From: Magnetococcales bacterium WMHbin3
Lineage (GTDB): Bacteria; Pseudomonadota; Magnetococcia; Magnetococcales; Magnetaquicoccaceae
DNA length: 64,000 nucleotides
Assembly: GCA_002753185.1 (NCBI GenBank)
Contig: PDZX01000005.1
Coordinates: 1 to 64,000, forward strand
Direction of reading: 5' to 3'
The translations under genes were made by a program, and so were the position numbers. Below the pieces are notes generated by a model. It saw nothing but the letters and a program-made list of their open reading frames with translations, did no database searches and was not told the DNA's origin. Within the stretch, counting starts at the first letter, position 1. Every line of letters begins with the position of its first letter. This document shows positions 1 to 64,000 of this stretch, piece after piece.

Positions 1-2017
1 GAGGGGGCGGCGGAGGCGGGGGCGGGGGCGGCGCCACCTTCGGAGCCGGTTTCGGAAAGTCCGGCAACGGATTCGGCAAGACCGAACGGATCAGGCGCGA
101 TCCCTTGGCCTCGGTCATACCCCACTGCTCCTGGACAACACGGTACTTCTCCCCGGAAATCCGCACCAGATCGTCGTAACGGCTGGTGATCACCGGGCGA
201 ATGAAGACCATCAGATTGGACTTGCTCTTGGAACGGCTGGTCTTCTTGAACAGCTCGCCCAGGCCGAACACCCCGCCGAAACAGGGGACCATGCCCACGG
301 TTTCGCTCTGCTCCTCCTTGATCAGGCCACCCAGGACCACGGTCTGACCGCTCTTGAGGTTGACGGTGGTCTTGATGGAGCGTTTGTTGGTCACCACGCC
401 GTTGCCGGAGGCGTTGGACTCCAGTTGCTTGATGCTGGCCGGGGTGACGCTGGACTGCTCCTGATAGATCTTCATTTCCAGCCATTCGTTTTCGATCACC
501 CGCGGAGTGACGCGCAAGGTCAGGCCGACGTCCTTGCGTTCCACGGTCTGCGAGGTGACCCCAGGGGTGGTGTTGACCGCCCCGGCGCTGGAGGTGGTGG
601 TCCCGGAGACGATGGGGATGTTCTGGCCGACGATGATCTCGGACTCCACCCCGTCCATGGTGACGATGTTGGGCGTCGCGAGAATGTTGACATCCCCGTC
701 GGACTGGAAGGCGCGAATCAGGGCCGGCATGTTGGGCAGCACCGTGCTGCCCCACTGCAACGAACCGCGCATCAGACCCACGGCCATGCCGTTGCCGGTG
801 TCCAGGGGATTGGTGATCGGCGTGCCGAAGCTGGAATCGGCAAAGCCGGTCAGCGCCTTGGAACCGGCGGCGGGGAGATTGCCGAAGCGCCACTCCACGC
901 CGAATTCGGCGGCCCGGTCGGCGGTGACCTCGATGATCAGCGCCTCGACATGCACCTGCAACCGGCGCATGTCCAGTCCCTGGATGATGGGCAGCAGGAT
1001 CTGGTAGTCCGCCGGGGTGGCGGCGATCACCAGGGTATTGGTGGCCTTCTCCCCCACCACGTTGACCGCGCGCATCAGCTCCAGGGGTTTCAGTTCGTCG
1101 CCGGCCTTGCCGGCGGCATTGGAGCCGATCAGGCTGGTGAGCACCTTGGCGATGGCCTCGGCTTCGCTGTTGCGGGGATAGTAGAGATGGAGGTTGCCCT
1201 CGCTGGTGGCCACCGGGGTGTCCAGACCGGCGAGGAGGTTTTCCACCTCGCGCATCTGCTCCGGGGCGCAGACCACCACCAGGACGTTGACGCGGGAGTC
1301 GGCGAAGGCCTTGACCCCCAGGTCCTCCTTGCGGCGGCGGCTGTTGAAGTCGGTATAGATGGCGTTGACCAGCTTTTCGGCCATGGTGGCGCTGGCGTGT
1401 TTCAGGGCGAAGACCTTGCGGGACGCCTCCCCTTGCGGCACGTCCATGGACTCCACCAGGGAGCTGACCTTGGCCACGGTCACCGCCGCGTCGGTGATCA
1501 CCAGGGCGTTGGTGGGGACATGCACGGCCAGGGAACCCCAGGGATGCAACAGTGGCTTGAGGGTGGCTCCCAGGGAGTTGGCGTCCACGTAGCGCAGATG
1601 GACCAGGCGGCTCACCACGCTCTCTTCCCTGCCGATGCGTTTGGCGTCCTCCACCGGTTCGCCCCCCTCGGCCACCCCCAGCTTCTGGGAGACGATCTTG
1701 AAGGCCCCTTCCCGCTCCACGATGGAGAGTTCGTGGACGCTCAGGATCGACTCGAAGATCTTTTCCGCTTCCTTGATCGTGACCGGGGCCGGGGTGACCA
1801 CCGTGACCTTGCCCTTGATCTGGGGATCGAGGACATAGTTCTTGCCGGTCATCTCCGCGACGAAGCGGACCACCTGCGCCAATTCCACGCCCTGAAAATC
1901 CATGGTGACCCGATCTCCGGGACCGGGCATCACCCCGGCGACAGGGGCAGGCGCGGGTTCCGCCGCGAGAAGCGGGCAGCAGAAGAGCGCAATGAGCAGG
2001 AAAATCAATGACCTCAT
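1..2017 (-). CDS. gspD: Type II secretion outer-membrane secretin GspD (C-terminus cut by window edge)
   Basis: This encodes the secretin that forms the outer-membrane pore of the type II secretion system. 672 codons are inside the window and no stop is reached. The product starts with a signal peptide (MRSLIFLLIALFCCPLLA). An N0 domain follows at about residues 35-105, with the pattern FQGVELAQVVRFVAEMTGKN then LDPQIKGKVTV, and then N1-N3 repeats. The secretin core carries LRVTPRVIENEW and VNLKSGQTVVLGGLI, which are hallmark secretin strands. The visible end is a run of prolines, which is unusual for GspD and may be a periplasmic or C-terminal tail. The start ATG at 2017 gives the signal peptide directly. 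It lies 122 bp downstream of gspC in the same direction, the usual gspC-gspD order. PilQ is less likely because the N0 sequence is GspD-like and no AMIN domain is seen. Confidence 0.93.
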   Translation of the reverse strand, partial: MRSLIFLLIALFCCPLLAAEPAPAPVAGVMPGPGDRVTMDFQGVELAQVVRFVAEMTGKNYVLDPQIKGKVTVVTPAPVTIKEAEKIFESILSVHELSIVEREGAFKIVSQKLGVAEGGEPVEDAKRIGREESVVSRLVHLRYVDANSLGATLKPLLHPWGSLAVHVPTNALVITDAAVTVAKVSSLVESMDVPQGEASRKVFALKHASATMAEKLVNAIYTDFNSRRRKEDLGVKAFADSRVNVLVVVCAPEQMREVENLLAGLDTPVATSEGNLHLYYPRNSEAEAIAKVLTSLIGSNAAGKAGDELKPLELMRAVNVVGEKATNTLVIAATPADYQILLPIIQGLDMRRLQVHVEALIIEVTADRAAEFGVEWRFGNLPAAGSKALTGFADSSFGTPITNPLDTGNGMAVGLMRGSLQWGSTVLPNMPALIRAFQSDGDVNILATPNIVTMDGVESEIIVGQNIPIVSGTTTSSAGAVNTTPGVTSQTVERKDVGLTLRVTPRVIENEWLEMKIYQEQSSVTPASIKQLESNASGNGVVTNKRSIKTTVNLKSGQTVVLGGLIKEEQSETVGMVPCFGGVFGLGELFKKTSRSKSKSNLMVFIRPVITSRYDDLVRISGEKYRVVQEQWGMTEAKGSRLIRSVLPNPLPDFPKPAPKVAPPPPPPPPPP

Positions 2018-2139
2018 GGTTCTCTCGACCGGGGAATGGATGCATTGCCTTCCACCGCCAGAAAGACAATCTGGCGCGGACATGACCGTCCGAGGGATTC
2101 AAGCAAATTCCAAGCCGATCCGAGAAAACCGTGGAAAAT

Positions 2140-3033
2140 CTATTTCTCGATCTGGAGTTCGATGGTGGCGGGCTGATTGTCGCGCATCAGGTCGATGCGC
2201 ACCGAGGATTGGGTTTTGAGTTGGGCGGCCAGTTGGGTGATGCGGGGCATGTCGGTCACCGGGATGCCGTTGACCTGACGGATCACATCCTCGCTGGCCA
2301 GACCGATCTTTTGCAGTTCGGATTTGTTGTCCGGAAACTTGACCCGATAGCCGGCGGCATCCTTGCCCTGATAAAACGGCGAAAGATTGACCCCGGTGAG
2401 CAGTTCCATGCCCTTGGCCAGCATGGCGTCATACTCGGCGCGGGGGAGGAGCCGGACGTTGGCGGAGCGGGAGGCGGGAGCGGCGGCTTGCGCCGTCATG
2501 GGGGAGGGATCGGGTTTGCCCACCGGATCGACCATTTCGATCCGCTCCAGCCGTCCCCGGTTGTCGAACAGGACGGCGCGGCGTTCGATCTTTTTCAGGG
2601 TGGCGCCATCCACCTCCTCGCCCACCTGGAGGACGATCTGGACGTTGGGATTGGCCTTGCGGGTGAGCACGGCCCAGGAGAGTTTCGGCAGAATCATGGC
2701 GCCGATCAGGTTCAGGTCCAGTGAGGAGGCCACCGGCGCCGGGGGGGCGGCCTGGACCGGGGGCGGGACCGGTTTTTCCGCGACCCTCTGGACATTTTCC
2801 CAGGGATTGAAACGCCGCAACCCTTCCCGCGCCGCATCCGGGGCGATGACCGGCGCGGCGGGTTTCGCCTTCCGCTCCGGCAGGGCAACAGCGGCATCCG
2901 CGCGTGGAGCCGGGGCCGGCAGCAGCCGCCAGGTCAGGCCGGCCAGTTGCAGTCCGAGCAACCCGGCCAGGAGAAAGGGCACGACCCGCGCGCCCCACTG
3001 GTGGAATGCGGAGATGTAGGAAAGACTACTCAC
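2140..3033 (-). CDS. gspC: Type II secretion inner-membrane protein GspC
   Basis: GspC links the inner-membrane platform to the secretin. The product is 297 residues from a GTG start at 3033. It has one N-terminal membrane segment (about residues 18-36, VPFLLAGLLGLQLAGLTW), a proline-rich linker, a homology region at about 105-170 (LNLIGAMILPKLSWAVL, then GEEVDGATLKKIERRAVLF), and a C-terminal PDZ-like domain with KIGLASEDVIRQVNGIPV. The GTG overlaps the stop codon region of the nuclease-tail fragment upstream. A longer reading frame runs back to 3162, but its extra residues are only the out-of-frame reading of that nuclease tail. The identity is supported both by the domain order and by gspD following immediately. 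Confidence 0.88.
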   Translation of the reverse strand: MSSLSYISAFHQWGARVVPFLLAGLLGLQLAGLTWRLLPAPAPRADAAVALPERKAKPAAPVIAPDAAREGLRRFNPWENVQRVAEKPVPPPVQAAPPAPVASSLDLNLIGAMILPKLSWAVLTRKANPNVQIVLQVGEEVDGATLKKIERRAVLFDNRGRLERIEMVDPVGKPDPSPMTAQAAAPASRSANVRLLPRAEYDAMLAKGMELLTGVNLSPFYQGKDAAGYRVKFPDNKSELQKIGLASEDVIRQVNGIPVTDMPRITQLAAQLKTQSSVRIDLMRDNQPATIELQIEK

Positions 3034-3557
3034 CCAACACCTCTTCCAGGCTGTTGAAGTGCAAAAAACGACGGCCCCATCGTTGCAGGCTCGGCCAGTC
3101 GGCAAAATGCACTTTTTTGCGCAGCGCTTCCGGGAGTTCGCCAAACCTGTCTTCGAGTTCAATGATCAACAATGAGGAGGCACCTTCATTGAACAATCTC
3201 TCGTGTGCACGAGGCAGGTTCGGATCAAAATTCAACATTTGCAGGATCTCCCTGACCGGATGCGAACGCGTGACATGCCAGGCTGTGAAGATTACTCACC
3301 AAACACCTCTTCCAGGCTGTCCGTACGCAAAAGACGATGACCCCATCGTTCCACGCTTGACCGATCCGCGAAAAACACTTTCTCGCGTAGCGCTTCCGGC
3401 AGTTTTCCAAACTTATCTTCAAGCAGGAATAAAAACAATGAGGAGCCACCTTCTTTAAATGCTCGCTCGGTGGCACGAGGGAGGTTCGGATCGAAATTCA
3501 ACATTTGAATGATCTCCTCGACTTTGAGTGCATGAAAACGTTCCACAGCAAACAAAC
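3022..3557 (-). repeat. Diverged tandem duplication, 266-bp period
   Basis: The 3' end of the Rpn-like gene is present twice in tandem. The words ttcaacattt (3231-3240 and 3497-3506), the cluster cacctcttccaggctg and the stop-flanking ctcacc(c/a)aacacc all recur with an offset of 266 bp. After each copy's stop, the minus strand reads GTGAGTA(A/G)TCTT, and the copy nearer gspC supplies the gspC start codon. Divergence between copies is visible throughout, with no simple truncation point. Confidence 0.8.
3026..3238 (-). pseudogene. Duplicated C-terminal fragment of the Rpn-like nuclease gene
   Basis: This 70-codon open stretch repeats the last 70 residues of the neighbouring gene at 3292-4155. 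Both begin MLNFDPNLPRA, share LPEALR and end SLEEV(F/L)GE. Identity is high but not complete, so the duplication is not recent. The homology continues upstream of the ATG, in frame, through REILQ against EEIIQ, and no separate start signal is obvious. It is therefore probably a non-functional remnant, or at most a small orphan tail domain. The tail resembles the DUF4351-type module (LP..L...V..A....W..R.L..SLEEVF). Its stop overlaps the gspC GTG start. Confidence 0.75.
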
Positions 3558-4155
3558 CCAAAATCTCCAGCGCTGCCTGATACCGATCATCTGGAAAATT
3601 TTCCTTTATCGCTTGCCGCCAAACGTATCCCTTGTGTTGCAACTGCTCCGGTTCGATATGCGGATGCATGGTCAATGGTGCCATAATCAGCAAACGGGGA
3701 TCAATCTCTTTCAACCGTTCTTCGGAAAAATCGGAGAGCACCACCTCCACGAAGCACTCCTCGAACCGGCATCCCTGGCCCCTGACCATGGGGGTCAATG
3801 GCAGGGCGGCGTTGCGAAAGGGCGCATCCGTATAGATGATGCCCGCCAGGACAGGGCCGGGGTAGTTCTCCTGCATGCAGGTCATGAACACTTTCGCGGC
3901 AGTCCGATAGCGGACGAAAGGGTCCGCATAGCCCTGGAATTCCAACAGAATGCGCGGATGTTCCCCGGACACCAACGACCATCCCTCGACATCCGGAAAG
4001 AGGCGCTTCTGTTTCAATACCGTGGCGCGAAACTGGTAAGTCGAGGCGATTTGCGCATCCATCCCCAACAGTTTCAACAAGGCATCGCCGCTCAAAGTCA
4101 TGAGCTTGAGAAAAACCTCATCCGTGCCGCGCTGGCCGAATCGCTCGTCGATCAT
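3292..4155 (-). CDS. Rpn / PD-(D/E)XK nuclease-like protein with DUF4351-type tail
   Basis: The 287-residue product belongs to the broad group of transposase-like Rpn/YdaD proteins with a PD-(D/E)XK fold. The likely nuclease core lies in HPRILLEFQGYADPFVRYR, where ExQ fits the second acidic motif, and it is followed by a helical segment and the C-terminal module ending DSLEEVFGE. The ATG at 4155 overlaps the stop of the upstream adhesin gene (ATGA), so translation is probably coupled. The reading frame extends further upstream only as a shadow of that gene. Known Rpn proteins promote recombination in E. coli, and some act in phage defence; here the function is unproven. It sits inside a secretion operon, which suggests it is a passenger. 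Confidence 0.75.
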   Translation of the reverse strand: MIDERFGQRGTDEVFLKLMTLSGDALLKLLGMDAQIASTYQFRATVLKQKRLFPDVEGWSLVSGEHPRILLEFQGYADPFVRYRTAAKVFMTCMQENYPGPVLAGIIYTDAPFRNAALPLTPMVRGQGCRFEECFVEVVLSDFSEERLKEIDPRLLIMAPLTMHPHIEPEQLQHKGYVWRQAIKENFPDDRYQAALEILGLFAVERFHALKVEEIIQMLNFDPNLPRATERAFKEGGSSLFLFLLEDKFGKLPEALREKVFFADRSSVERWGHRLLRTDSLEEVFGE

Positions 4156-7100
4156 GCGCCGCCAGCCAATCGCTTGCGCCTTGCCAGCCAGGCCAGCGCC
4201 AGGGCGGCCAGGAACAGGGCCTGCGCCATGCCGGGGGCTTCCAGCAATAGCCAGCTCAACGCAATGAACGGCAGCAACGCCACCCGCACCACGGCACGCC
4301 AGCCGTCGTGGCCGCGCAGCCAATCGGCCATGCCGGGGGAATAGGTGTAATAACGGTCCACGAACCAGGCGCCGGGGGAATTGCTCAGCAGGAAACGATC
4401 CCGGAAGCGACGCAGCAGTTGCACCTGCGAGGCGTCATAGGAACCGTAGGCCGCCGTGGCGATGAAGCAGCCGCCCTTCTTGCCGCTGTCGCTGCTGCCG
4501 CCACCGCCGCCTCCCCCCGTGGAGGCGGCAGGGGTATCCACACCCGGCACCACCACGGAAAAGTGCTTCATGTTGATGGTGACCTTGCCGGTGGCCGGGT
4601 TGTAGGTCGCGCCGGTGAGGGTCTCGACATTGGTGTTGGCGAGAAAATCCTGCAACGTGGGCGCGGTATAGATCCGCAGTTTGCCGTTGATGGTGCTCAC
4701 GTCCGAAGATCCGGCGGCGCTGATCAGGGTATCCACCTTGACCGGAATCTCGACAGGGATGCCAACCTTATCATTGATAAGAGTGTTGCCGGAACCGGTG
4801 GCCAGCAGCGAACCGCTCTTGTTGAAGGCCACCAGGTCGATCTCCACCACCTCGCCGCCGGTTAAAGAGGTGCGGCTGGCGGTGGTGGCACCGGCGGTGG
4901 TGGTATCCAGTTTGGCGGCGCGCACCGAGGTGAAAACCTCGGCCACGTCCGAGGATGCGAAGGCGTTGGCCGGCACCTCGACCTTGACACTCTTGACCGT
5001 GGTGAGATTGGCGGCGGAAGAGAGGTCGAAGGAGGCCGGGGCCGCGCCCGCCACCATGGCGGACGGCGGCGCGGTGACGATGGCCCCGCTCACCATGGCG
5101 GTCTGGGCCGTGGAGAGGGGCTGATGGACCACGGGCGCGGAGACGATGGCTCCGGTGGCTGGGTCCTTCATCACCAGGATGACCGGATCGTTGGCCGAGG
5201 CCGTGGAAGTGGCGGACTGGGGCTTGGCGGCCTTGGTTCCCGCCAGACCCGTCGCCGCGTCGGTGAAGGTATCGGCGAAATCGGAGGGTTTCTTGGCGGC
5301 CAGGGTGGCGATTCCCTCCTTCTGGGCCGTGGTGATGACCGGGATTTTCTTCAATTCGAAGGTGTTGCCGCCGAACGACCCCTGCCAGACATTGCCGCTC
5401 ACCGCGACACAGGTGGTCTGGGTGGTCAGGGTGGTTTGCGCCGTACCGCTGGCGTTCACGCAGCCGGCGGTGGCGTCGGTGACCGGTCGGCTGACCAGGA
5501 TGGCGTCGGTGGCGGTGACGTTGATGCGCACCGGGGTGAAGGCAGCGGTATCGAGCCACAGGGTGAAGGTGGAACCTTCGATGCTCCCCTCGACCACATT
5601 GCCGTTGGCGTCCAGCGCCTTGACCGACGGGGAAGCGCCGGAAGTATTGACGAGGGTGCCGGTATACTTCATGGGCGCGCTGATCTTGCGCAGGGTCACG
5701 GTGCCGGAGGTGTTCGGGTAGGTGATGGTGAGGCTGCCCGACTGATGGGTGGTGGTGGAGACGGGCACCACCTCGAAGGAGTAGGTTCCGCCGGTGGGCA
5801 GGTTGATGGTGGCCTGGCCGTTGGCGTTGGTGGGATCGATGGCGATGGAGGTCAGGCCGTAATCGCTGGCCTGACCCTTGAGGGTCACCTTGGCGTTGGC
5901 CAGGGCGACTCCAGAGGTATCGTTGACCTGAATCGTGTAGGTGGCCATCGGCAGGATGGTGATCGAATCCGAGGTGACGCTCGCCCACCCCTCGGTGGAA
6001 TCGGCATTGCCGGCCTGGAGAACCGCCTTGACCTTCATGCGGGTCTGGGCGGTGAGGGTGTTTTTCGGCGCAATATAGGCGGTGGCCGGATTGCCGGAGG
6101 CGCTCAGGGTGGTCGAGGCGCTGCCCCCGGCGGTGGCGGCAAGCCCCGCGATGGCCCCGGAGGTATCCGCGACGCCGTTGCCATCCAGCACCGAGAACTT
6201 GAAGGCGTCGCTGGCGGCCCCGCCGGTCACGGTGACATAATTGGAAGTATCCGTGCTCAACTGGATCGCCTCCTTTACTGCGATCTTGAACGGCACGTTG
6301 ACGGTGATGGTCTTGGACAGGCCCGCCGAAGCGTCGCTGACCGTGATGGTGTAGGTCCCGGCGAAGGCCCCGGTGGAGGGCGCGGTAAAGGTATAAGCGC
6401 CGTCGCTGCCCGCCGTGAGGGTGGCCGCATAGCTGCCAGGTCCGGAGATGGTCACGGCATAGCCGCTGGAGCCGCCCGCCGGGGTGAATTTCAGCCCGTC
6501 GCCGCTGGCCACGGTGCGCGCGGAGGAGATCTCGCCAGCGGCATCCGTGACGGAGAGCGGTCCCAGCACGACGACGGTCAGGGTCTGGGTGACATCGGTG
6601 AGATCCTTGTCGGCGATGGTGATGACCGTGGAGCCGGTGGCAACCGCCGTCACCACGCCGGTGGAGGAGACCGTGGCCGCAGCCGGGGTGGCGGAGGCAT
6701 AGGTGAACCCGTTGCCCTTGCCGCCGCTGGCGGTGATGGTATAGCTCTTGTTGGAATCGGTATCGAGATAGACCTTGCCGTCGGTAGCAGTCTGAGAGGT
6801 GACGGTGATCCCCTGCACCACGGTGATTATTTCAGTAGTTTTTTCGTTAGCAGTTTTGGAAACTCCATTATAGGTGGCGGTATCGGCCACCTTGACGGTA
6901 AAACTCCCGGCGGCGACGGCGGTGATGGTGCAGGTGCTGCTGGTGGCGGTAGCGGTGACGGTGGCCACGGCGGTATCGCTGCTGGTGCAGGTAAAAGAAC
7001 CGTTGCCGCCGGTAATGAGCAGCGGCAGGGTCTTGCCGATGACCATGCCGGTGGCCGAGGTCACGGAGGTGGCGACCGGGGCGTAGATGGTGATGGCAGC

Positions 7101-10100
7101 CGATGCGGATACCGCGCTGCCGCCGATGGTGTCGGAGGCGGTGAGGGTATCGGTGGCGGCGGCGGATCCGGCGGTATAGGTGACCGAGTCCCCGGTTGTG
7201 GCGCTCAGGGTGCCGGAGGACTTGCTCCAGGTGGTGGAACTCCCTCCCCCGCTGGCGGTAAAGACCTTGGTATCCCCGCCCACCAGGGTGACCGAGGTGA
7301 CGGAGAGGGAAAACGGGGAAAGCGTGACCTTGACGTTGGTGGCGTTGACCGAGCCGCTGGCGGCGCTGACGGTGATGTCGTGGGGGGTGGTATCGGTGAC
7401 AGCCACGCTGGTGAGGGTGGCGCTGGCGACGCCGTTGGTTGGGTTCACCTGCTTGGAGGTGGTGCCAGCGGTGTCGAAATAACCGTAAGTGGCGGCATCG
7501 ATGGAGAAGGCAACCGCCGTGGTCGCGTTGGTCGCCACGTTGCCGTAAGTATCCTTCAACGTCCCGGTGAGGGTGACGGCGGTCGAGGTGAAGGAGCTGA
7601 CCGAGGAGGTGCTGGCGGTCAGGGCGAGTGTGGTCGGGGTGGCCGGGTTGGCGGTGATGGCGAAGGTGGCGTTGGTCAGGGTGCCGTAGCTGGCGGTGAC
7701 CGTGATGTTGCCGGCGGTTTCGCCCAGGGTGAGGGTGACCGAGGCCAAGCCGCTGGCGTTGGTGGTGGCGGTTTTGCTGGTGGTGCCCGCACTGTCGAAA
7801 TAAGCCCCCTTGCCACTGGTGGAACTGGTGTTGGAGGAGATGGAAAACGTCACCGTCTCGTCGGCGAGCGGGATGGCGGTGCCGTTGGCGTCCTTGATGG
7901 TGGCCTCCAGGGCGACCGTGCCGCCGCCCACCGTGGCCGAGCCGTTGTTGCCGGTGGTGGCCGCGATGCTGGCCGGGGCATACACCGTGATGGCCGCCGT
8001 GGTGGAGACCGACTTGCCGATGCTGTCGGTGACGGTTAGGGTGACGGCCTTGCTGGTCCCGCTGATGGAACTGGGCGCGGTATAGGTCCCCCCGGTGGAA
8101 CTGCTGGAACTCATGGTACCGGAATCCACCGACCAACTGGCCGCGCTGGTGCCGCCAGTCAGGGTGAAGGCCTTGCTCTGGCCGGTCATCATGGTGTGGG
8201 TCGTGGGAGTCAGATAGAACGGCGTGAGGCTGATGGTTTGATCCGTCACGCTGGAGGCGGCGATGGAGGTCGTGGAGGCGTCCGCCGTGATGGCATGGCT
8301 GGTGGTGTCCGTGGTGGCCAGGGCCACGCTGGTCAGGGTGGTGGCGGCGACGCCGTTGCTGGGGGTCACCTGCTTGCTGGCGGTGCCGGAGGTGCCGAAA
8401 TAGCCGTAGGTGGAGGCGTCAACGGTGAAGGTCACCACCGAGGTATCGGTGGTGGCGACATTGCCGTACTGGTCCTTCAAGGTGCCGGTCAAGGTCATAT
8501 CGGTGGCGTGGTAGGAACTGACCGTGCTGGCGCTGGCGCTCAGTGCCATTTGGGTGGCCGATCCCGGATTCGCCGTGAGGCTATAGGTGGCGGCGGTCAG
8601 GCTGCCGTAGCTGGCGGTGACCGTGATGCTGCCGGAGGTTTCGCCCATGGTGAGGGTGACCGAGGCGACACCGCTGGAGTCGGTGGTTGCGGTTTTGCTG
8701 GTGGTCCCGGCAGTGGTGAAATAAGCCCCCTTGCCGCTGGTGGAACTGGTGTTGGAGGTGATGGCGAAGGTCACGCTGCCGTCGGCCACCGGAATGGCGC
8801 CGGAGGCGTCCTTGAGGGTGGCCGTCAGGGTGACGGTGCCGCCGCCGACCGTGGCCGAACCGTTGTTGCCCGTGGTGGCATCGATGCTGGAGGGGGCATA
8901 CACCTTGATGGCCGCCGATGTGGAAACCGACTGACCGCCCAGGGTGTCGGTGACGGTCAGGGTGACCGATTGGGGAGAACTGCCGGTGATGGTGGCAGGC
9001 GTGGCATAGGTCCCCCCGGTCGCGCCGGTGCCGCTCAGGGCGCCGTTGGTGCTCGCCCCCACCGACCAACTGGCCGCGCTGGTGCCGCCGGTCAGGGTGA
9101 AGGCCTTGCTTTGGCCCGCCAGCAGGGAGACGGTTGCCGGAGAAACCGAAAACGGCGCCAGTGTCACCGTGAGGTCGGTCACGCTGGAAGCAACGATGGC
9201 CGTGGTGGAGGCGTCCACGGTGATGGTATGGCTGTCGGTGTCGCTGCTGCTCAGGGCCACGGACTTCAAGGTGGCGGTAGCGACGCCGTTGGTGGGGGTA
9301 GACTGCTTGGTGGTGGTGCCAGAGGTATCGAAATACCCATAGGTTGCGGCATTCACGCTGAAGGTGACCGCCGAGGTGTCGGTTGTCGCCACATTGCCGT
9401 ACTGGTCCTTCAAGGTGCCGGTCAGGGTGACATCGGTGGCGGTGTAGGAGCTGACCGTGGAGTGACTGGAACTCAAAGCCAGTTGCGTGGCGGTTCCGGG
9501 GTTGGCGGTGACGGTATAGCTCGCGGCGATGAGGGTTCCGTAGGTGGCGGTGACGGTGACCGATCCGGAGGTCTGCCCCATGGTCAGGGTGGCGGAGGCC
9601 ACGCCGCTGGCGTTGGTGGATGCCTGTACGCTGGTGGTCCCGGCACTGGTGAAATAGGCCCCCTGGCCACTGGTGGCGCTGGTATTGGAGGTGATGGTGA
9701 AGGTCACGGTGCCGCCGGAGACCGGAATGGCATTGCTGGAACCGTCCTTCAAGGTCGCGGTCAGAGCGACGGTCCCGCCGCCCACGGTGGCCGATCCGCC
9801 GTTGCCGGAGGTGGCCCCGACCGTGGAGGGCATATAGACGGTTATGTCGGCGGTTTTCGAGACGGATTGTCCGCCAACCGTATCGCTGACCGTCAAGGTA
9901 ACCGACTTGGAGCTGCCGCTGAAGGAGGTGGGCGCGGTATAGGTGGCCCCGGTGGCGCTGGTATTGCTCAAGGTGCCGTTGCCGGAGTCCACCGACCAGG
10001 TGGGGGAGTTGCCGCCGCTCAGGGTAAAGGTGGTGCTCTGCCCTGCCAGCAGGGAGATCGTGGTGGGACTCACGGCGTATTCCACCACGCTCAGGCTCTT

Positions 10101-10712
10101 GCTGCCCGTGGTATACTCCGCTATCGTTGAGCCTTTATTGTCGGAAACCGCGATGAATTTCGCGCTGACCGTGGAGTTGCCCACGGTGGCGCCAGTTTTG
10201 GCCACTAATTTAACGGTAAAAAATTGATAATTGGAGACGACCGCGCCGCTTTGGTTGAAACTCCCGGTGCGGGTGTAGTTGACATAGGCCTGTCCTGAAG
10301 TCCCATACAGGGGATCCCCGCTCGCATCGCTATCGGAAAGGCGCAGTTCCATAAGGTCCGATGCGGCAGGAGTCCAGATCATGGTGATGCGGCTGTTGTC
10401 GTCATTTTGCTTGTTGCCGAATTCACCGTCCAGATAGGCCGTGGCATGAGGATCATTGTCTCCCGCCGTGCCCAGGGTGGAAGAGCCGTCGAGGGCGAAG
10501 ACATTCTTGTCCCATTGCAAGACGATGCCCGCCGAGTTGAAGCTGGTGGCCCCGGAGGCGTTGGCGGAAACGGCCACGGTCACGTTCACCGTGGAGCCGA
10601 TGGCAACCGAATCCGCGCTGCTGGTTACCGAGAGGCTCCCTCCCGTGGCCGCCAGGAGATTGCCTGGCAAGAACAAAAAAGATAACAATATAATAAAATA
10701 ACGGATGATCAT
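4152..10712 (-). CDS. Giant surface protein: cohesin-like domain, Big_1 Ig repeats, CFI-box C-terminus
   Basis: The 2186-residue product has a signal peptide (residues 1-22, hydrophobic core IIRYFIILLSFLFL). Residues 26-205 resemble a cohesin domain: GSTVNVTVAV, then the strand GIVLQWDKNVFAL, and later FFTVKLVAKTGATVGNS. From about residue 215 come three near-complete copies of a ~309-residue unit, each with SLLAGQ(S)-type Ig and Big_1 motifs (TLTGTLKDQYGNVAT). A degenerate fourth copy, further Ig-like domains and a carboxypeptidase-regulatory-like segment follow. The C-terminus has a glycine linker, the motif GGCFIATAAYGS near residue 2082, charged helices and a hydrophobic stretch ending in arginines, the layout of CFI-box-CTERM proteins. 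The ATG at 10712 is preceded by GAGGGA, and the dockerin-bearing gene ends 10 bp upstream. It is probably exported and surface-held; cohesin assignment is by pattern only. Confidence 0.85.
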   Translation of the reverse strand: MIIRYFIILLSFLFLPGNLLAATGGSLSVTSSADSVAIGSTVNVTVAVSANASGATSFNSAGIVLQWDKNVFALDGSSTLGTAGDNDPHATAYLDGEFGNKQNDDNSRITMIWTPAASDLMELRLSDSDASGDPLYGTSGQAYVNYTRTGSFNQSGAVVSNYQFFTVKLVAKTGATVGNSTVSAKFIAVSDNKGSTIAEYTTGSKSLSVVEYAVSPTTISLLAGQSTTFTLSGGNSPTWSVDSGNGTLSNTSATGATYTAPTSFSGSSKSVTLTVSDTVGGQSVSKTADITVYMPSTVGATSGNGGSATVGGGTVALTATLKDGSSNAIPVSGGTVTFTITSNTSATSGQGAYFTSAGTTSVQASTNASGVASATLTMGQTSGSVTVTATYGTLIAASYTVTANPGTATQLALSSSHSTVSSYTATDVTLTGTLKDQYGNVATTDTSAVTFSVNAATYGYFDTSGTTTKQSTPTNGVATATLKSVALSSSDTDSHTITVDASTTAIVASSVTDLTVTLAPFSVSPATVSLLAGQSKAFTLTGGTSAASWSVGASTNGALSGTGATGGTYATPATITGSSPQSVTLTVTDTLGGQSVSTSAAIKVYAPSSIDATTGNNGSATVGGGTVTLTATLKDASGAIPVADGSVTFAITSNTSSTSGKGAYFTTAGTTSKTATTDSSGVASVTLTMGETSGSITVTASYGSLTAATYSLTANPGSATQMALSASASTVSSYHATDMTLTGTLKDQYGNVATTDTSVVTFTVDASTYGYFGTSGTASKQVTPSNGVAATTLTSVALATTDTTSHAITADASTTSIAASSVTDQTISLTPFYLTPTTHTMMTGQSKAFTLTGGTSAASWSVDSGTMSSSSSTGGTYTAPSSISGTSKAVTLTVTDSIGKSVSTTAAITVYAPASIAATTGNNGSATVGGGTVALEATIKDANGTAIPLADETVTFSISSNTSSTSGKGAYFDSAGTTSKTATTNASGLASVTLTLGETAGNITVTASYGTLTNATFAITANPATPTTLALTASTSSVSSFTSTAVTLTGTLKDTYGNVATNATTAVAFSIDAATYGYFDTAGTTSKQVNPTNGVASATLTSVAVTDTTPHDITVSAASGSVNATNVKVTLSPFSLSVTSVTLVGGDTKVFTASGGGSSTTWSKSSGTLSATTGDSVTYTAGSAAATDTLTASDTIGGSAVSASAAITIYAPVATSVTSATGMVIGKTLPLLITGGNGSFTCTSSDTAVATVTATATSSTCTITAVAAGSFTVKVADTATYNGVSKTANEKTTEIITVVQGITVTSQTATDGKVYLDTDSNKSYTITASGGKGNGFTYASATPAAATVSSTGVVTAVATGSTVITIADKDLTDVTQTLTVVVLGPLSVTDAAGEISSARTVASGDGLKFTPAGGSSGYAVTISGPGSYAATLTAGSDGAYTFTAPSTGAFAGTYTITVSDASAGLSKTITVNVPFKIAVKEAIQLSTDTSNYVTVTGGAASDAFKFSVLDGNGVADTSGAIAGLAATAGGSASTTLSASGNPATAYIAPKNTLTAQTRMKVKAVLQAGNADSTEGWASVTSDSITILPMATYTIQVNDTSGVALANAKVTLKGQASDYGLTSIAIDPTNANGQATINLPTGGTYSFEVVPVSTTTHQSGSLTITYPNTSGTVTLRKISAPMKYTGTLVNTSGASPSVKALDANGNVVEGSIEGSTFTLWLDTAAFTPVRINVTATDAILVSRPVTDATAGCVNASGTAQTTLTTQTTCVAVSGNVWQGSFGGNTFELKKIPVITTAQKEGIATLAAKKPSDFADTFTDAATGLAGTKAAKPQSATSTASANDPVILVMKDPATGAIVSAPVVHQPLSTAQTAMVSGAIVTAPPSAMVAGAAPASFDLSSAANLTTVKSVKVEVPANAFASSDVAEVFTSVRAAKLDTTTAGATTASRTSLTGGEVVEIDLVAFNKSGSLLATGSGNTLINDKVGIPVEIPVKVDTLISAAGSSDVSTINGKLRIYTAPTLQDFLANTNVETLTGATYNPATGKVTINMKHFSVVVPGVDTPAASTGGGGGGGSSDSGKKGGCFIATAAYGSYDASQVQLLRRFRDRFLLSNSPGAWFVDRYYTYSPGMADWLRGHDGWRAVVRVALLPFIALSWLLLEAPGMAQALFLAALALAWLARRKRLAGGA
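7300..10070 (-). repeat. Three tandem ~927-bp coding repeats (Ig/Big_1 modules)
   Basis: Within the giant adhesin gene, a unit of about 309 codons recurs at roughly 10070-9144, 9143-8220 and 8219-7300. Each starts near (S/T)P(T/A)T(I/V/H) and LLAGQS or MMTGQS and includes GNNGSATVGGG(T), TSGKGAYF, DQYGNVATTDTS and TYGYFDT. The match is close at the DNA level in places. The fourth copy (from about 7300 down) keeps only the first part. Such repeats are prone to recombination and copy-number change. Confidence 0.85.
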
Positions 10713-10722
10713 GGATTGTCCC

Positions 10723-13209
10723 TCATTTGATGGCATCAATCGTACTCCGCACCGTGGTATTCGTTTGTCCGGAAGGGAGCACCACCCCGGTGGTGATGGT
10801 GGATGCCCCGTTCAGACGCCGCAGAATCAACACGCCGTCCGTGGCGTTCACGCCCCCGCTCTTGTCCACATCCAACCCCAGGGCGAAGCCATCGATGGTG
10901 GCCTTCACCGTGGTATTCGTCTGTCCCGATGGCAGCACCACCCCGGTAGTGATGGTGGAGGCCCCGTTCAGGCGGCGCAGGATCAGCACGCCGTCTGTAG
11001 CATTCGATGTGCCACTCTTGTCCACATCCAATGTCACGCAGGTGCTCCCCCCGCTGTAGGTGACCGTCACCGATGAGGCCGCGCTGCTCTGCTTGCCGTC
11101 GCTCACGACTAGTGAAAACACATAATCCCCATTGCAGACTGGTGAAAAAATGGGTTTTTGCTCTGTATTGGAGGAAAGAGCAACAGCGGACCCCGGCGGC
11201 TGGCTGGTGACGGTCCAGGCATAGGTCAGGCTGGGGTCGTCCGCGTCCGAGGAGGAAGAGGCGTCCAGGGTGACGGTGCCCGGCACGGTCACGGTCTGAG
11301 AGGAACCGGGATTGGCGACCGGCACATGATTGGTGATCACCGTGACCGTGGCGGGGGTGGCGCTGGCGAAAAGCCCGTCGTTGACCGTCAGGGCAAAGAC
11401 CATGGTGGCGGCGGTGTTGGGGGCAGTGAAGGTCGGTTTCACCAATGCACTGGAAGAGAGCGTCACCGCCGGGCCGGAGGTCTGGGACCAGAAATGGTTC
11501 AGGGTGGTCCCGGCGTCCGCGTCCGAGGAGGCGGAACCGTCCAGGGTGACGGTGGATCCAGGGACGACATACTGGTTGGCCCCCGCGTTGGCCACCGGAC
11601 GGGTGTCGGCGGTGATGGTCACGGTGCTCGTATTGGTGCTGTTTTGCAGACCGTCGTTGACCACCAGGGAGAACACATACGGCCCCGCCACGGTCGGCGT
11701 GAAGGTGGGATTGGCGGCGCTGGACGAGGAGAGGGTCACCACCGGCGAAGCGGGCGCGGTCTGGGTCCAGGCGTAATAGCGGGTGTCGCCGTCCGCGTCA
11801 TAGGATCCCGTGCCATCCAGGGTGGCCACCTCCCCCACCGCCACGGTCTGGGCGGACCCGGCGTTGGCCACCGGCGGGTTGTTGGCCGTCACGGTGACGC
11901 TCTTGGCCTCCGAGACGACCTTGCCGTCGTTGACCACCAGGGAGATCACGTAATTCCCCTTCACGTCCGGGGTGAAGGTGGCAAGGGGCGGGCTGCCCTG
12001 GCTGATGGAAGACAAGGTCGAGCCGGTCGGCTTGCTGACAATGGCCCAGGTGTAAGTGGTAAGCGTATCCCCGTCCGGATCCGAGGAGTTGGCCCCGCTC
12101 AAGGTCACCGGGCTACCCGGAACCGCGAAAAAATCGCTGCCAGGATTGGCCACCGGGGCGTTGTTGCTCCCCGCCGCCGCGTTGACCGTGATGGTCAGCG
12201 AGGCCGATGCGCTATTATCGTAACCATCGCCGACCATAAGAGTGAAAAGATAACTGCCGGCGGTCTTGGCCACCACGGTCTGGGAGACCCCGGACAGGGT
12301 GGCATTCACCCCCAGGGCCACCCCGTTGGCGCTGATGTCGGCATTGGCCGGCATGGAGGTCAGGGTCCAGGTGTAGGACGCAACGGCATCCCCGTCCGGG
12401 TCGCTGGAGGCGGAACCATGGAAGGAGACCGAGGCCTGGCCATTGCTTAAACTCACGGTCTGATCCCCGGAGGCCGTGGCCACGGGGATCTGGTTGGTGG
12501 AGGTATATTTTTCCAGTGTTGTCGCCGTCTTGGACCAGGGCAGGCCGTTGGTGACCTTCAGGTCATAGACCCCCGGCGCGGTCCCGGCGGGGACCGTGGC
12601 GGTAATCTGGCCGGAGTCGATCACGGTGACGTTGGTCAAGGCCACTTCCGCCAGGGCGACCGGACCACTGGGAGTGGAACGCTTGCCGTTCACCAGCCGG
12701 AGCGTGGCCCCGTTCATGAAATTGCTGCCACGCACCGTGACGTTCTGGGCGGACGGGTGCGCCCCGGAACCGGGCGCGATGGGGGTCGTGGCATCCAGGG
12801 TCGGCGCGCTGTCCAACGGATACGGACCGGCGCGGGTGATCCCGGTGGCACCGACGATCCCGGAAGCGTCCGCAGCCCGAATGTAAAAATACCAGGTCCC
12901 GTCCGCCTGATCCGGCAGGGTCAACGTGGTGGCCCCGAAGAGCAGACCACGCTGGTTTTCGAAGGTGACGGCATCCATGGTGGCGGAACTGCTGATGGCG
13001 TATTCATAGAAGATCCCCGATTGATCCGAGGTGGCCGCAGTCCAGGAAAACCCCATGGCGCTGTTGGACGAGGCAACCGAGGCCGTATGCGTGGTGCTGG
13101 TCACCCCGTTGACCGACGGACCATTGGTGATCGCGGCCCATGCCCCGGAAACTGGCGGGAGCATCAACAGCAACCCCAACAATGCGGATGTCACTCGTCG
13201 CGCCGACAT
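10723..13209 (-). CDS. Secreted PKD-repeat protein with two C-terminal dockerin-like repeats
   Basis: The 828-residue product has a signal peptide (residues 1-25, ending SGAWA). An N-terminal beta domain follows, then an IPT/TIG-like segment (NVTVRGSNFMNGATLRLV) at about 155-230. About five PKD/REJ-type repeats come next, each with (P)VA(N)AG..(Q)TV and SSDPDGD. The last 102 residues are two 50-52-residue repeats. Each holds the loop DVDKSG....ATDGVLILRRLNG, which matches the dockerin calcium loop D-x-D-x-S/D-G-x5-D followed by an F-type helix. The neighbour downstream carries a cohesin-like domain, so the two products may bind each other through calcium-dependent cohesin-dockerin contact. 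That is inference; there are no catalytic domains to suggest a cellulosome. Confidence 0.85.
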   Translation of the reverse strand: MSARRVTSALLGLLLMLPPVSGAWAAITNGPSVNGVTSTTHTASVASSNSAMGFSWTAATSDQSGIFYEYAISSSATMDAVTFENQRGLLFGATTLTLPDQADGTWYFYIRAADASGIVGATGITRAGPYPLDSAPTLDATTPIAPGSGAHPSAQNVTVRGSNFMNGATLRLVNGKRSTPSGPVALAEVALTNVTVIDSGQITATVPAGTAPGVYDLKVTNGLPWSKTATTLEKYTSTNQIPVATASGDQTVSLSNGQASVSFHGSASSDPDGDAVASYTWTLTSMPANADISANGVALGVNATLSGVSQTVVAKTAGSYLFTLMVGDGYDNSASASLTITVNAAAGSNNAPVANPGSDFFAVPGSPVTLSGANSSDPDGDTLTTYTWAIVSKPTGSTLSSISQGSPPLATFTPDVKGNYVISLVVNDGKVVSEAKSVTVTANNPPVANAGSAQTVAVGEVATLDGTGSYDADGDTRYYAWTQTAPASPVVTLSSSSAANPTFTPTVAGPYVFSLVVNDGLQNSTNTSTVTITADTRPVANAGANQYVVPGSTVTLDGSASSDADAGTTLNHFWSQTSGPAVTLSSSALVKPTFTAPNTAATMVFALTVNDGLFASATPATVTVITNHVPVANPGSSQTVTVPGTVTLDASSSSDADDPSLTYAWTVTSQPPGSAVALSSNTEQKPIFSPVCNGDYVFSLVVSDGKQSSAASSVTVTYSGGSTCVTLDVDKSGTSNATDGVLILRRLNGASTITTGVVLPSGQTNTTVKATIDGFALGLDVDKSGGVNATDGVLILRRLNGASTITTGVVLPSGQTNTTVRSTIDAIK
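10726..11031 (-). repeat. Tandem dockerin-like coding repeat (about 156 bp, two copies)
   Basis: Copies at about 11031-10876 and 10875-10726 encode near-identical stretches (DGVLILRRLNGASTITTG and VVLPSGQTNTTV in both). Synonymous differences are present between the copies. The two-fold repeat is the normal architecture of a dockerin, which has paired F-hand calcium loops, although each copy here is longer (50-52 residues) than a typical 22-residue dockerin segment. Confidence 0.8.
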
Positions 13210-13312
13210 TGTCCCGAAACCAAATCGAACTGGTGAAAAGAGGAAAAATTTGCCCGCTGGCGGGGCACACGACCAAGATCAATGCATCTTCCAGGCCAGA
13301 GACCACAACCCC

Positions 13313-14290
13313 TCAAGGCTGCCCGGAACGGGTTGCCCGCTCCTGGGCACGGCGGATTTCGAGTTGCCGCATGGCGGCCCGCTGGTCGGCCTCGTTGCGC
13401 GCGCGACGGGTGACCTCGCTGCGTTGCGCCGCCTGATCGCCACTCACGAGGGCCTGCCCCCGGTTGGCCATCTCGCGCTCCGAGGTCTGTTGCGCAGCGG
13501 GCGTCGCGACCTGGGCCAGCGTCGCTTCCAGACGTTGCAGGTTTGCTTGCTCCACCAGCAATTGGGATTGCGCATTCCGCTCGCTGCGCGCCTGTTGTCG
13601 CTCCAGGGTGACCCGTTGCTCCAGCAACACCCTGGCGTCGCCCTGACCGGCAGCCAGTTCGCCACTCACGCGGGAGATTTCGTTTTGCAGGGCGCGCCGT
13701 TCCCCCTCGGCCTGGCGCTGAATGGCCACGATGCGTCCCCGTGTCGCAACGATGGCCGCCATCACCCGCGCCGGCGCGTTTGCCGCCAGGGGATCGATGG
13801 ACTCGATACGAGCCGCAGATCCGCCACCGGGAGCAGGAGAGGGTCCCGATGGCGGAGTCTGCGGTCGCGCTTGCGGAGGTATTGAATGTTGGACAGGCGC
13901 GGCCACCATTGGTTCCTGAAAATGTTCCGGGCCGATGCGCTCGAAACGCCCCGCCTCGGCAACCCCACTGCGCAACACCTTGACCTGCCGGATGATCAGC
14001 CGTCCAGACGGATCCCTGCCATACAAAAAGCCATGGCTGAAGCCGGACAACAGCCGCCGCAACCCCTGCAACAACGGCAGATCGGCGAAACGAACCGTCA
14101 CGCTGGCCTGAATCGCCGGATCGAGCAGAAACACCACCCCGGTCCTGGCCGCCACCCGCTCCAGGGCGCTACGCAACGGCGCCTCCCGCAAGGTCACGCC
14201 CAGCCGGCCATCGGCATAAACCACCCCGTCGTCCGCCCTGGCCACCCCCACCAGGCCGAACAGGGCCACAAGCAACCCAAACCAGCGCAT
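13313..14290 (-). CDS. Secretin/TonB short N-terminal (STN) domain protein with coiled coil
   Basis: The 325-residue product has a signal peptide (1-19, ending GVARA). An STN/N0-like domain at about 24-105 follows: LGVTLREAPLRSALERVAARTGVVF, shown in parts as LREAPLRSAL and PLLQGLRRLLSGF. Next come a proline-rich linker and a long glutamine, arginine and alanine-rich helical region (about 185-325) likely to form a coiled coil. STN domains occur at the periplasmic entrance of secretins and TonB receptors, so this may be a periplasmic adaptor for the type II system encoded downstream. It has no beta-barrel or secretin core. Its ATG is one base after the stop of the giant gene upstream, so the two are almost certainly co-translated. 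Confidence 0.75.
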   Translation of the reverse strand: MRWFGLLVALFGLVGVARADDGVVYADGRLGVTLREAPLRSALERVAARTGVVFLLDPAIQASVTVRFADLPLLQGLRRLLSGFSHGFLYGRDPSGRLIIRQVKVLRSGVAEAGRFERIGPEHFQEPMVAAPVQHSIPPQARPQTPPSGPSPAPGGGSAARIESIDPLAANAPARVMAAIVATRGRIVAIQRQAEGERRALQNEISRVSGELAAGQGDARVLLEQRVTLERQQARSERNAQSQLLVEQANLQRLEATLAQVATPAAQQTSEREMANRGQALVSGDQAAQRSEVTRRARNEADQRAAMRQLEIRRAQERATRSGQP

Positions 14291-14291
14291 G

Positions 14292-17200
14292 TCAGTTCAA
14301 CGTCAGGTTCAAGGTGGTCCCGCCCGCCACCGCCGTGGCCCCGCCGGAGCCATACCCGCTGGCGGCACTCCAGTTGCCGGCCTGCACCTTGGCCGACGAG
14401 AACGCCTTCAGGGTGTAGGCCTGGTTCGGATTCAGGCCGTCCAGCCGGTAAAGGCCGGCCCCATCGGCCACGACGCGCTTGCGCTCCGCGCCGCCTGAGT
14501 CATAGGCGATCACCATGGCCCCCCCCGCGCCACTCCCGCCCGACAAGCTCACCGTGCCGGAGATGACCCCGCCCGCCTTGGCCAGGGTCATCGCCACCCC
14601 CGTCCGATCGGCCCCGGCGAGGGTCAAGGTGGCGGATGCCTCCCCTTCCCCATTGCGCACGTCCACCCGGTAGTCGCCATCGGGCAGACCCTCGATGGCG
14701 AACGCGCCACTGGCGTTGGTGAGCGCGCTCCCCCCCACGCGCCCGCCGTCGGACCAGGCGTTGACCACCACCCCGCCCGCCGGGCCGCTGCCGCCGGTCA
14801 CGCTCCCGGCAATCGCATGACCCGGCGTCATGGGGATATTCAGCCCGGTGGTGTCGCCAGCCACCGTCACCGTCCCCATGACATTGGCGTCACTGCTCCA
14901 GTTCACCGTGCTCACCCGGTTGGCCGACACGCTCACCGAACCGGTATGCTTCGTGACATAACCGGCGGCTCTCACCTCCACCGTGTAGTTGCCCGCCGGC
15001 AAGCCGGTCAGGGTGAACTCGCCATTCCCGGTCAAGGCAGCCGTGGCCCCCGCCGTGGCGGACCAGGCGCGCACCTCCACCGCCCGATCCCCGCTCATCT
15101 CGCTCACCGTGCCGGACAGGGTGTAAAAACGGTTGCCCGTCAGCGCCACGTTGAAATCGATGCCGGTGGTGACATCCCCCCCGCTCACCGTCACCTGGGT
15201 GTGGCCGCTCCAAACCGGAGTCGCCCCGCCGCTGGCGTAAAACACCCCCGCATTGCCCCGCCACACCCCGACCACGTAATCCTCCCCCGCCGGCAGCCCG
15301 CTCAAGGCATAGGTGGCCACGCCGGAGGCGTCGGCCAGGGCGCTCCCCACCACCCGCACGTCCAGGGATGGGGACCAGGCGTCCACCCGCACCCACTCCC
15401 TGGCGTTCAGGCCGTTGATGCCCCCCGTGATCCCGCCCCCGGTGGCGGCGCTGAAATTCACCTCCGTGGCCGGCGCGCTCACCCCGGTGCGCTTTTGCGG
15501 CAGATAGCCGTCCGCCTGGAAACTCACCCGATAATCCGCAGCCACGCTCAACCCCTTGACGGCATAGGCATCCGACCCCTCGATGGCGCTGCCGCCCCAG
15601 GAGTAGGTGGCATTGGACCACGCCTCCACCCGCCCCGGCCTGCCCTTGGCCACGCCACTCACCGTGCCTGAGATGGAACTCCCGGAGGCGACCGCCATGG
15701 CGATGGTCCCATCCCCGTTGCGCAGATCCACCAGAACGGCGTTCTTCCAATCCCCGACCGGCTGGCCCTCCCCGGCATAGGCGCCATTGGTCAGCGTCTC
15801 GCCCCGGATGGAGACCCGGTAATCGTCCACCGCCCGCAACCCCTTCAACACCACCTGTCCGTCCACCACCTCGCCGCCGCCGGAAGCGCCGCTCCGCTCG
15901 GAAAAGGCGTCCACCCAGGCCCGCGCCCCGCTGGCAAGCCCGGTCACCGTGACGGTCAGCTTCCGGCCAGGCGAGACCGCCACCGCCACATAACGATCGC
16001 TCGCCATGTCGAGCAGGGTGGCCCGATCCCGACCCACCAGGCCGCCAGGGGTGGCCGGATAAGTCGTGGCACTCACCGTGCCCTGGAAATTCCCGCTGGC
16101 AAAGAGCGCCCCCGGACCGCCGACGAACAACCGGTAGTCGTTGCCAGCCGGGTCCAGCCCCTTGATCTCGGCCACGGCCACCCCGGAGGCGTCCGCCGTT
16201 ACCTGCCTGGAGCGACCCTTGTTCCACTTCTCCGACCAGACGTTGAGGTCCGCCGCCGCGCCCGCCTCCAGGCCGGAGACCTTGACCCGCAAGGTCCTGG
16301 TCGTGCTGGCGGCGAGGTTGATGGCCACCCCGGTCACGTTGCCGGCCAGGGTGTTCAACGCCACCGCCTTCTCCCACCCCACCGGACCCAGCCCGGAACC
16401 GCCGTAATAACCGCTCGGCAGATCCTCGGCGGCCCCGCGCCACTCCAGCCGATAGTCGCTCGCCTGCACCAGCCCGGAGATGGTGAAGACATCGCTCCCC
16501 GACCCGCCGCCGGTCACCTCCGCGCCGCCCCAGGCCTGCTCGCTCTCCGACCAGACCGACAGCCGCACTTTGGCACCGGCACTCAACCCGGCGATGGTTC
16601 CGCCGATGGAGGCCCCGGAGCGCAACACGAAATCGACGCCCCCAGGATTCTTGCCCGCCGATGCATCGATGAGGGTGGCATCCCCCTCCCGGCCCGCATT
16701 ATTGAAATAGGTCGTGCGAAAGCGGCCATTCATGCCCCACACCACCCCCAGATAATCGCTGCCCGGGGCCACGGTCACCTTGTAATACCCCTGGGCGTCG
16801 GTGTTGGCCCCGTACCAGCGGCTGCCGTCGCGGGCATGGATGTCCACCCAGACCCAGGGCAGGCCGGCGTTGTTGGCGTCGGTCACCCGCCCGGAGATGA
16901 CATTGCCGCTCGACACGGCGAAATCCACCGGCACCCCGCCCCGTGGATCCCCCAGCAGGATCGCGCCGGCCAGCGGCTCTCCATTCCCGCCAGGACGCCC
17001 CTTGTCGATGGCATGCACCGCCACCACCCCGGCCTCGGTGACCTGCACCATGACCGGAGCGGGGACCACCAGCCGATCGCTCCACAGGTTCACCTCATAC
17101 CAGACCGATACCCCGGCAGCCGGCCTCGGCACCTGGATGGCGTAACCGCCGTTGGCGTTGGTGGAATCCCCCGCGCCGATCCCGGCGGCATGGGACCAGG

Positions 17201-20200
17201 CATGGACCCAGACATTGGCCGCCTTGGCCCCGGATTGCGCGTCGGCCACCGTCCCCTCGATGGTGATCCCGGCGCGCACCCGCACCCGCATGCCGGTCTT
17301 GTCGTAGTCGAGCGCATCCGCCGGCCAGTCGCTCCGGTTGCTGGCGAACGCCTGCGCCCGCACCCCGTCCAGGCCGAGGGTATAACCGAGCGCCGGATCA
17401 TGCGTGACATACCCCCCCAGAAAACCGCCCCCCTGCGTGCCGGGGAAGATGCGCACCTGAAAGGTGGGTTTGTTGACCAGCGTGGGAATCCGCAACACGA
17501 ACATGCCGACTTCATCCGTCATCGCGGCGCCAAAATCGCCGCTCACCCAGGCATTGCCGATCCCGTGGCCGAGATCGTCCACCACCTGGCCATCCAGGGC
17601 CAGGCCCGCGTCCACCCGGACGACGATGCTCAAGGCGCGATCCAGGCGGATGGTGGTGGGATTGCCCCCCTCGACGCGCGGGGCGACGGAGCCGCTCACC
17701 CCTTCCGGGGCGACGCTGGCCACCAGCAAGGGATCGGCATTCGCCCAGACCCCGCCCATGAAGGAGGCGGTACACGGAGCCGTACAATCCGCCGGCCAGA
17801 TCTCGGCCTGATACTCCAGGCCCGGAATCGCCTGCAATGCGAATGCCCCCTGATCGTCGCTGGCTGCCCAGAAATTGACCCGCCAATCCGTGGAATGGAG
17901 ATGGATGCGGGCACCAGCGACCAGTTGATCGGCGGCGTCGCGCACCACTCCGGCAAAACCCACCCCGGCGGGCAGCACGGCGTTGACCGTTTTGGCGTCG
18001 GTGACACGGAAAAGCGCGGCGGCCATCCAGTCGTGGACCACGCCCCCATTGCCGTCGGCGAACCCGCCGATACGCCCGCCGGGAGCGTTCACGAACTCCA
18101 GCCGGTAGTCGCTGGGCTGAACCGTGAAGGCGTAATTGCCGTTGGCATCCGTGGTGGTCTCCCCCCAGGTGCCCGGCACGCCGGAGACGGGATGGGCATC
18201 CGGTTGCAGGCGGACCTTGACCCCGGCGATGGGGGTGGACCCATCGGAAGTGACCTTGCCGGAGAGGGTCAGACCGGCGGCAAGCCGCGCCGTCTTGAGA
18301 ATGGTCTCCCCGGACCAGGTAAAGGATTGCGCCTTGGCCGGATCGCTCGCTACGCCGGATTCGGCCACGGCGTCGGCAAAACCGCTCAACGCCGCCACCT
18401 TGACCTGTTTTTGCGTCTGCCAATCCCAGTAATCCGTATTGAAAAAGACCCGATACGGCACGCCGGGCTTGACGAAGGCGACAAAGGCGCCATTGGCGTC
18501 GGCCACGGCTTCCACGTAGGGGGCATCGGCCCCGCCGCTGGCCAGGAGGTCTGGCTGGAACGCGACGCGCACCTGCGCCAGGGGGGCGCTGGCGGCATCG
18601 GTCACCAGGCCGGAGACGCGGACCCCACCCGGCATGAGGGCATCGAGGGTGGCGGGCTGATCGAAGTGGAACAAGCGGGCATTGGCCGCAAGATCGGTGA
18701 TCTTGCCGGTCCCGTCGGCGAAACCGCCCTGACCCAGCACGCCGGCCACCCGCACGAGTTGTCCGTTGGCATTCTGGTATTCGGAGTGGAAGCGCACCCG
18801 GTAGGAGCCGGGATAGATCGCCGCCGCATAACGGCCGGCGGCGTCGGTGATCACCGTCACCGCGTCCACGAAGGTGGTGTTGGCGGCATCGGGATGAAAG
18901 ACGACCTGGATGTTGGCCAGCGCCCCGGCAACGCCGGTCACGCTCCCGGAGACGACGATCCGGGCGATGCCGGGATCGAATCCCCCCTCCAGCCTGGCCA
19001 GCACGGGCCGGAGCACCAGCGCGGCGGCATCGGGGAGCGAATAGGTCCCGGCGTCGGCGCTGCCGCCCAGGGCGACGAAATCCCCGCTGCCGTTGGCCAG
19101 TCCGCCGCGAAACCCATGGGCGAAGAACTCGATGCGATAGGAACCGGCGGGCGCCCACAAGGCGAAGTTGCCCTGGCCGTCGGTGACGGCGGCGAAACTC
19201 CTGGCGGGGTCGTTCGGGTCGAAAAGGCGCACCGTAGCGTTGGCGACCGGCGCGGCGCGATCATCGCTCACCTGGCCGGTGACCGGATGGGCATCCACGC
19301 CCAGGGCGTCGGTGATGGTCAGGTTGAGGACGCGGGTGTCGTACATGGTCAGGGGCGCCAGGGCGACGGGATCGGCGACCAGGGTCTCGTAGCCGTCCAC
19401 ATACCCCCGATAGAGCTTGCCGCTCCCGCTGGCCTCCACCCGGACACGGTAATCGAGGGACGGCGGCAGTTGCGCGCTCCAGGCCCCGGCGCCATCGGTG
19501 GCCACGCGGGTGGAGAAAAAACCGGGGGTCAGCGAGTCGATCAGAACCGTCGCCGGCCAGACGACCCGCTGGCCGCTGGTGGCGTCGCCGATCGTCCCGG
19601 AGAGGGTTGCGGTGTTGACCCGGAAGGCATGGTTCAGGATCACCGGACCGAGAAACATGTCGGTGTGAATGGCCAGGGTGGCATTCGATGTGGCGGCGAG
19701 GGTATTGACCGCCCCGCTGGAGGCGAGCCAGGCCTGATCCACATAGCCATCCCCCGTGTTGCGGAACTGAAAGCGATACTCGCCCACCGGCAGATCCATG
19801 GCGAAGGCGCCGGAGGCATCGGCGTGAAACAGCAACGGTTCGCCCCCGTTCTTGGGATAGGCCAGGATCGTGGCATTGGCCAACGGCTGGGTTCCATCGG
19901 TGAGCAGACCGCTGACCCGCCCGCGCGCCGGGCCGAGGTCGCGTCCGGCCACCAGTTGGAAACTGGTCTGGGAGGCGGAGACGGTGATCGGCAGACCGGC
20001 GAAACCCGACTCCGGGGCCAGGATGTTGAGCAGGCCGTAGGCCCTGGTGGGGTCGAAATGGCCGCCGATGAAGGCACGGGGATCGTTGGGCCAGAGGGCC
20101 AGGCAGTGCTGGCCGTCGGCGATGGTGAGGGTCACCGTGCCGGCGGCGGAGACCTCCCGGTCGATGCCGCCGGTCCAGTCGCAGGCGCCGTTGCGGTAGG

Positions 20201-22427
20201 GATACCGGCTCAACCTGGCGTTGCCCAGCGCCACCCCCTTGTCGTCCTTGACGGTGAGGTTCACCTGACGGCCCTGCTGGGCGGCGGTCAGAGTCAGGAC
20301 CATGGGATCGGCATTGGTGAAGGAATAGCTGGCGATCCGTTGCCGTTCGAACCCCTTGGCGCCATGGGTGAGGGTGACCACATCGTCGGGGTCCCAGGCG
20401 GGGGAGGCGGAAAAGGAGTAGATCCGCAAGGCGGCGCTGTTGCCGCCGGGCGTGGCGTTCCACACCGCCTGCCACTGGTGGGAATGACCCGTGTGTTCGA
20501 CGCGGGCCTCCACGAAGGGATTGGTCAGGATGACCCCGGCCGGGGCGTCGATGCGGAAATTCCTGGCCTTGACGGCGCGGCGGGTCAGGGAGGTCAGGCT
20601 GCCGCCGCTCTCGGTGGCGACCAGGGCGTTGCGGGAGAGTCCATCCCGCTCCCGCCAGGATTCGTAGACGATCCCCACCCCTGGCGCCAGATAGAGGTCG
20701 CCGCTGGAGACCGCGCCCAGCGGATTGCCGGGGAGAAAGCGGGTCTCCACCAGATGGATGCGCATCACCCTGGTGAGGGCGGACAGCAGGGCCGGATCGG
20801 TGATGGCGTCGCGCCACTGGGCGAAGAAGCGGTCTTCCAGCAGATCGGTTGGCGGGGTGGCGGCCAGCAGATTGATGTTGCCGGACACCCCGGCCTCCTG
20901 TTTGACCACGGTCCATTGACCGGAGATAGGGGCATTGTTGGCGTCCAGTTGGTACTCGACGCGGGCCTCCACCCGGTTGAGGCCGTCGCCGACGAAGGCG
21001 GGCAACAAAGGGGATGGGGTGGTCAGGTTGGCGGCGGCCACATCCTCGGCGCGGGCGCCGCTGGGAAAGGCGAGGTTCGGCGGCGCGACGAAGCCGTACC
21101 AGGCGAAACGTCGCACCTCGTCGCTGGCCGGGTCGTAGCGCTTGCCGCCGTGGAAGGCGAGGCCGCTGGCGTCGAGGGTGAAGTACTGCTCCCCGTCGCC
21201 GGCCAACACCGAGACGGTGCGGTTGAGCCAGGTGGCGTTGCCCGCCGGTTGCATCCACTCGAAGGAGCGGCTGGCCGGGGAACCGGGCGCATCGCCCTGC
21301 CAGAGGTGTTCGTTGACCATGCTCCTGCCGGGCAGGAAGAGCGACTCGGCGAGCGGCAGATCGCCCGTGGCCGGGTCGAGGGGGGCGACGCAGTTGACCA
21401 CGGCGGAGGCGGAGACCTTGGCGTCGATGACGGTCACGGTGGCCGAACCCGGCGCGTCGCAGGTGACGGTGGCAAGTCCGCTGGTGGTGGTCAGGGTGGC
21501 CACGCCGCTTTCCGGGGTGATCATGAGCGATGGCGGGCCGACGGCCAGATCGAAGGAGACCGGCCTTGTCTGACCCACGGCGAGGTTGATGGGCGCCACC
21601 GTCAGGGAAGGTTCCGGATTGCCGTCGCCGCTGCCGTCGCGGGTCAGGGAGACGAGGTTCGAGCCGGCACACAGCATGGTGCCGTTGTTGCGGACCCAGC
21701 GGATGGCGCCGGCCATGGAGTCGGGCGAGGATTGCAGGAAGCGGAGGATCGACTCCTCGTAGGTGGCGCCACCCTTGCGGATCTTGACGGTAAAGATCCC
21801 CCCGTCGATGGCGCCGAATCCGAAATCGGTATCATTGACGGAAATCAGAAAAGTATCGAGGATGCGGATAAAGCCGGTGGGCAGGTTGCGGGCCGGTTCG
21901 GCTGCGCATCCGGCGGCGGACAAGGCGGGATCGAGCTGGTCGGCTTCCAGGCGCATGGTCCAGGTGCCGGACACCGGCAGGACGGAGGGCAGCGCGCGGG
22001 TCAGGGTCACGGTTCCGGCCTGTTGACAGACGGTTCCGCCCTGGGTGTTGTTGGGCCAGGTCATGCTGGCGGTTCCGCTGCCCGCGTCCGTGCTGGCCAG
22101 GGTGAAGGAGAGGTTGCGGGTGGCGCCGTCCGCCAGGGTGGCGTTGTAGGCGTAGTCTGCCCCGGAGACGGTTCCGGAGACCGGGGTTTCCTGGGTTTCG
22201 GTGGCGGTGAAGGCATCGCCGGTCTGGGCGATGGCGATGACGAAGGGTTCCTCCTGGGCCGGCAGGCACCCTGGCGTATCGGTGACGACGGGCGGGTTCG
22301 GGGTGAAGGTGACGGACCAGCGCCCGTTGGCGTCATAAGTGGCGGCCCTGGCCTGCCCTGCGAGCAGCAGGAACAGCAGGGTGAAAAACAGGGTCAATGT
22401 CCTTGTCGGGCGCGATGTTCCGGACAC
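14292..22427 (-). CDS. Giant (2711-residue) secreted protein of carboxypeptidase-regulatory-like repeats
   Basis: The GTG start at 22427 has a good ribosome site (GGAGG, six bases upstream). The product opens with a signal peptide (ending GQARA near residue 28). Residues ~30-330 form beta-rich domains with several cysteines (TDTPGCLP, GTVCQQAG). From about residue 800 to the end are some twenty repeats of ~80-90 residues of the carboxypeptidase-regulatory-like or Cna_B-like fold. Their typical phrases are ISGTVSG, LANATI, DASGAFA(I/M), LPAGNYTVEV and ADYRV. No catalytic motif, transmembrane anchor or C-terminal sorting box is visible. It is probably an exported stalk or adhesin and a type II secretion substrate. 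It is the first gene of the operon-like run. Confidence 0.85.
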   Translation of the reverse strand: MSGTSRPTRTLTLFFTLLFLLLAGQARAATYDANGRWSVTFTPNPPVVTDTPGCLPAQEEPFVIAIAQTGDAFTATETQETPVSGTVSGADYAYNATLADGATRNLSFTLASTDAGSGTASMTWPNNTQGGTVCQQAGTVTLTRALPSVLPVSGTWTMRLEADQLDPALSAAGCAAEPARNLPTGFIRILDTFLISVNDTDFGFGAIDGGIFTVKIRKGGATYEESILRFLQSSPDSMAGAIRWVRNNGTMLCAGSNLVSLTRDGSGDGNPEPSLTVAPINLAVGQTRPVSFDLAVGPPSLMITPESGVATLTTTSGLATVTCDAPGSATVTVIDAKVSASAVVNCVAPLDPATGDLPLAESLFLPGRSMVNEHLWQGDAPGSPASRSFEWMQPAGNATWLNRTVSVLAGDGEQYFTLDASGLAFHGGKRYDPASDEVRRFAWYGFVAPPNLAFPSGARAEDVAAANLTTPSPLLPAFVGDGLNRVEARVEYQLDANNAPISGQWTVVKQEAGVSGNINLLAATPPTDLLEDRFFAQWRDAITDPALLSALTRVMRIHLVETRFLPGNPLGAVSSGDLYLAPGVGIVYESWRERDGLSRNALVATESGGSLTSLTRRAVKARNFRIDAPAGVILTNPFVEARVEHTGHSHQWQAVWNATPGGNSAALRIYSFSASPAWDPDDVVTLTHGAKGFERQRIASYSFTNADPMVLTLTAAQQGRQVNLTVKDDKGVALGNARLSRYPYRNGACDWTGGIDREVSAAGTVTLTIADGQHCLALWPNDPRAFIGGHFDPTRAYGLLNILAPESGFAGLPITVSASQTSFQLVAGRDLGPARGRVSGLLTDGTQPLANATILAYPKNGGEPLLFHADASGAFAMDLPVGEYRFQFRNTGDGYVDQAWLASSGAVNTLAATSNATLAIHTDMFLGPVILNHAFRVNTATLSGTIGDATSGQRVVWPATVLIDSLTPGFFSTRVATDGAGAWSAQLPPSLDYRVRVEASGSGKLYRGYVDGYETLVADPVALAPLTMYDTRVLNLTITDALGVDAHPVTGQVSDDRAAPVANATVRLFDPNDPARSFAAVTDGQGNFALWAPAGSYRIEFFAHGFRGGLANGSGDFVALGGSADAGTYSLPDAAALVLRPVLARLEGGFDPGIARIVVSGSVTGVAGALANIQVVFHPDAANTTFVDAVTVITDAAGRYAAAIYPGSYRVRFHSEYQNANGQLVRVAGVLGQGGFADGTGKITDLAANARLFHFDQPATLDALMPGGVRVSGLVTDAASAPLAQVRVAFQPDLLASGGADAPYVEAVADANGAFVAFVKPGVPYRVFFNTDYWDWQTQKQVKVAALSGFADAVAESGVASDPAKAQSFTWSGETILKTARLAAGLTLSGKVTSDGSTPIAGVKVRLQPDAHPVSGVPGTWGETTTDANGNYAFTVQPSDYRLEFVNAPGGRIGGFADGNGGVVHDWMAAALFRVTDAKTVNAVLPAGVGFAGVVRDAADQLVAGARIHLHSTDWRVNFWAASDDQGAFALQAIPGLEYQAEIWPADCTAPCTASFMGGVWANADPLLVASVAPEGVSGSVAPRVEGGNPTTIRLDRALSIVVRVDAGLALDGQVVDDLGHGIGNAWVSGDFGAAMTDEVGMFVLRIPTLVNKPTFQVRIFPGTQGGGFLGGYVTHDPALGYTLGLDGVRAQAFASNRSDWPADALDYDKTGMRVRVRAGITIEGTVADAQSGAKAANVWVHAWSHAAGIGAGDSTNANGGYAIQVPRPAAGVSVWYEVNLWSDRLVVPAPVMVQVTEAGVVAVHAIDKGRPGGNGEPLAGAILLGDPRGGVPVDFAVSSGNVISGRVTDANNAGLPWVWVDIHARDGSRWYGANTDAQGYYKVTVAPGSDYLGVVWGMNGRFRTTYFNNAGREGDATLIDASAGKNPGGVDFVLRSGASIGGTIAGLSAGAKVRLSVWSESEQAWGGAEVTGGGSGSDVFTISGLVQASDYRLEWRGAAEDLPSGYYGGSGLGPVGWEKAVALNTLAGNVTGVAINLAASTTRTLRVKVSGLEAGAAADLNVWSEKWNKGRSRQVTADASGVAVAEIKGLDPAGNDYRLFVGGPGALFASGNFQGTVSATTYPATPGGLVGRDRATLLDMASDRYVAVAVSPGRKLTVTVTGLASGARAWVDAFSERSGASGGGEVVDGQVVLKGLRAVDDYRVSIRGETLTNGAYAGEGQPVGDWKNAVLVDLRNGDGTIAMAVASGSSISGTVSGVAKGRPGRVEAWSNATYSWGGSAIEGSDAYAVKGLSVAADYRVSFQADGYLPQKRTGVSAPATEVNFSAATGGGITGGINGLNAREWVRVDAWSPSLDVRVVGSALADASGVATYALSGLPAGEDYVVGVWRGNAGVFYASGGATPVWSGHTQVTVSGGDVTTGIDFNVALTGNRFYTLSGTVSEMSGDRAVEVRAWSATAGATAALTGNGEFTLTGLPAGNYTVEVRAAGYVTKHTGSVSVSANRVSTVNWSSDANVMGTVTVAGDTTGLNIPMTPGHAIAGSVTGGSGPAGGVVVNAWSDGGRVGGSALTNASGAFAIEGLPDGDYRVDVRNGEGEASATLTLAGADRTGVAMTLAKAGGVISGTVSLSGGSGAGGAMVIAYDSGGAERKRVVADGAGLYRLDGLNPNQAYTLKAFSSAKVQAGNWSAASGYGSGGATAVAGGTTLNLTLN

Positions 22428-22694
22428 TTCGGCCTCCGTGATCCCTCGAATGATCCATGGATGATACTTCAGGATCCATGCGCAAACAGCATGCCAGTCA
22501 GGATGGCGGGACCGCCTGAAAAAATCAACAAAAAAATCTTTTTTTACATTCAGTTACATTTTCATGGCCGGAGGACGCGGCAATTTTTGCCCCCCTTGGG
22601 CAGGAACGGATGTGCCGGCATTTGCCATTTTTCGGGGACTCTGCCAGAATGACACATTCCCATGAAACTCATGATGATGCCGGAATGGAGACGA
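22428..22694. promoter_or_regulatory. Divergent intergenic region between secretion operon and PtuAB-like pair
   Basis: This 267-bp gap separates two divergent transcription units, so both promoters should lie here. It includes an AT-rich core at 22518-22562 (runs of A and T), a small inverted repeat GGCGGGACCGCC (22505-22516) and the palindrome atccatggat (22454-22463). I see no convincing -35/-10 pair in either direction. The ribosome site of the minus-strand gene (GGAGGC) lies at 22432-22437. Confidence 0.4.
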
Positions 22695-24035
22695 ATGTTA
22701 CTCTCATCCCAGATGGAAGCCGTGGGCCATGCACCACAAATGGCCATACGCAAGCCCTTTCTGCATTGTCTTCACCTGCGCAATGTACGCTGTTTTGAAT
22801 TATTGCGTATTGATTTCATTTCTGGACCAGATGCGACTCCGCGCATCTTCACACTGCTGTTGGGGGACAACAATGCGGGCAAGACCACCATTTTGCAGGC
22901 CATTGCCCTGGCAACTGCGGGTCCAGACGCCTTTATCGAACTGCTGGGCGAAAGGCCGGAGGCGTGGATTCGTCACGATGCCGCCGCGGCTGGCATTGAA
23001 ATCCACCTGTTGGCGCCGGATGGCCAGCCGTTTTCCCTGACCATCGAAATCGTGCGCGGTCACAGCGTCAGCCAGGCATACGACCACAACCGGCATGCGA
23101 TGGAACGCTTCGCTCAGTGGGTCCGTGCCGATCCAGGCCATTTTTTCACCAGTGGCTATGGGGTCTCCCGGCGCTTGAGTCCCAACCCCCTGGGGGCCGG
23201 GGACCGTCTGCTCTCCTTCAAACAGATGCGCTCCCAACGGGTGGCCACCCTCTTTTCCGCCGACGCGCTGTTGCGTCCCCCGCAAAAGGTGGCCATCGAT
23301 CTGGCCGGCCTCGACCCGAACCTGGGACGCCAAGCCTTTGCCAAGGCATTCCAGGGGGTCCTGCAGGGACTGACCTATCAAACCGTGGATCGTGAAAACT
23401 ACGACCTGATCTTCACGGATGGCGACCAGCGTCCCTGGCGTCTCTCCCAACTGGGCGCGGGCATGCAAAATGTGGTGGCCTGGTGGGGGGACCTGTTTCA
23501 CCACCTCTGCGCCATCAACCCGGCCGCCGCCCTGGAGAAGCCGGATTACTCCCCCCTGACCCTGCCGGGCCTGCTCCTGCTCGACGAGATGGATCTCCAC
23601 CTCCACCCCACATGGCAAAGAGGGCTGCGACGCTTCCTGCGCGCACGTCTGCCGAACCTGCAAATCGTGGCCACCAGCCACTCCCCGTTCGTGGTGCAGT
23701 CCCTGGAAAAGAACGAACTGATCTGCCTCGATCCGGGCGTCGATCCGGAAAACCCCTACGCGGACAAAAGCATCGAGGACATCGCCATGAACCTGATGGG
23801 GATTGAGGTTCCTCAGCGCAGCGAACGCTTCCAACAAATGATGGAGACTGCGGAACGATATTACCTCTTGCTGCAACAGGCCAAAAAAGCCCAACCCGAA
23901 GAACTGCGCGACCTGAAGGCCAGGTTGGATGCATTGGCCCTGCCCTACAGCGACAACGTGGCCTATCACACCTTCCTGCGCATGGAGCAGGAGACCTCCG
24001 GCATCCCCTGGCCGCAGGGACGAGAAAACGCATGA
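22695..24035 (+). CDS. ptuA: PtuA-like AAA/ABC-type ATPase (Septu-like defence)
   Basis: The ATPase half of an ATPase plus HNH pair resembling the Septu anti-phage system. From the ATG at 22695, which has GGAG four bases upstream, the product is 446 residues; an in-frame ATG at 22662 lacks a ribosome site. The sequence opens LHLRNVRCFELLRIDF, typical of OLD/RecF-type ATPases. The Walker A motif GDNNAGKTT is at residues 57-65, a signature-like LSQLGAGMQN at about 256, Walker B LLLLDEMDLHLHP near residue 295, and the switch ATSHSPFVV after it. The stop overlaps the downstream HNH gene by ATGA. No TOPRIM domain follows, which argues against a plain OLD nuclease. No reverse transcriptase or retron RNA is seen nearby. 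Confidence 0.78.
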   Translation: MLLSSQMEAVGHAPQMAIRKPFLHCLHLRNVRCFELLRIDFISGPDATPRIFTLLLGDNNAGKTTILQAIALATAGPDAFIELLGERPEAWIRHDAAAAGIEIHLLAPDGQPFSLTIEIVRGHSVSQAYDHNRHAMERFAQWVRADPGHFFTSGYGVSRRLSPNPLGAGDRLLSFKQMRSQRVATLFSADALLRPPQKVAIDLAGLDPNLGRQAFAKAFQGVLQGLTYQTVDRENYDLIFTDGDQRPWRLSQLGAGMQNVVAWWGDLFHHLCAINPAAALEKPDYSPLTLPGLLLLDEMDLHLHPTWQRGLRRFLRARLPNLQIVATSHSPFVVQSLEKNELICLDPGVDPENPYADKSIEDIAMNLMGIEVPQRSERFQQMMETAERYYLLLQQAKKAQPEELRDLKARLDALALPYSDNVAYHTFLRMEQETSGIPWPQGRENA

Positions 24036-24721
24036 GACCCATCCGGCGTGGGGAAAGTCCACAGGAAAATTACAACAGCTATCTGGATGCCCGCATGGAC
24101 CTGCGCGACCGGATCGGTCCCTATTGCGTCTATTGCGAGTGCTATTTCGCTCCATCCGCCGGCTTTCCGCGTGTAGATCACATCCACCCGCAATCCCGCC
24201 ATCCGGAGCGGATCAACGACTGGCAAAACCTGCTCTTCGCCTGTGACTCCTGCAACGGCGCCAAAAAAGCGTTCGATCCCGCACAAGAACTGCCGGTCTT
24301 CTGGCCGCACCTCGACAATACCTGGCGCGTCTTTTTCTACCGGAACGGATTTGTCATGCCCCATCCCGACCTGGAAGAAGAGGAGCACGCACAGGCCTCA
24401 CGCACCCTGGCCATGGTCGGTCTGGACCGCTTCGACCCATCGAATCCCCCGAAACCAGGCGGCAATCCCGCAGAAATCCTCACCGCCCGTCTGGATGCCT
24501 GGAACCTTGCGGCGCGCATGAAAACCAAATACGACAAGGCCGATCATCCCGAACAACTGGCAAACGATATTCTGGAACTGGCAAAAAAAACCGGGCACTG
24601 GTCCTACTGGATGACTCTTTTTCAGAAATGCGACCCCATCCGTGAAAGACTGATGTCCACTGCGCATTTCCCTGGCACGCGCCGGGAGTGTCTCGAACCT
24701 GGCCCCCTCACGCAAGGATGA
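24032..24721 (+). CDS. ptuB: PtuB-like HNH endonuclease (Septu-like defence)
   Basis: The 229-residue product carries an HNH nuclease domain in its first 80 residues. Visible residues are C32/C35 (CVYC), D49-H50 (VDHIHP), N66 (WQNLLFAC) and C71/C74 (CDSCNGAKK), which give the two zinc-binding CxxC pairs and the catalytic His with a following Asn. The C-terminal 140 residues are helical with no known motif. Translation is coupled to the ATPase gene through an ATGA overlap, as expected if the two subunits form one complex. In Septu, the HNH subunit is thought to cut nucleic acid when the ATPase releases it. The stop is only 3 bp from the convergent kinase gene. Confidence 0.78.
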   Translation: MRPIRRGESPQENYNSYLDARMDLRDRIGPYCVYCECYFAPSAGFPRVDHIHPQSRHPERINDWQNLLFACDSCNGAKKAFDPAQELPVFWPHLDNTWRVFFYRNGFVMPHPDLEEEEHAQASRTLAMVGLDRFDPSNPPKPGGNPAEILTARLDAWNLAARMKTKYDKADHPEQLANDILELAKKTGHWSYWMTLFQKCDPIRERLMSTAHFPGTRRECLEPGPLTQG

Positions 24722-24724
24722 TCA

Positions 24725-26923
24725 TCATGCTGGCCCCACCCCCGCCCTCGCGACATCCGCGAGCACGCCCAGCAGGTTTTTTTTGCTGATGGGCTTGACC
24801 AGATAGCGGTCACAACCCGCTTCCCGGCTGCGCTCGGCCTCGCCCTCCATGGCATGGGCCGTCAAGGCGAAGATCATCAGGGGGGCACGTCCGGATTCCG
24901 CTTCCCACTGGCGTATGTGACGCGTGGCGGTATAACCGTCCATGCGCGGCATTTGCACATCCATGAGCACGACATCGAACCCCTCTTCCCGCACCTTGGC
25001 AAGGGCCTCCAGGCCATCATGGACGATGACCAGACGGTGAGGACTCTTCTGGAGATAAGCGGCAATCAACACCTGATTCTCCTCGATATCCTCCACCAGC
25101 AGGACGTGCAGATGGTCTGGTGCGGGCACGGGGGAACGCTCGCGGGCAACCTGGTCGAGCAGGGCCAGCAGATCCTTTCTGCCGATGGGCTTCGACAAAC
25201 AGGCATCACACCCGGCTGCCCGGCTGTCCTCCCTGACATCCGGGATGGCCAGGGCAGACAAGGCGATAATCCTCAGAGGGGCACGCCCCTCCCTTCTCTC
25301 CCACTCGCGGATCCGGCGTGTGGCGGTGTAGCCATCCATGCGCGGCATGCGCACATCCATGAACACCAGGTCGAACGGCTCCTCGCGCACGCGCGCCACC
25401 GCCAGATCCCCATCATCGACCATCACCAACCGATGCGGGGTGCGATTCAAATAGCCCGCGAACAGCATCCGGTTGATCTCCTGATCCTCCGCCAGGAGGA
25501 TGCGCAGACTCTGGCTGCCGGTTGCAACGGCTGGCGGCGCGGACGGCGCCGCAACCAGGACGCCATCGGCAAGCCGCGCGGGAAACGAAAAAGAGAATGT
25601 GCTGCCATGACCCGGCCGGCTCTCCACCCAAATCCGGCCTCCCATCAACGCCACCAGACGCCGGGTGATGGCCAGTCCCAGCCCGGTGCCCCCGTAACGG
25701 CGGGTAATCCCCACGTCGGCCTGGGTGAACTGCTCGAAAATGTGTTCCGTCTGTTCCTCCGGGATGCCGATCCCCGTGTCGGTCACCGTGAACAACAGCG
25801 TGTCCGGCGCGTGCGGGAGAAGCGTCAGGCCCACGTCCACCCGGCCCCGCTCGGTGAATTTGACCGCGTTGCCCAACAAATTGATCAGGATTTGGCGCAG
25901 CCGGCCATCGTCGCCAAGAATGGCCGGCGGGATATCCGCCGCCACCCGTTCTTCCAAAATCAGCCCCTTTTCATCGGCGGCCATCTGCATCAGATGGACG
26001 GTCTCTTGCACCACCTGCCCCGGCGAAAAGGGCAGGCTGACCAGGTAAATGCGCCCGGCCTCGATGCGCGAAAAATCGAGGATGTCGTTGATCACCCCCA
26101 ACAGTGCCTTGCCGGCGTGATGCATGGTCCGCGCGTAGCGGTGCTGTTCGGCGTCCATGCCGGTTTCCAGCAGCAGTTCCGACATGCCCAGCACCACGTT
26201 CAAAGGGGTGCGGATCTCATGGCTCATCGCGGCCAGAAAATGGGATTTGGCCTGATTCGCCGCCTCGGCCTTCTCCTTGGCCTCCTGCAGCGCCCGCCCC
26301 ATCTCTTCCCGCTCGGTGACGTCCAAGGCCATGGACAAAACGCCCTGGACCCGTTCCTCCTGATTGCGCAGCGGGACATTGAACCACAAGCAGGAGATGA
26401 TGCGCCCATCCTTTGTGACGTTGTTGCCAGGCACCGAATAGCCCGCCTCCTGGCCGTCCAGCAGATTGGCCATCGCTGCCGCGACCGGTTCCATGGCTTC
26501 GGGCGGCACGAACAGCTCCAGAGGGGTATGCCCCAGGGCCTCGGCCTTGGCATATCCGAAGATGCGCTCGGCCGCCTGATTCCACTCGACGGCACAAAAA
26601 TCGGTATCCCAGACGATGAAGGCGACGGGCATGCGCGCCATCGACCAGGTGAGGCGTTCGTTTACCGTCTGAAGCTCTTGCGCCTGACTTTTTACCATAC
26701 GCATAATGCGCAATAGAATATAAACCACCGCAACAGTAACGAAGAGTGACGTAACAAAGCCGGTAAACATGAAATCCAGACGAATGCGACCATGCAACGC
26801 CAGGCTCATCGTTGCCACCACCAGCGAGGTGAGCGTCTCGGCGAAGAGAATGCACACCAGCATGATTGGCAACGACCGCCATTGGATGATGCGGAAAATG
26901 AAACGATCAACAGGTTTGTTCAC
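24725..26923 (-). CDS. Membrane hybrid histidine kinase: PAS, HisKA, HATPase, two receiver domains
   Basis: A 732-residue sensor kinase from a GTG start at 26923. Two membrane segments lie at about residues 17-41 and 51-74, with almost no periplasmic loop, so sensing may be in the membrane or through the cytoplasmic PAS domain (~90-205). The phospho-accepting H235 is in MSHEIRTPLN. The ATPase domain has an intact N-box (NLLGNAVKFTE), G1 (DTGIGIP) and G2 (GGTGLGL). Two receiver domains follow (about 475-595 and 608-725), each with MD(V)(R/Q)MPRMDGYT and a conserved lysine (SKP(I), VKP(I)). No HPt domain is present, so phosphate must pass to a separate protein. It lies downstream of a STAS-like gene in the same direction. 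The start lacks a clear ribosome site. Confidence 0.9.
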   Translation of the reverse strand: MNKPVDRFIFRIIQWRSLPIMLVCILFAETLTSLVVATMSLALHGRIRLDFMFTGFVTSLFVTVAVVYILLRIMRMVKSQAQELQTVNERLTWSMARMPVAFIVWDTDFCAVEWNQAAERIFGYAKAEALGHTPLELFVPPEAMEPVAAAMANLLDGQEAGYSVPGNNVTKDGRIISCLWFNVPLRNQEERVQGVLSMALDVTEREEMGRALQEAKEKAEAANQAKSHFLAAMSHEIRTPLNVVLGMSELLLETGMDAEQHRYARTMHHAGKALLGVINDILDFSRIEAGRIYLVSLPFSPGQVVQETVHLMQMAADEKGLILEERVAADIPPAILGDDGRLRQILINLLGNAVKFTERGRVDVGLTLLPHAPDTLLFTVTDTGIGIPEEQTEHIFEQFTQADVGITRRYGGTGLGLAITRRLVALMGGRIWVESRPGHGSTFSFSFPARLADGVLVAAPSAPPAVATGSQSLRILLAEDQEINRMLFAGYLNRTPHRLVMVDDGDLAVARVREEPFDLVFMDVRMPRMDGYTATRRIREWERREGRAPLRIIALSALAIPDVREDSRAAGCDACLSKPIGRKDLLALLDQVARERSPVPAPDHLHVLLVEDIEENQVLIAAYLQKSPHRLVIVHDGLEALAKVREEGFDVVLMDVQMPRMDGYTATRHIRQWEAESGRAPLMIFALTAHAMEGEAERSREAGCDRYLVKPISKKNLLGVLADVARAGVGPA

Positions 26924-27018
26924 GATCGGTCAGGGAGGGGGACGAAATGGGGTGGAATCGCGCACGAGCGGTCATGTCGGGTCCTCACGCCTTTGCCCCG
27001 GCACGCGACGGGCCGCCC

Positions 27019-27399
27019 TCACGAGGCGATGATCATCAGGCTGGCGTTGGGCCGGACGATGCGCCGGCAGCCGTCGCCATCGATCACGCACTCCTCGCAG
27101 GGTTTGATGGTGTCGTCCCCGACCAGGTCGAAGAGATGGCTCCAGTCGGCGCTGGCGTGACGGATCTGGTCCTTGCAATGGATCAGCTTGACCCCGACCC
27201 CCTTTTCACGGGCGGCGACAGCGATGTCGGTCAGGACGCCAGAAACCCAATCCTTGGAAATATCCAGTTTATTCATGCAAAAAACAATATTGGACGGATT
27301 CTCCTGAGCGAGCAGTTCCTTGACGCCCAGGAACTCCACCATGTGATCCTGATCACGCAAGGAGACCACGACACCACAGTCGGTACGATTGATAATCAT
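27019..27399 (-). CDS. Small STAS-like protein
   Basis: The 126-residue product starts at an ATG preceded by AGGAG with 7-bp spacing. The sequence alternates short beta strands and helices. A middle stretch (NKLDISKDWVSGVLTDI, then AREKGVGVKLIHCKDQ) resembles the STAS fold of anti-sigma antagonists, and a cysteine cluster follows (KPCEECVIDGDGC). No standard phosphorylatable Ser/Thr motif can be picked out with certainty. It sits between a mechanosensitive channel gene and a hybrid kinase gene, all on the minus strand, so it may serve in that sensory unit. The family assignment is tentative; it could equally be an uncharacterised regulator. Confidence 0.6.
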   Translation of the reverse strand: MIINRTDCGVVVSLRDQDHMVEFLGVKELLAQENPSNIVFCMNKLDISKDWVSGVLTDIAVAAREKGVGVKLIHCKDQIRHASADWSHLFDLVGDDTIKPCEECVIDGDGCRRIVRPNASLMIIAS

Positions 27400-27499
27400 T
27401 TTTTTCTCCTGTGGTCCCGAAAATGGATGACAAGACCTGACAAGGATTTTAACAGAAGCCTCTGGCCATGGGCAAAAGAAATCGCGCGCGGGACTGGAT

Positions 27500-29074
27500 T
27501 CAGGAGGGGGCGGGTGACGCCACGACCCCCGGCTCCAGGAGTTGCAACTCCTCGAAAAAACGCTTGGAACGGCGCGCCACCCGGCACATGACCACCTCGC
27601 CCACCAGCGGATGCTCCAGAAACCGGTAAAAGAACTCCCGCGAGAACTCCAGCAGTTCCACCTCCCCGGCCCCGGCCCGCACCGTGGCGGAACGGGGGAG
27701 ATCGGCCAGCAGCGCCATCTCGCCCACCAACTCTCCGGGATCGATGACAAAATCATGGGTGGAGGTCAGCCCCTCGTAGCGGATGGAGCCGATCACCCGA
27801 CCGCTGACCAGGATGTAACATTCGCCGCCCGCGTCCCCCTGACGGAAGATCACCTCGCCAGGGCCGTAAATCCGGTAGCGCAGCATCCCGGCCAGAAGGC
27901 GGACCTCCTCCGGGGTCAACACCGGCCTGCCGGGGGTCGCCTCCAGGGTGCGCTCCAGGAAACCGCTGGCCAGCAAAAGGCGTTCGTTGCGCGTCGCGTC
28001 CGGCTCCTGCCCGGTCAGGGCGCCAGGGACGCACGCCACCGACAGATCGCCACCCTGGGGAAAGGGGATCGCCAGTCCGCGCCGCCGCAATTGATACCAG
28101 ATCCGCTCGCGCACCGTGCCCTCCAGGCGGGTGCGGTCGTGATAGGTCCGGCTCCAGAAACGGACCAGGTAGACCACCCCGTAATCCCGGTACTCCTGAA
28201 TATAGGCATCGGGGGTCTTGCAGCGGTCCACCTCCTCCACGCCCAGGGCCGCCTCCACCAGGGCGGCCTTGACCTCCAGGGGGTGGGAGTCGAACATCAG
28301 GGTGACCGACAACTGATGGCGCCGCACCGGGGCATGCCAGGTCATGTTGTTGATGATCCCGTTGGCCAGCAGACCATTGGGGACGATCAGGATGTGCCCG
28401 CCGGTGGTGCGCAGGCGGGTTTCGCGCCAGTTGCGCTGGATGATCTCCCCCTCCTTGTCGCCGACCGCGATCCATTGGGAAGGCTCCACGGTGCCCACGA
28501 GATTCAGGGAGACCCCGGCCAGGAAGTTGCTCAACACCTCCCGCAGGGCGAAACCGACCACCGCAGCCACCACCGCCGTCGAGGTGAGCAGATGGGAGGT
28601 GTCGAAATCGAGCACGAAACGGAGGATCAGAAAGGCCGTGACCCCGATCAACCCCATGCGCAGCAGGAACACCAGCATCCCCGAAACCGGGAAACGACGC
28701 TTGCGGACATGATAGAACAGTCGCCCCAACGCCTCGTTGCCGTTGAGGAACAGCAATGTCAGCCAAAAGAGGTACCAGGCCTTGATGTAACGGAGATCGA
28801 TGACCGGATCGCCGAATGTGCCGGGATGGTCGCGCACCAGCCGCAGTGCCAGCCAGGTCAACAACAGGACCGCAGTCGGCTTGGCGATACTGCCGGCCAG
28901 GATGGCGAACCAGGATGCGTCGTCCGCGCTCCCGTCCCCCGGTGGACGGCTGTCCGGAGGCAGGGCCGGCTGCCCCTTGACAGCCCCCCGCAAGACCAGC
29001 GCGAACAGCGTTGTCAACAAAAAAACCAGCAGAAATCCGCCCAGGGTGAAGGCGATCAGGGTCAGGCCGTCCAT
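27500..29074 (-). CDS. MscS-family channel with C-terminal cyclic-nucleotide-binding domain
   Basis: The 524-residue membrane protein starts at the ATG at 29074, just after a GGAGGG site that overlaps the end of the upstream gene. Several hydrophobic segments occupy residues ~5-190. The MscS pore helix and beta domain follow (VAAVVGFALREVLSNFLAG, then WIAVGDKEGEI and LIVPNGLLANGIINN). From about residue 385 there is a cNMP-binding domain with the phosphate-binding-cassette-like ELVGEMALLADLPRSATVRA. Such fusions are known as cyclic-nucleotide-gated MscS relatives, which may be poorly mechanosensitive. The downstream 100 bp to the STAS-like gene show no clear terminator. Confidence 0.9.
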   Translation of the reverse strand: MDGLTLIAFTLGGFLLVFLLTTLFALVLRGAVKGQPALPPDSRPPGDGSADDASWFAILAGSIAKPTAVLLLTWLALRLVRDHPGTFGDPVIDLRYIKAWYLFWLTLLFLNGNEALGRLFYHVRKRRFPVSGMLVFLLRMGLIGVTAFLILRFVLDFDTSHLLTSTAVVAAVVGFALREVLSNFLAGVSLNLVGTVEPSQWIAVGDKEGEIIQRNWRETRLRTTGGHILIVPNGLLANGIINNMTWHAPVRRHQLSVTLMFDSHPLEVKAALVEAALGVEEVDRCKTPDAYIQEYRDYGVVYLVRFWSRTYHDRTRLEGTVRERIWYQLRRRGLAIPFPQGGDLSVACVPGALTGQEPDATRNERLLLASGFLERTLEATPGRPVLTPEEVRLLAGMLRYRIYGPGEVIFRQGDAGGECYILVSGRVIGSIRYEGLTSTHDFVIDPGELVGEMALLADLPRSATVRAGAGEVELLEFSREFFYRFLEHPLVGEVVMCRVARRSKRFFEELQLLEPGVVASPAPS

Positions 29075-29078
29075 GCCC

Positions 29079-30461
29079 CTACCCTCCGGACAATTCGACG
29101 CCGGGCAGGCCGCCGATCTCGCGCAGCTTGTCGATGATGGTGTTGAGGGCATCGTTGATGCGCTTGAAATCCCCGTGGAACTCCCCGCTGAGCTTGTCCG
29201 GGATCTCCCCCTTGCTGATCCGGTCGATGCGCCCGGCGATGAGGCGCAGGTCCTTCAAGCGACCGATCATCTCGTTGAGGGCATTGGCGATCTTGCGGAA
29301 ATCCCCGTGAAAGTCCACCTGGATTTCGTCCGGCAGCGCGCCGCGTCCGATCAGGGCCAGGATCATCACCATGCGATCCGCGATGAGCCGGATGGCCCTC
29401 ATGCGCCCCACCATCTCCCGCATCACCACGGCCAACTGCCCGATCTCGTCCCTGCTGGAGAGGGCGGTTTCCGCCTCCAGGTTGCCCCCCGCCACGTCGT
29501 GGCCGTAGCGCCACAGTTCCCCGATGGAGCGCACCAGCGAACGCACCATGTGGATCGTCAGGAAACCGCACGCCAGGATGGTCGCGATGCTGCCCAAAAG
29601 AATCCACCAGGCGGCCCGCTCCGCGAAACGCCGGGTGGTCAGCGACTCCTCGTCGGCCAGGCGCCGGGCCAGGGCCTCGATCTCGTCGGCCAGAGGCTCC
29701 ACCATGTGCACGGTCTCCAGGAGCAGCGTCATTTTGCCAGCCAGCTCCCGATCCAGGGCAACCAGCCGGGCAAAGGCGGCCCGGTACTCCTCCAGGCTCT
29801 TTTGCGCCCACTCCAGATCGCCGCCGGTCCATTTGCCCTCGCGCAGCCTGGTGGCCAGGTTTCCGGCCCGCCGCTCCACCTCCCGGACGAACGCCTCGTC
29901 CTGACGCAGCAGATAATCCTTCTCCATGCGGCGCATGTGCAGATAATCGATCATGGCCTCCCGGTCATCCAGGGATTCCAGAATCCCCTCCAGGGCGTGG
30001 GCCGCCTTGCGCAGGGCGCCCTCTTCGCCAACGTCGGGCTGGAGGCCACGGGTTTGCCACAGATCGACCACCCCGGAGAACAGCTGCCGATAGCGGTCGA
30101 GATGGTCCACAAGCGCCAGCTTTGGCTCGATCTCCCCCCATGATGGATGCTTGCGGCCCAACCGTTCGATGATGCGCGCCTCGACGATGGCCCGCTCCAC
30201 CCCCCGCTCCACCAGGGGGGGCATGCGGGGATTCTTGCGCAACAGGAAATCCTTTTCCGCCCGCCGGGCCTGCAACATCTCCCGCACGACCCCCTCCGCC
30301 GCCTGCCGGATCTCCAGCTCGTGGGTCACCAGATGCTCGTAGAGGGTGATGGTGCGGTTCAGGATCAGGGTGTAGAGCAGCACCACGCCAGCGAACAGGA
30401 ACAGACCGGTGCCGATGGTGAACGGGAGTTTCAGGCGGATGGGGATGTCGTTGAGCGGCAT
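29079..30461 (-). CDS. HBM-type membrane sensor with HAMP, no output domain
   Basis: The 460-residue product has a membrane segment at about 13-33, a large periplasmic all-helical domain (about 34-270) and a second membrane segment (WWILLGSIATILACGFLTI). The periplasmic part has the repeated phrase (R)(R)(A/M)EKD(F/Y)LLR, seen twice, which is the mark of helical bimodular (HBM) sensors of chemoreceptors and kinases. A HAMP domain follows and then a pair of repeats (GD(F/L)(R/K)(K/R)I...LN.(M/I)I..L). No methyl-accepting, kinase or cyclase domain is present, so the output must be a partner. The ATG at 30461 has AGGAG nine bases upstream; a longer frame to 30530 lacks one. It overlaps the leader of the channel gene. 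Confidence 0.8.
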   Translation of the reverse strand: MPLNDIPIRLKLPFTIGTGLFLFAGVVLLYTLILNRTITLYEHLVTHELEIRQAAEGVVREMLQARRAEKDFLLRKNPRMPPLVERGVERAIVEARIIERLGRKHPSWGEIEPKLALVDHLDRYRQLFSGVVDLWQTRGLQPDVGEEGALRKAAHALEGILESLDDREAMIDYLHMRRMEKDYLLRQDEAFVREVERRAGNLATRLREGKWTGGDLEWAQKSLEEYRAAFARLVALDRELAGKMTLLLETVHMVEPLADEIEALARRLADEESLTTRRFAERAAWWILLGSIATILACGFLTIHMVRSLVRSIGELWRYGHDVAGGNLEAETALSSRDEIGQLAVVMREMVGRMRAIRLIADRMVMILALIGRGALPDEIQVDFHGDFRKIANALNEMIGRLKDLRLIAGRIDRISKGEIPDKLSGEFHGDFKRINDALNTIIDKLREIGGLPGVELSGG

Positions 30462-30575
30462 GCGTGTCACTCCTGATGCGAGGGGGCCGTGGACGATTTC
30501 CGAAGCAAACAATATACCGGAAATCGTCACATTCGGCCACTCCTACCAGGTCACCCATGGGCGCAGCGATTTTCT

Positions 30576-30896
30576 TCAGGTATCGAGCGGGTCGCATACC
30601 GCATGTTGCTGGAGGCGTTCGACGAGGCAGGCTGCCTCGCTTGGGAGGGTCAAGTCATCGAAGCCGAACTGGTGGCTGCCGGATTCGTCCTGAATCGTGA
30701 TGGCAATGACGCGCAAGTCCACTGCCTTGGGAGGGGCATGTCCGATGCGCTCCCTGGCCGGCAACGACAACAGGCCCGAAGCGCGCACCAGATCGACCCA
30801 TTCCTGTCCCTCCTCCCGGTTCATGCCCGCCGTGTCAATGGTACAGGCACGCTGCAATCCGGCGAAGCCACCGGAGATTCGAAAGCGGATCCACAT
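30576..30896 (-). CDS. Emfourin-like inhibitor of an M4 metalloprotease
   Basis: The 106-residue product begins MWIRFRISGGFAGLQRACTI, which matches emfourin, the protein inhibitor encoded beside protealysin-type M4 proteases. Further family features are the conserved SGGFAG and the pattern DTAGMNREEGQEWVDLV. A last strand pair, ITIQDESGSHQFGFDDLTLP, follows. The ATG at 30896 has AAGGAG upstream; an in-frame ATG at 30938 does not. There is no signal peptide, so it should act in the cytoplasm. It lies 97 bp downstream of the M4 protease gene and in the same direction, the order seen in protealysin operons. Confidence 0.85.
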   Translation of the reverse strand: MWIRFRISGGFAGLQRACTIDTAGMNREEGQEWVDLVRASGLLSLPARERIGHAPPKAVDLRVIAITIQDESGSHQFGFDDLTLPSEAACLVERLQQHAVCDPLDT

Positions 30897-30993
30897 GAGA
30901 CGGCGTCTCCTTGCAAGGATGAGGTTCGACACCGGCATAGCATAACAGGCCGGTGTCGAACCCTGTCAATCCCGCTTGTGCCCGGCAGTGGGG

Positions 30994-32052
30994 TCAGCGC
31001 GGCAACCCGACGCTTTTGAGCGCGGCACGCACCGACTGGGGAGAACCGAGCGGCACCTTGCCCTGCGCGACCTGGTTGCGGGCCACCCTGACCAGAACAG
31101 CGACCGCATCATTGAATTTGGCCGTGCTCCAGAGTTTCCCAAGAGTCTCGAACCAGATACCGGCAGCCGCTGTGGTCCCGATATCCATGGCGACCAGGTA
31201 GAAGACGCGATTCATGATGCCGCTGTTGATGTGCACGCCATAATTGTCGTTGGGACCCGCGTAGTATTGGTCCATATGGGCGGGCTGCGGGTCCTTGCCC
31301 ATCAGGTTGTTGTCGTAGGCGGTACCAGGATATTTCATGGAGCGCAAAGCCTCGCCACGCAAGGTGGGTCCCATGATTTCGTCACCGATCAGCCAGTCGG
31401 CGTTGCCCGCATTCTGCTTCTTGATGATCTGTTGCACCACCGATCCGAACACATCGGAAAAGTGCTCGTTCAAGGCACCCGGCTGACCTTTGTACACCAG
31501 GTTCGCGGTAAACTGGGTGACGCCATGAAACAGTTCATGGGCGACGACATCGGCGGATTTGCCGAACGAGGTGAAGACCTGGTTGTCCCCATCGCCGAAC
31601 ACCATCTCATCCCCGTCCCAGAAGGCGTTCATGAAATTCGTGCCATAGTGGACGTTCAAAACCAGGTCCATACCGTTGTTGTCGATGGAGTTGCGGCCCA
31701 GAGTCTTCAGATAGTCGCGGGTATTGCCTGCGAAATCGTACACCTGATTGACGATCGGATCCACAACCACAGCGCCGCCCTCGCTGCGGACCAGTCTGGT
31801 CGGCACGTGCAACGCGGTGCCATGGCCGCAATCATACACCTTCCGTTGGGCAGTTCCGGTTGCCCCTGCTGCCGCAGCCAGTGGTTGGCCGTCGGGATGC
31901 AGTTGGCGAACCAGATTCACCGTTCGCTCGTCGCGCCGCAGACGGTGCGCCCTGGAAATCTCCAGGCTGGCCTGCGCGCCGTCGTGGCCATTCTTGGCCA
32001 TTTCCTCGATCACATGAGGCGGAATGAAGTGACATCCACACGATAACGACAT
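30994..32052 (-). CDS. M4-family metalloprotease, protealysin-like
   Basis: A 352-residue zinc protease. The N-terminus CGCHFIPPHVIEEMAKNG fits the short protealysin-type propeptide with its PP(Y/H)(L/V) motif, and no Sec signal peptide is seen. The zinc site is HELFH (within VVAHELFHGVTQ), with the third ligand in GALNEHFSDVFG. Downstream, DNYGVHINSGIMNRVFY carries the substrate and catalytic His region typical of thermolysin relatives. The ATG at 32052 is preceded by GGAGG with a run of A; a longer frame to 32181 lies in an AT-rich region and looks spurious. Together with the inhibitor gene it forms a protease and inhibitor pair. Protealysin-like enzymes in other bacteria act on cytoplasmic or host targets. 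Confidence 0.9.
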   Translation of the reverse strand: MSLSCGCHFIPPHVIEEMAKNGHDGAQASLEISRAHRLRRDERTVNLVRQLHPDGQPLAAAAGATGTAQRKVYDCGHGTALHVPTRLVRSEGGAVVVDPIVNQVYDFAGNTRDYLKTLGRNSIDNNGMDLVLNVHYGTNFMNAFWDGDEMVFGDGDNQVFTSFGKSADVVAHELFHGVTQFTANLVYKGQPGALNEHFSDVFGSVVQQIIKKQNAGNADWLIGDEIMGPTLRGEALRSMKYPGTAYDNNLMGKDPQPAHMDQYYAGPNDNYGVHINSGIMNRVFYLVAMDIGTTAAAGIWFETLGKLWSTAKFNDAVAVLVRVARNQVAQGKVPLGSPQSVRAALKSVGLPR

Positions 32053-32519
32053 TTTTTTCCTCCATTGTTTTGTTAGATGTATGGTAACGACACACAAACT
32101 GCCATATCTCACCACATGGAGACGCCAATCCAAAACGTGCCAGACCCACGCCCCCAGAGATGGTTCGATAAAAAATAACATTTTTTGGTTATAATATATA
32201 ACCTGATCAAATTATTTGCGATATTGTTTCTAAAAAGACTACATAATTCGGCAAAACGTGTCAACATAATAATTAAAAAAAATATTAATTATAATAAAAA
32301 AATAATAATTTACGTAAATATTTTTTTATTAATGAAATCACATTGCAGACCAAAAAAAACAACAAACCGTACGTCTTCAGGCAGACAATCCTGTCCCGGC
32401 CATCCTGAAGCAGGCCGCGAGCCGCAACCGGTTTGACAAGCAGGCCGTGCAACGGGTAATTTCTGTGATCTCCTTCATCAAAAAGCCAATGCGCGAAAAT
32501 TGGGAAAAAAGGAAAAAAA
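32053..32519. other. 467-bp intergenic region with AT-rich island before leuA
   Basis: The divergent gap between the M4 protease and leuA contains a strikingly AT-rich core (about 32165-32345), far below the GC content of the surrounding DNA. It should hold both promoters. A TATAAT word lies at 32190-32195 on the plus strand without a good -35. From about 32346 the composition returns to normal, and an open, GC3-rich frame without an ATG runs into the leuA start. I see no tRNA or clear attenuator; no leucine-rich leader peptide is present. Confidence 0.6.
32187..32203. promoter_or_regulatory. Perfect inverted repeat GGTTATA-ata-TATAACC
   Basis: The 7-bp arms are separated by three bases and include a TATAAT word on the plus strand. 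It may be an operator covering a promoter for leuA or for the M4 protease, or chance within AT-rich DNA. Confidence 0.35.
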
Positions 32520-34055
32520 ATGTCCGAGAAAGTCTTCATCTTCGATACCACGCTGCGGGATGGCGAACAGTCGCCGGGGGCCTCCATGAACGTGGAGGAG
32601 AAACTGCGCATCGCCCGGCAACTGGAAAAGCTGAAGGTGGACGTGATCGAGGCGGGATTTCCCATTTCGTCGCAGGGGGATTTCGACGCGGTGCGCTCCG
32701 TGGCCGGACTGGTGAAGGAGTGCAGCGTGGCGGGCCTGGCGCGGGCGCGCTTCGAGGATATCGACCGGGCCTGGGAGGCGCTCCAGGGCGCGGCGGATCC
32801 GCGCATTCATCTGTTCATCGCCACCAGCCCCATCCACATGCGCCACAAGCTGAACATGGCGCCGGATCAGGTCCTTGAAGCCGCCGTGGCCGGCGTGCGA
32901 CGCGCCCGCAAATACACCGCCAACGTGGAGTGGTCCGCCGAAGACGCGGGACGCTCGGAGATCGATTTCCTCTGCCGGATCGTGGAGGCGGTGATCGATG
33001 CCGGGGCAACCACCATCAATATCCCGGACACCGTGGGCTACACCCTGCCCCACGAGTTCGGCGAGCGAATCCGGCAATTGATGACCCGCGTGCCCAACGT
33101 GGGCAAGGCCATCCTTTCGGTCCACTGCCACAACGACCTGGGATTGGCGGTGGCCAACTCCCTGGCCGCCGTGGTGAACGGCGCCCGTCAGGTGGAGTGT
33201 ACCCTCAACGGCCTCGGCGAACGGGCGGGCAACGCGGCCCTGGAAGAGATCGTCATGGCCATCCGCACCCGCCGGGACATCATGCCGTTTCATACCGACG
33301 TGGTCAGCGAGGAGATCTCCGCCGCCTCGCGACTGGTCTCCCGCGTGACCGGCTTTCCCATCCAGCCCAACAAGGCCATCGTCGGGGCCAACGCCTTTGC
33401 CCACGAATCGGGAATCCATCAGGACGGCATGCTCAAAGACGCCTCCACCTACGAGATCATGACCCCGGCCTCGGTGGGCCTGTCGGCCAATCGCCTGGTT
33501 TTGGGAAAACACTCCGGACGACACGCCATGCAGGAGAAGCTCAAGGCCATGGGGTACGAGATCCCGGACGCCCAACTGTCACGCATCGTGCAGCGCATGA
33601 AGGACCTGGCCGACAAGAAGAAAATCCTGTTCGACGACGACATCGAGGCACTGGTGGAGGACGAGGTGATCCGCGAGGCGGACCCGTACAAGTTGGAACG
33701 CCTGCACGTGGCATCGGGAACCCAGGATACCCCGGTGGCGGCCGTGGAGATCCGCATCGACGGCCAACCGGTTCGCGGGGCGGGCTGGGGCGAGGGGGCG
33801 ATTCACGCGGTGTTCAACGCCATCGTCCATCTGGTGCCGGGCGCCCTGGACGTCAAGCTGCAACGCTACGAGGTGCGGGCCATCACCGGCGGGATCGACG
33901 CCCAGGCCGACGTGATCGTGAACATGGAACGCCATGGCCGCTCGGTGCAGGGCCGCGGGGTGGACAACGACGTGGTGGTGGCCTCGGCCCTGTCGTTCCT
34001 CAACGCCCTGGCCAAACTGGCCCGCAAGCCGCGCGTCATGCACGGCGGAGTCTGA
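32520..34055 (+). CDS. leuA: 2-isopropylmalate synthase
   Basis: The 511-residue enzyme condenses acetyl-CoA with 2-oxoisovalerate, the first committed step of leucine synthesis. The N-terminus FDTTLRDGEQSPGASM is the family signature and holds the metal-binding Asp and catalytic Arg. The second signature lies in LSVHCHNDLGLAVAN with GARQVECTLNGLGERAGN, and the linker HESGIHQDGMLK is present. The C-terminal LeuA regulatory domain (about 385-511; GAIHAVFNAIVHLV, then GRGVDNDVVVASA) suggests leucine feedback control. The length is normal for the long form. The ribosome site is an AAGG within an A-rich leader. It stands alone, with no leuB, leuC or leuD beside it. Confidence 0.97.
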   Translation: MSEKVFIFDTTLRDGEQSPGASMNVEEKLRIARQLEKLKVDVIEAGFPISSQGDFDAVRSVAGLVKECSVAGLARARFEDIDRAWEALQGAADPRIHLFIATSPIHMRHKLNMAPDQVLEAAVAGVRRARKYTANVEWSAEDAGRSEIDFLCRIVEAVIDAGATTINIPDTVGYTLPHEFGERIRQLMTRVPNVGKAILSVHCHNDLGLAVANSLAAVVNGARQVECTLNGLGERAGNAALEEIVMAIRTRRDIMPFHTDVVSEEISAASRLVSRVTGFPIQPNKAIVGANAFAHESGIHQDGMLKDASTYEIMTPASVGLSANRLVLGKHSGRHAMQEKLKAMGYEIPDAQLSRIVQRMKDLADKKKILFDDDIEALVEDEVIREADPYKLERLHVASGTQDTPVAAVEIRIDGQPVRGAGWGEGAIHAVFNAIVHLVPGALDVKLQRYEVRAITGGIDAQADVIVNMERHGRSVQGRGVDNDVVVASALSFLNALAKLARKPRVMHGGV

Positions 34056-34064
34056 AACGGCGGG

Positions 34065-34847
34065 TCAGCGGAACCCTTCGCCGATGTCGGAGTGATGCCA
34101 CAACTCCACCCCCAGGGAACTGGCCAGTTGCCGGGCAGAGGTGACGAACGGCTCGTTGGAGATGACCACGGCATGGGTGGCGCCCACGCCCTCCTTGGCG
34201 TCATGAATCAGATTCACCCCCCGGTTGCCCACCGGGCGATCCGCCTTGCGGATCTGAAAGGCCACCACCATGCCATCCTTCTCCCCCACGAGGTCGATCC
34301 CTTGCGGACGCTCGTCCGGGGGCAGGAGGCGGGTCTGCCAGCCGTCCACCTTCAGCAGGGTTGCGCAGAAGGCCTCGTACTCCGCCTGGGTCATGGCGTT
34401 GTCGTACTCCACGAACAGGCTCGCGTTGTTGCGCCGGTAGCGGGTCGCCTCCTTGCGAATGATGTCGAAGAGCTTTTTCCGTTCGTGTTCGGTCAGTTCG
34501 ATTCCCAGTTTCCCGGCGATGTTGTTGTCCACGAAACGGCCCATGTCCCGCAAGACGGCGGAGTGGTCCTCGTTGCCGTAATCGTCTTGCTTGACGAGGC
34601 TCTTCTGGTTGACCGCGAGCATGTGGATGTTGGCGAGGATGGCCTGTTTGGCGGTCTGGGCGATACGCGCGCCCCGCACCTTGACGGAACCGCGATTTTG
34701 GCGCGTCTTGAGGACGATCCCGATCACCAGAAAAACAATACAAGCAAAAAAAATCGGCAATGAAGCGGAGAATGATACCATCTCAAAGGAATGAAAAAGC
34801 CAAAGAAAAGGCAACACCCCGACAATGATTGCGACAAGTCCTTGCAT
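34065..34847 (-). CDS. Membrane-anchored Mrr-like restriction-endonuclease-fold protein
   Basis: The 260-residue product starts at an ATG with GGAAGGA upstream. Two membrane segments lie in the first 50 residues (VAIIVGVLPFLWLF and LPIFFACIVFLVIGIVL). A helical middle region follows, and a C-terminal domain resembles Mrr-type nucleases: WQTRLLPPDERPQGIDLV, then GMVVAFQIRKAD, then THAVVISNEPFVTSA. The Asp in GIDLV fits the first catalytic residue. The expected QxK appears as QIRK, so the catalytic lysine is shifted or the enzyme is inactive. The gene is convergent with leuA, with only 9 bp between stops. Its function is unknown. Confidence 0.7.
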   Translation of the reverse strand: MQGLVAIIVGVLPFLWLFHSFEMVSFSASLPIFFACIVFLVIGIVLKTRQNRGSVKVRGARIAQTAKQAILANIHMLAVNQKSLVKQDDYGNEDHSAVLRDMGRFVDNNIAGKLGIELTEHERKKLFDIIRKEATRYRRNNASLFVEYDNAMTQAEYEAFCATLLKVDGWQTRLLPPDERPQGIDLVGEKDGMVVAFQIRKADRPVGNRGVNLIHDAKEGVGATHAVVISNEPFVTSARQLASSLGVELWHHSDIGEGFR

Positions 34848-35051
34848 GATGACCGGTTCCTTCCTGATTGCCAAGCGACGCACGCGATCGACCCGAACCA
34901 AAGACCGATCCAGCGCGTCACCAACCGCTTGCGACAAAATAATGCACATTGCATGCCGCAAGCAGAAAAGATGGTCCAGGTTTTGCTAATTTTTCTCTAG
35001 TGTCAAAGTTCGCTCGCCCAGCGGACATACCCTCGATCGAGTTGGATAGCC

Positions 35052-36047
35052 ATGAAATCGTCTCCCAATCGCGAACAGCTCCTGTTTCTGGCCACCGGAG
35101 GCATCATCCTGGTGCTGATCCTGGTGGTGGTGATCTTCAACATGGTGCGCGGCCCCGGCGATTTGACCGCCGAGGAAGAGACGGCCGCCGCGCCGCAAGC
35201 CAAGGTCGGCGACCGCGCCCCGGAAAACAACAGAGGCTCCTGGCTGACCCGTGTCTCGCCAGCCCCGATCTTCAACTCCTGTACCAAGCCCGCCGCCGAG
35301 ACCGTTGCGGCCAAACCGGCTGCCAAAACCGACGAAAAATGGAACTCCAAGGAGGCATCCTCCATGGAAGTGTCCCGTTTGGAGAGCAAACCCGCGCCCA
35401 AGGAGAACACCCTCTCCCAAAGCAAACCGCCCTCGCCCCTGCCCAAGAATCCGCCCGCCCCCACCAAGGAAACCCGCGCCGAGGCACCCCCTCCCCCACC
35501 GCAAAAGGGCGCCACCCCCGCCGCCAAGCCGGGAGAGGTGGACGACTTCCTGGAAGTGGAACCTCCGGCCAAACCGATGGTCGCCAAGGGAATGGAAAAA
35601 CCCGTGGAAAAGCCCTTGGAAAAGAGCGTGGCCAAAAACGACCCCCCCCCCAAGCCCATCGAACCCCCCTCGCGCAACAAAAAGCCCGCCGAGGAAGAAG
35701 CTGCGGAACCGGAAACCGCCAAGCCCGCGACCAGGACTCCCGCCGCCACGGAGGCCAAGGAGGCCACGCCCGCAGCGACCATCGCCAACCAGAAAGGACG
35801 CTACGTGGTGCAGATGGGCTCCTACACCGACAGCTCCCATGCCACGGAAATGGCGGTCAAGCTCTCGCAACTCCTGCTCGATGGCCGCCGCATGCCGGTG
35901 CATAAGATGTATCGAACCATGAACAAGAAAACGGTCTATCGCGTCACCCTGGGTCCGTTCGGTTCCCTGAGTCTGGCCCAGCGGGCCGCCGATCTGGCGC
36001 AAACCAAGGCTGCGGTCAAGGGCACCGTGGTCAGCGCCAGGGAGTGA
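35052..36047 (+). CDS. SPOR-domain membrane protein with long proline/lysine-rich linker
   Basis: The 331-residue product has one membrane segment (about residues 10-31, LFLATGGIILVLILVVVIF), a low-complexity periplasmic linker rich in Pro, Lys, Ala and Glu (about 35-250), and a C-terminal SPOR domain (about 252-331; GRYVVQMGSYTDSSHA and VYRVTLGPFGSLSLAQ). SPOR domains bind denuded peptidoglycan at the septum, as in FtsN and DedD, so a role in cell division or envelope remodelling is plausible. The linker contains a run of ten C at 35642-35651 within codons for D-P-P-P. It lies 3 bp upstream of ccmA and may be co-transcribed with the ccm genes. Confidence 0.88.
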   Translation: MKSSPNREQLLFLATGGIILVLILVVVIFNMVRGPGDLTAEEETAAAPQAKVGDRAPENNRGSWLTRVSPAPIFNSCTKPAAETVAAKPAAKTDEKWNSKEASSMEVSRLESKPAPKENTLSQSKPPSPLPKNPPAPTKETRAEAPPPPPQKGATPAAKPGEVDDFLEVEPPAKPMVAKGMEKPVEKPLEKSVAKNDPPPKPIEPPSRNKKPAEEEAAEPETAKPATRTPAATEAKEATPAATIANQKGRYVVQMGSYTDSSHATEMAVKLSQLLLDGRRMPVHKMYRTMNKKTVYRVTLGPFGSLSLAQRAADLAQTKAAVKGTVVSARE

Positions 36048-36050
36048 CGC

Positions 36051-36755
36051 ATGCCATCCGAAGACTCCCCCCAGCCGACGGAGGTGGTATCTCTGACCGG
36101 CGCGCATCACCGTTTCGGTCGTCAACATGTCCTCAAGGGGGTCGATCTGACCGTGCGACGCGGTGAGTGCGTGGTCCTTTACGGCAGCAACGGCTCAGGC
36201 AAATCCACCCTGCTGGCGTTGCTTTCCACCCGCTACGCCCTGCGTCAGGGGAGTTACCTCCTGGACGGCATGGACACGGCCCGCCACGGCGACGAGACGC
36301 GCGACCGCCTGGTCTTCATCGGGCACCACACCCACCTGTACGGCCATCTCACCCCGGTGGAAAATCTGCGCTTTTTCGCCGATTTGCGCAACCTCTCCCC
36401 CAGCGAGGCCCGCCTGCGCGAGGCGGTGGCCGAGGTGGGACTGGCACGGGTGGCGGACAAGCCCTCGCGCTGGTTTTCCGCCGGCATGCGCAAACGCCTC
36501 GCCCTGGCCCGCATGCTGCTGGCCAATCCGTCGCTTTTGCTGCTGGACGAACCCTATTCCGCCCTGGATGCCCAGGGAGTCGCCTGGCTGAACGCCATGC
36601 TGATCCGCTATCAGGAGCAAGGCGGCGCGGTGGTGATGGCCAGCCACGACCCGGATCGGGTGGCCGTCTTGCGCCATCTGCCGCATCATCTGGATCGTGG
36701 CATCCTCACCCCCGCCCCTCCCCCGCCGCGCCACGAGGAGCCGCCACCTTGCTGA
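36051..36755 (+). CDS. ccmA: Heme exporter / cytochrome c maturation ATPase CcmA
   Basis: The ABC ATPase of the CcmABCD complex, which frees holo-CcmE during System I cytochrome c maturation. The 234-residue product has Walker A YGSNGSGKST, a signature-like WFSAGMRKRLALARML, and Walker B LLLLDEPYSALD, followed by the switch MASHD. The C-terminus is proline-rich (TPAPPPPRHEEPPPC), an odd short extension. The stop overlaps the ccmB start. Confidence 0.95.
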   Translation: MPSEDSPQPTEVVSLTGAHHRFGRQHVLKGVDLTVRRGECVVLYGSNGSGKSTLLALLSTRYALRQGSYLLDGMDTARHGDETRDRLVFIGHHTHLYGHLTPVENLRFFADLRNLSPSEARLREAVAEVGLARVADKPSRWFSAGMRKRLALARMLLANPSLLLLDEPYSALDAQGVAWLNAMLIRYQEQGGAVVMASHDPDRVAVLRHLPHHLDRGILTPAPPPPRHEEPPPC

Positions 36756-37411
36756 AAGCCGCCTATCGCATCGCCTGGAAGGACGTGGCCGGAGATTTCC
36801 GCCGCCGGGCGACCCTGTCGTCCATGCTCTTTTTCGCCATTTCGGTGCTGGTGGTGTTCCAGGCCGCGTTCGAACCGGATCGCAAGGAGGCCCTGCGCCT
36901 GCTGCCCGGCCTGCTGTGGGCCACGACCCTCTTCACCACCCTGGTGGGACTGGGACGGGTCTTCCAGGCCGAGGAGGAGGACGGGGCGTTCGAGGGGCTG
37001 TTGCTGGCCTCGGTGCCGCGCGGGGTGATCTTTTTCGGCAAATGGTTGGGAAATCTTCTCTTGACCCTGCTGGTGGAACTGATGATACTTCCCCTGACCA
37101 TGGTGCTGTTCAACGTGGATGTCTGGCGGCAGGCCGGGGAGATTCTAGGAATCCTGACGCTGGGAACCGTGGGTCTGACCGGTCTGGGCACGCTGCTGGC
37201 GGCCATGACGCAAGGAGCACGCTCCCGCGAGACCCTTCTGGCCCTGCTGTTGTTGCCCCTGACCGCGCCGCTGCTGATCGCCGGAGTGCAGGCCATGGCC
37301 GGAATCCTGACCGGCGGCGAGGTGACCCCCTGGATCCGCCTGATGGTCATTTTCGACGTGATCTATCTGGCGTTGACGCCCTGGGCATTCGGCTGGCTGG
37401 TAGAGGAGTGA
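36749..37411 (+). CDS. ccmB: Cytochrome c maturation membrane protein CcmB
   Basis: The 220-residue, six-helix membrane subunit paired with CcmA. I place the start at the TTG at 36749, which overlaps the ccmA stop and has GAGGAG eight bases upstream. The product then begins with LLKAAYRIAWKDVAGDFR, the normal CcmB N-terminus. Other family features are WATTLFTTLVGLGRVFQAEEEDG and the conserved LASVPRGVIFFGKW. It ends three bases before ccmC, whose ribosome site (GAGGAG) overlaps its last codons. Confidence 0.92.
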   Translation: MLKAAYRIAWKDVAGDFRRRATLSSMLFFAISVLVVFQAAFEPDRKEALRLLPGLLWATTLFTTLVGLGRVFQAEEEDGAFEGLLLASVPRGVIFFGKWLGNLLLTLLVELMILPLTMVLFNVDVWRQAGEILGILTLGTVGLTGLGTLLAAMTQGARSRETLLALLLLPLTAPLLIAGVQAMAGILTGGEVTPWIRLMVIFDVIYLALTPWAFGWLVEE

Positions 37412-37413
37412 CG

Positions 37414-38109
37414 ATGAAATTTCTGGCGAGGATGCAGGCGCCTCTTGGCGTCCTGACCCTGATCGCCCTGGCGGTCGGGTTGTGGATGGTCTGGAACGCT
37501 CCGGCGGATTTCCAACAGGGAGGGGCGGTGCGCATCCTCTACCTGCATGTCCCTTCCGCAAAGATGTCCTTGTTCTGTTATGTCTTTTTGACCATTGCCT
37601 CCATCGTCCACCTGTGGAAACGCTCCGAAACCGCCGACATCCTGGCCGAGGCGGCCACGGCGGTGGGGATCTCCTTCACCGGGATCACGCTGGCCTCCGG
37701 GGCGATCTGGGGCAAGCCGATGTGGGGAACCTGGTGGGCCTGGGACGCGCGCCTGACCTCCATGCTGGTGCTGCTGATCCTCTACAAGGGGCTGATGGTG
37801 TTGCGTCACTCCATGGACGACCCGACCAAGGGGGCGAGGGCCACGGCGATTCTGGCCATCGTCGGCGCGGTGGATCTGCCCATCATCCACTATTCCGTGG
37901 TGTGGTGGCGCACCCTGCATCAACCCCCCTCGCTGGCCGCCGCAGAAAAATCCGGCATCCACATCTCCGGGCCATTGCTTCCGCCATTGCTCGCCATGTC
38001 CGTGGCGTTTATCCTGATGGGAGTTTACATGCTGACGCTCAAGGCGCGTCAGATCGAGGCGCAACGCAAACTGGACGCCCTGGAGGCCGCGAGATTGCAC
38101 CATGAATGA
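37414..38109 (+). CDS. ccmC: Heme handling protein CcmC
   Basis: The 231-residue membrane protein loads heme onto CcmE. The tryptophan-rich WWD loop is seen as GAIWGKPMWGTWWAWDARLT, with flanking heme-ligand histidines in YLHVPSAK and IHYSVVWWRTLHQ. Six membrane segments are expected. The ATG follows ccmB by two bases, and its end overlaps ccmD by 8 bp. Confidence 0.95.
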   Translation: MKFLARMQAPLGVLTLIALAVGLWMVWNAPADFQQGGAVRILYLHVPSAKMSLFCYVFLTIASIVHLWKRSETADILAEAATAVGISFTGITLASGAIWGKPMWGTWWAWDARLTSMLVLLILYKGLMVLRHSMDDPTKGARATAILAIVGAVDLPIIHYSVVWWRTLHQPPSLAAAEKSGIHISGPLLPPLLAMSVAFILMGVYMLTLKARQIEAQRKLDALEAARLHHE

Positions 38110-38239
38110 CTACGGACCCTACGTCGCCGCCGTCTACCTGCTGGCCCTGGCGGTCTATGGCGGCTACATCCTGCGTTGGCAAGTCAGCTTGAAACGGCTC
38201 ACGACGCAACTGCACCAATTCGACGGATCCGGCCCATGA
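38102..38239 (+). CDS. ccmD: Small membrane protein CcmD
   Basis: A 45-residue protein with one membrane helix (about 8-26, AAVYLLALAVYGGYILRW) and a basic tail (SLKRLTTQ). Its size, position between ccmC and ccmE, and overlaps with both (8 bp with ccmC, ATGA with ccmE) identify it. CcmD stabilises holo-CcmE release from CcmC. Confidence 0.9.
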   Translation: MNDYGPYVAAVYLLALAVYGGYILRWQVSLKRLTTQLHQFDGSGP

Positions 38240-38691
38240 AGAGCACCGCCAACAAACGGCTGTTTCTGATCCTCACGCTGCTGGCGGTGATCGGCGCCCT
38301 GGGAACGCTGATCTTCTCGTCGTTCACCGGCGCGCTGGTCTATTTTCACACCCCCTCGGAAACCACAGCCAAGGGCACCGAGTTGAACGGCAAAAAAATC
38401 CGCATCGGCGGCATGGTCCAGGCCGGTTCCCTGGTCAAGGAACCGGGCACCCAGAAAATCCGCTTCCTGGTGAGCGACGGCAAAAGCCACCTGCCGGTTC
38501 GTTACGAAGGGATGGTTCCCGATCTCTTCCGGGAAGGTCAGGGCGTGGTGGTGGAAGGCGTCTGGCGCACCGGCCAGGATTTCGACGCCGACACCATCCT
38601 GGCCAAACACAGCGAAGACTACGTCCCGGTGGAAATGAGCGAACAGGGAATCGCCAACTCGCAGAAGTCGTTATTGAAATCGTTGCAATAA
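38236..38691 (+). CDS. ccmE: Periplasmic heme chaperone CcmE
   Basis: The 151-residue product has an N-terminal membrane anchor (about 8-30) and an OB-fold domain (GGMVQAGSLVKEPGTQKIRF). The heme-binding motif is HSEDYVP, whose histidine forms the covalent bond to the heme vinyl and whose tyrosine is the axial ligand. The C-terminal tail is short. The ATG at 38236 overlaps the ccmD stop. Confidence 0.95.
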   Translation: MKSTANKRLFLILTLLAVIGALGTLIFSSFTGALVYFHTPSETTAKGTELNGKKIRIGGMVQAGSLVKEPGTQKIRFLVSDGKSHLPVRYEGMVPDLFREGQGVVVEGVWRTGQDFDADTILAKHSEDYVPVEMSEQGIANSQKSLLKSLQ

Positions 38692-38704
38692 ACAGGAGTT
38701 TGTC

Positions 38705-39670
38705 ATGGAAGAAAGTCAATTTAACGATGCTTTGCAAACAAGAGAAGACTATGAAAAATCCGAAGAAATTCTTGATGCTATAAAAACAGACCTGAATGAT
38801 ATATTTAAGGGTTACTGCACCCTCGAAACTCACCTTAAAAATATTCCAGATCTGCTTGAGATTGACGGCAAAGATCAATATTGCAACAGTCCAGAAATCC
38901 AAAACAGCGCAGATTCCGTTCGCTTGCAAATTCAAAAGGACGGCAGAGATAACGATCCGCACGGGTTACTTTACGATCTAAGACTTCGTTCATCACCAAT
39001 ATGTATTGAGTATTTTTTTACTGATTATGCTACCATAACAACCTTGCGCAGAAATAATGATCTGCCTAAAATTATTAGTGCATCTGCGGTCGTACACTGT
39101 GACCCTCTAAGGGAAATCGTCCTCCATATTCGCAATAAACATTCCTCTACATATCCGGAATGCCTACATACCCTGGGCGGTGCATTCAAACCAAAAATAA
39201 AAGATAAAAATTTTGCTTTATATGATAAAAATATTGCTATGACAGCAATCCGGGAAATCATGGAAGAGAGCGGACTTGCAATACAGTGGCAACCCAATAT
39301 GCCACTGTGGTGGCTCCATGAAGAAAGAACAGGCTTCAGACAAATGTTCGTGGCAGGTGCCCCGGTCACGAAAGCAAATATAGAAATCATGGAACCCTCT
39401 TGGGAGGGCCATCTCATACGACTTTCTTTCGACGATTTGGCCGATGCCATCCTGCTCAGAGGTGCCTTTCGGCACGAAGGACCATCCTCTCAGCCACTGA
39501 AATGGACACCCACTGGTTTATTGAGTGTTTTACTGTGGGTGGCAAACATAACTCCCGATAGAGACATTAAATTCAACGGTTCCTCTCCAAGTCAATTCTT
39601 TTTTGAAATGATAAAAGAATTAAAAATCCAAGGCATCGAAAATCTTCTCGGAACAGAAAAAAGGGAGTGA
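38705..39670 (+). CDS. NUDIX hydrolase gene inserted in the ccm operon
   Basis: The 321-residue product has a NUDIX box in its middle third: the glycine of LGGAFKPK, then AIREIMEESGL, which fits REUXEEXGU. The N-terminal 140 residues and the C-terminal 90 residues match nothing I recognise, and the protein is much longer than a minimal NUDIX hydrolase. The DNA is markedly AT-richer than the ccm genes on both sides, with A/T-ending codons throughout. A good ribosome site (AGGAG) precedes the ATG, and the stop overlaps the possible GTG start of ccmF. This looks like a gene gained by transfer and fitted into the operon without breaking it. The substrate is unknown. Confidence 0.8.
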   Translation: MEESQFNDALQTREDYEKSEEILDAIKTDLNDIFKGYCTLETHLKNIPDLLEIDGKDQYCNSPEIQNSADSVRLQIQKDGRDNDPHGLLYDLRLRSSPICIEYFFTDYATITTLRRNNDLPKIISASAVVHCDPLREIVLHIRNKHSSTYPECLHTLGGAFKPKIKDKNFALYDKNIAMTAIREIMEESGLAIQWQPNMPLWWLHEERTGFRQMFVAGAPVTKANIEIMEPSWEGHLIRLSFDDLADAILLRGAFRHEGPSSQPLKWTPTGLLSVLLWVANITPDRDIKFNGSSPSQFFFEMIKELKIQGIENLLGTEKRE

Positions 39671-39681
39671 CCCGTCAGGCC

Positions 39682-41637
<1,956 letters not shown>

Positions 41638-41663
41638 ACGGACTTTCGATGGAGCGATCATCC

Positions 41664-42206
41664 ATGAGTGGAGCCTGGAAAATCATCCTGTTGGGGGCCG
41701 TCATGGCCATTCTGGGGCTGTTCGCCCTGGGGCTGGACAACGACCCCCGCAACATCCCCTCGCCGCTGGTCAACCGCCCGGCCAGCGACTTCACCGCCCC
41801 GGCGCTCCACGGAGGACCGCCGGTCCAGCTTTCCGCCCTGCGCGGCAAATGGGTGCTGGTCAATTTCTGGGGATCGTGGTGCGTCAGTTGCGTGGCCGAA
41901 CACCCCTACCTGGTGGAACTGGCGAAAAAGGTCAAGAACCGCCCGGATTTCGTCATGATCGGCGTGGATTTCCGCGACACCCCCGAAGCGGCGCGCGACT
42001 TTCTGGCCCGGCACGGCAATCCCGGCTATCCCCACGCCATGGACCCGGAACAAAAAATCGCCATCGACTGGGGCGTCTACGGCGCCCCGGAGTCCTATCT
42101 GGTGGACCCGAACGGGACCATCCGCATGAAACACACCGGCCCGCTCTTCCCCGGCTGGTTCGAGGCGCGCGCCCTGCCCTTGATGGAAGGAGGCAAAAAA
42201 CCATGA
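41664..42206 (+). CDS. ccmG: Thiol-disulfide reductase CcmG/DsbE
   Basis: The 180-residue thioredoxin-like protein keeps apocytochrome CxxCH cysteines reduced. It has an N-terminal membrane anchor (about 6-23) and the active site WGSWCVSC. A conserved family insert and a cis-proline region are also seen (GVDFRDTPEAARDFL, YGAPESYLVD). The ATG at 41664 has GGAG upstream; an ATG at 41649 is in frame but has none. It overlaps the ccmH start by ATGA. Confidence 0.92.
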   Translation: MSGAWKIILLGAVMAILGLFALGLDNDPRNIPSPLVNRPASDFTAPALHGGPPVQLSALRGKWVLVNFWGSWCVSCVAEHPYLVELAKKVKNRPDFVMIGVDFRDTPEAARDFLARHGNPGYPHAMDPEQKIAIDWGVYGAPESYLVDPNGTIRMKHTGPLFPGWFEARALPLMEGGKKP

Positions 42207-42676
42207 AACTCCCCGCCACATGCCTGCTGGCGGCGCTGCTGCTGGCTCTGCCGGTCGGCGCGGCCACCCGCGACGAGGATCCCAGCGAGGCCATGGTCCG
42301 GCAGATCGCCAAGGACCTGCGGTGCGCGGTGTGTCAGAACCAGTCGGTCTACGAGTCCAATTCGGATCTGGCCAAGGACATGCTGCGGGTCATCCGCGAC
42401 AAGGTGCGCGAGGGACAAAGCGAAGGGGTGATCCGGGACTATTTTCATCAGCGCTACGGCGATTACATCTACCTGGAACCCACCACCGGCGGGATGAACC
42501 GTCTGTTGTGGCTGGGACCGTTCGTCGGCCTGCTGGCCGGGGGATGGGCGCTGCTGGCCGCCATGCGCAAATGGCGCGCCAAACCCCCGCAAACCCCCGG
42601 CGAGGCTCCACCCTCTGCTCCGGACGCGGCCATGCAGGAACGAATCCGGCGTGAGCTTGAGCAGGTGCGGATGTAA
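42203..42676 (+). CDS. ccmH: Cytochrome c maturation protein CcmH
   Basis: The 157-residue product has a signal peptide (ending PVGAA), the redox motif LRCAVCQNQSVYES (RCxxC) near residue 40, a helix pair, and a C-terminal membrane helix (LLWLGPFVGLLAGGWALL). A soluble proline-rich tail follows. No ccmI gene follows; the next gene is on the other strand, so the apocytochrome chaperone must be encoded elsewhere or be missing. The ATG has AGGAGG nearby. Confidence 0.93.
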   Translation: MKLPATCLLAALLLALPVGAATRDEDPSEAMVRQIAKDLRCAVCQNQSVYESNSDLAKDMLRVIRDKVREGQSEGVIRDYFHQRYGDYIYLEPTTGGMNRLLWLGPFVGLLAGGWALLAAMRKWRAKPPQTPGEAPPSAPDAAMQERIRRELEQVRM

Positions 42677-42679
42677 GCG

Positions 42680-43462
42680 CTAAAAAATCTCTCCGAAGAA
42701 GCGGCGCATCAGGGCAAAGGCCCGCTGGGCGGTGCGTTCGTGGTATTGGGAACGGCCTGGGGTATTGGCGTCCGGGTCGGTGAAGGAGTGGACCGCACCG
42801 CCGAAGCTGACCAGTTGCCAGTCGATGCCGGGTACTGCCTTCATTTCGGTCTGGAAGGCCGCGAGCTGGGCATCCGGGACCACCGGGTCGTCGGCGCCGT
42901 GCAAAACGAGCACGGCCGCCTTGATGTTGCCGGCATCCTTGGGATTCGGCGTGTCCAGGTTGCCGTGGAAGGAGACCACCCCCTTCAATTCCCGTCCGCT
43001 CCTGGCCAGTTCCAACACCGTACCACCCCCGAAGCAGAAGCCGATGGCGGCGCTCTTGCCGGCATCCGCGCCCACCTTCTTGCCGGCGGCAAGCATGGCA
43101 TCCATGGCGTTGTTGGCGCGCGCCCGCAGCAGGGCGCGGTCGGCGCGCAGGGTGGATGCGGCCTGTTTGGCCTCGTTGGGATTTTTTGGCCGGACATCGA
43201 CGCCGTACACATCCGCCAGCAGGACCACGTAATCACGCCCCGCGATCTGTCTGGCCATGACACGCGCCGCCGGGGTGACCCCCAGCCAGTTGGGCACCAT
43301 GAGCACCGATGGCCGGGAGGCCGGGCCGCTGTCGTCGTACACCAGGACGCTCTCCATGGCCACGCCGTCGAGGGTATGGCGAACCGGCTCCTCCACCATG
43401 GCGCTCCAGGCGGCTCCGGGCAGCAGGGTCAACAAGAGGGACAGGACGAATCGCATGGACAT
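42680..43462 (-). CDS. Secreted dienelactone-hydrolase-like protein
   Basis: The 260-residue alpha/beta hydrolase has a signal peptide (MSMRFVLSLLLTLLPGAAWS). The nucleophile elbow is GFCFGGG, with cysteine in the nucleophile position as in dienelactone hydrolases. The catalytic Asp is likely in GADDPVVPD and the His in GGAVHSFTDP. The start at 43462 has GGGGAG upstream. Substrates of exported family members are mostly unknown, so the enzyme class is inferred from the fold only. The gene is convergent with ccmH, with a 3-bp gap. Confidence 0.85.
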   Translation of the reverse strand: MSMRFVLSLLLTLLPGAAWSAMVEEPVRHTLDGVAMESVLVYDDSGPASRPSVLMVPNWLGVTPAARVMARQIAGRDYVVLLADVYGVDVRPKNPNEAKQAASTLRADRALLRARANNAMDAMLAAGKKVGADAGKSAAIGFCFGGGTVLELARSGRELKGVVSFHGNLDTPNPKDAGNIKAAVLVLHGADDPVVPDAQLAAFQTEMKAVPGIDWQLVSFGGAVHSFTDPDANTPGRSQYHERTAQRAFALMRRFFGEIF

Positions 43463-43539
43463 GGCCAACACTCCCCGAAAGCAGGTGAACAAGGATCTTT
43501 CCATCCGAGCATATCGCCCCACCATTTGGAGTACAAGGC

Positions 43540-44059
43540 ATGCCCAATGCGTCAAACAGCGACAAACAGCCAAACGACCAGTTCGATGTCCCCTGGAAGG
43601 AGATCGTGGAAGGCTACTTCAGGGAATTTCTGGCATTTTTTCTGCCGGAGGCGCATAATGACATCGACTGGGATCGTGGCCATGCCTTTCTCGACACGGA
43701 ACTGGCCCGGATCACCAGAGAGGCGGAGATCGGCAACCGGCGCATGGACAATCGACCTGTTTCGCTTCATCGACTGGGTGTTGCACTTGCCCAAGGAGTT
43801 GGATATCCGGTTGCAGGAAGAGATCGTCGCCTTCGAGGAGAGCAAAAAAATGCCATATATCTCAAGCATAGAACGTATCGGTGAAGAGAGGGGTCTGCAG
43901 AAAGGCCAGGCCGGTCTGCTGATCGAGATGCTCCAGGAACGGTTCGGTCTGGTGCCGGAACCGGTGAGGCAACAAGTGGCCTCCGCCGCTTTGGATGAGA
44001 TCCATGCATGGGCGCGCAAACTCTTCAAGGCCGACTCGTTGCAGGCCGTCTTTCAATGA
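43540..44059 (+). pseudogene. Decayed Rpn/DUF4351-type nuclease-like gene with internal deletion
   Basis: The first 69 codons (43540 to about 43750) read as the N-terminus of a Rpn-type protein (WKEIVEGYFREFLAFF, then DWDRGHAFLDTELARI and GNRRMD). The frame then changes, and the sequence resumes with LFRFIDWVLHLPKELDIRL and the DUF4351-like tail FGLVPEPVRQQV and ADSLQAVFQ. The nuclease core normally found between these halves is missing, so there was probably a deletion of several hundred bases with a frame change. The tail is homologous to that of the gene at 3292-4155. The product is not expected to be functional. Confidence 0.75.
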
Positions 44060-44092
44060 GCGGGAGATGGCTGGCGCTCATCCCTCCTGTGA

Positions 44093-47000
44093 ATGAATAA
44101 AGTCAATCCATCCGCGCAAGAAATCGCGGAACTGCTGCAAAACGCCATCGAACGGCACCAGGCGGGAGAGAGCGCCGGGGCTGAGGATGGCTACCGACAG
44201 GTGCTTCTTTACGCCCCGGATCATCCGGACGCGCATCACAATCTGGGCATTCTGCAACTCGTGCGCGGCGATGTCGAGCCTGGCATCGACCACCTGCAAA
44301 CCGCGCTGGCGCGCAATCCGGGCAATCCGCAATACTGGTTGAGCCTGATCGATGCCCTGCTGGCCAACGGTTTTGCCGAAGCTGCCATGCAGGTGCTGGA
44401 TCAGGGCAGCGGTCAGAGACTGGGGGAGATCCTGCGCGAACGTTATCAAGCCCTGGTGACCCATTGGCACCGTGCGGGGGATCCCGCGCAAGCGCAAGCG
44501 GTCTGCCTGCGACTCACCCTGCTTTGGCCCGACGATCCGCGCTGCCATTACGATCTGGGGGTTCTGTCCGCCGAAATTGGCCAGTTGCGCGCAGCCGAGG
44601 CTGCCTATCGCCAGGCACTGGCAATACAACCGGAATACGTTGCGGCCTGGAGTAATCTGGGGGTGGTGTTGGCCAACCAGGGACGGCCCGGCGAGGCGGA
44701 AGAGGCCTATCGACAGGCATTGCGCCTCATGCCGGACCATGTGGAGTCCCACAACAACCTGGCGGTGCTGCTGGCCCGCTTGCGGCGCTTCGCGGAGGCC
44801 GAGGCGGTCTATCGGGCGATCTTGCGCCTGCGTCCCAATGCCGACGCCTTGTGCAATCTGGCCATTTTTCTCAAGGAGCGCCATCTGCCGGACGAGGCGG
44901 AGGCCATCTTCCTGGAGGCGTTGCGTATCGATCCGGACTGGATCGAGGCCAAATGGAGCCTGAGTCATCTTTATCTTGCGCAGGGGCGTTTCGCGGAGGG
45001 GTGGCCGCTGTACGAGGCCCGTTTTCATCCCCGCAAGCGGGAGCGCAACGTCCACCCCCCCGATCTGCCGTTTCCCCGCTGGCAGGGAGAGGATTTGACC
45101 GGCAGGAGCCTGCTGATCCTGCCGGAACAGGGGATCGGCGATCAATTGCAGTTTTGCCGCTATGCCGAATTGTTGAAAGAACGCGGGGCGCGATGGATCA
45201 CCCTGGTGTGCGATGTGTCGCTGAAGGCGCTTTTTGCCACATTGACGGCGGCAGACCAGGTGGCCACCCCGGACGAACCTCTCGCGATGCACGACTTCTG
45301 GACCTTTCCCCTCTCCTGCCCGCTGCATTTCCGAACCACCCTGGCGACCATTCCGGCGCGGATTCCCTATCTGCGCCCGCCTGCGGAGCGGTCGGCGACC
45401 CAACTGCCCGAAGGCGTGCGGGTGGGTCTGGCATGGAAAGGCTCGCCCATGAACACCAACGACGCCGCCCGTTCCCTCCCCGGTCTGGCGCTGTTGGCCC
45501 CTTTGTGGTCCCTGCCCGGCATCACCTTCGTTTCCTTGCAGAAGGGGGCCGGCGAGGAAGAGGCCCGCCATCCCCCCGCCGGACAGCCTTTGCTGAACTG
45601 GAGCGCCGGAATCCACGACTGGGCCGATACGGCGATTCTGGTGGCGCGGTTGGATCTGGTGATCGCCATCGATTCGGCCATCGTCCATCTGAGCGGGGCG
45701 CTGGGCCGGGAGTGCTGGGTGTTGCTGCCCGCCTGGGGCACGGATTGGCGCTGGCTGCGCGAGCGGGAAGACTCCCCCTGGTATCCGGAGCGGCTGCGCC
45801 TGTTTCGCCAGGGTGCGGAGAACGCATGGGGCGATGTGGTGCAACGGGTGACGGAGGCGTTGCAGGTTTGGCGGATGGAGCGGGCGGTGCATCATTATCA
45901 TCTCGCCCTGGAGATGGAGGAGACTGGAGAAAAAAACGTGGCGGAGGCCGCCTATCGGGAGGCGCTGCGCTGGCAACCGGATCTGGTCCCGGCCTGCACC
46001 AATCTGGGCAATCTGTATCAATCGCAGGGCCGTCACGGCGAGGCCGAGGCCATCTATCGGCAAGGAATCCGGGCGCGTCCGGACGCCTCCGATGTTTTCA
46101 ACAATCTTGGTAATTTATATAAATATCAACGCCGTCATGCCGAGGCCGAGGCCGCCTACCGGGAGGGGCTGCGCATTCAGCCGGAGTCGTTGGCGCTTTT
46201 CAACAATTTGGGCAATCTCCACGAGGAGCGGGACGACCCCGTCCAGGCGGAGCGCTGCTATCGGGAGGCCTTGCGCGTGGCCCCCGGCAACCCGGACGCG
46301 GCGTGGAATCTGGGGTTGTTGTTGCTCTCCCTTGGCCGTTTCCAGGAGGGGTGGCCGTTGCACGAGGCGCGCCTGCATCCCGAAAAGCGGGGCTGGCGGA
46401 TCGTGCTGCCGGAGTTGCCTTATCCCCGCTGGCTGGGAGAGTCATTGGCAAACAGAAGGTTGCTGATCTTGCAGGAGCAGGGGAGCGGGGATCTGTTGCA
46501 GTTTTGCCGTTATGTGCCGCTGCTGCGGGATCGGGGGGCCATCTGCCTGATTCTGGTCTGCCAGCCGGAGTTGGCCGATCTGATGCGGACGCTGCCAGCG
46601 GTGGATCGGGTGGTGACCCCGGACGAGAGTGATGGCCCGCCGGAGGCCGACTGTTGGACGCCGATTTTGTCGATCCCCTGGCTGCTGCGCACCGATGAAA
46701 AAACCATCCCCGCCGCCCTGCCCTATTTGCACGCCCCCCAAGAACGCCTGGCCCATTGGCAAAATCACCCCTTCCCTCCCGGCTTGCGGGTTGGGCTGGT
46801 GTGGAGGGGCAATCCCGCCCATGAAAACGACCACAACCGCTCCCTGCCCGATCTGGCGGTATTGGCCCCTCTGTGGCGTGTTCCGGGTGTCGTTTTCATC
46901 AGTCTGCAAAAGGGCGCGCCAGATGTTTTTTCACCCGTTTCTCCCCTGCTCGACATGGGGGCCAGGCTGCGCGATTTCGCCGAAACCGCAGCCTTGATCC

Positions 47001-47260
47001 AGCAACTGGACCTGGTGATCGGGGTGGACTCCGCCGTGATCCATCTGACCGGGGCTTTGGGAAAACCATGCTGGGTGATGCTCCCCTGGCGGGCGGACTG
47101 GCGCTGGCTGCGCGATCGCCCCGACTCTCCCTGGTATCCCTGTGTGATGCGTTTTTTTCGCCAGTTCTCTCCTGGCGACTGGTCCGGGGTAGTTGATCGC
47201 ATGAGCGAGGCCCTGAGTCCTCTCGCGCGGGGGCGTGCCGGCGAGGACGATCACTCCTGA
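44093..47260 (+). CDS. TPR-glycosyltransferase protein, two tandem modules
   Basis: A 1055-residue cytoplasmic protein made of two TPR plus GT9-like modules. Module 1 has TPR repeats at ~1-300 (such as PDHPDAHHNLGILQL and AEAAYRQALAIQPEYVAAW), then a GT-like domain with LPEQGIGDQLQFCRY at ~342 and DSAIVHLSGALGRECWVLLP near 526. Module 2 repeats this (TPR ~600-770; EQGSGDLLQFCRY ~792; DSAVIHLTGALGKPCWV ~979). Each GT domain ends SPWYP....R(L/F)FRQ. The DSA(V/I)xHL block resembles the donor site of GT9 heptosyltransferases. The same architecture is found in three other genes of this locus. A role in protein or surface glycosylation is likely but the acceptor is unknown. Confidence 0.82.
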   Translation: MNKVNPSAQEIAELLQNAIERHQAGESAGAEDGYRQVLLYAPDHPDAHHNLGILQLVRGDVEPGIDHLQTALARNPGNPQYWLSLIDALLANGFAEAAMQVLDQGSGQRLGEILRERYQALVTHWHRAGDPAQAQAVCLRLTLLWPDDPRCHYDLGVLSAEIGQLRAAEAAYRQALAIQPEYVAAWSNLGVVLANQGRPGEAEEAYRQALRLMPDHVESHNNLAVLLARLRRFAEAEAVYRAILRLRPNADALCNLAIFLKERHLPDEAEAIFLEALRIDPDWIEAKWSLSHLYLAQGRFAEGWPLYEARFHPRKRERNVHPPDLPFPRWQGEDLTGRSLLILPEQGIGDQLQFCRYAELLKERGARWITLVCDVSLKALFATLTAADQVATPDEPLAMHDFWTFPLSCPLHFRTTLATIPARIPYLRPPAERSATQLPEGVRVGLAWKGSPMNTNDAARSLPGLALLAPLWSLPGITFVSLQKGAGEEEARHPPAGQPLLNWSAGIHDWADTAILVARLDLVIAIDSAIVHLSGALGRECWVLLPAWGTDWRWLREREDSPWYPERLRLFRQGAENAWGDVVQRVTEALQVWRMERAVHHYHLALEMEETGEKNVAEAAYREALRWQPDLVPACTNLGNLYQSQGRHGEAEAIYRQGIRARPDASDVFNNLGNLYKYQRRHAEAEAAYREGLRIQPESLALFNNLGNLHEERDDPVQAERCYREALRVAPGNPDAAWNLGLLLLSLGRFQEGWPLHEARLHPEKRGWRIVLPELPYPRWLGESLANRRLLILQEQGSGDLLQFCRYVPLLRDRGAICLILVCQPELADLMRTLPAVDRVVTPDESDGPPEADCWTPILSIPWLLRTDEKTIPAALPYLHAPQERLAHWQNHPFPPGLRVGLVWRGNPAHENDHNRSLPDLAVLAPLWRVPGVVFISLQKGAPDVFSPVSPLLDMGARLRDFAETAALIQQLDLVIGVDSAVIHLTGALGKPCWVMLPWRADWRWLRDRPDSPWYPCVMRFFRQFSPGDWSGVVDRMSEALSPLARGRAGEDDHS

Positions 47261-47404
47261 AATTGCGATTGCGTGTCATGCAATCCCCCCTTTACATGAC
47301 AGACGCGTCTCGGCTACACTTGACCGGTTTCTGGAGGTGATTGGCCATCGGGGTGGTTGTCACGGATGCTTTCCACACGGCATCCCGTCTTGAAGTCTTG
47401 AAAC

Positions 47405-48880
47405 ATGAATGCTCCGCCAGCGTTTGCGCGCCGGATGGCCGGGTTGGTCATCCTTTTTTGTTGCCTGCTGCCCCTCTCCCCGGTTCATGGCAAGACCGGT
47501 GACACGGGAACGGCGCCCGCCAAATACGACACCCCCAGCTTCACGCCCCATTTCCTCTATCCGGGCGGCGAGGTGGTCCTGAGCGTGGATGCCCTCAACC
47601 TGCCGGAAGAACGGGTCATGGCCATCACCTTCGACGACGGACCGGACGAAAAAGACCTGGAAATCTCCGCCCTGATGCGCAAACACGACATCCCGGCGAC
47701 CTTCTTCTACATCGGCAACAAGATCAAGGCGCATCCGGAAGTGGTCAAAACCGTGCATGCCAACCAGCACGCCATTGGTTACCACTCCTTTCGCCACCAG
47801 CGCCTGAGCGGTTTTTCCTCTGCCGGCCTGGCCGAGGAGATGCGTCAAGGCAAGGAGGCATTGTCCGCCTTGGGGGTGCAGCCGGCCCTCTTTCGCCCCC
47901 CCTATGGGGATTTCAACGAAAGGGTGGTCCATGCCGCCAAGGATCAAGGCATGGAGACCGTCCTGTGGACCATCGACTCCCGCGACTGGACCGGCGTCAG
48001 CCCGGCGAACATGGCCAAAAACGTTATCCGACAATTCCATCCCGGCGCGGTCCTGCTGTTCCACAGTCAGCACGCCGCCACGCTCCAGGCCCTGCCGACG
48101 ATCCTGGAAGCGGCCGCCAGGGAAAATTTCCGCTTCGTCTCGCTGGGGGATTGGCGCCAGATCGTTCTGGCCGCCAACTGCCGCGCCTCCGGCAAAGGCT
48201 CCTGCCCGTCCGCGCCGGTTGTGGCCGCCGCACAACCCGCTCCCAAGGAAAAGAGTCCGCCGCCACCCGCGCCCGCCACTCCGGAGCCTCCACGAGAGAC
48301 CACCGCCACGCTGCCGGTGGTAACACCAATCCCGGAGTTGGAGCCACCCTCCGCCACCGAAAAAAAGGCGTCACCCCCCCAGGAAGAGATCCCGGTGCTG
48401 ACGGTCGCGGACACCCCACCCCAGGAGAGCCGACCCGCCCCGAAACCCGCCATCCGGGCCGAGGAACTCCCAGCCCCGCCAACCCGGCCCGCCCGGACGG
48501 AAAAAATCGCCAAGGCCGAGGAGACACCGATAAAACTCAAGTTAGACGGCAGACCGCGCCAGACAGCCCCAGGCAACATCACCCCCGTCGAACCGGCCTC
48601 CACCCCCCCACGCGAGGGCGTGACCGATCTGGCCAAGGTGGAGACGCTGCCCAAAACGGTCAGCGAACTCCCCCCTGCCCCACTGCCGCTACCGGCCTCG
48701 ACCCCGCCAGCGGTTGTGGAATCCCTGGTCCCGGTGCTGGTCCCCATCTCCACCGAGGAGGCGGATCGCCTGCTCTCCCACGCCCCGCCCGCCGACCCTG
48801 GAGTGGATCCGCTCCCCACCGCGATTGCCAGGCCCGCAGATGAACTGGTTCAGGTAGTGCCCGTGGCCTCGGAGTTGTAA
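47405..48880 (+). CDS. Secreted polysaccharide deacetylase (NodB fold) with low-complexity tail
   Basis: The 491-residue product has a signal peptide (ending SPVHG) and a NodB-type domain at about 60-250. The motifs are TFDDGPD (catalytic base and metal Asp), HSFRHQ (metal-binding His pair), RPPYGDF and the C-terminal LLFHSQHA. From about residue 260 to the end is a proline, alanine and glutamate-rich tail with no domain I recognise. Family members remove N-acetyl groups from glycans such as peptidoglycan or poly-GlcNAc. It sits between two TPR-glycosyltransferase genes, so it may act on the product of that locus. The stop overlaps the next start (TAATG). Confidence 0.85.
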   Translation: MNAPPAFARRMAGLVILFCCLLPLSPVHGKTGDTGTAPAKYDTPSFTPHFLYPGGEVVLSVDALNLPEERVMAITFDDGPDEKDLEISALMRKHDIPATFFYIGNKIKAHPEVVKTVHANQHAIGYHSFRHQRLSGFSSAGLAEEMRQGKEALSALGVQPALFRPPYGDFNERVVHAAKDQGMETVLWTIDSRDWTGVSPANMAKNVIRQFHPGAVLLFHSQHAATLQALPTILEAAARENFRFVSLGDWRQIVLAANCRASGKGSCPSAPVVAAAQPAPKEKSPPPPAPATPEPPRETTATLPVVTPIPELEPPSATEKKASPPQEEIPVLTVADTPPQESRPAPKPAIRAEELPAPPTRPARTEKIAKAEETPIKLKLDGRPRQTAPGNITPVEPASTPPREGVTDLAKVETLPKTVSELPPAPLPLPASTPPAVVESLVPVLVPISTEEADRLLSHAPPADPGVDPLPTAIARPADELVQVVPVASEL

Positions 48881-50418
48881 TGCCCCCTTCAGGCCCGCTG
48901 GATCAGGCGTTCCTGCTCCATGCCAACGGGCTTTTCGCCGCGGCCCTCGCCGAGGCGCAACGGATCCTGGCCACCCAAGGCCAGGACCCGCTCTTGTGGC
49001 ATCTGATCGCATCGTGTCATCTGGATCTGGACCGTCCGGAGCAGGCCGCCGCATGCTGGCGCGAGGCGACGCGTCTCGCCCCGGAGTGGGCTGCGGCCTG
49101 GTTCCATCTGGGAGTGGCGTTGGCCACGCGGGAGCGCTTCGACCTGGCCGAGGCGGCCTATCGCGCAGCGGTGCGTCTGGATCCGGGGCATGCGGAGGGG
49201 TTTTACAATTGGGGCGTGGCGTTGGCCGCGCTCCAGCGGGTCGCGGAGGCCGAGACGGCCTATCGGGAGGCAACGCGCCTGCAACCGCGCCTGGCGGACG
49301 CCCATTACAACCTTGGTGTGGTACTGGCGGAGCAACAACGCCCCGACGAGGCCGAGATCGCCTGGCGGGAGGCGCTGGCCGTGCAGCCCGATCATCCCGA
49401 AGCCTGGTACAATCTTGGGGTACACCTGCGCGACCGGGGCGAGGATGCCCATGCCGAGGCCGCCTTGCGCGCGGCGTTGCGCGCCCGGCCCGATTTTCCC
49501 GACGCCCTTTGGGACCTGAGCCTGCTGCTGCTCGCCCAGGAGCGCTTCGCCGAGGGGTGGGCCGGATTCGACGCCCGCCTGGACCAGAACAAAAGCAACC
49601 TCAAACTCCCCCCGGTGGAACTGCCGTTTCCCCAGTGGCGCGGCGAACCCCTGGCGGGGCGCTCGCTGATGGTCCTGCCCGAACAGGGGTTCGGGGATCA
49701 ACTCCAATTCTGCCGCTATGTTCCCTTGCTGAAACAGGCCGGGGCCGGCATGGTCACGCTGGTGTGTCCGGCCCCCCTGGTGCCGTTGTTCGCCACCCTG
49801 GAGGGGGTGGACCGGGTGGTGGCAGAAGCCGGGCGGGATGCCTGTCCACCCCACGATTGCTGGATTCATCTGCTCTCCCTGCCCCACCGCCTGGGGGGGG
49901 TGTTGCCGAACACCCTGCCCTATTTGCGTGTGCCTGGTGATCGCCTGGCCTTCTGGAAGGAGCGACTGCCCGCTTCCGGCATCCGTGTGGGTCTGGCCTG
50001 GCAGGGCAACCCCTCGCACCCGAACGACCGATGGCGTTCCCTGCCTGGCCTGGAGACCCTGAGGCCCTTGTGGTCGTTGCCGGGGTTGACCTTCATCAGC
50101 CTGCAAAAGGGATCTTTCCCCGCTGTGCCGGAGTTGCCCCTGCTGCAAACGGGTGATGCCTGGCGGGATTTCGCCGACACGGCGGCCATCGTCGCGCAAT
50201 TGGACCTCGTGATCACCATCGATTCCGCCGTGGCCCATCTGGCTGGCGCCTTGGGCATTCCCTGCCGGGTGCTGCTGCCGGCCAGAGGGGTGGACTGGCG
50301 TTGGGGGCGCGGCAGGTCCGAATCTGTCTGGTATCCGAAAATCATGCGTTTGATACATCAATCCCGTCCCGACACCTGGTCAGATGCCATTGCATCCCTG
50401 ACCGCATGGCTTTTTTAA
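48880..50418 (+). CDS. TPR-glycosyltransferase protein, single module
   Basis: The 512-residue product has about seven TPR repeats (1-240, e.g. EAWYNLGVHLRDRGEDAHAE) and a GT9-like domain (LPEQGFGDQLQFCRY at ~266, DSAVAHLAGALGIPCRVLLP at ~447). The usual SPWYP is here SVWYP, and R(L/M)FRQ becomes RLIHQ. The gene starts in a TAATG overlap with the deacetylase stop, so translation is coupled. It contains a run of eight G at 49893-49900 in frame. It is the shortest of the four paralogues. Confidence 0.82.
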   Translation: MPPSGPLDQAFLLHANGLFAAALAEAQRILATQGQDPLLWHLIASCHLDLDRPEQAAACWREATRLAPEWAAAWFHLGVALATRERFDLAEAAYRAAVRLDPGHAEGFYNWGVALAALQRVAEAETAYREATRLQPRLADAHYNLGVVLAEQQRPDEAEIAWREALAVQPDHPEAWYNLGVHLRDRGEDAHAEAALRAALRARPDFPDALWDLSLLLLAQERFAEGWAGFDARLDQNKSNLKLPPVELPFPQWRGEPLAGRSLMVLPEQGFGDQLQFCRYVPLLKQAGAGMVTLVCPAPLVPLFATLEGVDRVVAEAGRDACPPHDCWIHLLSLPHRLGGVLPNTLPYLRVPGDRLAFWKERLPASGIRVGLAWQGNPSHPNDRWRSLPGLETLRPLWSLPGLTFISLQKGSFPAVPELPLLQTGDAWRDFADTAAIVAQLDLVITIDSAVAHLAGALGIPCRVLLPARGVDWRWGRGRSESVWYPKIMRLIHQSRPDTWSDAIASLTAWLF

Positions 50419-50452
50419 CGCTTTGATTCCCAATCCATAAACCAATAGAAAC

Positions 50453-50486
50453 GCCGCATTTTCTATATTAATTTATTCCATGCGGC
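50453..50486. other. Inverted repeat GCCGCAT...ATGCGGC around AT-rich loop
   Basis: The 7-bp arms (50453-50459 and 50480-50486) flank a 20-base AT-rich spacer just after the end of a TPR-GT gene. There is no U-run after it, so it is not a standard terminator. It may be a protein-binding site, or chance. Confidence 0.25.
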
Positions 50487-50501
50487 CAGTAAATTATTTT
50501 G

Positions 50502-50530
50502 TTGACTATCTGTGCAAACCGCATCATATT
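50502..50530 (+). promoter_or_regulatory. Candidate sigma-70 promoter for the rhodanese gene
   Basis: The -35 TTGACT (50502-50507) and the -10 CATATT (50525-50530) are 17 bp apart in a 212-bp AT-richer gap before the rhodanese gene. The match is five of six bases at -35 and four of six at -10. The predicted transcript would start about 90 bases before the ATG. Confidence 0.5.
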
Positions 50531-50630
50531 AATCGCTGTTCATGCGTAAACAACACACAACGAAACATGACGTTCAGGACGGACTCTTTCCAGGGGCGAA
50601 TGGCCCATCAACCACAATGGAGGAACACTC

Positions 50631-51092
50631 ATGAAACGGAAACTGTCGATGCTGTCGTTGGTGATGCTGCTGGTGCTGACGAGCGTGGCGTGGGCCGAGG
50701 AGAAGCCGACACCGCCAACTTTGCCCGGCGTGGAGACCGTGAATACGGACTACGTGATGAAGGCCATGGAGAGCGGTGCGGCGCTGATCGTCGATGCGCG
50801 CAAGGACAGCGACTTCGCCGGCGGTCACATCCCCGGCTCGGTCTTGTGCACTTCGACCGGTTCGACGGACATCGCCGACGCCGAGGTGGAGGCCACCCTG
50901 GAGTTGACCAAAAAATGCGCCCAGGTGACCGCATGGGACAAAGCCAAGCCGATCATCGCCTACTGCAACGGAACCGCCTGCTGGCGCAGCCCGAAAACCG
51001 TGCTGGCCCTGGTGAAGATGGGCTATTCCCAGGTCAAGTGGTATCGCGACGGCATCGCCGCCTGGAAGGCCCAGGGCAAACCCATGGAGTAA
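50631..51092 (+). CDS. Periplasmic rhodanese-like sulfurtransferase
   Basis: The 153-residue product has a signal peptide ([22 protein letters not shown]). A single rhodanese domain follows: [20 protein letters not shown], then the active loop [10 protein letters not shown]. Two cysteines (C112 and C117) lie in the loop; C112 takes the catalytic position. A periplasmic rhodanese could handle thiosulfate or act as a thiol carrier. The ribosome site (GGAGG) is clear. Confidence 0.9.
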
Positions 51093-51123
51093 CCCGACAC
51101 GAGGGGGGGAATACCGTCTCCTC

Positions 51124-51155
51124 GCGGGGCGCCGGAGGGTAAGCCGACGCCCCGC
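51124..51155 (+). other. GC-rich hairpin between rhodanese and chemoreceptor genes
   Basis: Perfect 8-bp arms (GCGGGGCG and CGCCCCGC) enclose a 16-base loop. It lies 31 bp after the rhodanese stop and is not followed by a run of T. It could be a processing or stability element, or a terminator of a non-canonical kind. Confidence 0.4.
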
Positions 51156-51177
51156 CAGGCAGGGTTGGAATCCATCG

Positions 51178-52926
51178 ATGACAACCGAAGAAAGGAAGAT
51201 ACCCGTGCCCATCCCATCCATGCACAAGAGCCTCTCCCTGAGTGTCAAGCTCAACCTTGCGATGCTCATTCAGTTGACCCTCACGGTCAGCGGATTTCTG
51301 GTCGTGATCTTTCTGGCGCAAAAGACCAACCTGGACATGGTGATGCGCGAACGGATGGAGTCGTTCGACAAGATCTGGGCCTCCCAGGTGGAGAAGGAGT
51401 GTCTGCGCATCACTCCGGTCAATGAGATGCTGCGCGCCGATCACTCCACGGTCAAGGCCATGAAGGGCATGGACAAGGCGCAGATCGACACCACATCCAA
51501 CAATATATGGAATCAGGCCAAGGCCCACATTCACGGGTTCTATTTCTGGAACCAGGCAGCGCAACCCCGCAAGGTGTTCTATTCCATATCGAGGAACGGG
51601 GAATATGCCGCGCCCGAAGCCTTCGAGACCGGCATGCTGCAAAGGGTGGCGGCCAACAAGGCGGCCGAATGCGGCCTGGAACACGCCCCGGACGGCGTCG
51701 TGCGGCCACAGGCGGGTTTTCCCTATTTTCCAGGGCCTGGCAAGCCGTATAATGTGGCGGTATTCACCTCTGAGATCGACCCCATGGTGACCCGGTTCGG
51801 GGAGAGCGTGGGGGCGGCAGCCCTGTCGTTTGGCCTGGCCGGGACGGGGGAGACGGGCTGGAGGATTTCGTATCGCCACCGCAATGCCGAATTCTGGTTT
51901 CCGGTCGTCAACCGTGACGGGGCGGTATTGGGGATGATGCGGGGGGAACTGGACCTGACCGCGCTGTTGCGGGAAGTCGTCACGGTCCTGGCAATGGATC
52001 TCGGCGTGATGCTGGCGTTGCTGTTGCTGGTGACGTTCGTCTTCACGAAGAGCTTCGTGCGGCATGTTACCGACCCCATGAAAACCTGTCTGAACAATTT
52101 CGACCAGTTGGCCCATGGCAACCTGATGGTGAGTTGCCACATCGACCGGGAGGACGAGTTGGGCAATCTGATCCGTGGGGTGATGCGCATGGCGGGGCAT
52201 TTGCGCAACGTGGCGGAACCGATCAAGGCGGGCGCGGTTCAGGTGGCGCACATGGCCGAGGAAATGGCCCAAGGCGCCGAAGAGTTGTCGGAGCGCAGCG
52301 CCAGGCAGGCGGCCTTCGTGCAGGAGACTTCGGCCACCATGGAGGAGATCACCGGCAATATCGAAAAGAATACCCGTTACGCCCAGGAGACCCAGCAGAT
52401 CGCCAGACGCGCCTCCGAGGACGCGGTGCAAGGCGGAGATGCGGTGCGGGACGCAGTGACCGCCATGCGGCACATTGCCGGCAAAATTTCCATCATCGGC
52501 GAAATTGCCCGCCAGACCAACATGTTGGCGCTCAATGCGGCCATCGAGGCGGCACGCGCCGGAGAGAACGGCAAGGGATTCGCGGTGGTGGCCGCCGAGG
52601 TGCGCAAACTGGCGGAGCGCTCGCAGGGAGCGGCCAGTGAAATCACCGGCCTGGCCGGGACCAGCATGGACGTGGCGGAAAAGGCCGGGGCCATCCTGTC
52701 GAAACTGGTGCCCGACATTCAGCGCACCTCCGAGCTGGTCGAGCGGATCGTGACCTTTTCCAGCGAACAGAATCAAGGGACCGCCCAGGTCAATGCGGCC
52801 ATTCGGGAGTTGGACGGCGTGATCCAGGAGAACGCCATGCTCGCATCGAACATGGCGAACACCGTGGCCCGCCTAGCCGACGAATCGGCCAATTTGCAGG
52901 AAAAGGCCGCCTTCTTCAAGACCTGA
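51178..52926 (+). CDS. Methyl-accepting chemotaxis protein
   Basis: A 582-residue chemoreceptor from the ATG at 51178. A GTG at 51205 has a better ribosome site (AAAGGAAG) and would give 573 residues. Membrane helices at about 29-48 and 276-298 enclose a periplasmic sensor domain of unknown family (FYFWNQAAQ and [13 protein letters not shown]). HAMP follows, then the signalling domain with the conserved tip [21 protein letters not shown]. No C-terminal CheR/CheB-binding pentapeptide is seen (ends AAFFKT). The ligand is unknown. Confidence 0.93.
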
Positions 52927-52963
52927 AACAGGAGTGGGATCACGGATGCAGGAAGCGTTTCAG

Positions 52964-52984
52964 ATGATTAGCCCCCCCCATTGA
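52964..52984 (+). promoter_or_regulatory. Strong upstream start with 8-C tract (candidate frame switch)
   Basis: An ATG at 52964 has AGGAAG eight bases upstream, the best ribosome site before the TPR-GT gene. It opens a six-codon frame (MISPPH) that ends in TGA at 52982-52984, overlapping the gene's TTG. The tract of eight C at 52972-52979 lies within it. With nine C, the ATG would read in frame straight into the TPR-GT gene (MISPPPLTLQPM). Confidence 0.6.
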
Positions 52985-55900
52985 CGTTGCAGCCGATGCG
53001 CACGACTCACCAACAAGGGCGATCGCGATCGACGGACACGCCGGACTCCTGGTTCGCCTATGGCGTGCGCCTGGCCGGGGCCGGGCAGGACGCACAGGCG
53101 GAGGCGGCCTTTTGCCGGGTGCTGGAACTCCTGCCGGAGTGTTTCGAGGCATTGAGTCAATTGACGCTCCTGGCGCGGCGGCAGGGCCGTCACGCCGATG
53201 CCGGGCGGTTTGCCGCAAGGGGGGTTGACGCCCACCCGGAGCGGGCCGAGGCATGGCTCAATCTGGGCGCGGTCCTGATGGACGAAAACGAACACGAACG
53301 CGCCGAACGGCTCTTGCGTCAGGCGCTGGGGCGTTGGCCGGAACGGGCCGATATCCACTTCAATCTGGGTTTGATCCTGCAAAAGGAGCGACGGGACGCC
53401 GAGGCCGAGGAGGCCTATCGCCAGGCGGTGCGATGCGGTTGCGGCAGCGCCGGGGCGGGCAACAATCTGGGGGTCCTGCTGAAGGCGCGGGGCGCTCTGG
53501 CCGAGGCCGAATCGGTCTGGCGCGAGGTGGCGCGATGCCATCCGGGTCATGCCGAAACCTGGTATAATCTGGGCAACCTGCGGCGGGAGATGGCACGACC
53601 CGACGAGGCCGAGGCCGCCTACCGGCACACCTTGACGTTGCATCCCGGTCATGCGGATGCCCTCAACAACCTTGGTACGTTATTGCTGGAACAAGGCGAT
53701 CCGGACGGAGCCGAGGCGGCCTACCGGGAGGCGTTGCGCCAGCGGGCCGATTTTGCCGACGCGGCCAGGAATCTTGCCGTGCTCCTGCTGTCCCTGGGAC
53801 GGTTCGCCGAGGGGTGGCCGCTGCACGAGGCCCGCCTGCATCCCAACAACCGCCATCGGCGGAGCATGCGTTGCATCCCTCCCGACCTCCCTTTTCCCCA
53901 GTGGCGCGGGGAGGATCTGGCGGGGCGGTCGCTGTTGGTCGTGCCGGAGCAGGGGTACGGGGATCAGATGCAGTTTTGCCGTTATCTCCCCCTGCTGAAG
54001 GGACGGGGGGCGGGCACGATCACCCTGCTGTGCGATCCCCCCCTGCTGGCGCTGTTGACCGGACTGGACGGGGTGGACCGGCTGCTGTCAACGGAAGCCG
54101 TGCTGGCGACCGGCTATCCGAGGCATGATTTCTGGGTATTTTTGCTATCGCTGCCCATGCATTGCGCAACCACGCTGGAGACGATTCCGGCGGATCTGCC
54201 CTGCCTGCGGGTTCCAGAGGAGCGTCTGGCGTTCTGGGGGCAACGGCTGCCGGAGCCTGGCGACGGGTTACGGGTGGGTCTGGTCTGGAAGGGGAATCCG
54301 CGCAATCTCCACGACGGCTGGCGTTCCCTGCCCGGAATGGCGACCCTGGCCCCGTTGTGGCGGGTCCGTGACGTGACATTCGTTGCGCTGCAAAAGGGGG
54401 CTGGCGAGGAAGAGGCGGCGCATCCCCCCCCGGAGCAACCGTTGTGGTGGCCCGGCGAGACGGTGCAGGATTTTGCCGACACCGGGGCCATCGTGGCCCA
54501 TCTGGACCTGGTGATCAGCGTGGATTCGGCGGTGGCGCATCTGGCTGGCGGGTTGGGGGTGCCCTGCTGGTTGCTGCTGGCCGCGCGCGGCACGGACTGG
54601 CGCTGGCTGCGCGACCGGGAGGATTCGCCGTGGTATCCGGAGACGATGCGTCTGTTTCGCCAGACCCGCCCCGGCGACTGGAAAGAAGTGGCGGAACGGG
54701 TGACGATGTGCCTGCTGCAGGCGGTCATGGAGCGGCGATTCGAACAACTGGCCGCCCTGCTCGAATCGGGCCGTCTTGCCGAGGCCGAGGGGGTGGCGCG
54801 CCGGCTTGTGGCGCTCGCGCCGGGGGAGGCGCGCAATCATCACAATCTGGGTGTGATCCTGCGTGGGCTGGGCCGATCCGGGGAGGCCGAGGAGGCCTTG
54901 CGCCAGGCCGTGGCCTTGGATCCCGGGTTCGCGCCGGGCTGGAACGAACTGGGACGGAGCCTGCTGGAGCGGAGACGCTGGGAGGAGGCGGCGGCCTGCC
55001 TGGCGGGGGTGAGCGACGCCGTCTCTTGCAACCTGCGTGGGGTGGCGCTGATGCGTCTGGAGCGGCCAGGGGAGGCCGAGGCGTGCTTCCGCGACGCGTT
55101 GCGCCTGCGACCGGACCTGGTGGAGGCCATGACCAACCTGGCGCTGAGCCTGGCCGCGCGCAACCTGGACGAGGAGGCCGATGCGTGGCACCAGGCGGCC
55201 CTGACGCAAGAACCGGAACGGGCCGAACTCCATTTCAACCGGGGTGTCCTGCTGGAAAAGGGCCAGCGCTGGCGCGAAGCCGAGGCGGCCTATCGGCAGG
55301 CGGTGCGTTTACGGCCCGATTACGCGGAAGGCTGGGAGAATCTGGGCAATCTCCTGAAGGGATCGGATCGGATCCGCGAGGCCGAGGCGGCCTTGCGCGA
55401 GGCGCTGCGCCTGCGGCCCGATCACGCCGACACACGCTGGAATCTGGCGCTGTTCAACCTCTCCCTGGGGCGGCTGGAGCCGGCATGGCCCCTCTACGAG
55501 GCGCGCATGCATCCCGGCTGCTCCATGCGACGCGCCATGGGGACCGTCCCGGTCGAGGCGCCGTTTCCTTTGTGGCGCGGGGAGGATCTGACGGGCAAAT
55601 CCCTGCTGGTCCTGCCGGAACAGGGCTACGGGGATCAGATCCAGTTCTGCCGTTATCTCCCCCTGCTGCGTACACGGGGCGTGGCGCATGTCACCGTGGC
55701 GTGCCTGGCGCCCTTGACGGCATTGTTCGCCGGCCTGGAGGGGGTGGACCAGGTCATGGAGGTGGATGATGTCGGCAAGGAGTCCCCCTGGCACGACTAC
55801 TGGATTTTTCTTCTCTCTCTGCCGCATCGTTTCGCCACGTCCCTGACCACCCTTCCGGCCAGCATCCCCTATCTGCGGGCGCCTCCGGAACGGCTGGCCC

Positions 55901-56388
55901 TGTGGGGGGATCGCCTCGCCGCTCTGCCGGACGGGTTGCGGGTGGGGCTGGTCTGGCGAGGCAACCCGGAAAACCCCCTCGATGCGCACCGTTCCCTGCC
56001 CGATCCGCAGTTGCTGGCCCCGCTCTGGCGGATTCGCGGGGCGGTATTTGTCGATTTGCAGCGGGAGGAAACGACGCGGCTGCCTTCCGGGTTGTTCCTG
56101 GCCCATCCGGGCGGGGCCATCCGGGATTTCGCCGACACAGCGGCCATCCTGGCCCACCTGGACCTGCTGATCACCGTGGACTCCGCGCTGGCCTTTCTGG
56201 CCGGGGCGCTGGGCAAACGGTGCTGGGTGATGCTGCCCGCCCGCCATGCCAATCCCATCTGGATGCGGGACCGGGAGGAGTCCCCCTGGTATCCCGGCGT
56301 GGTGCGGTTGTTTCGCCAGGAACATCCTGGGGAGTGGAACGGCGTGGTGGAACGGGTGGCAGAGGCATTGGCGGAAAGATGCGGATAA
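52981..56388 (+). CDS. TPR-glycosyltransferase protein, two tandem modules; start uncertain
   Basis: The 1135-residue product has two TPR plus GT9-like modules. Markers are EQGYGDQMQFCRY at ~320, DSAVAHLAGGLGVPCWLL at ~516, EQGYGDQIQFCRY at ~878 and DSALAFLAGALGKRCWVML at ~1067. The second module's DSALAFL lacks the usual histidine. The frame begins at TTG 52981 or ATG 52996, neither with a good ribosome site. A strong site sits before ATG 52964, one C short of being in frame. Homopolymer runs of eight C (52972-52979 and 54424-54431) are notable. The end overlaps the next TPR-GT gene by 10 bp. Confidence 0.8.
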   Translation: MTLQPMRTTHQQGRSRSTDTPDSWFAYGVRLAGAGQDAQAEAAFCRVLELLPECFEALSQLTLLARRQGRHADAGRFAARGVDAHPERAEAWLNLGAVLMDENEHERAERLLRQALGRWPERADIHFNLGLILQKERRDAEAEEAYRQAVRCGCGSAGAGNNLGVLLKARGALAEAESVWREVARCHPGHAETWYNLGNLRREMARPDEAEAAYRHTLTLHPGHADALNNLGTLLLEQGDPDGAEAAYREALRQRADFADAARNLAVLLLSLGRFAEGWPLHEARLHPNNRHRRSMRCIPPDLPFPQWRGEDLAGRSLLVVPEQGYGDQMQFCRYLPLLKGRGAGTITLLCDPPLLALLTGLDGVDRLLSTEAVLATGYPRHDFWVFLLSLPMHCATTLETIPADLPCLRVPEERLAFWGQRLPEPGDGLRVGLVWKGNPRNLHDGWRSLPGMATLAPLWRVRDVTFVALQKGAGEEEAAHPPPEQPLWWPGETVQDFADTGAIVAHLDLVISVDSAVAHLAGGLGVPCWLLLAARGTDWRWLRDREDSPWYPETMRLFRQTRPGDWKEVAERVTMCLLQAVMERRFEQLAALLESGRLAEAEGVARRLVALAPGEARNHHNLGVILRGLGRSGEAEEALRQAVALDPGFAPGWNELGRSLLERRRWEEAAACLAGVSDAVSCNLRGVALMRLERPGEAEACFRDALRLRPDLVEAMTNLALSLAARNLDEEADAWHQAALTQEPERAELHFNRGVLLEKGQRWREAEAAYRQAVRLRPDYAEGWENLGNLLKGSDRIREAEAALREALRLRPDHADTRWNLALFNLSLGRLEPAWPLYEARMHPGCSMRRAMGTVPVEAPFPLWRGEDLTGKSLLVLPEQGYGDQIQFCRYLPLLRTRGVAHVTVACLAPLTALFAGLEGVDQVMEVDDVGKESPWHDYWIFLLSLPHRFATSLTTLPASIPYLRAPPERLALWGDRLAALPDGLRVGLVWRGNPENPLDAHRSLPDPQLLAPLWRIRGAVFVDLQREETTRLPSGLFLAHPGGAIRDFADTAAILAHLDLLITVDSALAFLAGALGKRCWVMLPARHANPIWMRDREESPWYPGVVRLFRQEHPGEWNGVVERVAEALAERCG

Positions 56389-59300
56389 AACGATCCTCCG
56401 CTGCGCGGGTGGCGGAACTCTATGGCGCGGGACGGCTGAAAGAGGCCCTGGCCGAGGCCGGGCGCGCACTGGCGCATGGCAGGGAGGATCCCTACCTGTT
56501 GAACCTGGCGGCGGCCTGTCACATGGGGCTGGGCGACGCACGGGCGGCCCTGCAGTGCTGGCAACGGGCCGTGGCGGTGGCCCCGGACTTCGCCGAGGGT
56601 CACAACAACCTGGGGATCCTGCTCATGGAGTTGCGGCGCCTCGACGAGGCCGAGGCCGCCTTCCGCGAGGCCCTGCGCCAGCGGCCGGACTACCGCGACG
56701 GCTGTTACAACCTGGCCATGCTGCTGCTCGCCCGCGACCGCCGCCAGGAGGCCGAGCCGTTCCTGCAACGGGTGGTGCGGCTCGATCCGGGCCATGGTTT
56801 GGCGTGGAACAATCTGGGGGTGGTCCTGAAGACGCGCGGGGCGTTCGCCGAGGCCGAGGCCGCCTATCGTTGCGCCATTGCCCTGCTCCCGAACGGCGCG
56901 GACAACCACTACAACCTGGCCAATCTCCTGACAACGGACAAACGGCCCGCCGAGGCCGAAGCTGCCTTCCGCCAGACCCTGCGCCTGGCCCCGCGCCATG
57001 CCCGCGCCATGACCAACCTGGGGGTGCTGCTGGCCGGAGAGCACCGCGCCACGGAGGCCGAAACCCTCTACCGCCAGGCGCTGGCCATCGAGGAGGACGA
57101 GGAGACCTGGTACAATCTGGGCATCCTGCTCAAGGAAGAGCAACGACTCCCGGAGGCCGAGGCCGCCTATCGGCGCGCCCTGGCGCTGCTCCCGGACTCC
57201 TGCCGGGTGATCTGGAACCTCTCCCTGCTCCTTCTGTCGCAAGGCCGTTACGAGGAGGGGTGGCCCCTCCACGAAATCCGCTACCATCCGCGCAAACCCG
57301 ACCCGGCCGCCATCCCCATCCAGCCCGGTTACCCCATGTGGCAGGGGGAGGAGATCGTCGGAAAATCCCTGCTGATCGTGGGCGAGCAGGGGTGCGGGGA
57401 TCAGATTCAGATGGCCCGCTTTCTTCATGCTCTCAAAAAGGCGGGCGCCGGCATGCTCACGCTGGTCTGCGCCCCGGAACTCACGCCCCTGCTGGCAACC
57501 CTCGCGGACGCGGACCGGGTGTTGCCCAAGGAGGAGGGCATGGTCCATCCCCGGCACGATTTCTGGGTCTTTTCCGGCTCAGTGCCCTATCGTCTGGGGG
57601 TAACCCTGGCGAACCTGCCCGCCCCCATTCCCTGTCTCCAGCCCCCGCCGGGACGGGCATCCGTCTGGGAAGCGCGGCTGCCGGAGCGGGGTTTCCGGGT
57701 CGGGCTGGTCTGGAAGGGCAACCCCCGCCACAAGAACGACCCCCACCGCTCCCTGCCCGGCCTGGCGACCCTGGCGCCCTTGTGGCGGGTGCCAGAGGTG
57801 GTCTTCGTCTCCTTGCAAAAAGGGAGCGGGGAGGAGGAGGCGCTCTCCCCTCCGGCAGGGCAGCCCCTGCTCCAGTGGGGGGAGGCGTTGACGGATTTCG
57901 GGGAGACGGCGGCCCTGGCCTCCCGGCTGGATCTGGTGATCACCATCGATTCCGCCGTCGCCCATCTGGCCGGATCCCTGGGGATCCCCTGCCGGGTGAT
58001 GCTGCCGGCCCACGACAGCGACTGGCGCTGGCTGCGCGACCGGGAGGATTCCCCCTGGTATCCGGGGGTGATGCGTCTGTTTCGCCAGTTCCGGCGCGGG
58101 GAGTGGCAGCCGGTGGTGGAGGCCGTGGCCGAGGAACTGGCCGGGCTGGCCGATCCCCGGCATGCCCATGAAATTTATAATCATGCCCTGGACCTGCACG
58201 AGGCCAATCGCCGCGCCGAGGCCGAGGCGGCCTATCGTTTGGCGCTACGCCTGGCCCCGGAGATGGTGGAGGGGCTTTGCAATCTCGCTGCCCTGATGCA
58301 GGCGGAAAACCGCCCGGACGAGGCGGAACGGTTGTGGCGCCGCGCCCTGGCTCTCGCCCCGGAGGATGTGGATCTTCTCAATAATCTTGGCAATTCATTG
58401 GCCGGAAGCAACCGGCACGAGGAGGCCGAACCCCTGTTGCGCCAGGCGATCCATCTGGCCCCGGAGCGCGAGGATGCCTGCATCAATTTGGGAGTATCGT
58501 TGAAAAACAGCCTGCGGGACGCCGAAGCCGAGGCGTTGTTCCGGGGGCTATTGGCCCGCAATCCGGGGTGTGTGGCCGCATGGAACAATCTGGGCAACCT
58601 GATGCTGGCGCGCTGCCGATACGCCGAGGCCGGGGAGATGTTCCGGGAGGCCCTGCGCATCCGTCCCGATGACGTGGACACCTTGTGGAACCTGGGGCAA
58701 CTCCTGTTGACCCTGGGGCGTTTTCTGGAGGCGTGGCCCCTGTACGAACTGCGCGCCCCACGGCGGAAGAGGTCGCTTCCCTTTCCAGAGTGGCGGGGCG
58801 AGGATCTGGCGGGGGGATCCCTGCTGATCCTGCCGGAACAGGGGTGCGGGGATCAGATTCAGTTCGTCCGGTTTTTGCACACGTTACGGCACAGGGGGGT
58901 TGGTTTCATCACCCTGGTCTGTCATCCCGGTCTGGTCCCCCTGTTCGCCGGCCTGGCCGACCGGGTGATTGCCGAGGGTGAAGCCTATCCGGCCCACGAC
59001 CGTTGGATCTTCCTGCTCTCCATTCCCCATCGGCTGGGGGTGACATTGGAGACCATTCCCCCATGGCGGCTCCCCGCGCCGACGCCCCGGACCGGGATGC
59101 CGTGGCCCGTCGGCTTCCGGGTGGGCCTGGCCTGGAAGGGGAACCCCAACCATCGCAACGACGGCCACCGTTCCCTGCCGGGCCTCTTTGTGCTGGCCCC
59201 CTTGTGGGAGGTCCCCGGCGTGGTGTTCGTCAGCCTGCAAAAGGGGCGCGGGGAGGAAGAGTCCGTCGCCCCTCCCGTGGGGCAACCGTTGCTGGCCATG

Positions 59301-59579
59301 CCGGAGGCGTTGACGGATTTCGCCGCCACCGCCGCCTGGATCATGGAACTGGATCTGGTGATCGCGGTGGATTCCGCCGTGGCGCATCTGGCCTGCTCGT
59401 TGGGCAAGGCGTGCTGGATTCTGCTGCCGGCCCGGGCGCCCGACTGGCGCTGGCTGACCGACCGTGCGGACTCCCCCTGGTATCCGGGTGTGGCGCGTCT
59501 GTTCCGGCAGGCGCGACCGGGGGATTGGAGCGCGGTGGCGGAGCGGATGCGGGACGAATTGTCGCTAATGGTCCGATAA
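56379..59579 (+). CDS. TPR-glycosyltransferase protein, two tandem modules
   Basis: The 1066-residue product starts at the ATG at 56379, overlapping the end of the previous paralogue. Module 1: TPRs ~1-300, EQGCGDQIQMARF at ~333, DSAVAHLAGSLGIPCRVML at ~523. Module 2: TPRs ~590-790, EQGCGDQIQFVRF at ~818, DSAVAHLACSLGKACWILLP at ~997. Each module ends with D(R)(E/A)DSPWYPGV. It is most like the preceding gene, so the pair probably arose by duplication. Both domain types are cytoplasmic; no signal peptide or membrane helix is present. Confidence 0.82.
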   Translation: MRIKRSSAARVAELYGAGRLKEALAEAGRALAHGREDPYLLNLAAACHMGLGDARAALQCWQRAVAVAPDFAEGHNNLGILLMELRRLDEAEAAFREALRQRPDYRDGCYNLAMLLLARDRRQEAEPFLQRVVRLDPGHGLAWNNLGVVLKTRGAFAEAEAAYRCAIALLPNGADNHYNLANLLTTDKRPAEAEAAFRQTLRLAPRHARAMTNLGVLLAGEHRATEAETLYRQALAIEEDEETWYNLGILLKEEQRLPEAEAAYRRALALLPDSCRVIWNLSLLLLSQGRYEEGWPLHEIRYHPRKPDPAAIPIQPGYPMWQGEEIVGKSLLIVGEQGCGDQIQMARFLHALKKAGAGMLTLVCAPELTPLLATLADADRVLPKEEGMVHPRHDFWVFSGSVPYRLGVTLANLPAPIPCLQPPPGRASVWEARLPERGFRVGLVWKGNPRHKNDPHRSLPGLATLAPLWRVPEVVFVSLQKGSGEEEALSPPAGQPLLQWGEALTDFGETAALASRLDLVITIDSAVAHLAGSLGIPCRVMLPAHDSDWRWLRDREDSPWYPGVMRLFRQFRRGEWQPVVEAVAEELAGLADPRHAHEIYNHALDLHEANRRAEAEAAYRLALRLAPEMVEGLCNLAALMQAENRPDEAERLWRRALALAPEDVDLLNNLGNSLAGSNRHEEAEPLLRQAIHLAPEREDACINLGVSLKNSLRDAEAEALFRGLLARNPGCVAAWNNLGNLMLARCRYAEAGEMFREALRIRPDDVDTLWNLGQLLLTLGRFLEAWPLYELRAPRRKRSLPFPEWRGEDLAGGSLLILPEQGCGDQIQFVRFLHTLRHRGVGFITLVCHPGLVPLFAGLADRVIAEGEAYPAHDRWIFLLSIPHRLGVTLETIPPWRLPAPTPRTGMPWPVGFRVGLAWKGNPNHRNDGHRSLPGLFVLAPLWEVPGVVFVSLQKGRGEEESVAPPVGQPLLAMPEALTDFAATAAWIMELDLVIAVDSAVAHLACSLGKACWILLPARAPDWRWLTDRADSPWYPGVARLFRQARPGDWSAVAERMRDELSLMVR

Positions 59580-59634
59580 TTGCCTGCCTTGCTTTATGAC
59601 ACTCACATTTTGACACCGACAAAGGGGTAAGACC

Positions 59635-59763
59635 ATGACCGAACAGGCCCAGGAGTTCATCGCTTCGCTGGAGGCGCAAAACCGGACGCTGATGGAGATG
59701 ATCCGCCATTTCGAGGAGGATCTCGCCATTGAGGAACGCCGCGCCCTGCTGCGCTACCTGTAA
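59635..59763 (+). CDS. 42-residue acidic helical protein
   Basis: A short frame with a clear ribosome site (AAGGGG, nine bases before the ATG) encodes a protein with heptad-like spacing (FIASLEAQNRTLMEMI, then FEEDLAIEERRAL). It is predicted to be one helix or a small coiled coil. It follows the TPR-GT genes by 55 bp and is itself followed by a strong terminator, so it may be the last gene of that unit. I do not recognise the family. Confidence 0.65.
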   Translation: MTEQAQEFIASLEAQNRTLMEMIRHFEEDLAIEERRALLRYL

Positions 59764-59775
59764 CCGCCATCCCCC

Positions 59776-59821
59776 GAAGACGCGGCTGGAAGGACGCCAT
59801 CCGCGTTTTCCGTTTTTTTTT
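59776..59821 (+). terminator. Intrinsic terminator after the TPR-GT locus
   Basis: A 10-bp stem, GAAGACGCGG paired with CCGCGTTTTC (one G-U pair), is followed two bases later by nine T. It closes the plus-strand unit ending with the 42-residue gene. Confidence 0.85.
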
Positions 59822-59912
59822 CATCAGTTGGTCGGAAGAAACTGGTCCTCAAACTGTACTTTTTTACAACTATTTATATGTAACATGAACCGAAAATATT
59901 ACACGCGAATCG

Positions 59913-60809
59913 TCAATACCCCCGTCGCCGCATGGCCATCAGCTCGTCCATCTTGGCGCGCTCGTAAGCGGTGAGGAGTACGGCGTTTTCCGGGGTGGGA
60001 CTGGAAAAATAAACCCGCAGGATCCGCAGCCGTTCGATCTCCGCCGGGTTGAGCTTCGGCTCCCAGGGGCGGATCACCAGCAGGTTGGCGGCGATGCGGG
60101 GCAGCTTTTCACGGACCGGATAGTCGCGGTACGAGGGCATGCGCATGGGGCCATACGGCACGAAACGCCGCTCGGCGACCAGTTGGGTCGCGCCCGCGCC
60201 GCCCTCCGGCAGATTGATGGCGCCTTTGCTCCAGGCCGACCAGACCACGCTTCGACCGGCGTCCTTGTAGCCGTCGAGGGGGGCCACCCCCCCTTGCGGC
60301 GTCCGGCCGGGCGAGTCGAGCACGAAGATTTGACCTTGCCATTGGGCAACCAGGATTACATGATAGACACCATGCCGGTCATCCGGCGCCAGGGTGACGA
60401 TCCTCAGCTCGCTTTCCGGGAATCCCGCCTCGCGCAACAAAAGCAGTTTGGCCAGGGCATAATCCTCGCAATCCCCGCCGTCGCGATAGGCCTCCCCAGG
60501 GGAGAGCCAGATGTTATCCGGGTCGTCCCGGTAGGTGATCCGGCGGTTGACGAGATCCTGCGCGGCGCGCAACTTCTCCGGCATGGCAAGCCCCGTGACC
60601 ACCCGCAGGTCCGCCTGCCACGCCATCGGTGTGTGCCGTGCATGCCGGTCCATGGCGCGCGCCATTTTGTCGCTCCGGCCGGAAGCGTCCGCTTCCGGGG
60701 GCTGCTGGCGAAACAGCGCCGACGACGACAACCGCTCCGCCCCGATGGCCGGTGGCATGGCCAAGGTCAAGGCGAACAAAACCCACGCATGTTTGATAAA
60801 GTATCGCAT
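59913..60809 (-). CDS. BTLCP / LapG-like periplasmic cysteine protease
   Basis: The 298-residue product has a signal peptide (ending PAIGA). Its bacterial transglutaminase-like domain (about 50-200) has the triad Cys in GDCEDYALAK, His in GVYHVILVA and Asp in VLDSPG. LapG-type enzymes cut the N-terminus of large surface adhesins under c-di-GMP control by LapD. No LapD-like gene is in the window, and the C-terminal ~90 residues have no clear motif. The ATG at 60809 lacks a good ribosome site. It diverges from the next gene with 18 bp between starts, so each promoter must lie in the other gene. The assignment to this protease group is strong; a link to the adhesins here is a guess. Confidence 0.8.
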   Translation of the reverse strand: MRYFIKHAWVLFALTLAMPPAIGAERLSSSALFRQQPPEADASGRSDKMARAMDRHARHTPMAWQADLRVVTGLAMPEKLRAAQDLVNRRITYRDDPDNIWLSPGEAYRDGGDCEDYALAKLLLLREAGFPESELRIVTLAPDDRHGVYHVILVAQWQGQIFVLDSPGRTPQGGVAPLDGYKDAGRSVVWSAWSKGAINLPEGGAGATQLVAERRFVPYGPMRMPSYRDYPVREKLPRIAANLLVIRPWEPKLNPAEIERLRILRVYFSSPTPENAVLLTAYERAKMDELMAMRRRGY

Positions 60810-60827
60810 ACCCAAGGAGAGTGACAC

Positions 60828-61184
60828 ATGACAGGCGGCAACAAGGATGGACGCGGTTACACGGTTTCCATGGAGTTCGAGACGATCTCCCTGCCCCCCT
60901 TCCGGGACATCATGGTCCTGGCCAGAAAATGTCCGGTGGGGATGATCGGCCTGAGCAAATGCATGGGCCTGATGGCCCCGGACGGCTTCGAAATGGTGGA
61001 GGTCGAACACGAAACCGTAGAAGCCATCCTGGTCAGCAAACAACTCATCAAACGTCTATCCGTGCTAAAAATTCTCGAGATTCTCAACGAAAAAGTGTTT
61101 CCATTCATCTCTCATGGCGAGATTATCAGAATCCAGTTTCATGTCAAGATTCAGTATGATCGCATCGAGGGCAGCCTGGAGTAA
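60828..61184 (+). CDS. Conserved-looking small protein of unknown function
   Basis: The 118-residue protein starts at an ATG with GGAGAG upstream. It has short hydrophobic stretches (PPFRDIMVLARKCPVGMIGL; VLKILEILNEKVFPFI) but no signal peptide or clear membrane helix. Two cysteines are present. I do not recognise the family. It lies seven bases before a hybrid kinase gene, so it may modulate that kinase. Confidence 0.65.
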   Translation: MTGGNKDGRGYTVSMEFETISLPPFRDIMVLARKCPVGMIGLSKCMGLMAPDGFEMVEVEHETVEAILVSKQLIKRLSVLKILEILNEKVFPFISHGEIIRIQFHVKIQYDRIEGSLE

Positions 61185-61190
61185 AAAAGG

Positions 61191-63167
61191 ATGACCATCG
61201 AGCCGCTGATCCGCCGCGACTGCCCGACGGTCGATGCCTTCGCCGGGGTGGACGCCGTGGAGACCGAACTGCTGCGGCATGGATTCCTGGCGGTGGTACG
61301 GGACGGGACATTCCATGGCCTCCTGGTGACGGACGACATCATCGAGCGGCACCATAACCTGGTGATCGACTGCCTGCGCCCCAAACCCGTCGTCGATCCG
61401 GACGCTCCGGTGCGCCATGCCTTCGAACTGATGAAAAGCCATCATCTGACGGTTCTGCCCGTGCTTCTGGATGGCCGCCTGCTGGGGGTGATCACCCAGA
61501 TGGCGATCCTCGAGCATCTGGCCAACACAGGCGAGGCGTTCGAACGGCAGATCGCCGACCAGTTGCGGGAATTGCTGGCCATCAACGAACAGTTGCGCAG
61601 GGAAGTCCAGGAGCGCACGGCGGCGGAAGCACGGGCACGGGCAGCCAAACAGGCCAACTCCACCTTTCTGGCCAATATCAGTCACGAGATCCGCACCCCC
61701 TTGCACATCGTCATCGGCCTGAGCCAAATCCTGGAGGAACGGGCGGCGGGCATGACGCCGGATCAGGTGACCGAACAGTTGCACAAGATCCAGGCCGCCG
61801 GACACCATCTGTTGGCATTGATCAGCCAGATGCTGGATCTCTCCCTGGCGGAAATCGACCAGGTGAGGATCCACCCGGAGCCGTGCTCCCCCAACCGCAT
61901 TCTGGAGACGCTGACGGCGATCTTCCAGTACGAGGCGCGCCGGAAAGGCAACCGCCTCGATTGCGCCGGCGACGAGCGCATCGGCATGGTGCTGGCCGAT
62001 TCGTTGCGGCTGCGGCAGGTGTTGTTGAACCTGCTCGCCACCGCCAATCACTTCACCGAAGAGGGCGAGATCTCCCTGGGCGCCCGGCTGGAGGAGAACC
62101 GGGACGGCAAGACGCGCATCGCCTTTCATGTGGAGGATACGGGCGTGGGAATTCCCGCCGGAGAACTGGCCACCCTGTTCGAACCCTTTGGCCAGGGGAC
62201 TCCCGACGAGACGGGCCGGTTGGGCGGCATCGGCCTGGGACTGGCCTTCAGCCGCGTCCTGGTGGAACGGATGGGCGGCAGGATCCAGGTGGAGAGCCAC
62301 CCCAACGAGGGCAGCCGCTTCCGTTTCACCCTGGAGTTGACGACCGTGCCTGGGGAGGAGGCCAGGCACTCCATGGCCCCGGCGGCGTCCGCGCAACCCA
62401 CGGCGTTCATCCTGTTGATCGAGGACGACGCCATGAGCCGCGCGATGCTGGAGCAGATGCTGACGATGGACGGTCACCGGGTGGTGGGCGTGGAGTACGC
62501 CGACGAGGCCTTCGAGGCATTGGCGCGGGAGCGGTTCGATCTGATCCTGACCGATCTGCGCATGCCCGATATCGATGGCATGGAGGTGATCCGACAGGTG
62601 CGCGCCATGGCGGATCCCGACCGCGCGGCCACGCCGATTCTGGTGTTGACCGCCGATGCCGCGCCCCAACGTCTCGCCGCCGCCCTGGAAGCCGGGGCGA
62701 ACGCCGTGATGACCAAGCCCATGGAACTGCGGCGGCTGCGCCAGGTCATGGCGCGCATACACGCGGGAGAGACCTTTGCCGATGACCGGGAGAGGCCACG
62801 GGAACACGAAACCAACGCCGCCCCGTTGCTGGACACGGAGGTGTTGACCCATGCCCTGCAATCCCTGGGGCGGGAACGGGTGGAGCGGATCTGCCGGCAA
62901 TTCCCCGCCTCCAGCGCCAGGATGCTGGCATTCCTGCAGCAGGGGCTGGAGGGCGAGGATCGGGAGGCCATGGCCCTGGCGGCGCATCGCTTCGCGGGAA
63001 GCGCCACCCATCTGGGGATGCGCATGGTGGTCGCCCTGGCGCGCGAGATCGAGGAGCAGGCCCGGCTGCTCCCCATGGCAGCCGTGGCCAGGCTGGTGCG
63101 ACAGTTCCAGCAGGCGGTGGCGGATTCCCAGACGCAATTGGATTGCTGGTTGACTTCCATTCATTAA
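61191..63167 (+). CDS. Soluble hybrid histidine kinase: CBS pair, HisKA, HATPase, receiver, HPt
   Basis: A 658-residue cytoplasmic sensor kinase. An N-terminal CBS pair (~1-115; FHGLLVTDDII, LGVITQMAILEHL) could sense adenine nucleotides or ions. A short coiled coil follows, then HisKA with ISHEIRTPLHI. The ATPase has G1 DTGVGIP and G2 GGIGLGLAFSR. The N-box reads NLLATANHFT, with Thr in place of the Asn that usually coordinates Mg-ATP and His for Lys. A receiver domain (LTDLRMPDIDGM; TKP(M)) and an HPt domain (AAHRFAGSATHLGM) complete a full phosphorelay. ATP binding may be weak, so this may act mainly as a phosphotransfer scaffold. It is followed by a membrane protein and a methyltransferase. 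Confidence 0.9.
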   Translation: MTIEPLIRRDCPTVDAFAGVDAVETELLRHGFLAVVRDGTFHGLLVTDDIIERHHNLVIDCLRPKPVVDPDAPVRHAFELMKSHHLTVLPVLLDGRLLGVITQMAILEHLANTGEAFERQIADQLRELLAINEQLRREVQERTAAEARARAAKQANSTFLANISHEIRTPLHIVIGLSQILEERAAGMTPDQVTEQLHKIQAAGHHLLALISQMLDLSLAEIDQVRIHPEPCSPNRILETLTAIFQYEARRKGNRLDCAGDERIGMVLADSLRLRQVLLNLLATANHFTEEGEISLGARLEENRDGKTRIAFHVEDTGVGIPAGELATLFEPFGQGTPDETGRLGGIGLGLAFSRVLVERMGGRIQVESHPNEGSRFRFTLELTTVPGEEARHSMAPAASAQPTAFILLIEDDAMSRAMLEQMLTMDGHRVVGVEYADEAFEALARERFDLILTDLRMPDIDGMEVIRQVRAMADPDRAATPILVLTADAAPQRLAAALEAGANAVMTKPMELRRLRQVMARIHAGETFADDRERPREHETNAAPLLDTEVLTHALQSLGRERVERICRQFPASSARMLAFLQQGLEGEDREAMALAAHRFAGSATHLGMRMVVALAREIEEQARLLPMAAVARLVRQFQQAVADSQTQLDCWLTSIH

Positions 63168-63186
63168 GAAAGGCAGAGAAAAACGG

Positions 63187-63558
63187 GTGGAAAAACGTCC
63201 CTATTTCATCATCGGTGACCTGATTTCCAACGCGGCGGCGGCAGCGCTGGCCGCCTGGGTGGCGTCGCTGTTGCCCACCGGCTGGCCCATGGCCGTGGAG
63301 ATGGTGGCGGGCATGGTACTGGGCATGCTGGCGGTCCTTCTGGTTTCGCCGGTTTTCATGTTGTTTTTCGGGGCATTGGAGGTGATGGTGCCCACCATGC
63401 TGGGAAGTATGCTCGCCAGCATGCTCCCCAGCATGCATCCCGTCTTGCGGGAGGATATGGCGCACATGTTGTCCTGGGGCGCCGGGATCGGGGTGGGCTG
63501 CTGGCTGTTCACCCAGGCGGCGCATTTCTTCGTGCGGGGGGAGAGGCGGCATGGCTGA
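63187..63558 (+). CDS. Small multi-helix membrane protein
   Basis: From a GTG start, the 123-residue product has three hydrophobic segments (about 12-30, 36-60 and 95-112; e.g. MVLGMLAVLLVSPVFMLFF) and a methionine-rich middle (MLGSMLASMLPSMHP). No family is recognised. The stop overlaps the next gene by 8 bp. Two short MLxSM repeats are visible. Confidence 0.65.
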   Translation: MEKRPYFIIGDLISNAAAAALAAWVASLLPTGWPMAVEMVAGMVLGMLAVLLVSPVFMLFFGALEVMVPTMLGSMLASMLPSMHPVLREDMAHMLSWGAGIGVGCWLFTQAAHFFVRGERRHG

Positions 63559-64000
63559 CGAAAAAACACAACGCCGTTGGGACGGCACGGCCCTGTTCTA
63601 CGACCTGCTGGCCCATGGCGCGGAAAAACGCTGGGGGCCGGCCAAGCGCGCCCTGTTCGCCCGCATGCGGTCGGGGGGACGCATTCTGTTCGCCGCCCTG
63701 GGCACCGGATTGGACATCGCCTGTTTCCCCCCCGGCATGGAGATCGTGGCCATCGACATCAGCCCGCGCATGCTCGCGCGGGCCGCCCCCCGGCTGGCGG
63801 ACTACCCCGGCCGCATCGAGGCGCGACAAATGGATATCCTGGACCTCGATTTCCCGGAGGATCATTTCGATCAGATCTTCACCGCCTGCACCTTCTGCTC
63901 GGTGCCGGACCCGGTGCGAGGGCTGGAATCGTTGCGCCGGGTGCTTGCGCCGGGCGGCGAACTGGCCATGTTCGAACACACCGGCAGCCGTTATCTCCCC
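63551..64000 (+). CDS. Class I SAM-dependent methyltransferase (cut by window end)
   Basis: 150 codons are visible. Motif I is ILFAALGTGLDIA, the acidic loop VAIDISPRML, motif II-like MDILDLDF, and LAPGGELAMFEHT follows, as in UbiE/phospholipid N-methyltransferase relatives. The start at 63551 overlaps the preceding gene. The substrate cannot be told from this part. Confidence 0.8.
   Translation, partial: MADEKTQRRWDGTALFYDLLAHGAEKRWGPAKRALFARMRSGGRILFAALGTGLDIACFPPGMEIVAIDISPRMLARAAPRLADYPGRIEARQMDILDLDFPEDHFDQIFTACTFCSVPDPVRGLESLRRVLAPGGELAMFEHTGSRYLP

Follow-up and report, generated by a model that had tools for sequence, protein, structure and literature searches.

The locus lies in contig PDZX01000005.1 of Magnetococcales bacterium WMHbin3 (GCA_002753185.1), of which we analyzed positions 1-64,000 of the forward strand (64,000 nucleotides, the window); all of its features described below are on the minus strand. 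The operon is headed by an open reading frame for a giant 2711-aa protein (14292..22427), followed by a gene for a 325-aa protein (13313..14290) that matches the STN and GspD-N0 profiles, both below cut-off. Next is the gene for an 828-aa PKD protein (10723..13209), defined by its open reading frame and profile matches. Its PKD/Ig repeats (11059..12462) match PF22352 at 199 bits and PF18911 at 88.5 bits, and it ends in a tandem dockerin (10726..11034; PF00404) with loops starting at 11028 and 10872. The gene for a 2186-aa protein, here called the scaffold (4152..10712), begins with an ATG at 10712, 10 bases beyond the stop of the 828-aa gene, and its own stop codon ends at 4152; this gap and the gene coordinates agree with those of an earlier sequence-only reading of the locus.

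The scaffold combines a signal peptide, a cohesin-like domain, Ig-like repeats, a CFI-box-CTERM domain and a hydrophobic tail. The putative Sec signal peptide (21 aa, 10650..10712) was assigned by eye, as was the signal peptide of the 828-aa protein, and shows a hydrophobic peak. The cohesin-like domain follows directly (residues 22-206, 10095..10649), and the Ig-type repeat families behind it fall mostly below their cut-offs in the profile scan. The CFI-box-CTERM domain (4263..4469) matches NF041770 at 91 bits against a cut-off of 40, the scaffold being the only match to this family at E <= 1 in the genome. This domain was absent from the earlier description, and a literature search under 'CFI-box' found no paper. 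Kyte-Doolittle peaks mark hydrophobic segments that, with a basic tail, form a putative membrane anchor (4182..4301). The presence of the CFI-box-CTERM domain and the hydrophobic tail at its end indicates that the scaffold is probably the anchored partner. It had been proposed that the large protein is held by its cohesin; more likely the scaffold offers its cohesin and is itself held by these C-terminal elements.

The start codon of a DUF2887 gene (3292..4155; PF11103, 40.6 bits, cut-off 24.1) overlaps the stop codon of the scaffold gene. Beyond it lie gspC (2140..3034, start approximate; PF11356, 37.6 bits, cut-off 27, and alignment A6 of gspC) and gspD (2..2083), an open frame that runs off the contig end. 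The placement of gspC and gspD in the same run therefore stands, gspC by profile and gspD by eye, but with the DUF2887 gene intervening before gspC. The locus had also been said to contain no glycosidase domains. The profile scan listed no catalytic glycosidase family, but PF18565, whose family name includes 'glycoside hydrolase', scored over its cut-off in the scaffold (36.3 against 32). Because PF18565 is by name an accessory C-terminal domain and no catalytic family was listed, the statement holds in substance.

A classical type I dockerin is a compact module of 60-70 aa with two calcium loops that follow the pattern D1, D3, D/N/S5, G6, D12. The predicted dockerin at the C-terminus of the 828-aa protein was borne out by PF00404 (Dockerin_1, curated cut-off 22.9 bits), which matched the isolated last 112 aa at 26.0 bits (E 1.1e-5). 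The score was below cut-off for the whole protein (17.2 bits), and in a six-frame scan of the genome it was 19.9 bits, or 25.2 together with its neighbour. The orthologous segments of all six genomes matched PF00404 at E <= 1 (best 3.6e-10), and our dockerin profile (A4) found the dockerin 1ohz_B among PDB sequences at E 1.4e-5; an NCBIfam scan of the dockerin segments gave no dockerin-domain match among the families listed. The two units of the 828-aa protein are 52 aa apart and share 42 of 49 residues, with 78% identity between their DNA over 147 bases.

Profile A4 identified 36 dockerin places, 10 of which (L077-L086) were set apart as a looser type, with A4 E-values of 2.5e-14 or weaker and a different motif. 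This leaves 26 proteins of the tight type (1.0e-26 or stronger), a count that omits further A4-negative PF00404 places in G005, G010, G014, G015 and G025. The loop search pattern fixed position 12 as D, allowed D/E/N at position 1 and D/E at position 3, and left positions 5 and 6 free; it found exactly two units in each of the 26 proteins. Among the resulting 52 units, D1 occurs in 50 and D3 in 51, counts that are partly by construction because the pattern constrained both positions, and the free positions carry S/N/D5 in 50 and G6 in 44. A chance EF-hand match was rejected as the origin of the motif on account of the strict spacing of the 52 units. The loops are 51-63 aa apart and the module measures about 102 aa, so that the tight type is a long variant with a unit approximately twice the classical length rather than the compact module. 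The 828-aa protein carries the only tight-type dockerin found in the WMHbin3 genome. Of the other dockerin-profile matches in this genome, L003 and L004 were rejected as clients because they resemble EF-hands and lack the tandem unit, and L022 matches A4 weakly (E 0.72).

The cohesin-like domain was evaluated by sequence profile and by structure prediction. PF00963 (Cohesin) matched the isolated domain at 16.3 bits (E 0.011), below the curated cut-off of 24.1, and this was the only match at E <= 1 in the WMHbin3 genome. Four of the six orthologous domains matched at E <= 1 (best 1.9e-5), and the G005 orthologue exceeded the cut-off when taken with its neighbours (25.5 bits). The fold of residues 22-206 was predicted with a pLDDT of 75 and a pTM of 0.77, residues 57-86 being of low confidence. 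In a Foldseek search with this model, 46 of the 50 listed PDB rows came from entries for cohesins, cohesin-dockerin pairs or scaffoldins (best E 1.6e-5; in complexes, the cohesin chain was inferred from chain length), with moderate TM-scores by query of 0.36-0.53. The matches also included other adhesin sandwiches, among them the CnaA-like CLIPPER domain (9ifr); the available part of the CLIPPER paper (PMC12617251) makes no mention of cohesins. Searches of PDB sequences gave three weak matches, none a cohesin, for the alignment of scaffold cohesin domains (A3) and none for alignment A5. Comparison of the very shallow cohesin alignments with two Pfam-matched cohesins by hhalign gave probabilities of 4% and 32%, and that of A3 with A5, both very shallow, 13%. 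The earlier suggestion of a cohesin-like N-terminus is thus upheld by the predicted fold but not by the Pfam cut-off, the structural model giving the N-terminal domain of the scaffold a predicted cohesin jelly-roll fold.

We examined the distribution of the two modules in 48 Magnetococcales genomes and in a Pseudomonadota sample of 398 genomes that includes these 48, scoring the cohesin domain as present at E <= 0.01 and the A4 dockerin at E <= 1e-4. Six Magnetococcales genomes contain the cohesin domain, and seven the dockerin, namely the same six and G003, a genome 77% complete that has dockerins of the looser type only, one of them on an M10-like protein; the totals for all 398 genomes are likewise six and seven. 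The tight-type dockerin is found in exactly the six cohesin-bearing Magnetococcales genomes. With G003 counted, the co-distribution over the 48 genomes gives a Fisher p of 5.7e-7, and within the genus (11 genomes, cohesin in five, dockerin in the same five and G003) a p of 0.015, both values being uncorrected for kinship. PF00404 also matches in Magnetococcales genomes that lack this cohesin, over cut-off in G025 and G015 and below it in G014; neither these three nor G003 has a PF00963 match at E <= 0.01.

The gene order PKD-dockerin, cohesin-CFI, gspC is kept in all five relatives, four of which have a small gene for a cohesin-like plus dockerin protein inserted between the first two. Homologues of the 828-aa protein in the five relatives are 47-63% identical to it. 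Giants 35-49% identical to the 2711-aa protein head the operon in four, the contig being cut at this point in the fifth. In L016, and in part in L015, the gene for a homologue of the 325-aa protein (38%, E 1e-46 in L016) precedes the giant gene, and its place in the operon therefore differs. The N-domain of the small protein matched PF00963 at E <= 1 in one of four cases, and its model, usable only in the cohesin-like half, has cohesins as best matches (E 3.4e-7). The dockerin half has a pLDDT below 50, so that its dockerin fold lacks structural confirmation. A close gspC is present in 10 genomes, 4 of which have neither module at the thresholds used; an obligatory tie between gspC and the cohesin is thereby ruled out, and the four genomes also count against a firm assignment of export to the co-encoded system.

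A syntenic operon in a genome of another family, G023, serves as a control. This operon also has a giant at its head, and a gspC is present. Its PKD homologue aligns to residues 1-722 of the 828-aa protein and ends before the dockerin, which starts at 728; its Ig scaffold homologue aligns to the WMHbin3 scaffold from residue 250 onward only. With filters off, A3 and A4 gave nothing above chance on either protein (best per-domain values of 0.22 and 0.096, respectively), and Pfam listed nothing at E <= 10 for the first 170 residues of the scaffold homologue. The L012 scaffold aligns with that of G023 from residue 187, which takes in the last 39 residues of the L012 cohesin domain (42-225), and the unassigned N-terminal region of the G023 scaffold (~140 residues) may be a much diverged cohesin. 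This contrast rests on one locus. The pairing of the two proteins proposed by the sequence-only reading is nevertheless backed by the co-distribution, by the order conserved in five of five relatives and by both modules being undetected in G023, and its view of a non-cellulosomal dockerin beside a cohesin-fold domain in a proteobacterium is supported.

Tight-type dockerins also occur in 16 proteins encoded outside the operon in the relatives, and 10 of these contain peptidase domains. In scans of the 16 (2 of them incomplete frames) none matched a family of catalytic glycosidases at E <= 0.01, and one (L069) carries an accessory CHB_HEX_C_1 domain. Full-protein scans placed Dockerin_1 over cut-off in four (L062, L065, L068 and L072). 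A literature search for '8X39' with 'serine protease' found no paper. Among all 26 tight-type proteins, the dockerin is C-terminal in 21, whereas 2 have it immediately behind the signal peptide and 3 at an internal position, as expected if it is a portable module. The dockerin in the relatives is a general tag, in most cases on apparently secreted peptidases.

From the dockerin family match, the predicted cohesin fold, the adjacency and conserved order of the genes, the co-distribution and the absence of profile matches in G023, all of which were computed, we infer that the locus probably encodes a non-cellulosomal system for surface display that works by calcium-dependent cohesin-dockerin pairing and adjoins a type II secretion locus. 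The signal peptide would take the scaffold across the inner membrane, and the adjacent type II secretion system would probably carry it on to the surface, where its CFI-box-CTERM domain and hydrophobic tail would retain it with the N-terminal cohesin held out on the Ig-like stalk. The 828-aa protein, exported alongside, would dock on this cohesin via its calcium-loaded tandem dockerin. In the relatives, the small cohesin-like plus dockerin protein could serve as an adaptor. Given this possible adaptor, and the same tag on peptidases and other proteins, a number of tagged exoproteins could share one scaffold as their receptor.

Other explanations overlap with one another, and their odds are not to be added to those of surface display. 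The tandem could be a tag for export, stability or sorting that folds with calcium and is read by the secretion machinery, keeping company with the cohesin only through a shared operon and secretion route. Both modules are encoded beside gspC/gspD and the tag is usually C-terminal, as this would predict, but we consider it unlikely given the five proteins with the module internal or after the signal peptide, the four genomes with a close gspC and neither module, and the G023 operon, which has gspC and no detected module. An equally improbable reading makes the N-terminal domain a beta-sandwich that forms an adhesin tip or caps the stalk, the dockerins binding an undetected cohesin or other ligand. 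The sub-cut-off PF00963 score, the CLIPPER match and the Magnetococcales with dockerin matches but no cohesin found are consistent with such a tip; cohesins nevertheless dominate the match list, the two modules occur together and neither was detected in G023, and in WMHbin3 the only PF00963 match neighbours the only tight-type dockerin. A little less probable again is a role between cells, in which the anchored cohesin would bind dockerin proteins from neighbouring cells or the matrix, so that its effect is to aggregate cells and not to display enzymes of their own. An adhesion role has been proposed, in the portion of the work available, for cohesin/dockerin proteins of syntrophic sulfate reducers and their ANME partners (PMC10553843), but the predominance of peptidases among the outside tagged proteins and the location of scaffold and client in one operon argue against it here. 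A classical cellulosome was rejected because one cohesin was found in the scaffold and scans of the tagged proteins showed no catalytic glycosidase.

In a cellulosome, a scaffoldin with tandem cohesins carries glycosidase clients by their dockerins, together with adaptor scaffoldins. The system proposed here shares with the clostridial cellulosome the cohesin fold, type I-like tandem calcium loops, an anchored scaffold and a portable tag on many exoenzymes, and the small protein of the relatives resembles an adaptor scaffoldin. It differs in its Gram-negative host, the one cohesin found per scaffold, a dockerin unit of about 52 aa, clients that are mostly peptidases with no catalytic glycosidase among those scanned, and a CFI-box-CTERM domain in place of Gram-positive anchors. 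The cellulosome-like complex of Ca. Stygibacter (Cloacimonadota; PMC8542988), from the accessible part of its description, likewise has dockerins on S8 and gingipain-like peptidases and a scaffold with a C-terminal sorting domain; it has tandem cohesins, carbohydrate-binding modules, glycosidase clients and a CTD, unlike the single cohesin, CFI-box-CTERM domain and gsp locus found here. The syntrophic sulfate-reducing bacteria provide another non-cellulosomal case of adjacent cohesin and dockerin proteins in Gram-negative bacteria, interpreted as partner adhesion and described, in the available text of PMC10553843, without the tagged peptidases or secretion locus of the present system. Such pairs are thus uncommon in Gram-negatives, as had been supposed, but have precedents.

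The locus represents a compact, testable case: the genome has a single cohesin match and a single tight-type dockerin, neighbours in the same operon, the tag has spread to peptidases in relatives, and G023 supplies a control. A docking device familiar chiefly from bacteria that degrade cellulose may in this case keep proteins of a quite different sort on the cell; excerpts of a 2017 review (PMC5244752, citing Peer et al.) provide context for its significance. If correct, portable tags would take the place of dedicated anchors in this form of Gram-negative surface display, and protein engineering would gain a new and perhaps orthogonal cohesin-dockerin pair.

PF00963 matched at E <= 0.01 in 8 genomes, the gene neighbours in G146, G204 and G275 being outside the reading. 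In two Pseudomonadota, G293 and G367, a gene for a dockerin-bearing enzyme (an M12B-type peptidase and an ExeM/NucH nuclease, respectively) lies directly upstream of a cohesin gene, an arrangement that favours the proposed cohesin-dockerin assembly; no gsp genes were noticed in the 13 kb read. It is conceivable, with the odds somewhat against it, that in Magnetococcales and perhaps other Pseudomonadota dockerin tags replace individual surface-sorting signals, with the cohesin on one sorted scaffold (by CFI-box-CTERM here, by PEP-CTERM in G293) and the dockerin on secreted peptidases, nucleases and matrix proteins, to give a proteolytic complex on the surface that is modular, can be switched by calcium and is supplied by the linked type II secretion system. 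The G293 and G367 pairs differ from that of WMHbin3 in having a compact dockerin and a cohesin protein of 188-194 aa, which in G293 is PEP-CTERM-tailed.

The gene run under study lies on the minus strand and encodes, from high to low coordinates, a giant protein of 2711 amino acids (14292-22427), a 325-amino acid protein (13313-14290), an 828-amino acid PKD protein with a dockerin (10723-13209), a scaffold of 2186 amino acids (4152-10712), a DUF2887 protein (3292-4155), GspC (2140 to approximately 3034), and GspD, the frame of which is incomplete at the contig end. The sequence-only reading had described adjacent dockerin-like and cohesin-like proteins in a type II secretion locus, and we confirmed this observation: 10 bases separate the 828-residue gene from the scaffold gene, with gspC and gspD in the same run. 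The genome, one contig of which has the window as its first 64,000 bases, comprises 4.6 Mb in 157 contigs (93.1% completeness), and the Magnetococcales are an order within the Pseudomonadota. A terminator-like hairpin and T-run, based on a consensus match only, is found at 13251-13267 between the genes for the 325- and 828-amino acid proteins and may separate transcripts at that point; 14 terminator-like sites were observed within the stretch compared to 8.4 expected. At 3050-4155, the DUF2887 gene starts inside the scaffold stop codon, and an apparent partial duplicate of its 3' end, read by eye, lies between it and gspC; the scaffold-gspC gap is too short for a DUF2887-like gene in all five relatives that carry the locus. 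Elsewhere in the genome, a divergent GspC-like match (L115, G000:C53:2824-3423, E 6e-11) suggests a second secretion-type locus.

The dockerin read at the C-terminus of the 828-amino acid protein was borne out by profile analysis. Pfam Dockerin_1 scored 26.0 bits against the isolated C-terminal segment, above its cut-off of 22.9 bits, and 17.2 bits, under the cut-off, when the full-length protein was scanned. All six orthologous segments matched at E <= 1 (best 3.6e-10), and a profile built from them found cellulosomal dockerins as its best matches in the PDB (1ohz_B, E 1.4e-5). An order-wide search with this profile located 36 dockerin places, 26 of them of a tight type, and each of these 26 proteins contains exactly two units by loop pattern search. 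Position 12 of the pattern was preset and positions 1 and 3 were restricted, so that the counts at these positions arise partly by construction; the informative part is found at the unconstrained positions, with S, N or D at position 5 in 50 of 52 units and G at position 6 in 44 of 52. The loop-to-loop spacing of 51-63 amino acids indicates a long dockerin variant. The two units of a protein are 80% alike (22 positions, 26 proteins), compared to 68% between proteins (1300 pairs), a pattern also seen in dockerins that have an internal two-fold symmetry.

The cohesin-like domain proposed for the scaffold N-terminus was supported by its predicted fold but only weakly by its Pfam score. Pfam Cohesin (PF00963) matched the domain at 16.3 bits (E 0.011), below the cut-off of 24.1 bits; a scan of the whole genome, where the domain had an E of 0.077, gave no other match at E <= 1. 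The family matched four of the six orthologous domains at E <= 1 (best 1.9e-5), and at E <= 0.01 it recovers three of the six genomes that contain the domain, missing the genome studied here. An AlphaFold2 model based on the six sequences had a pLDDT of 75 and a pTM of 0.77, with poor loops (longest 57-86). Among the best 50 Foldseek rows against the PDB (best E 1.6e-5; TM by query 0.36-0.53), 46 were chains of cohesin, cohesin-dockerin or scaffoldin entries, the other four being one CLIPPER domain and three integrin chains. A cohesin fold is thus well supported by the model, and we infer that the domain would bind dockerin.

The locus is conserved among relatives. The cohesin domain was found in 6 of 100 genomes, including that of the window, five from one genus and one (G030) from another family. 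In all five relatives, the PKD-dockerin gene (47-63% identity) precedes a scaffold gene with the CFI-box motif, after which comes gspC (41-52% identity); the giant protein heads the operon in four, the fifth contig ending there. Four relatives, G030 being the exception, have between the PKD-dockerin and scaffold genes an additional gene for a protein of about 300 amino acids with a cohesin-like domain and a tandem dockerin, a possible adaptor. The N-terminal domain of this small protein also had cohesins as its best structural matches (E 3.4e-7), though PF00963 matched only one of four such domains at E <= 1.

Order-wide, the cohesin domain is present in 6 of 48 genomes (E <= 0.01) and the dockerin profile in seven (E <= 1e-4), these being the same six and G003, the dockerin repeats of which are all of a looser type (Fisher p 5.7e-7 with G003 counted, and 0.015 within the genus, kinship ignored in both). 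Among 398 Pseudomonadota, those genomes included, six contained the cohesin and seven matched the dockerin profile at E <= 1e-10. Such comparisons of the two modules are biased towards co-occurrence in that the profile derives from operon neighbours of the cohesin. Dockerin_1 scored above its cut-off in G025 (39.4 bits, G025:C258:6-242) and G015 and below it in G014, all Magnetococcales without this cohesin. The looser dockerins (L077-L086, in G003, G004, G005 and G008) are carried by proteins that include M10-like and FGE-like ones, and no partner with a cohesin was found for them.

Tight-type proteins number 1 in the window's genome, 2 in G030, 3 in G008, 4 in G005, 6 in G010 and 10 in G004, with 10 encoded within the operon and 16 outside. 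Among the latter, which include two incomplete frames (L066 and L070), 10 contain a peptidase domain above the Pfam cut-off (four M10, three S8, and one each of trypsin, C13 and C2), and six contain RCC1 repeats, Lcl_C or Ig-like modules, an FGE-sulfatase domain, or minor modules. At a threshold of E <= 0.01, these 16 showed no catalytic glycosidase family; the chitobiase C-terminal domain of L069 is an accessory one. Full-protein scans placed Dockerin_1 above its own cut-off in 4 of the 16. In two large proteins (L066, 6988 onward; L068, 18-3437), the dockerin directly follows the signal peptide, so that the tag is N-terminal, and one of the two ends in an Lcl_C domain.

The scaffold closes with a CFI-box-CTERM (91 bits, cut-off 40), the single match in its genome, after which the sequence is hydrophobic in stretches and has a basic tail. 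This region probably serves as the scaffold anchor; the term 'CFI-box' was not found in the open-licence PMC papers searched.

Close gspC homologues (E < 1e-30) occur in 10 of 48 genomes, the cohesin-bearing six together with G036, G045 and G040, which have different genes upstream, and G023, a member of another family in which the operon is present (L118, 1186-8184). The G023 giant protein is 34% identical to the window's. Its PKD protein covers residues 1-722 of the 828 (38%, E 1e-108), stopping short of the dockerin start at 728, and its Ig scaffold can be aligned to the window scaffold only from residue 250, beyond the cohesin, and has a Synerg-CTERM (22.9 bits, cut-off 22.5) as its terminal sorting signal in place of a CFI-box. 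When these PKD and scaffold proteins were searched unfiltered in HMMER, neither the cohesin nor the dockerin profile scored above chance level, and Pfam listed no family in the first 170 residues of the scaffold. G023 is a natural experiment, a syntenic operon in which neither module was detected, although as a single locus it represents one event at most. As the N-terminal region of its scaffold has no assigned domain, a much diverged cohesin there is conceivable; the scaffold of L012 also aligns with that of G023 across the last 39 residues of the L012 cohesin domain.

The earlier proposal of a non-cellulosomal surface assembly, with putative cohesin-dockerin binding and export, appears mostly right, as refined by a probably anchored scaffold, mainly peptidase clients, the small protein as a possible adaptor, and a single syntenic locus in which both modules went undetected. 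Non-cellulosomal cohesin-dockerin systems are already known, from Ca. Stygibacter (PMC8542988), syntrophic sulfate reducers (PMC10553843) and ANME archaea (PMC5244752), and dockerin-like and distant cohesin-like motifs were noted without tests in Saccharophagus (PMC2386152). Among the open-licence PMC papers listed in literature searches, assessed mainly by title and the opening of the abstract, none was seen to describe the arrangement found here.

Across the 398 Pseudomonadota, PF00963 matched 8 genomes at E <= 0.01 (2 above cut-off) and PF00404 (Dockerin_1) 22 at E <= 0.001 (21 above cut-off), the window's genome and G030 not among the latter. A dockerin gene adjoins the cohesin in all five PF00963 genomes with neighbours read (G005, G010, and G030, which have this system, G293 and G367); the remaining three had no PF00404 match at E <= 0.001. 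In G293 (L122, 4652-8361), a dockerin-bearing reprolysin-like peptidase is followed by a cohesin protein that bears a PEP-CTERM (29.0 bits, cut-off 20.7). In G367 (L123, 4828-8126), a dockerin-bearing ExeM/NucH nuclease is followed by a protein that resembles cohesins (22.2 bits, under cut-off) and has a hydrophobic tail. NCBIfam includes an ExeM model with a name ending in GG, and ExeM proteins of this model bear a GlyGly-CTERM anchor; if ExeM is normally anchored in this way, the G367 dockerin would replace an anchor.
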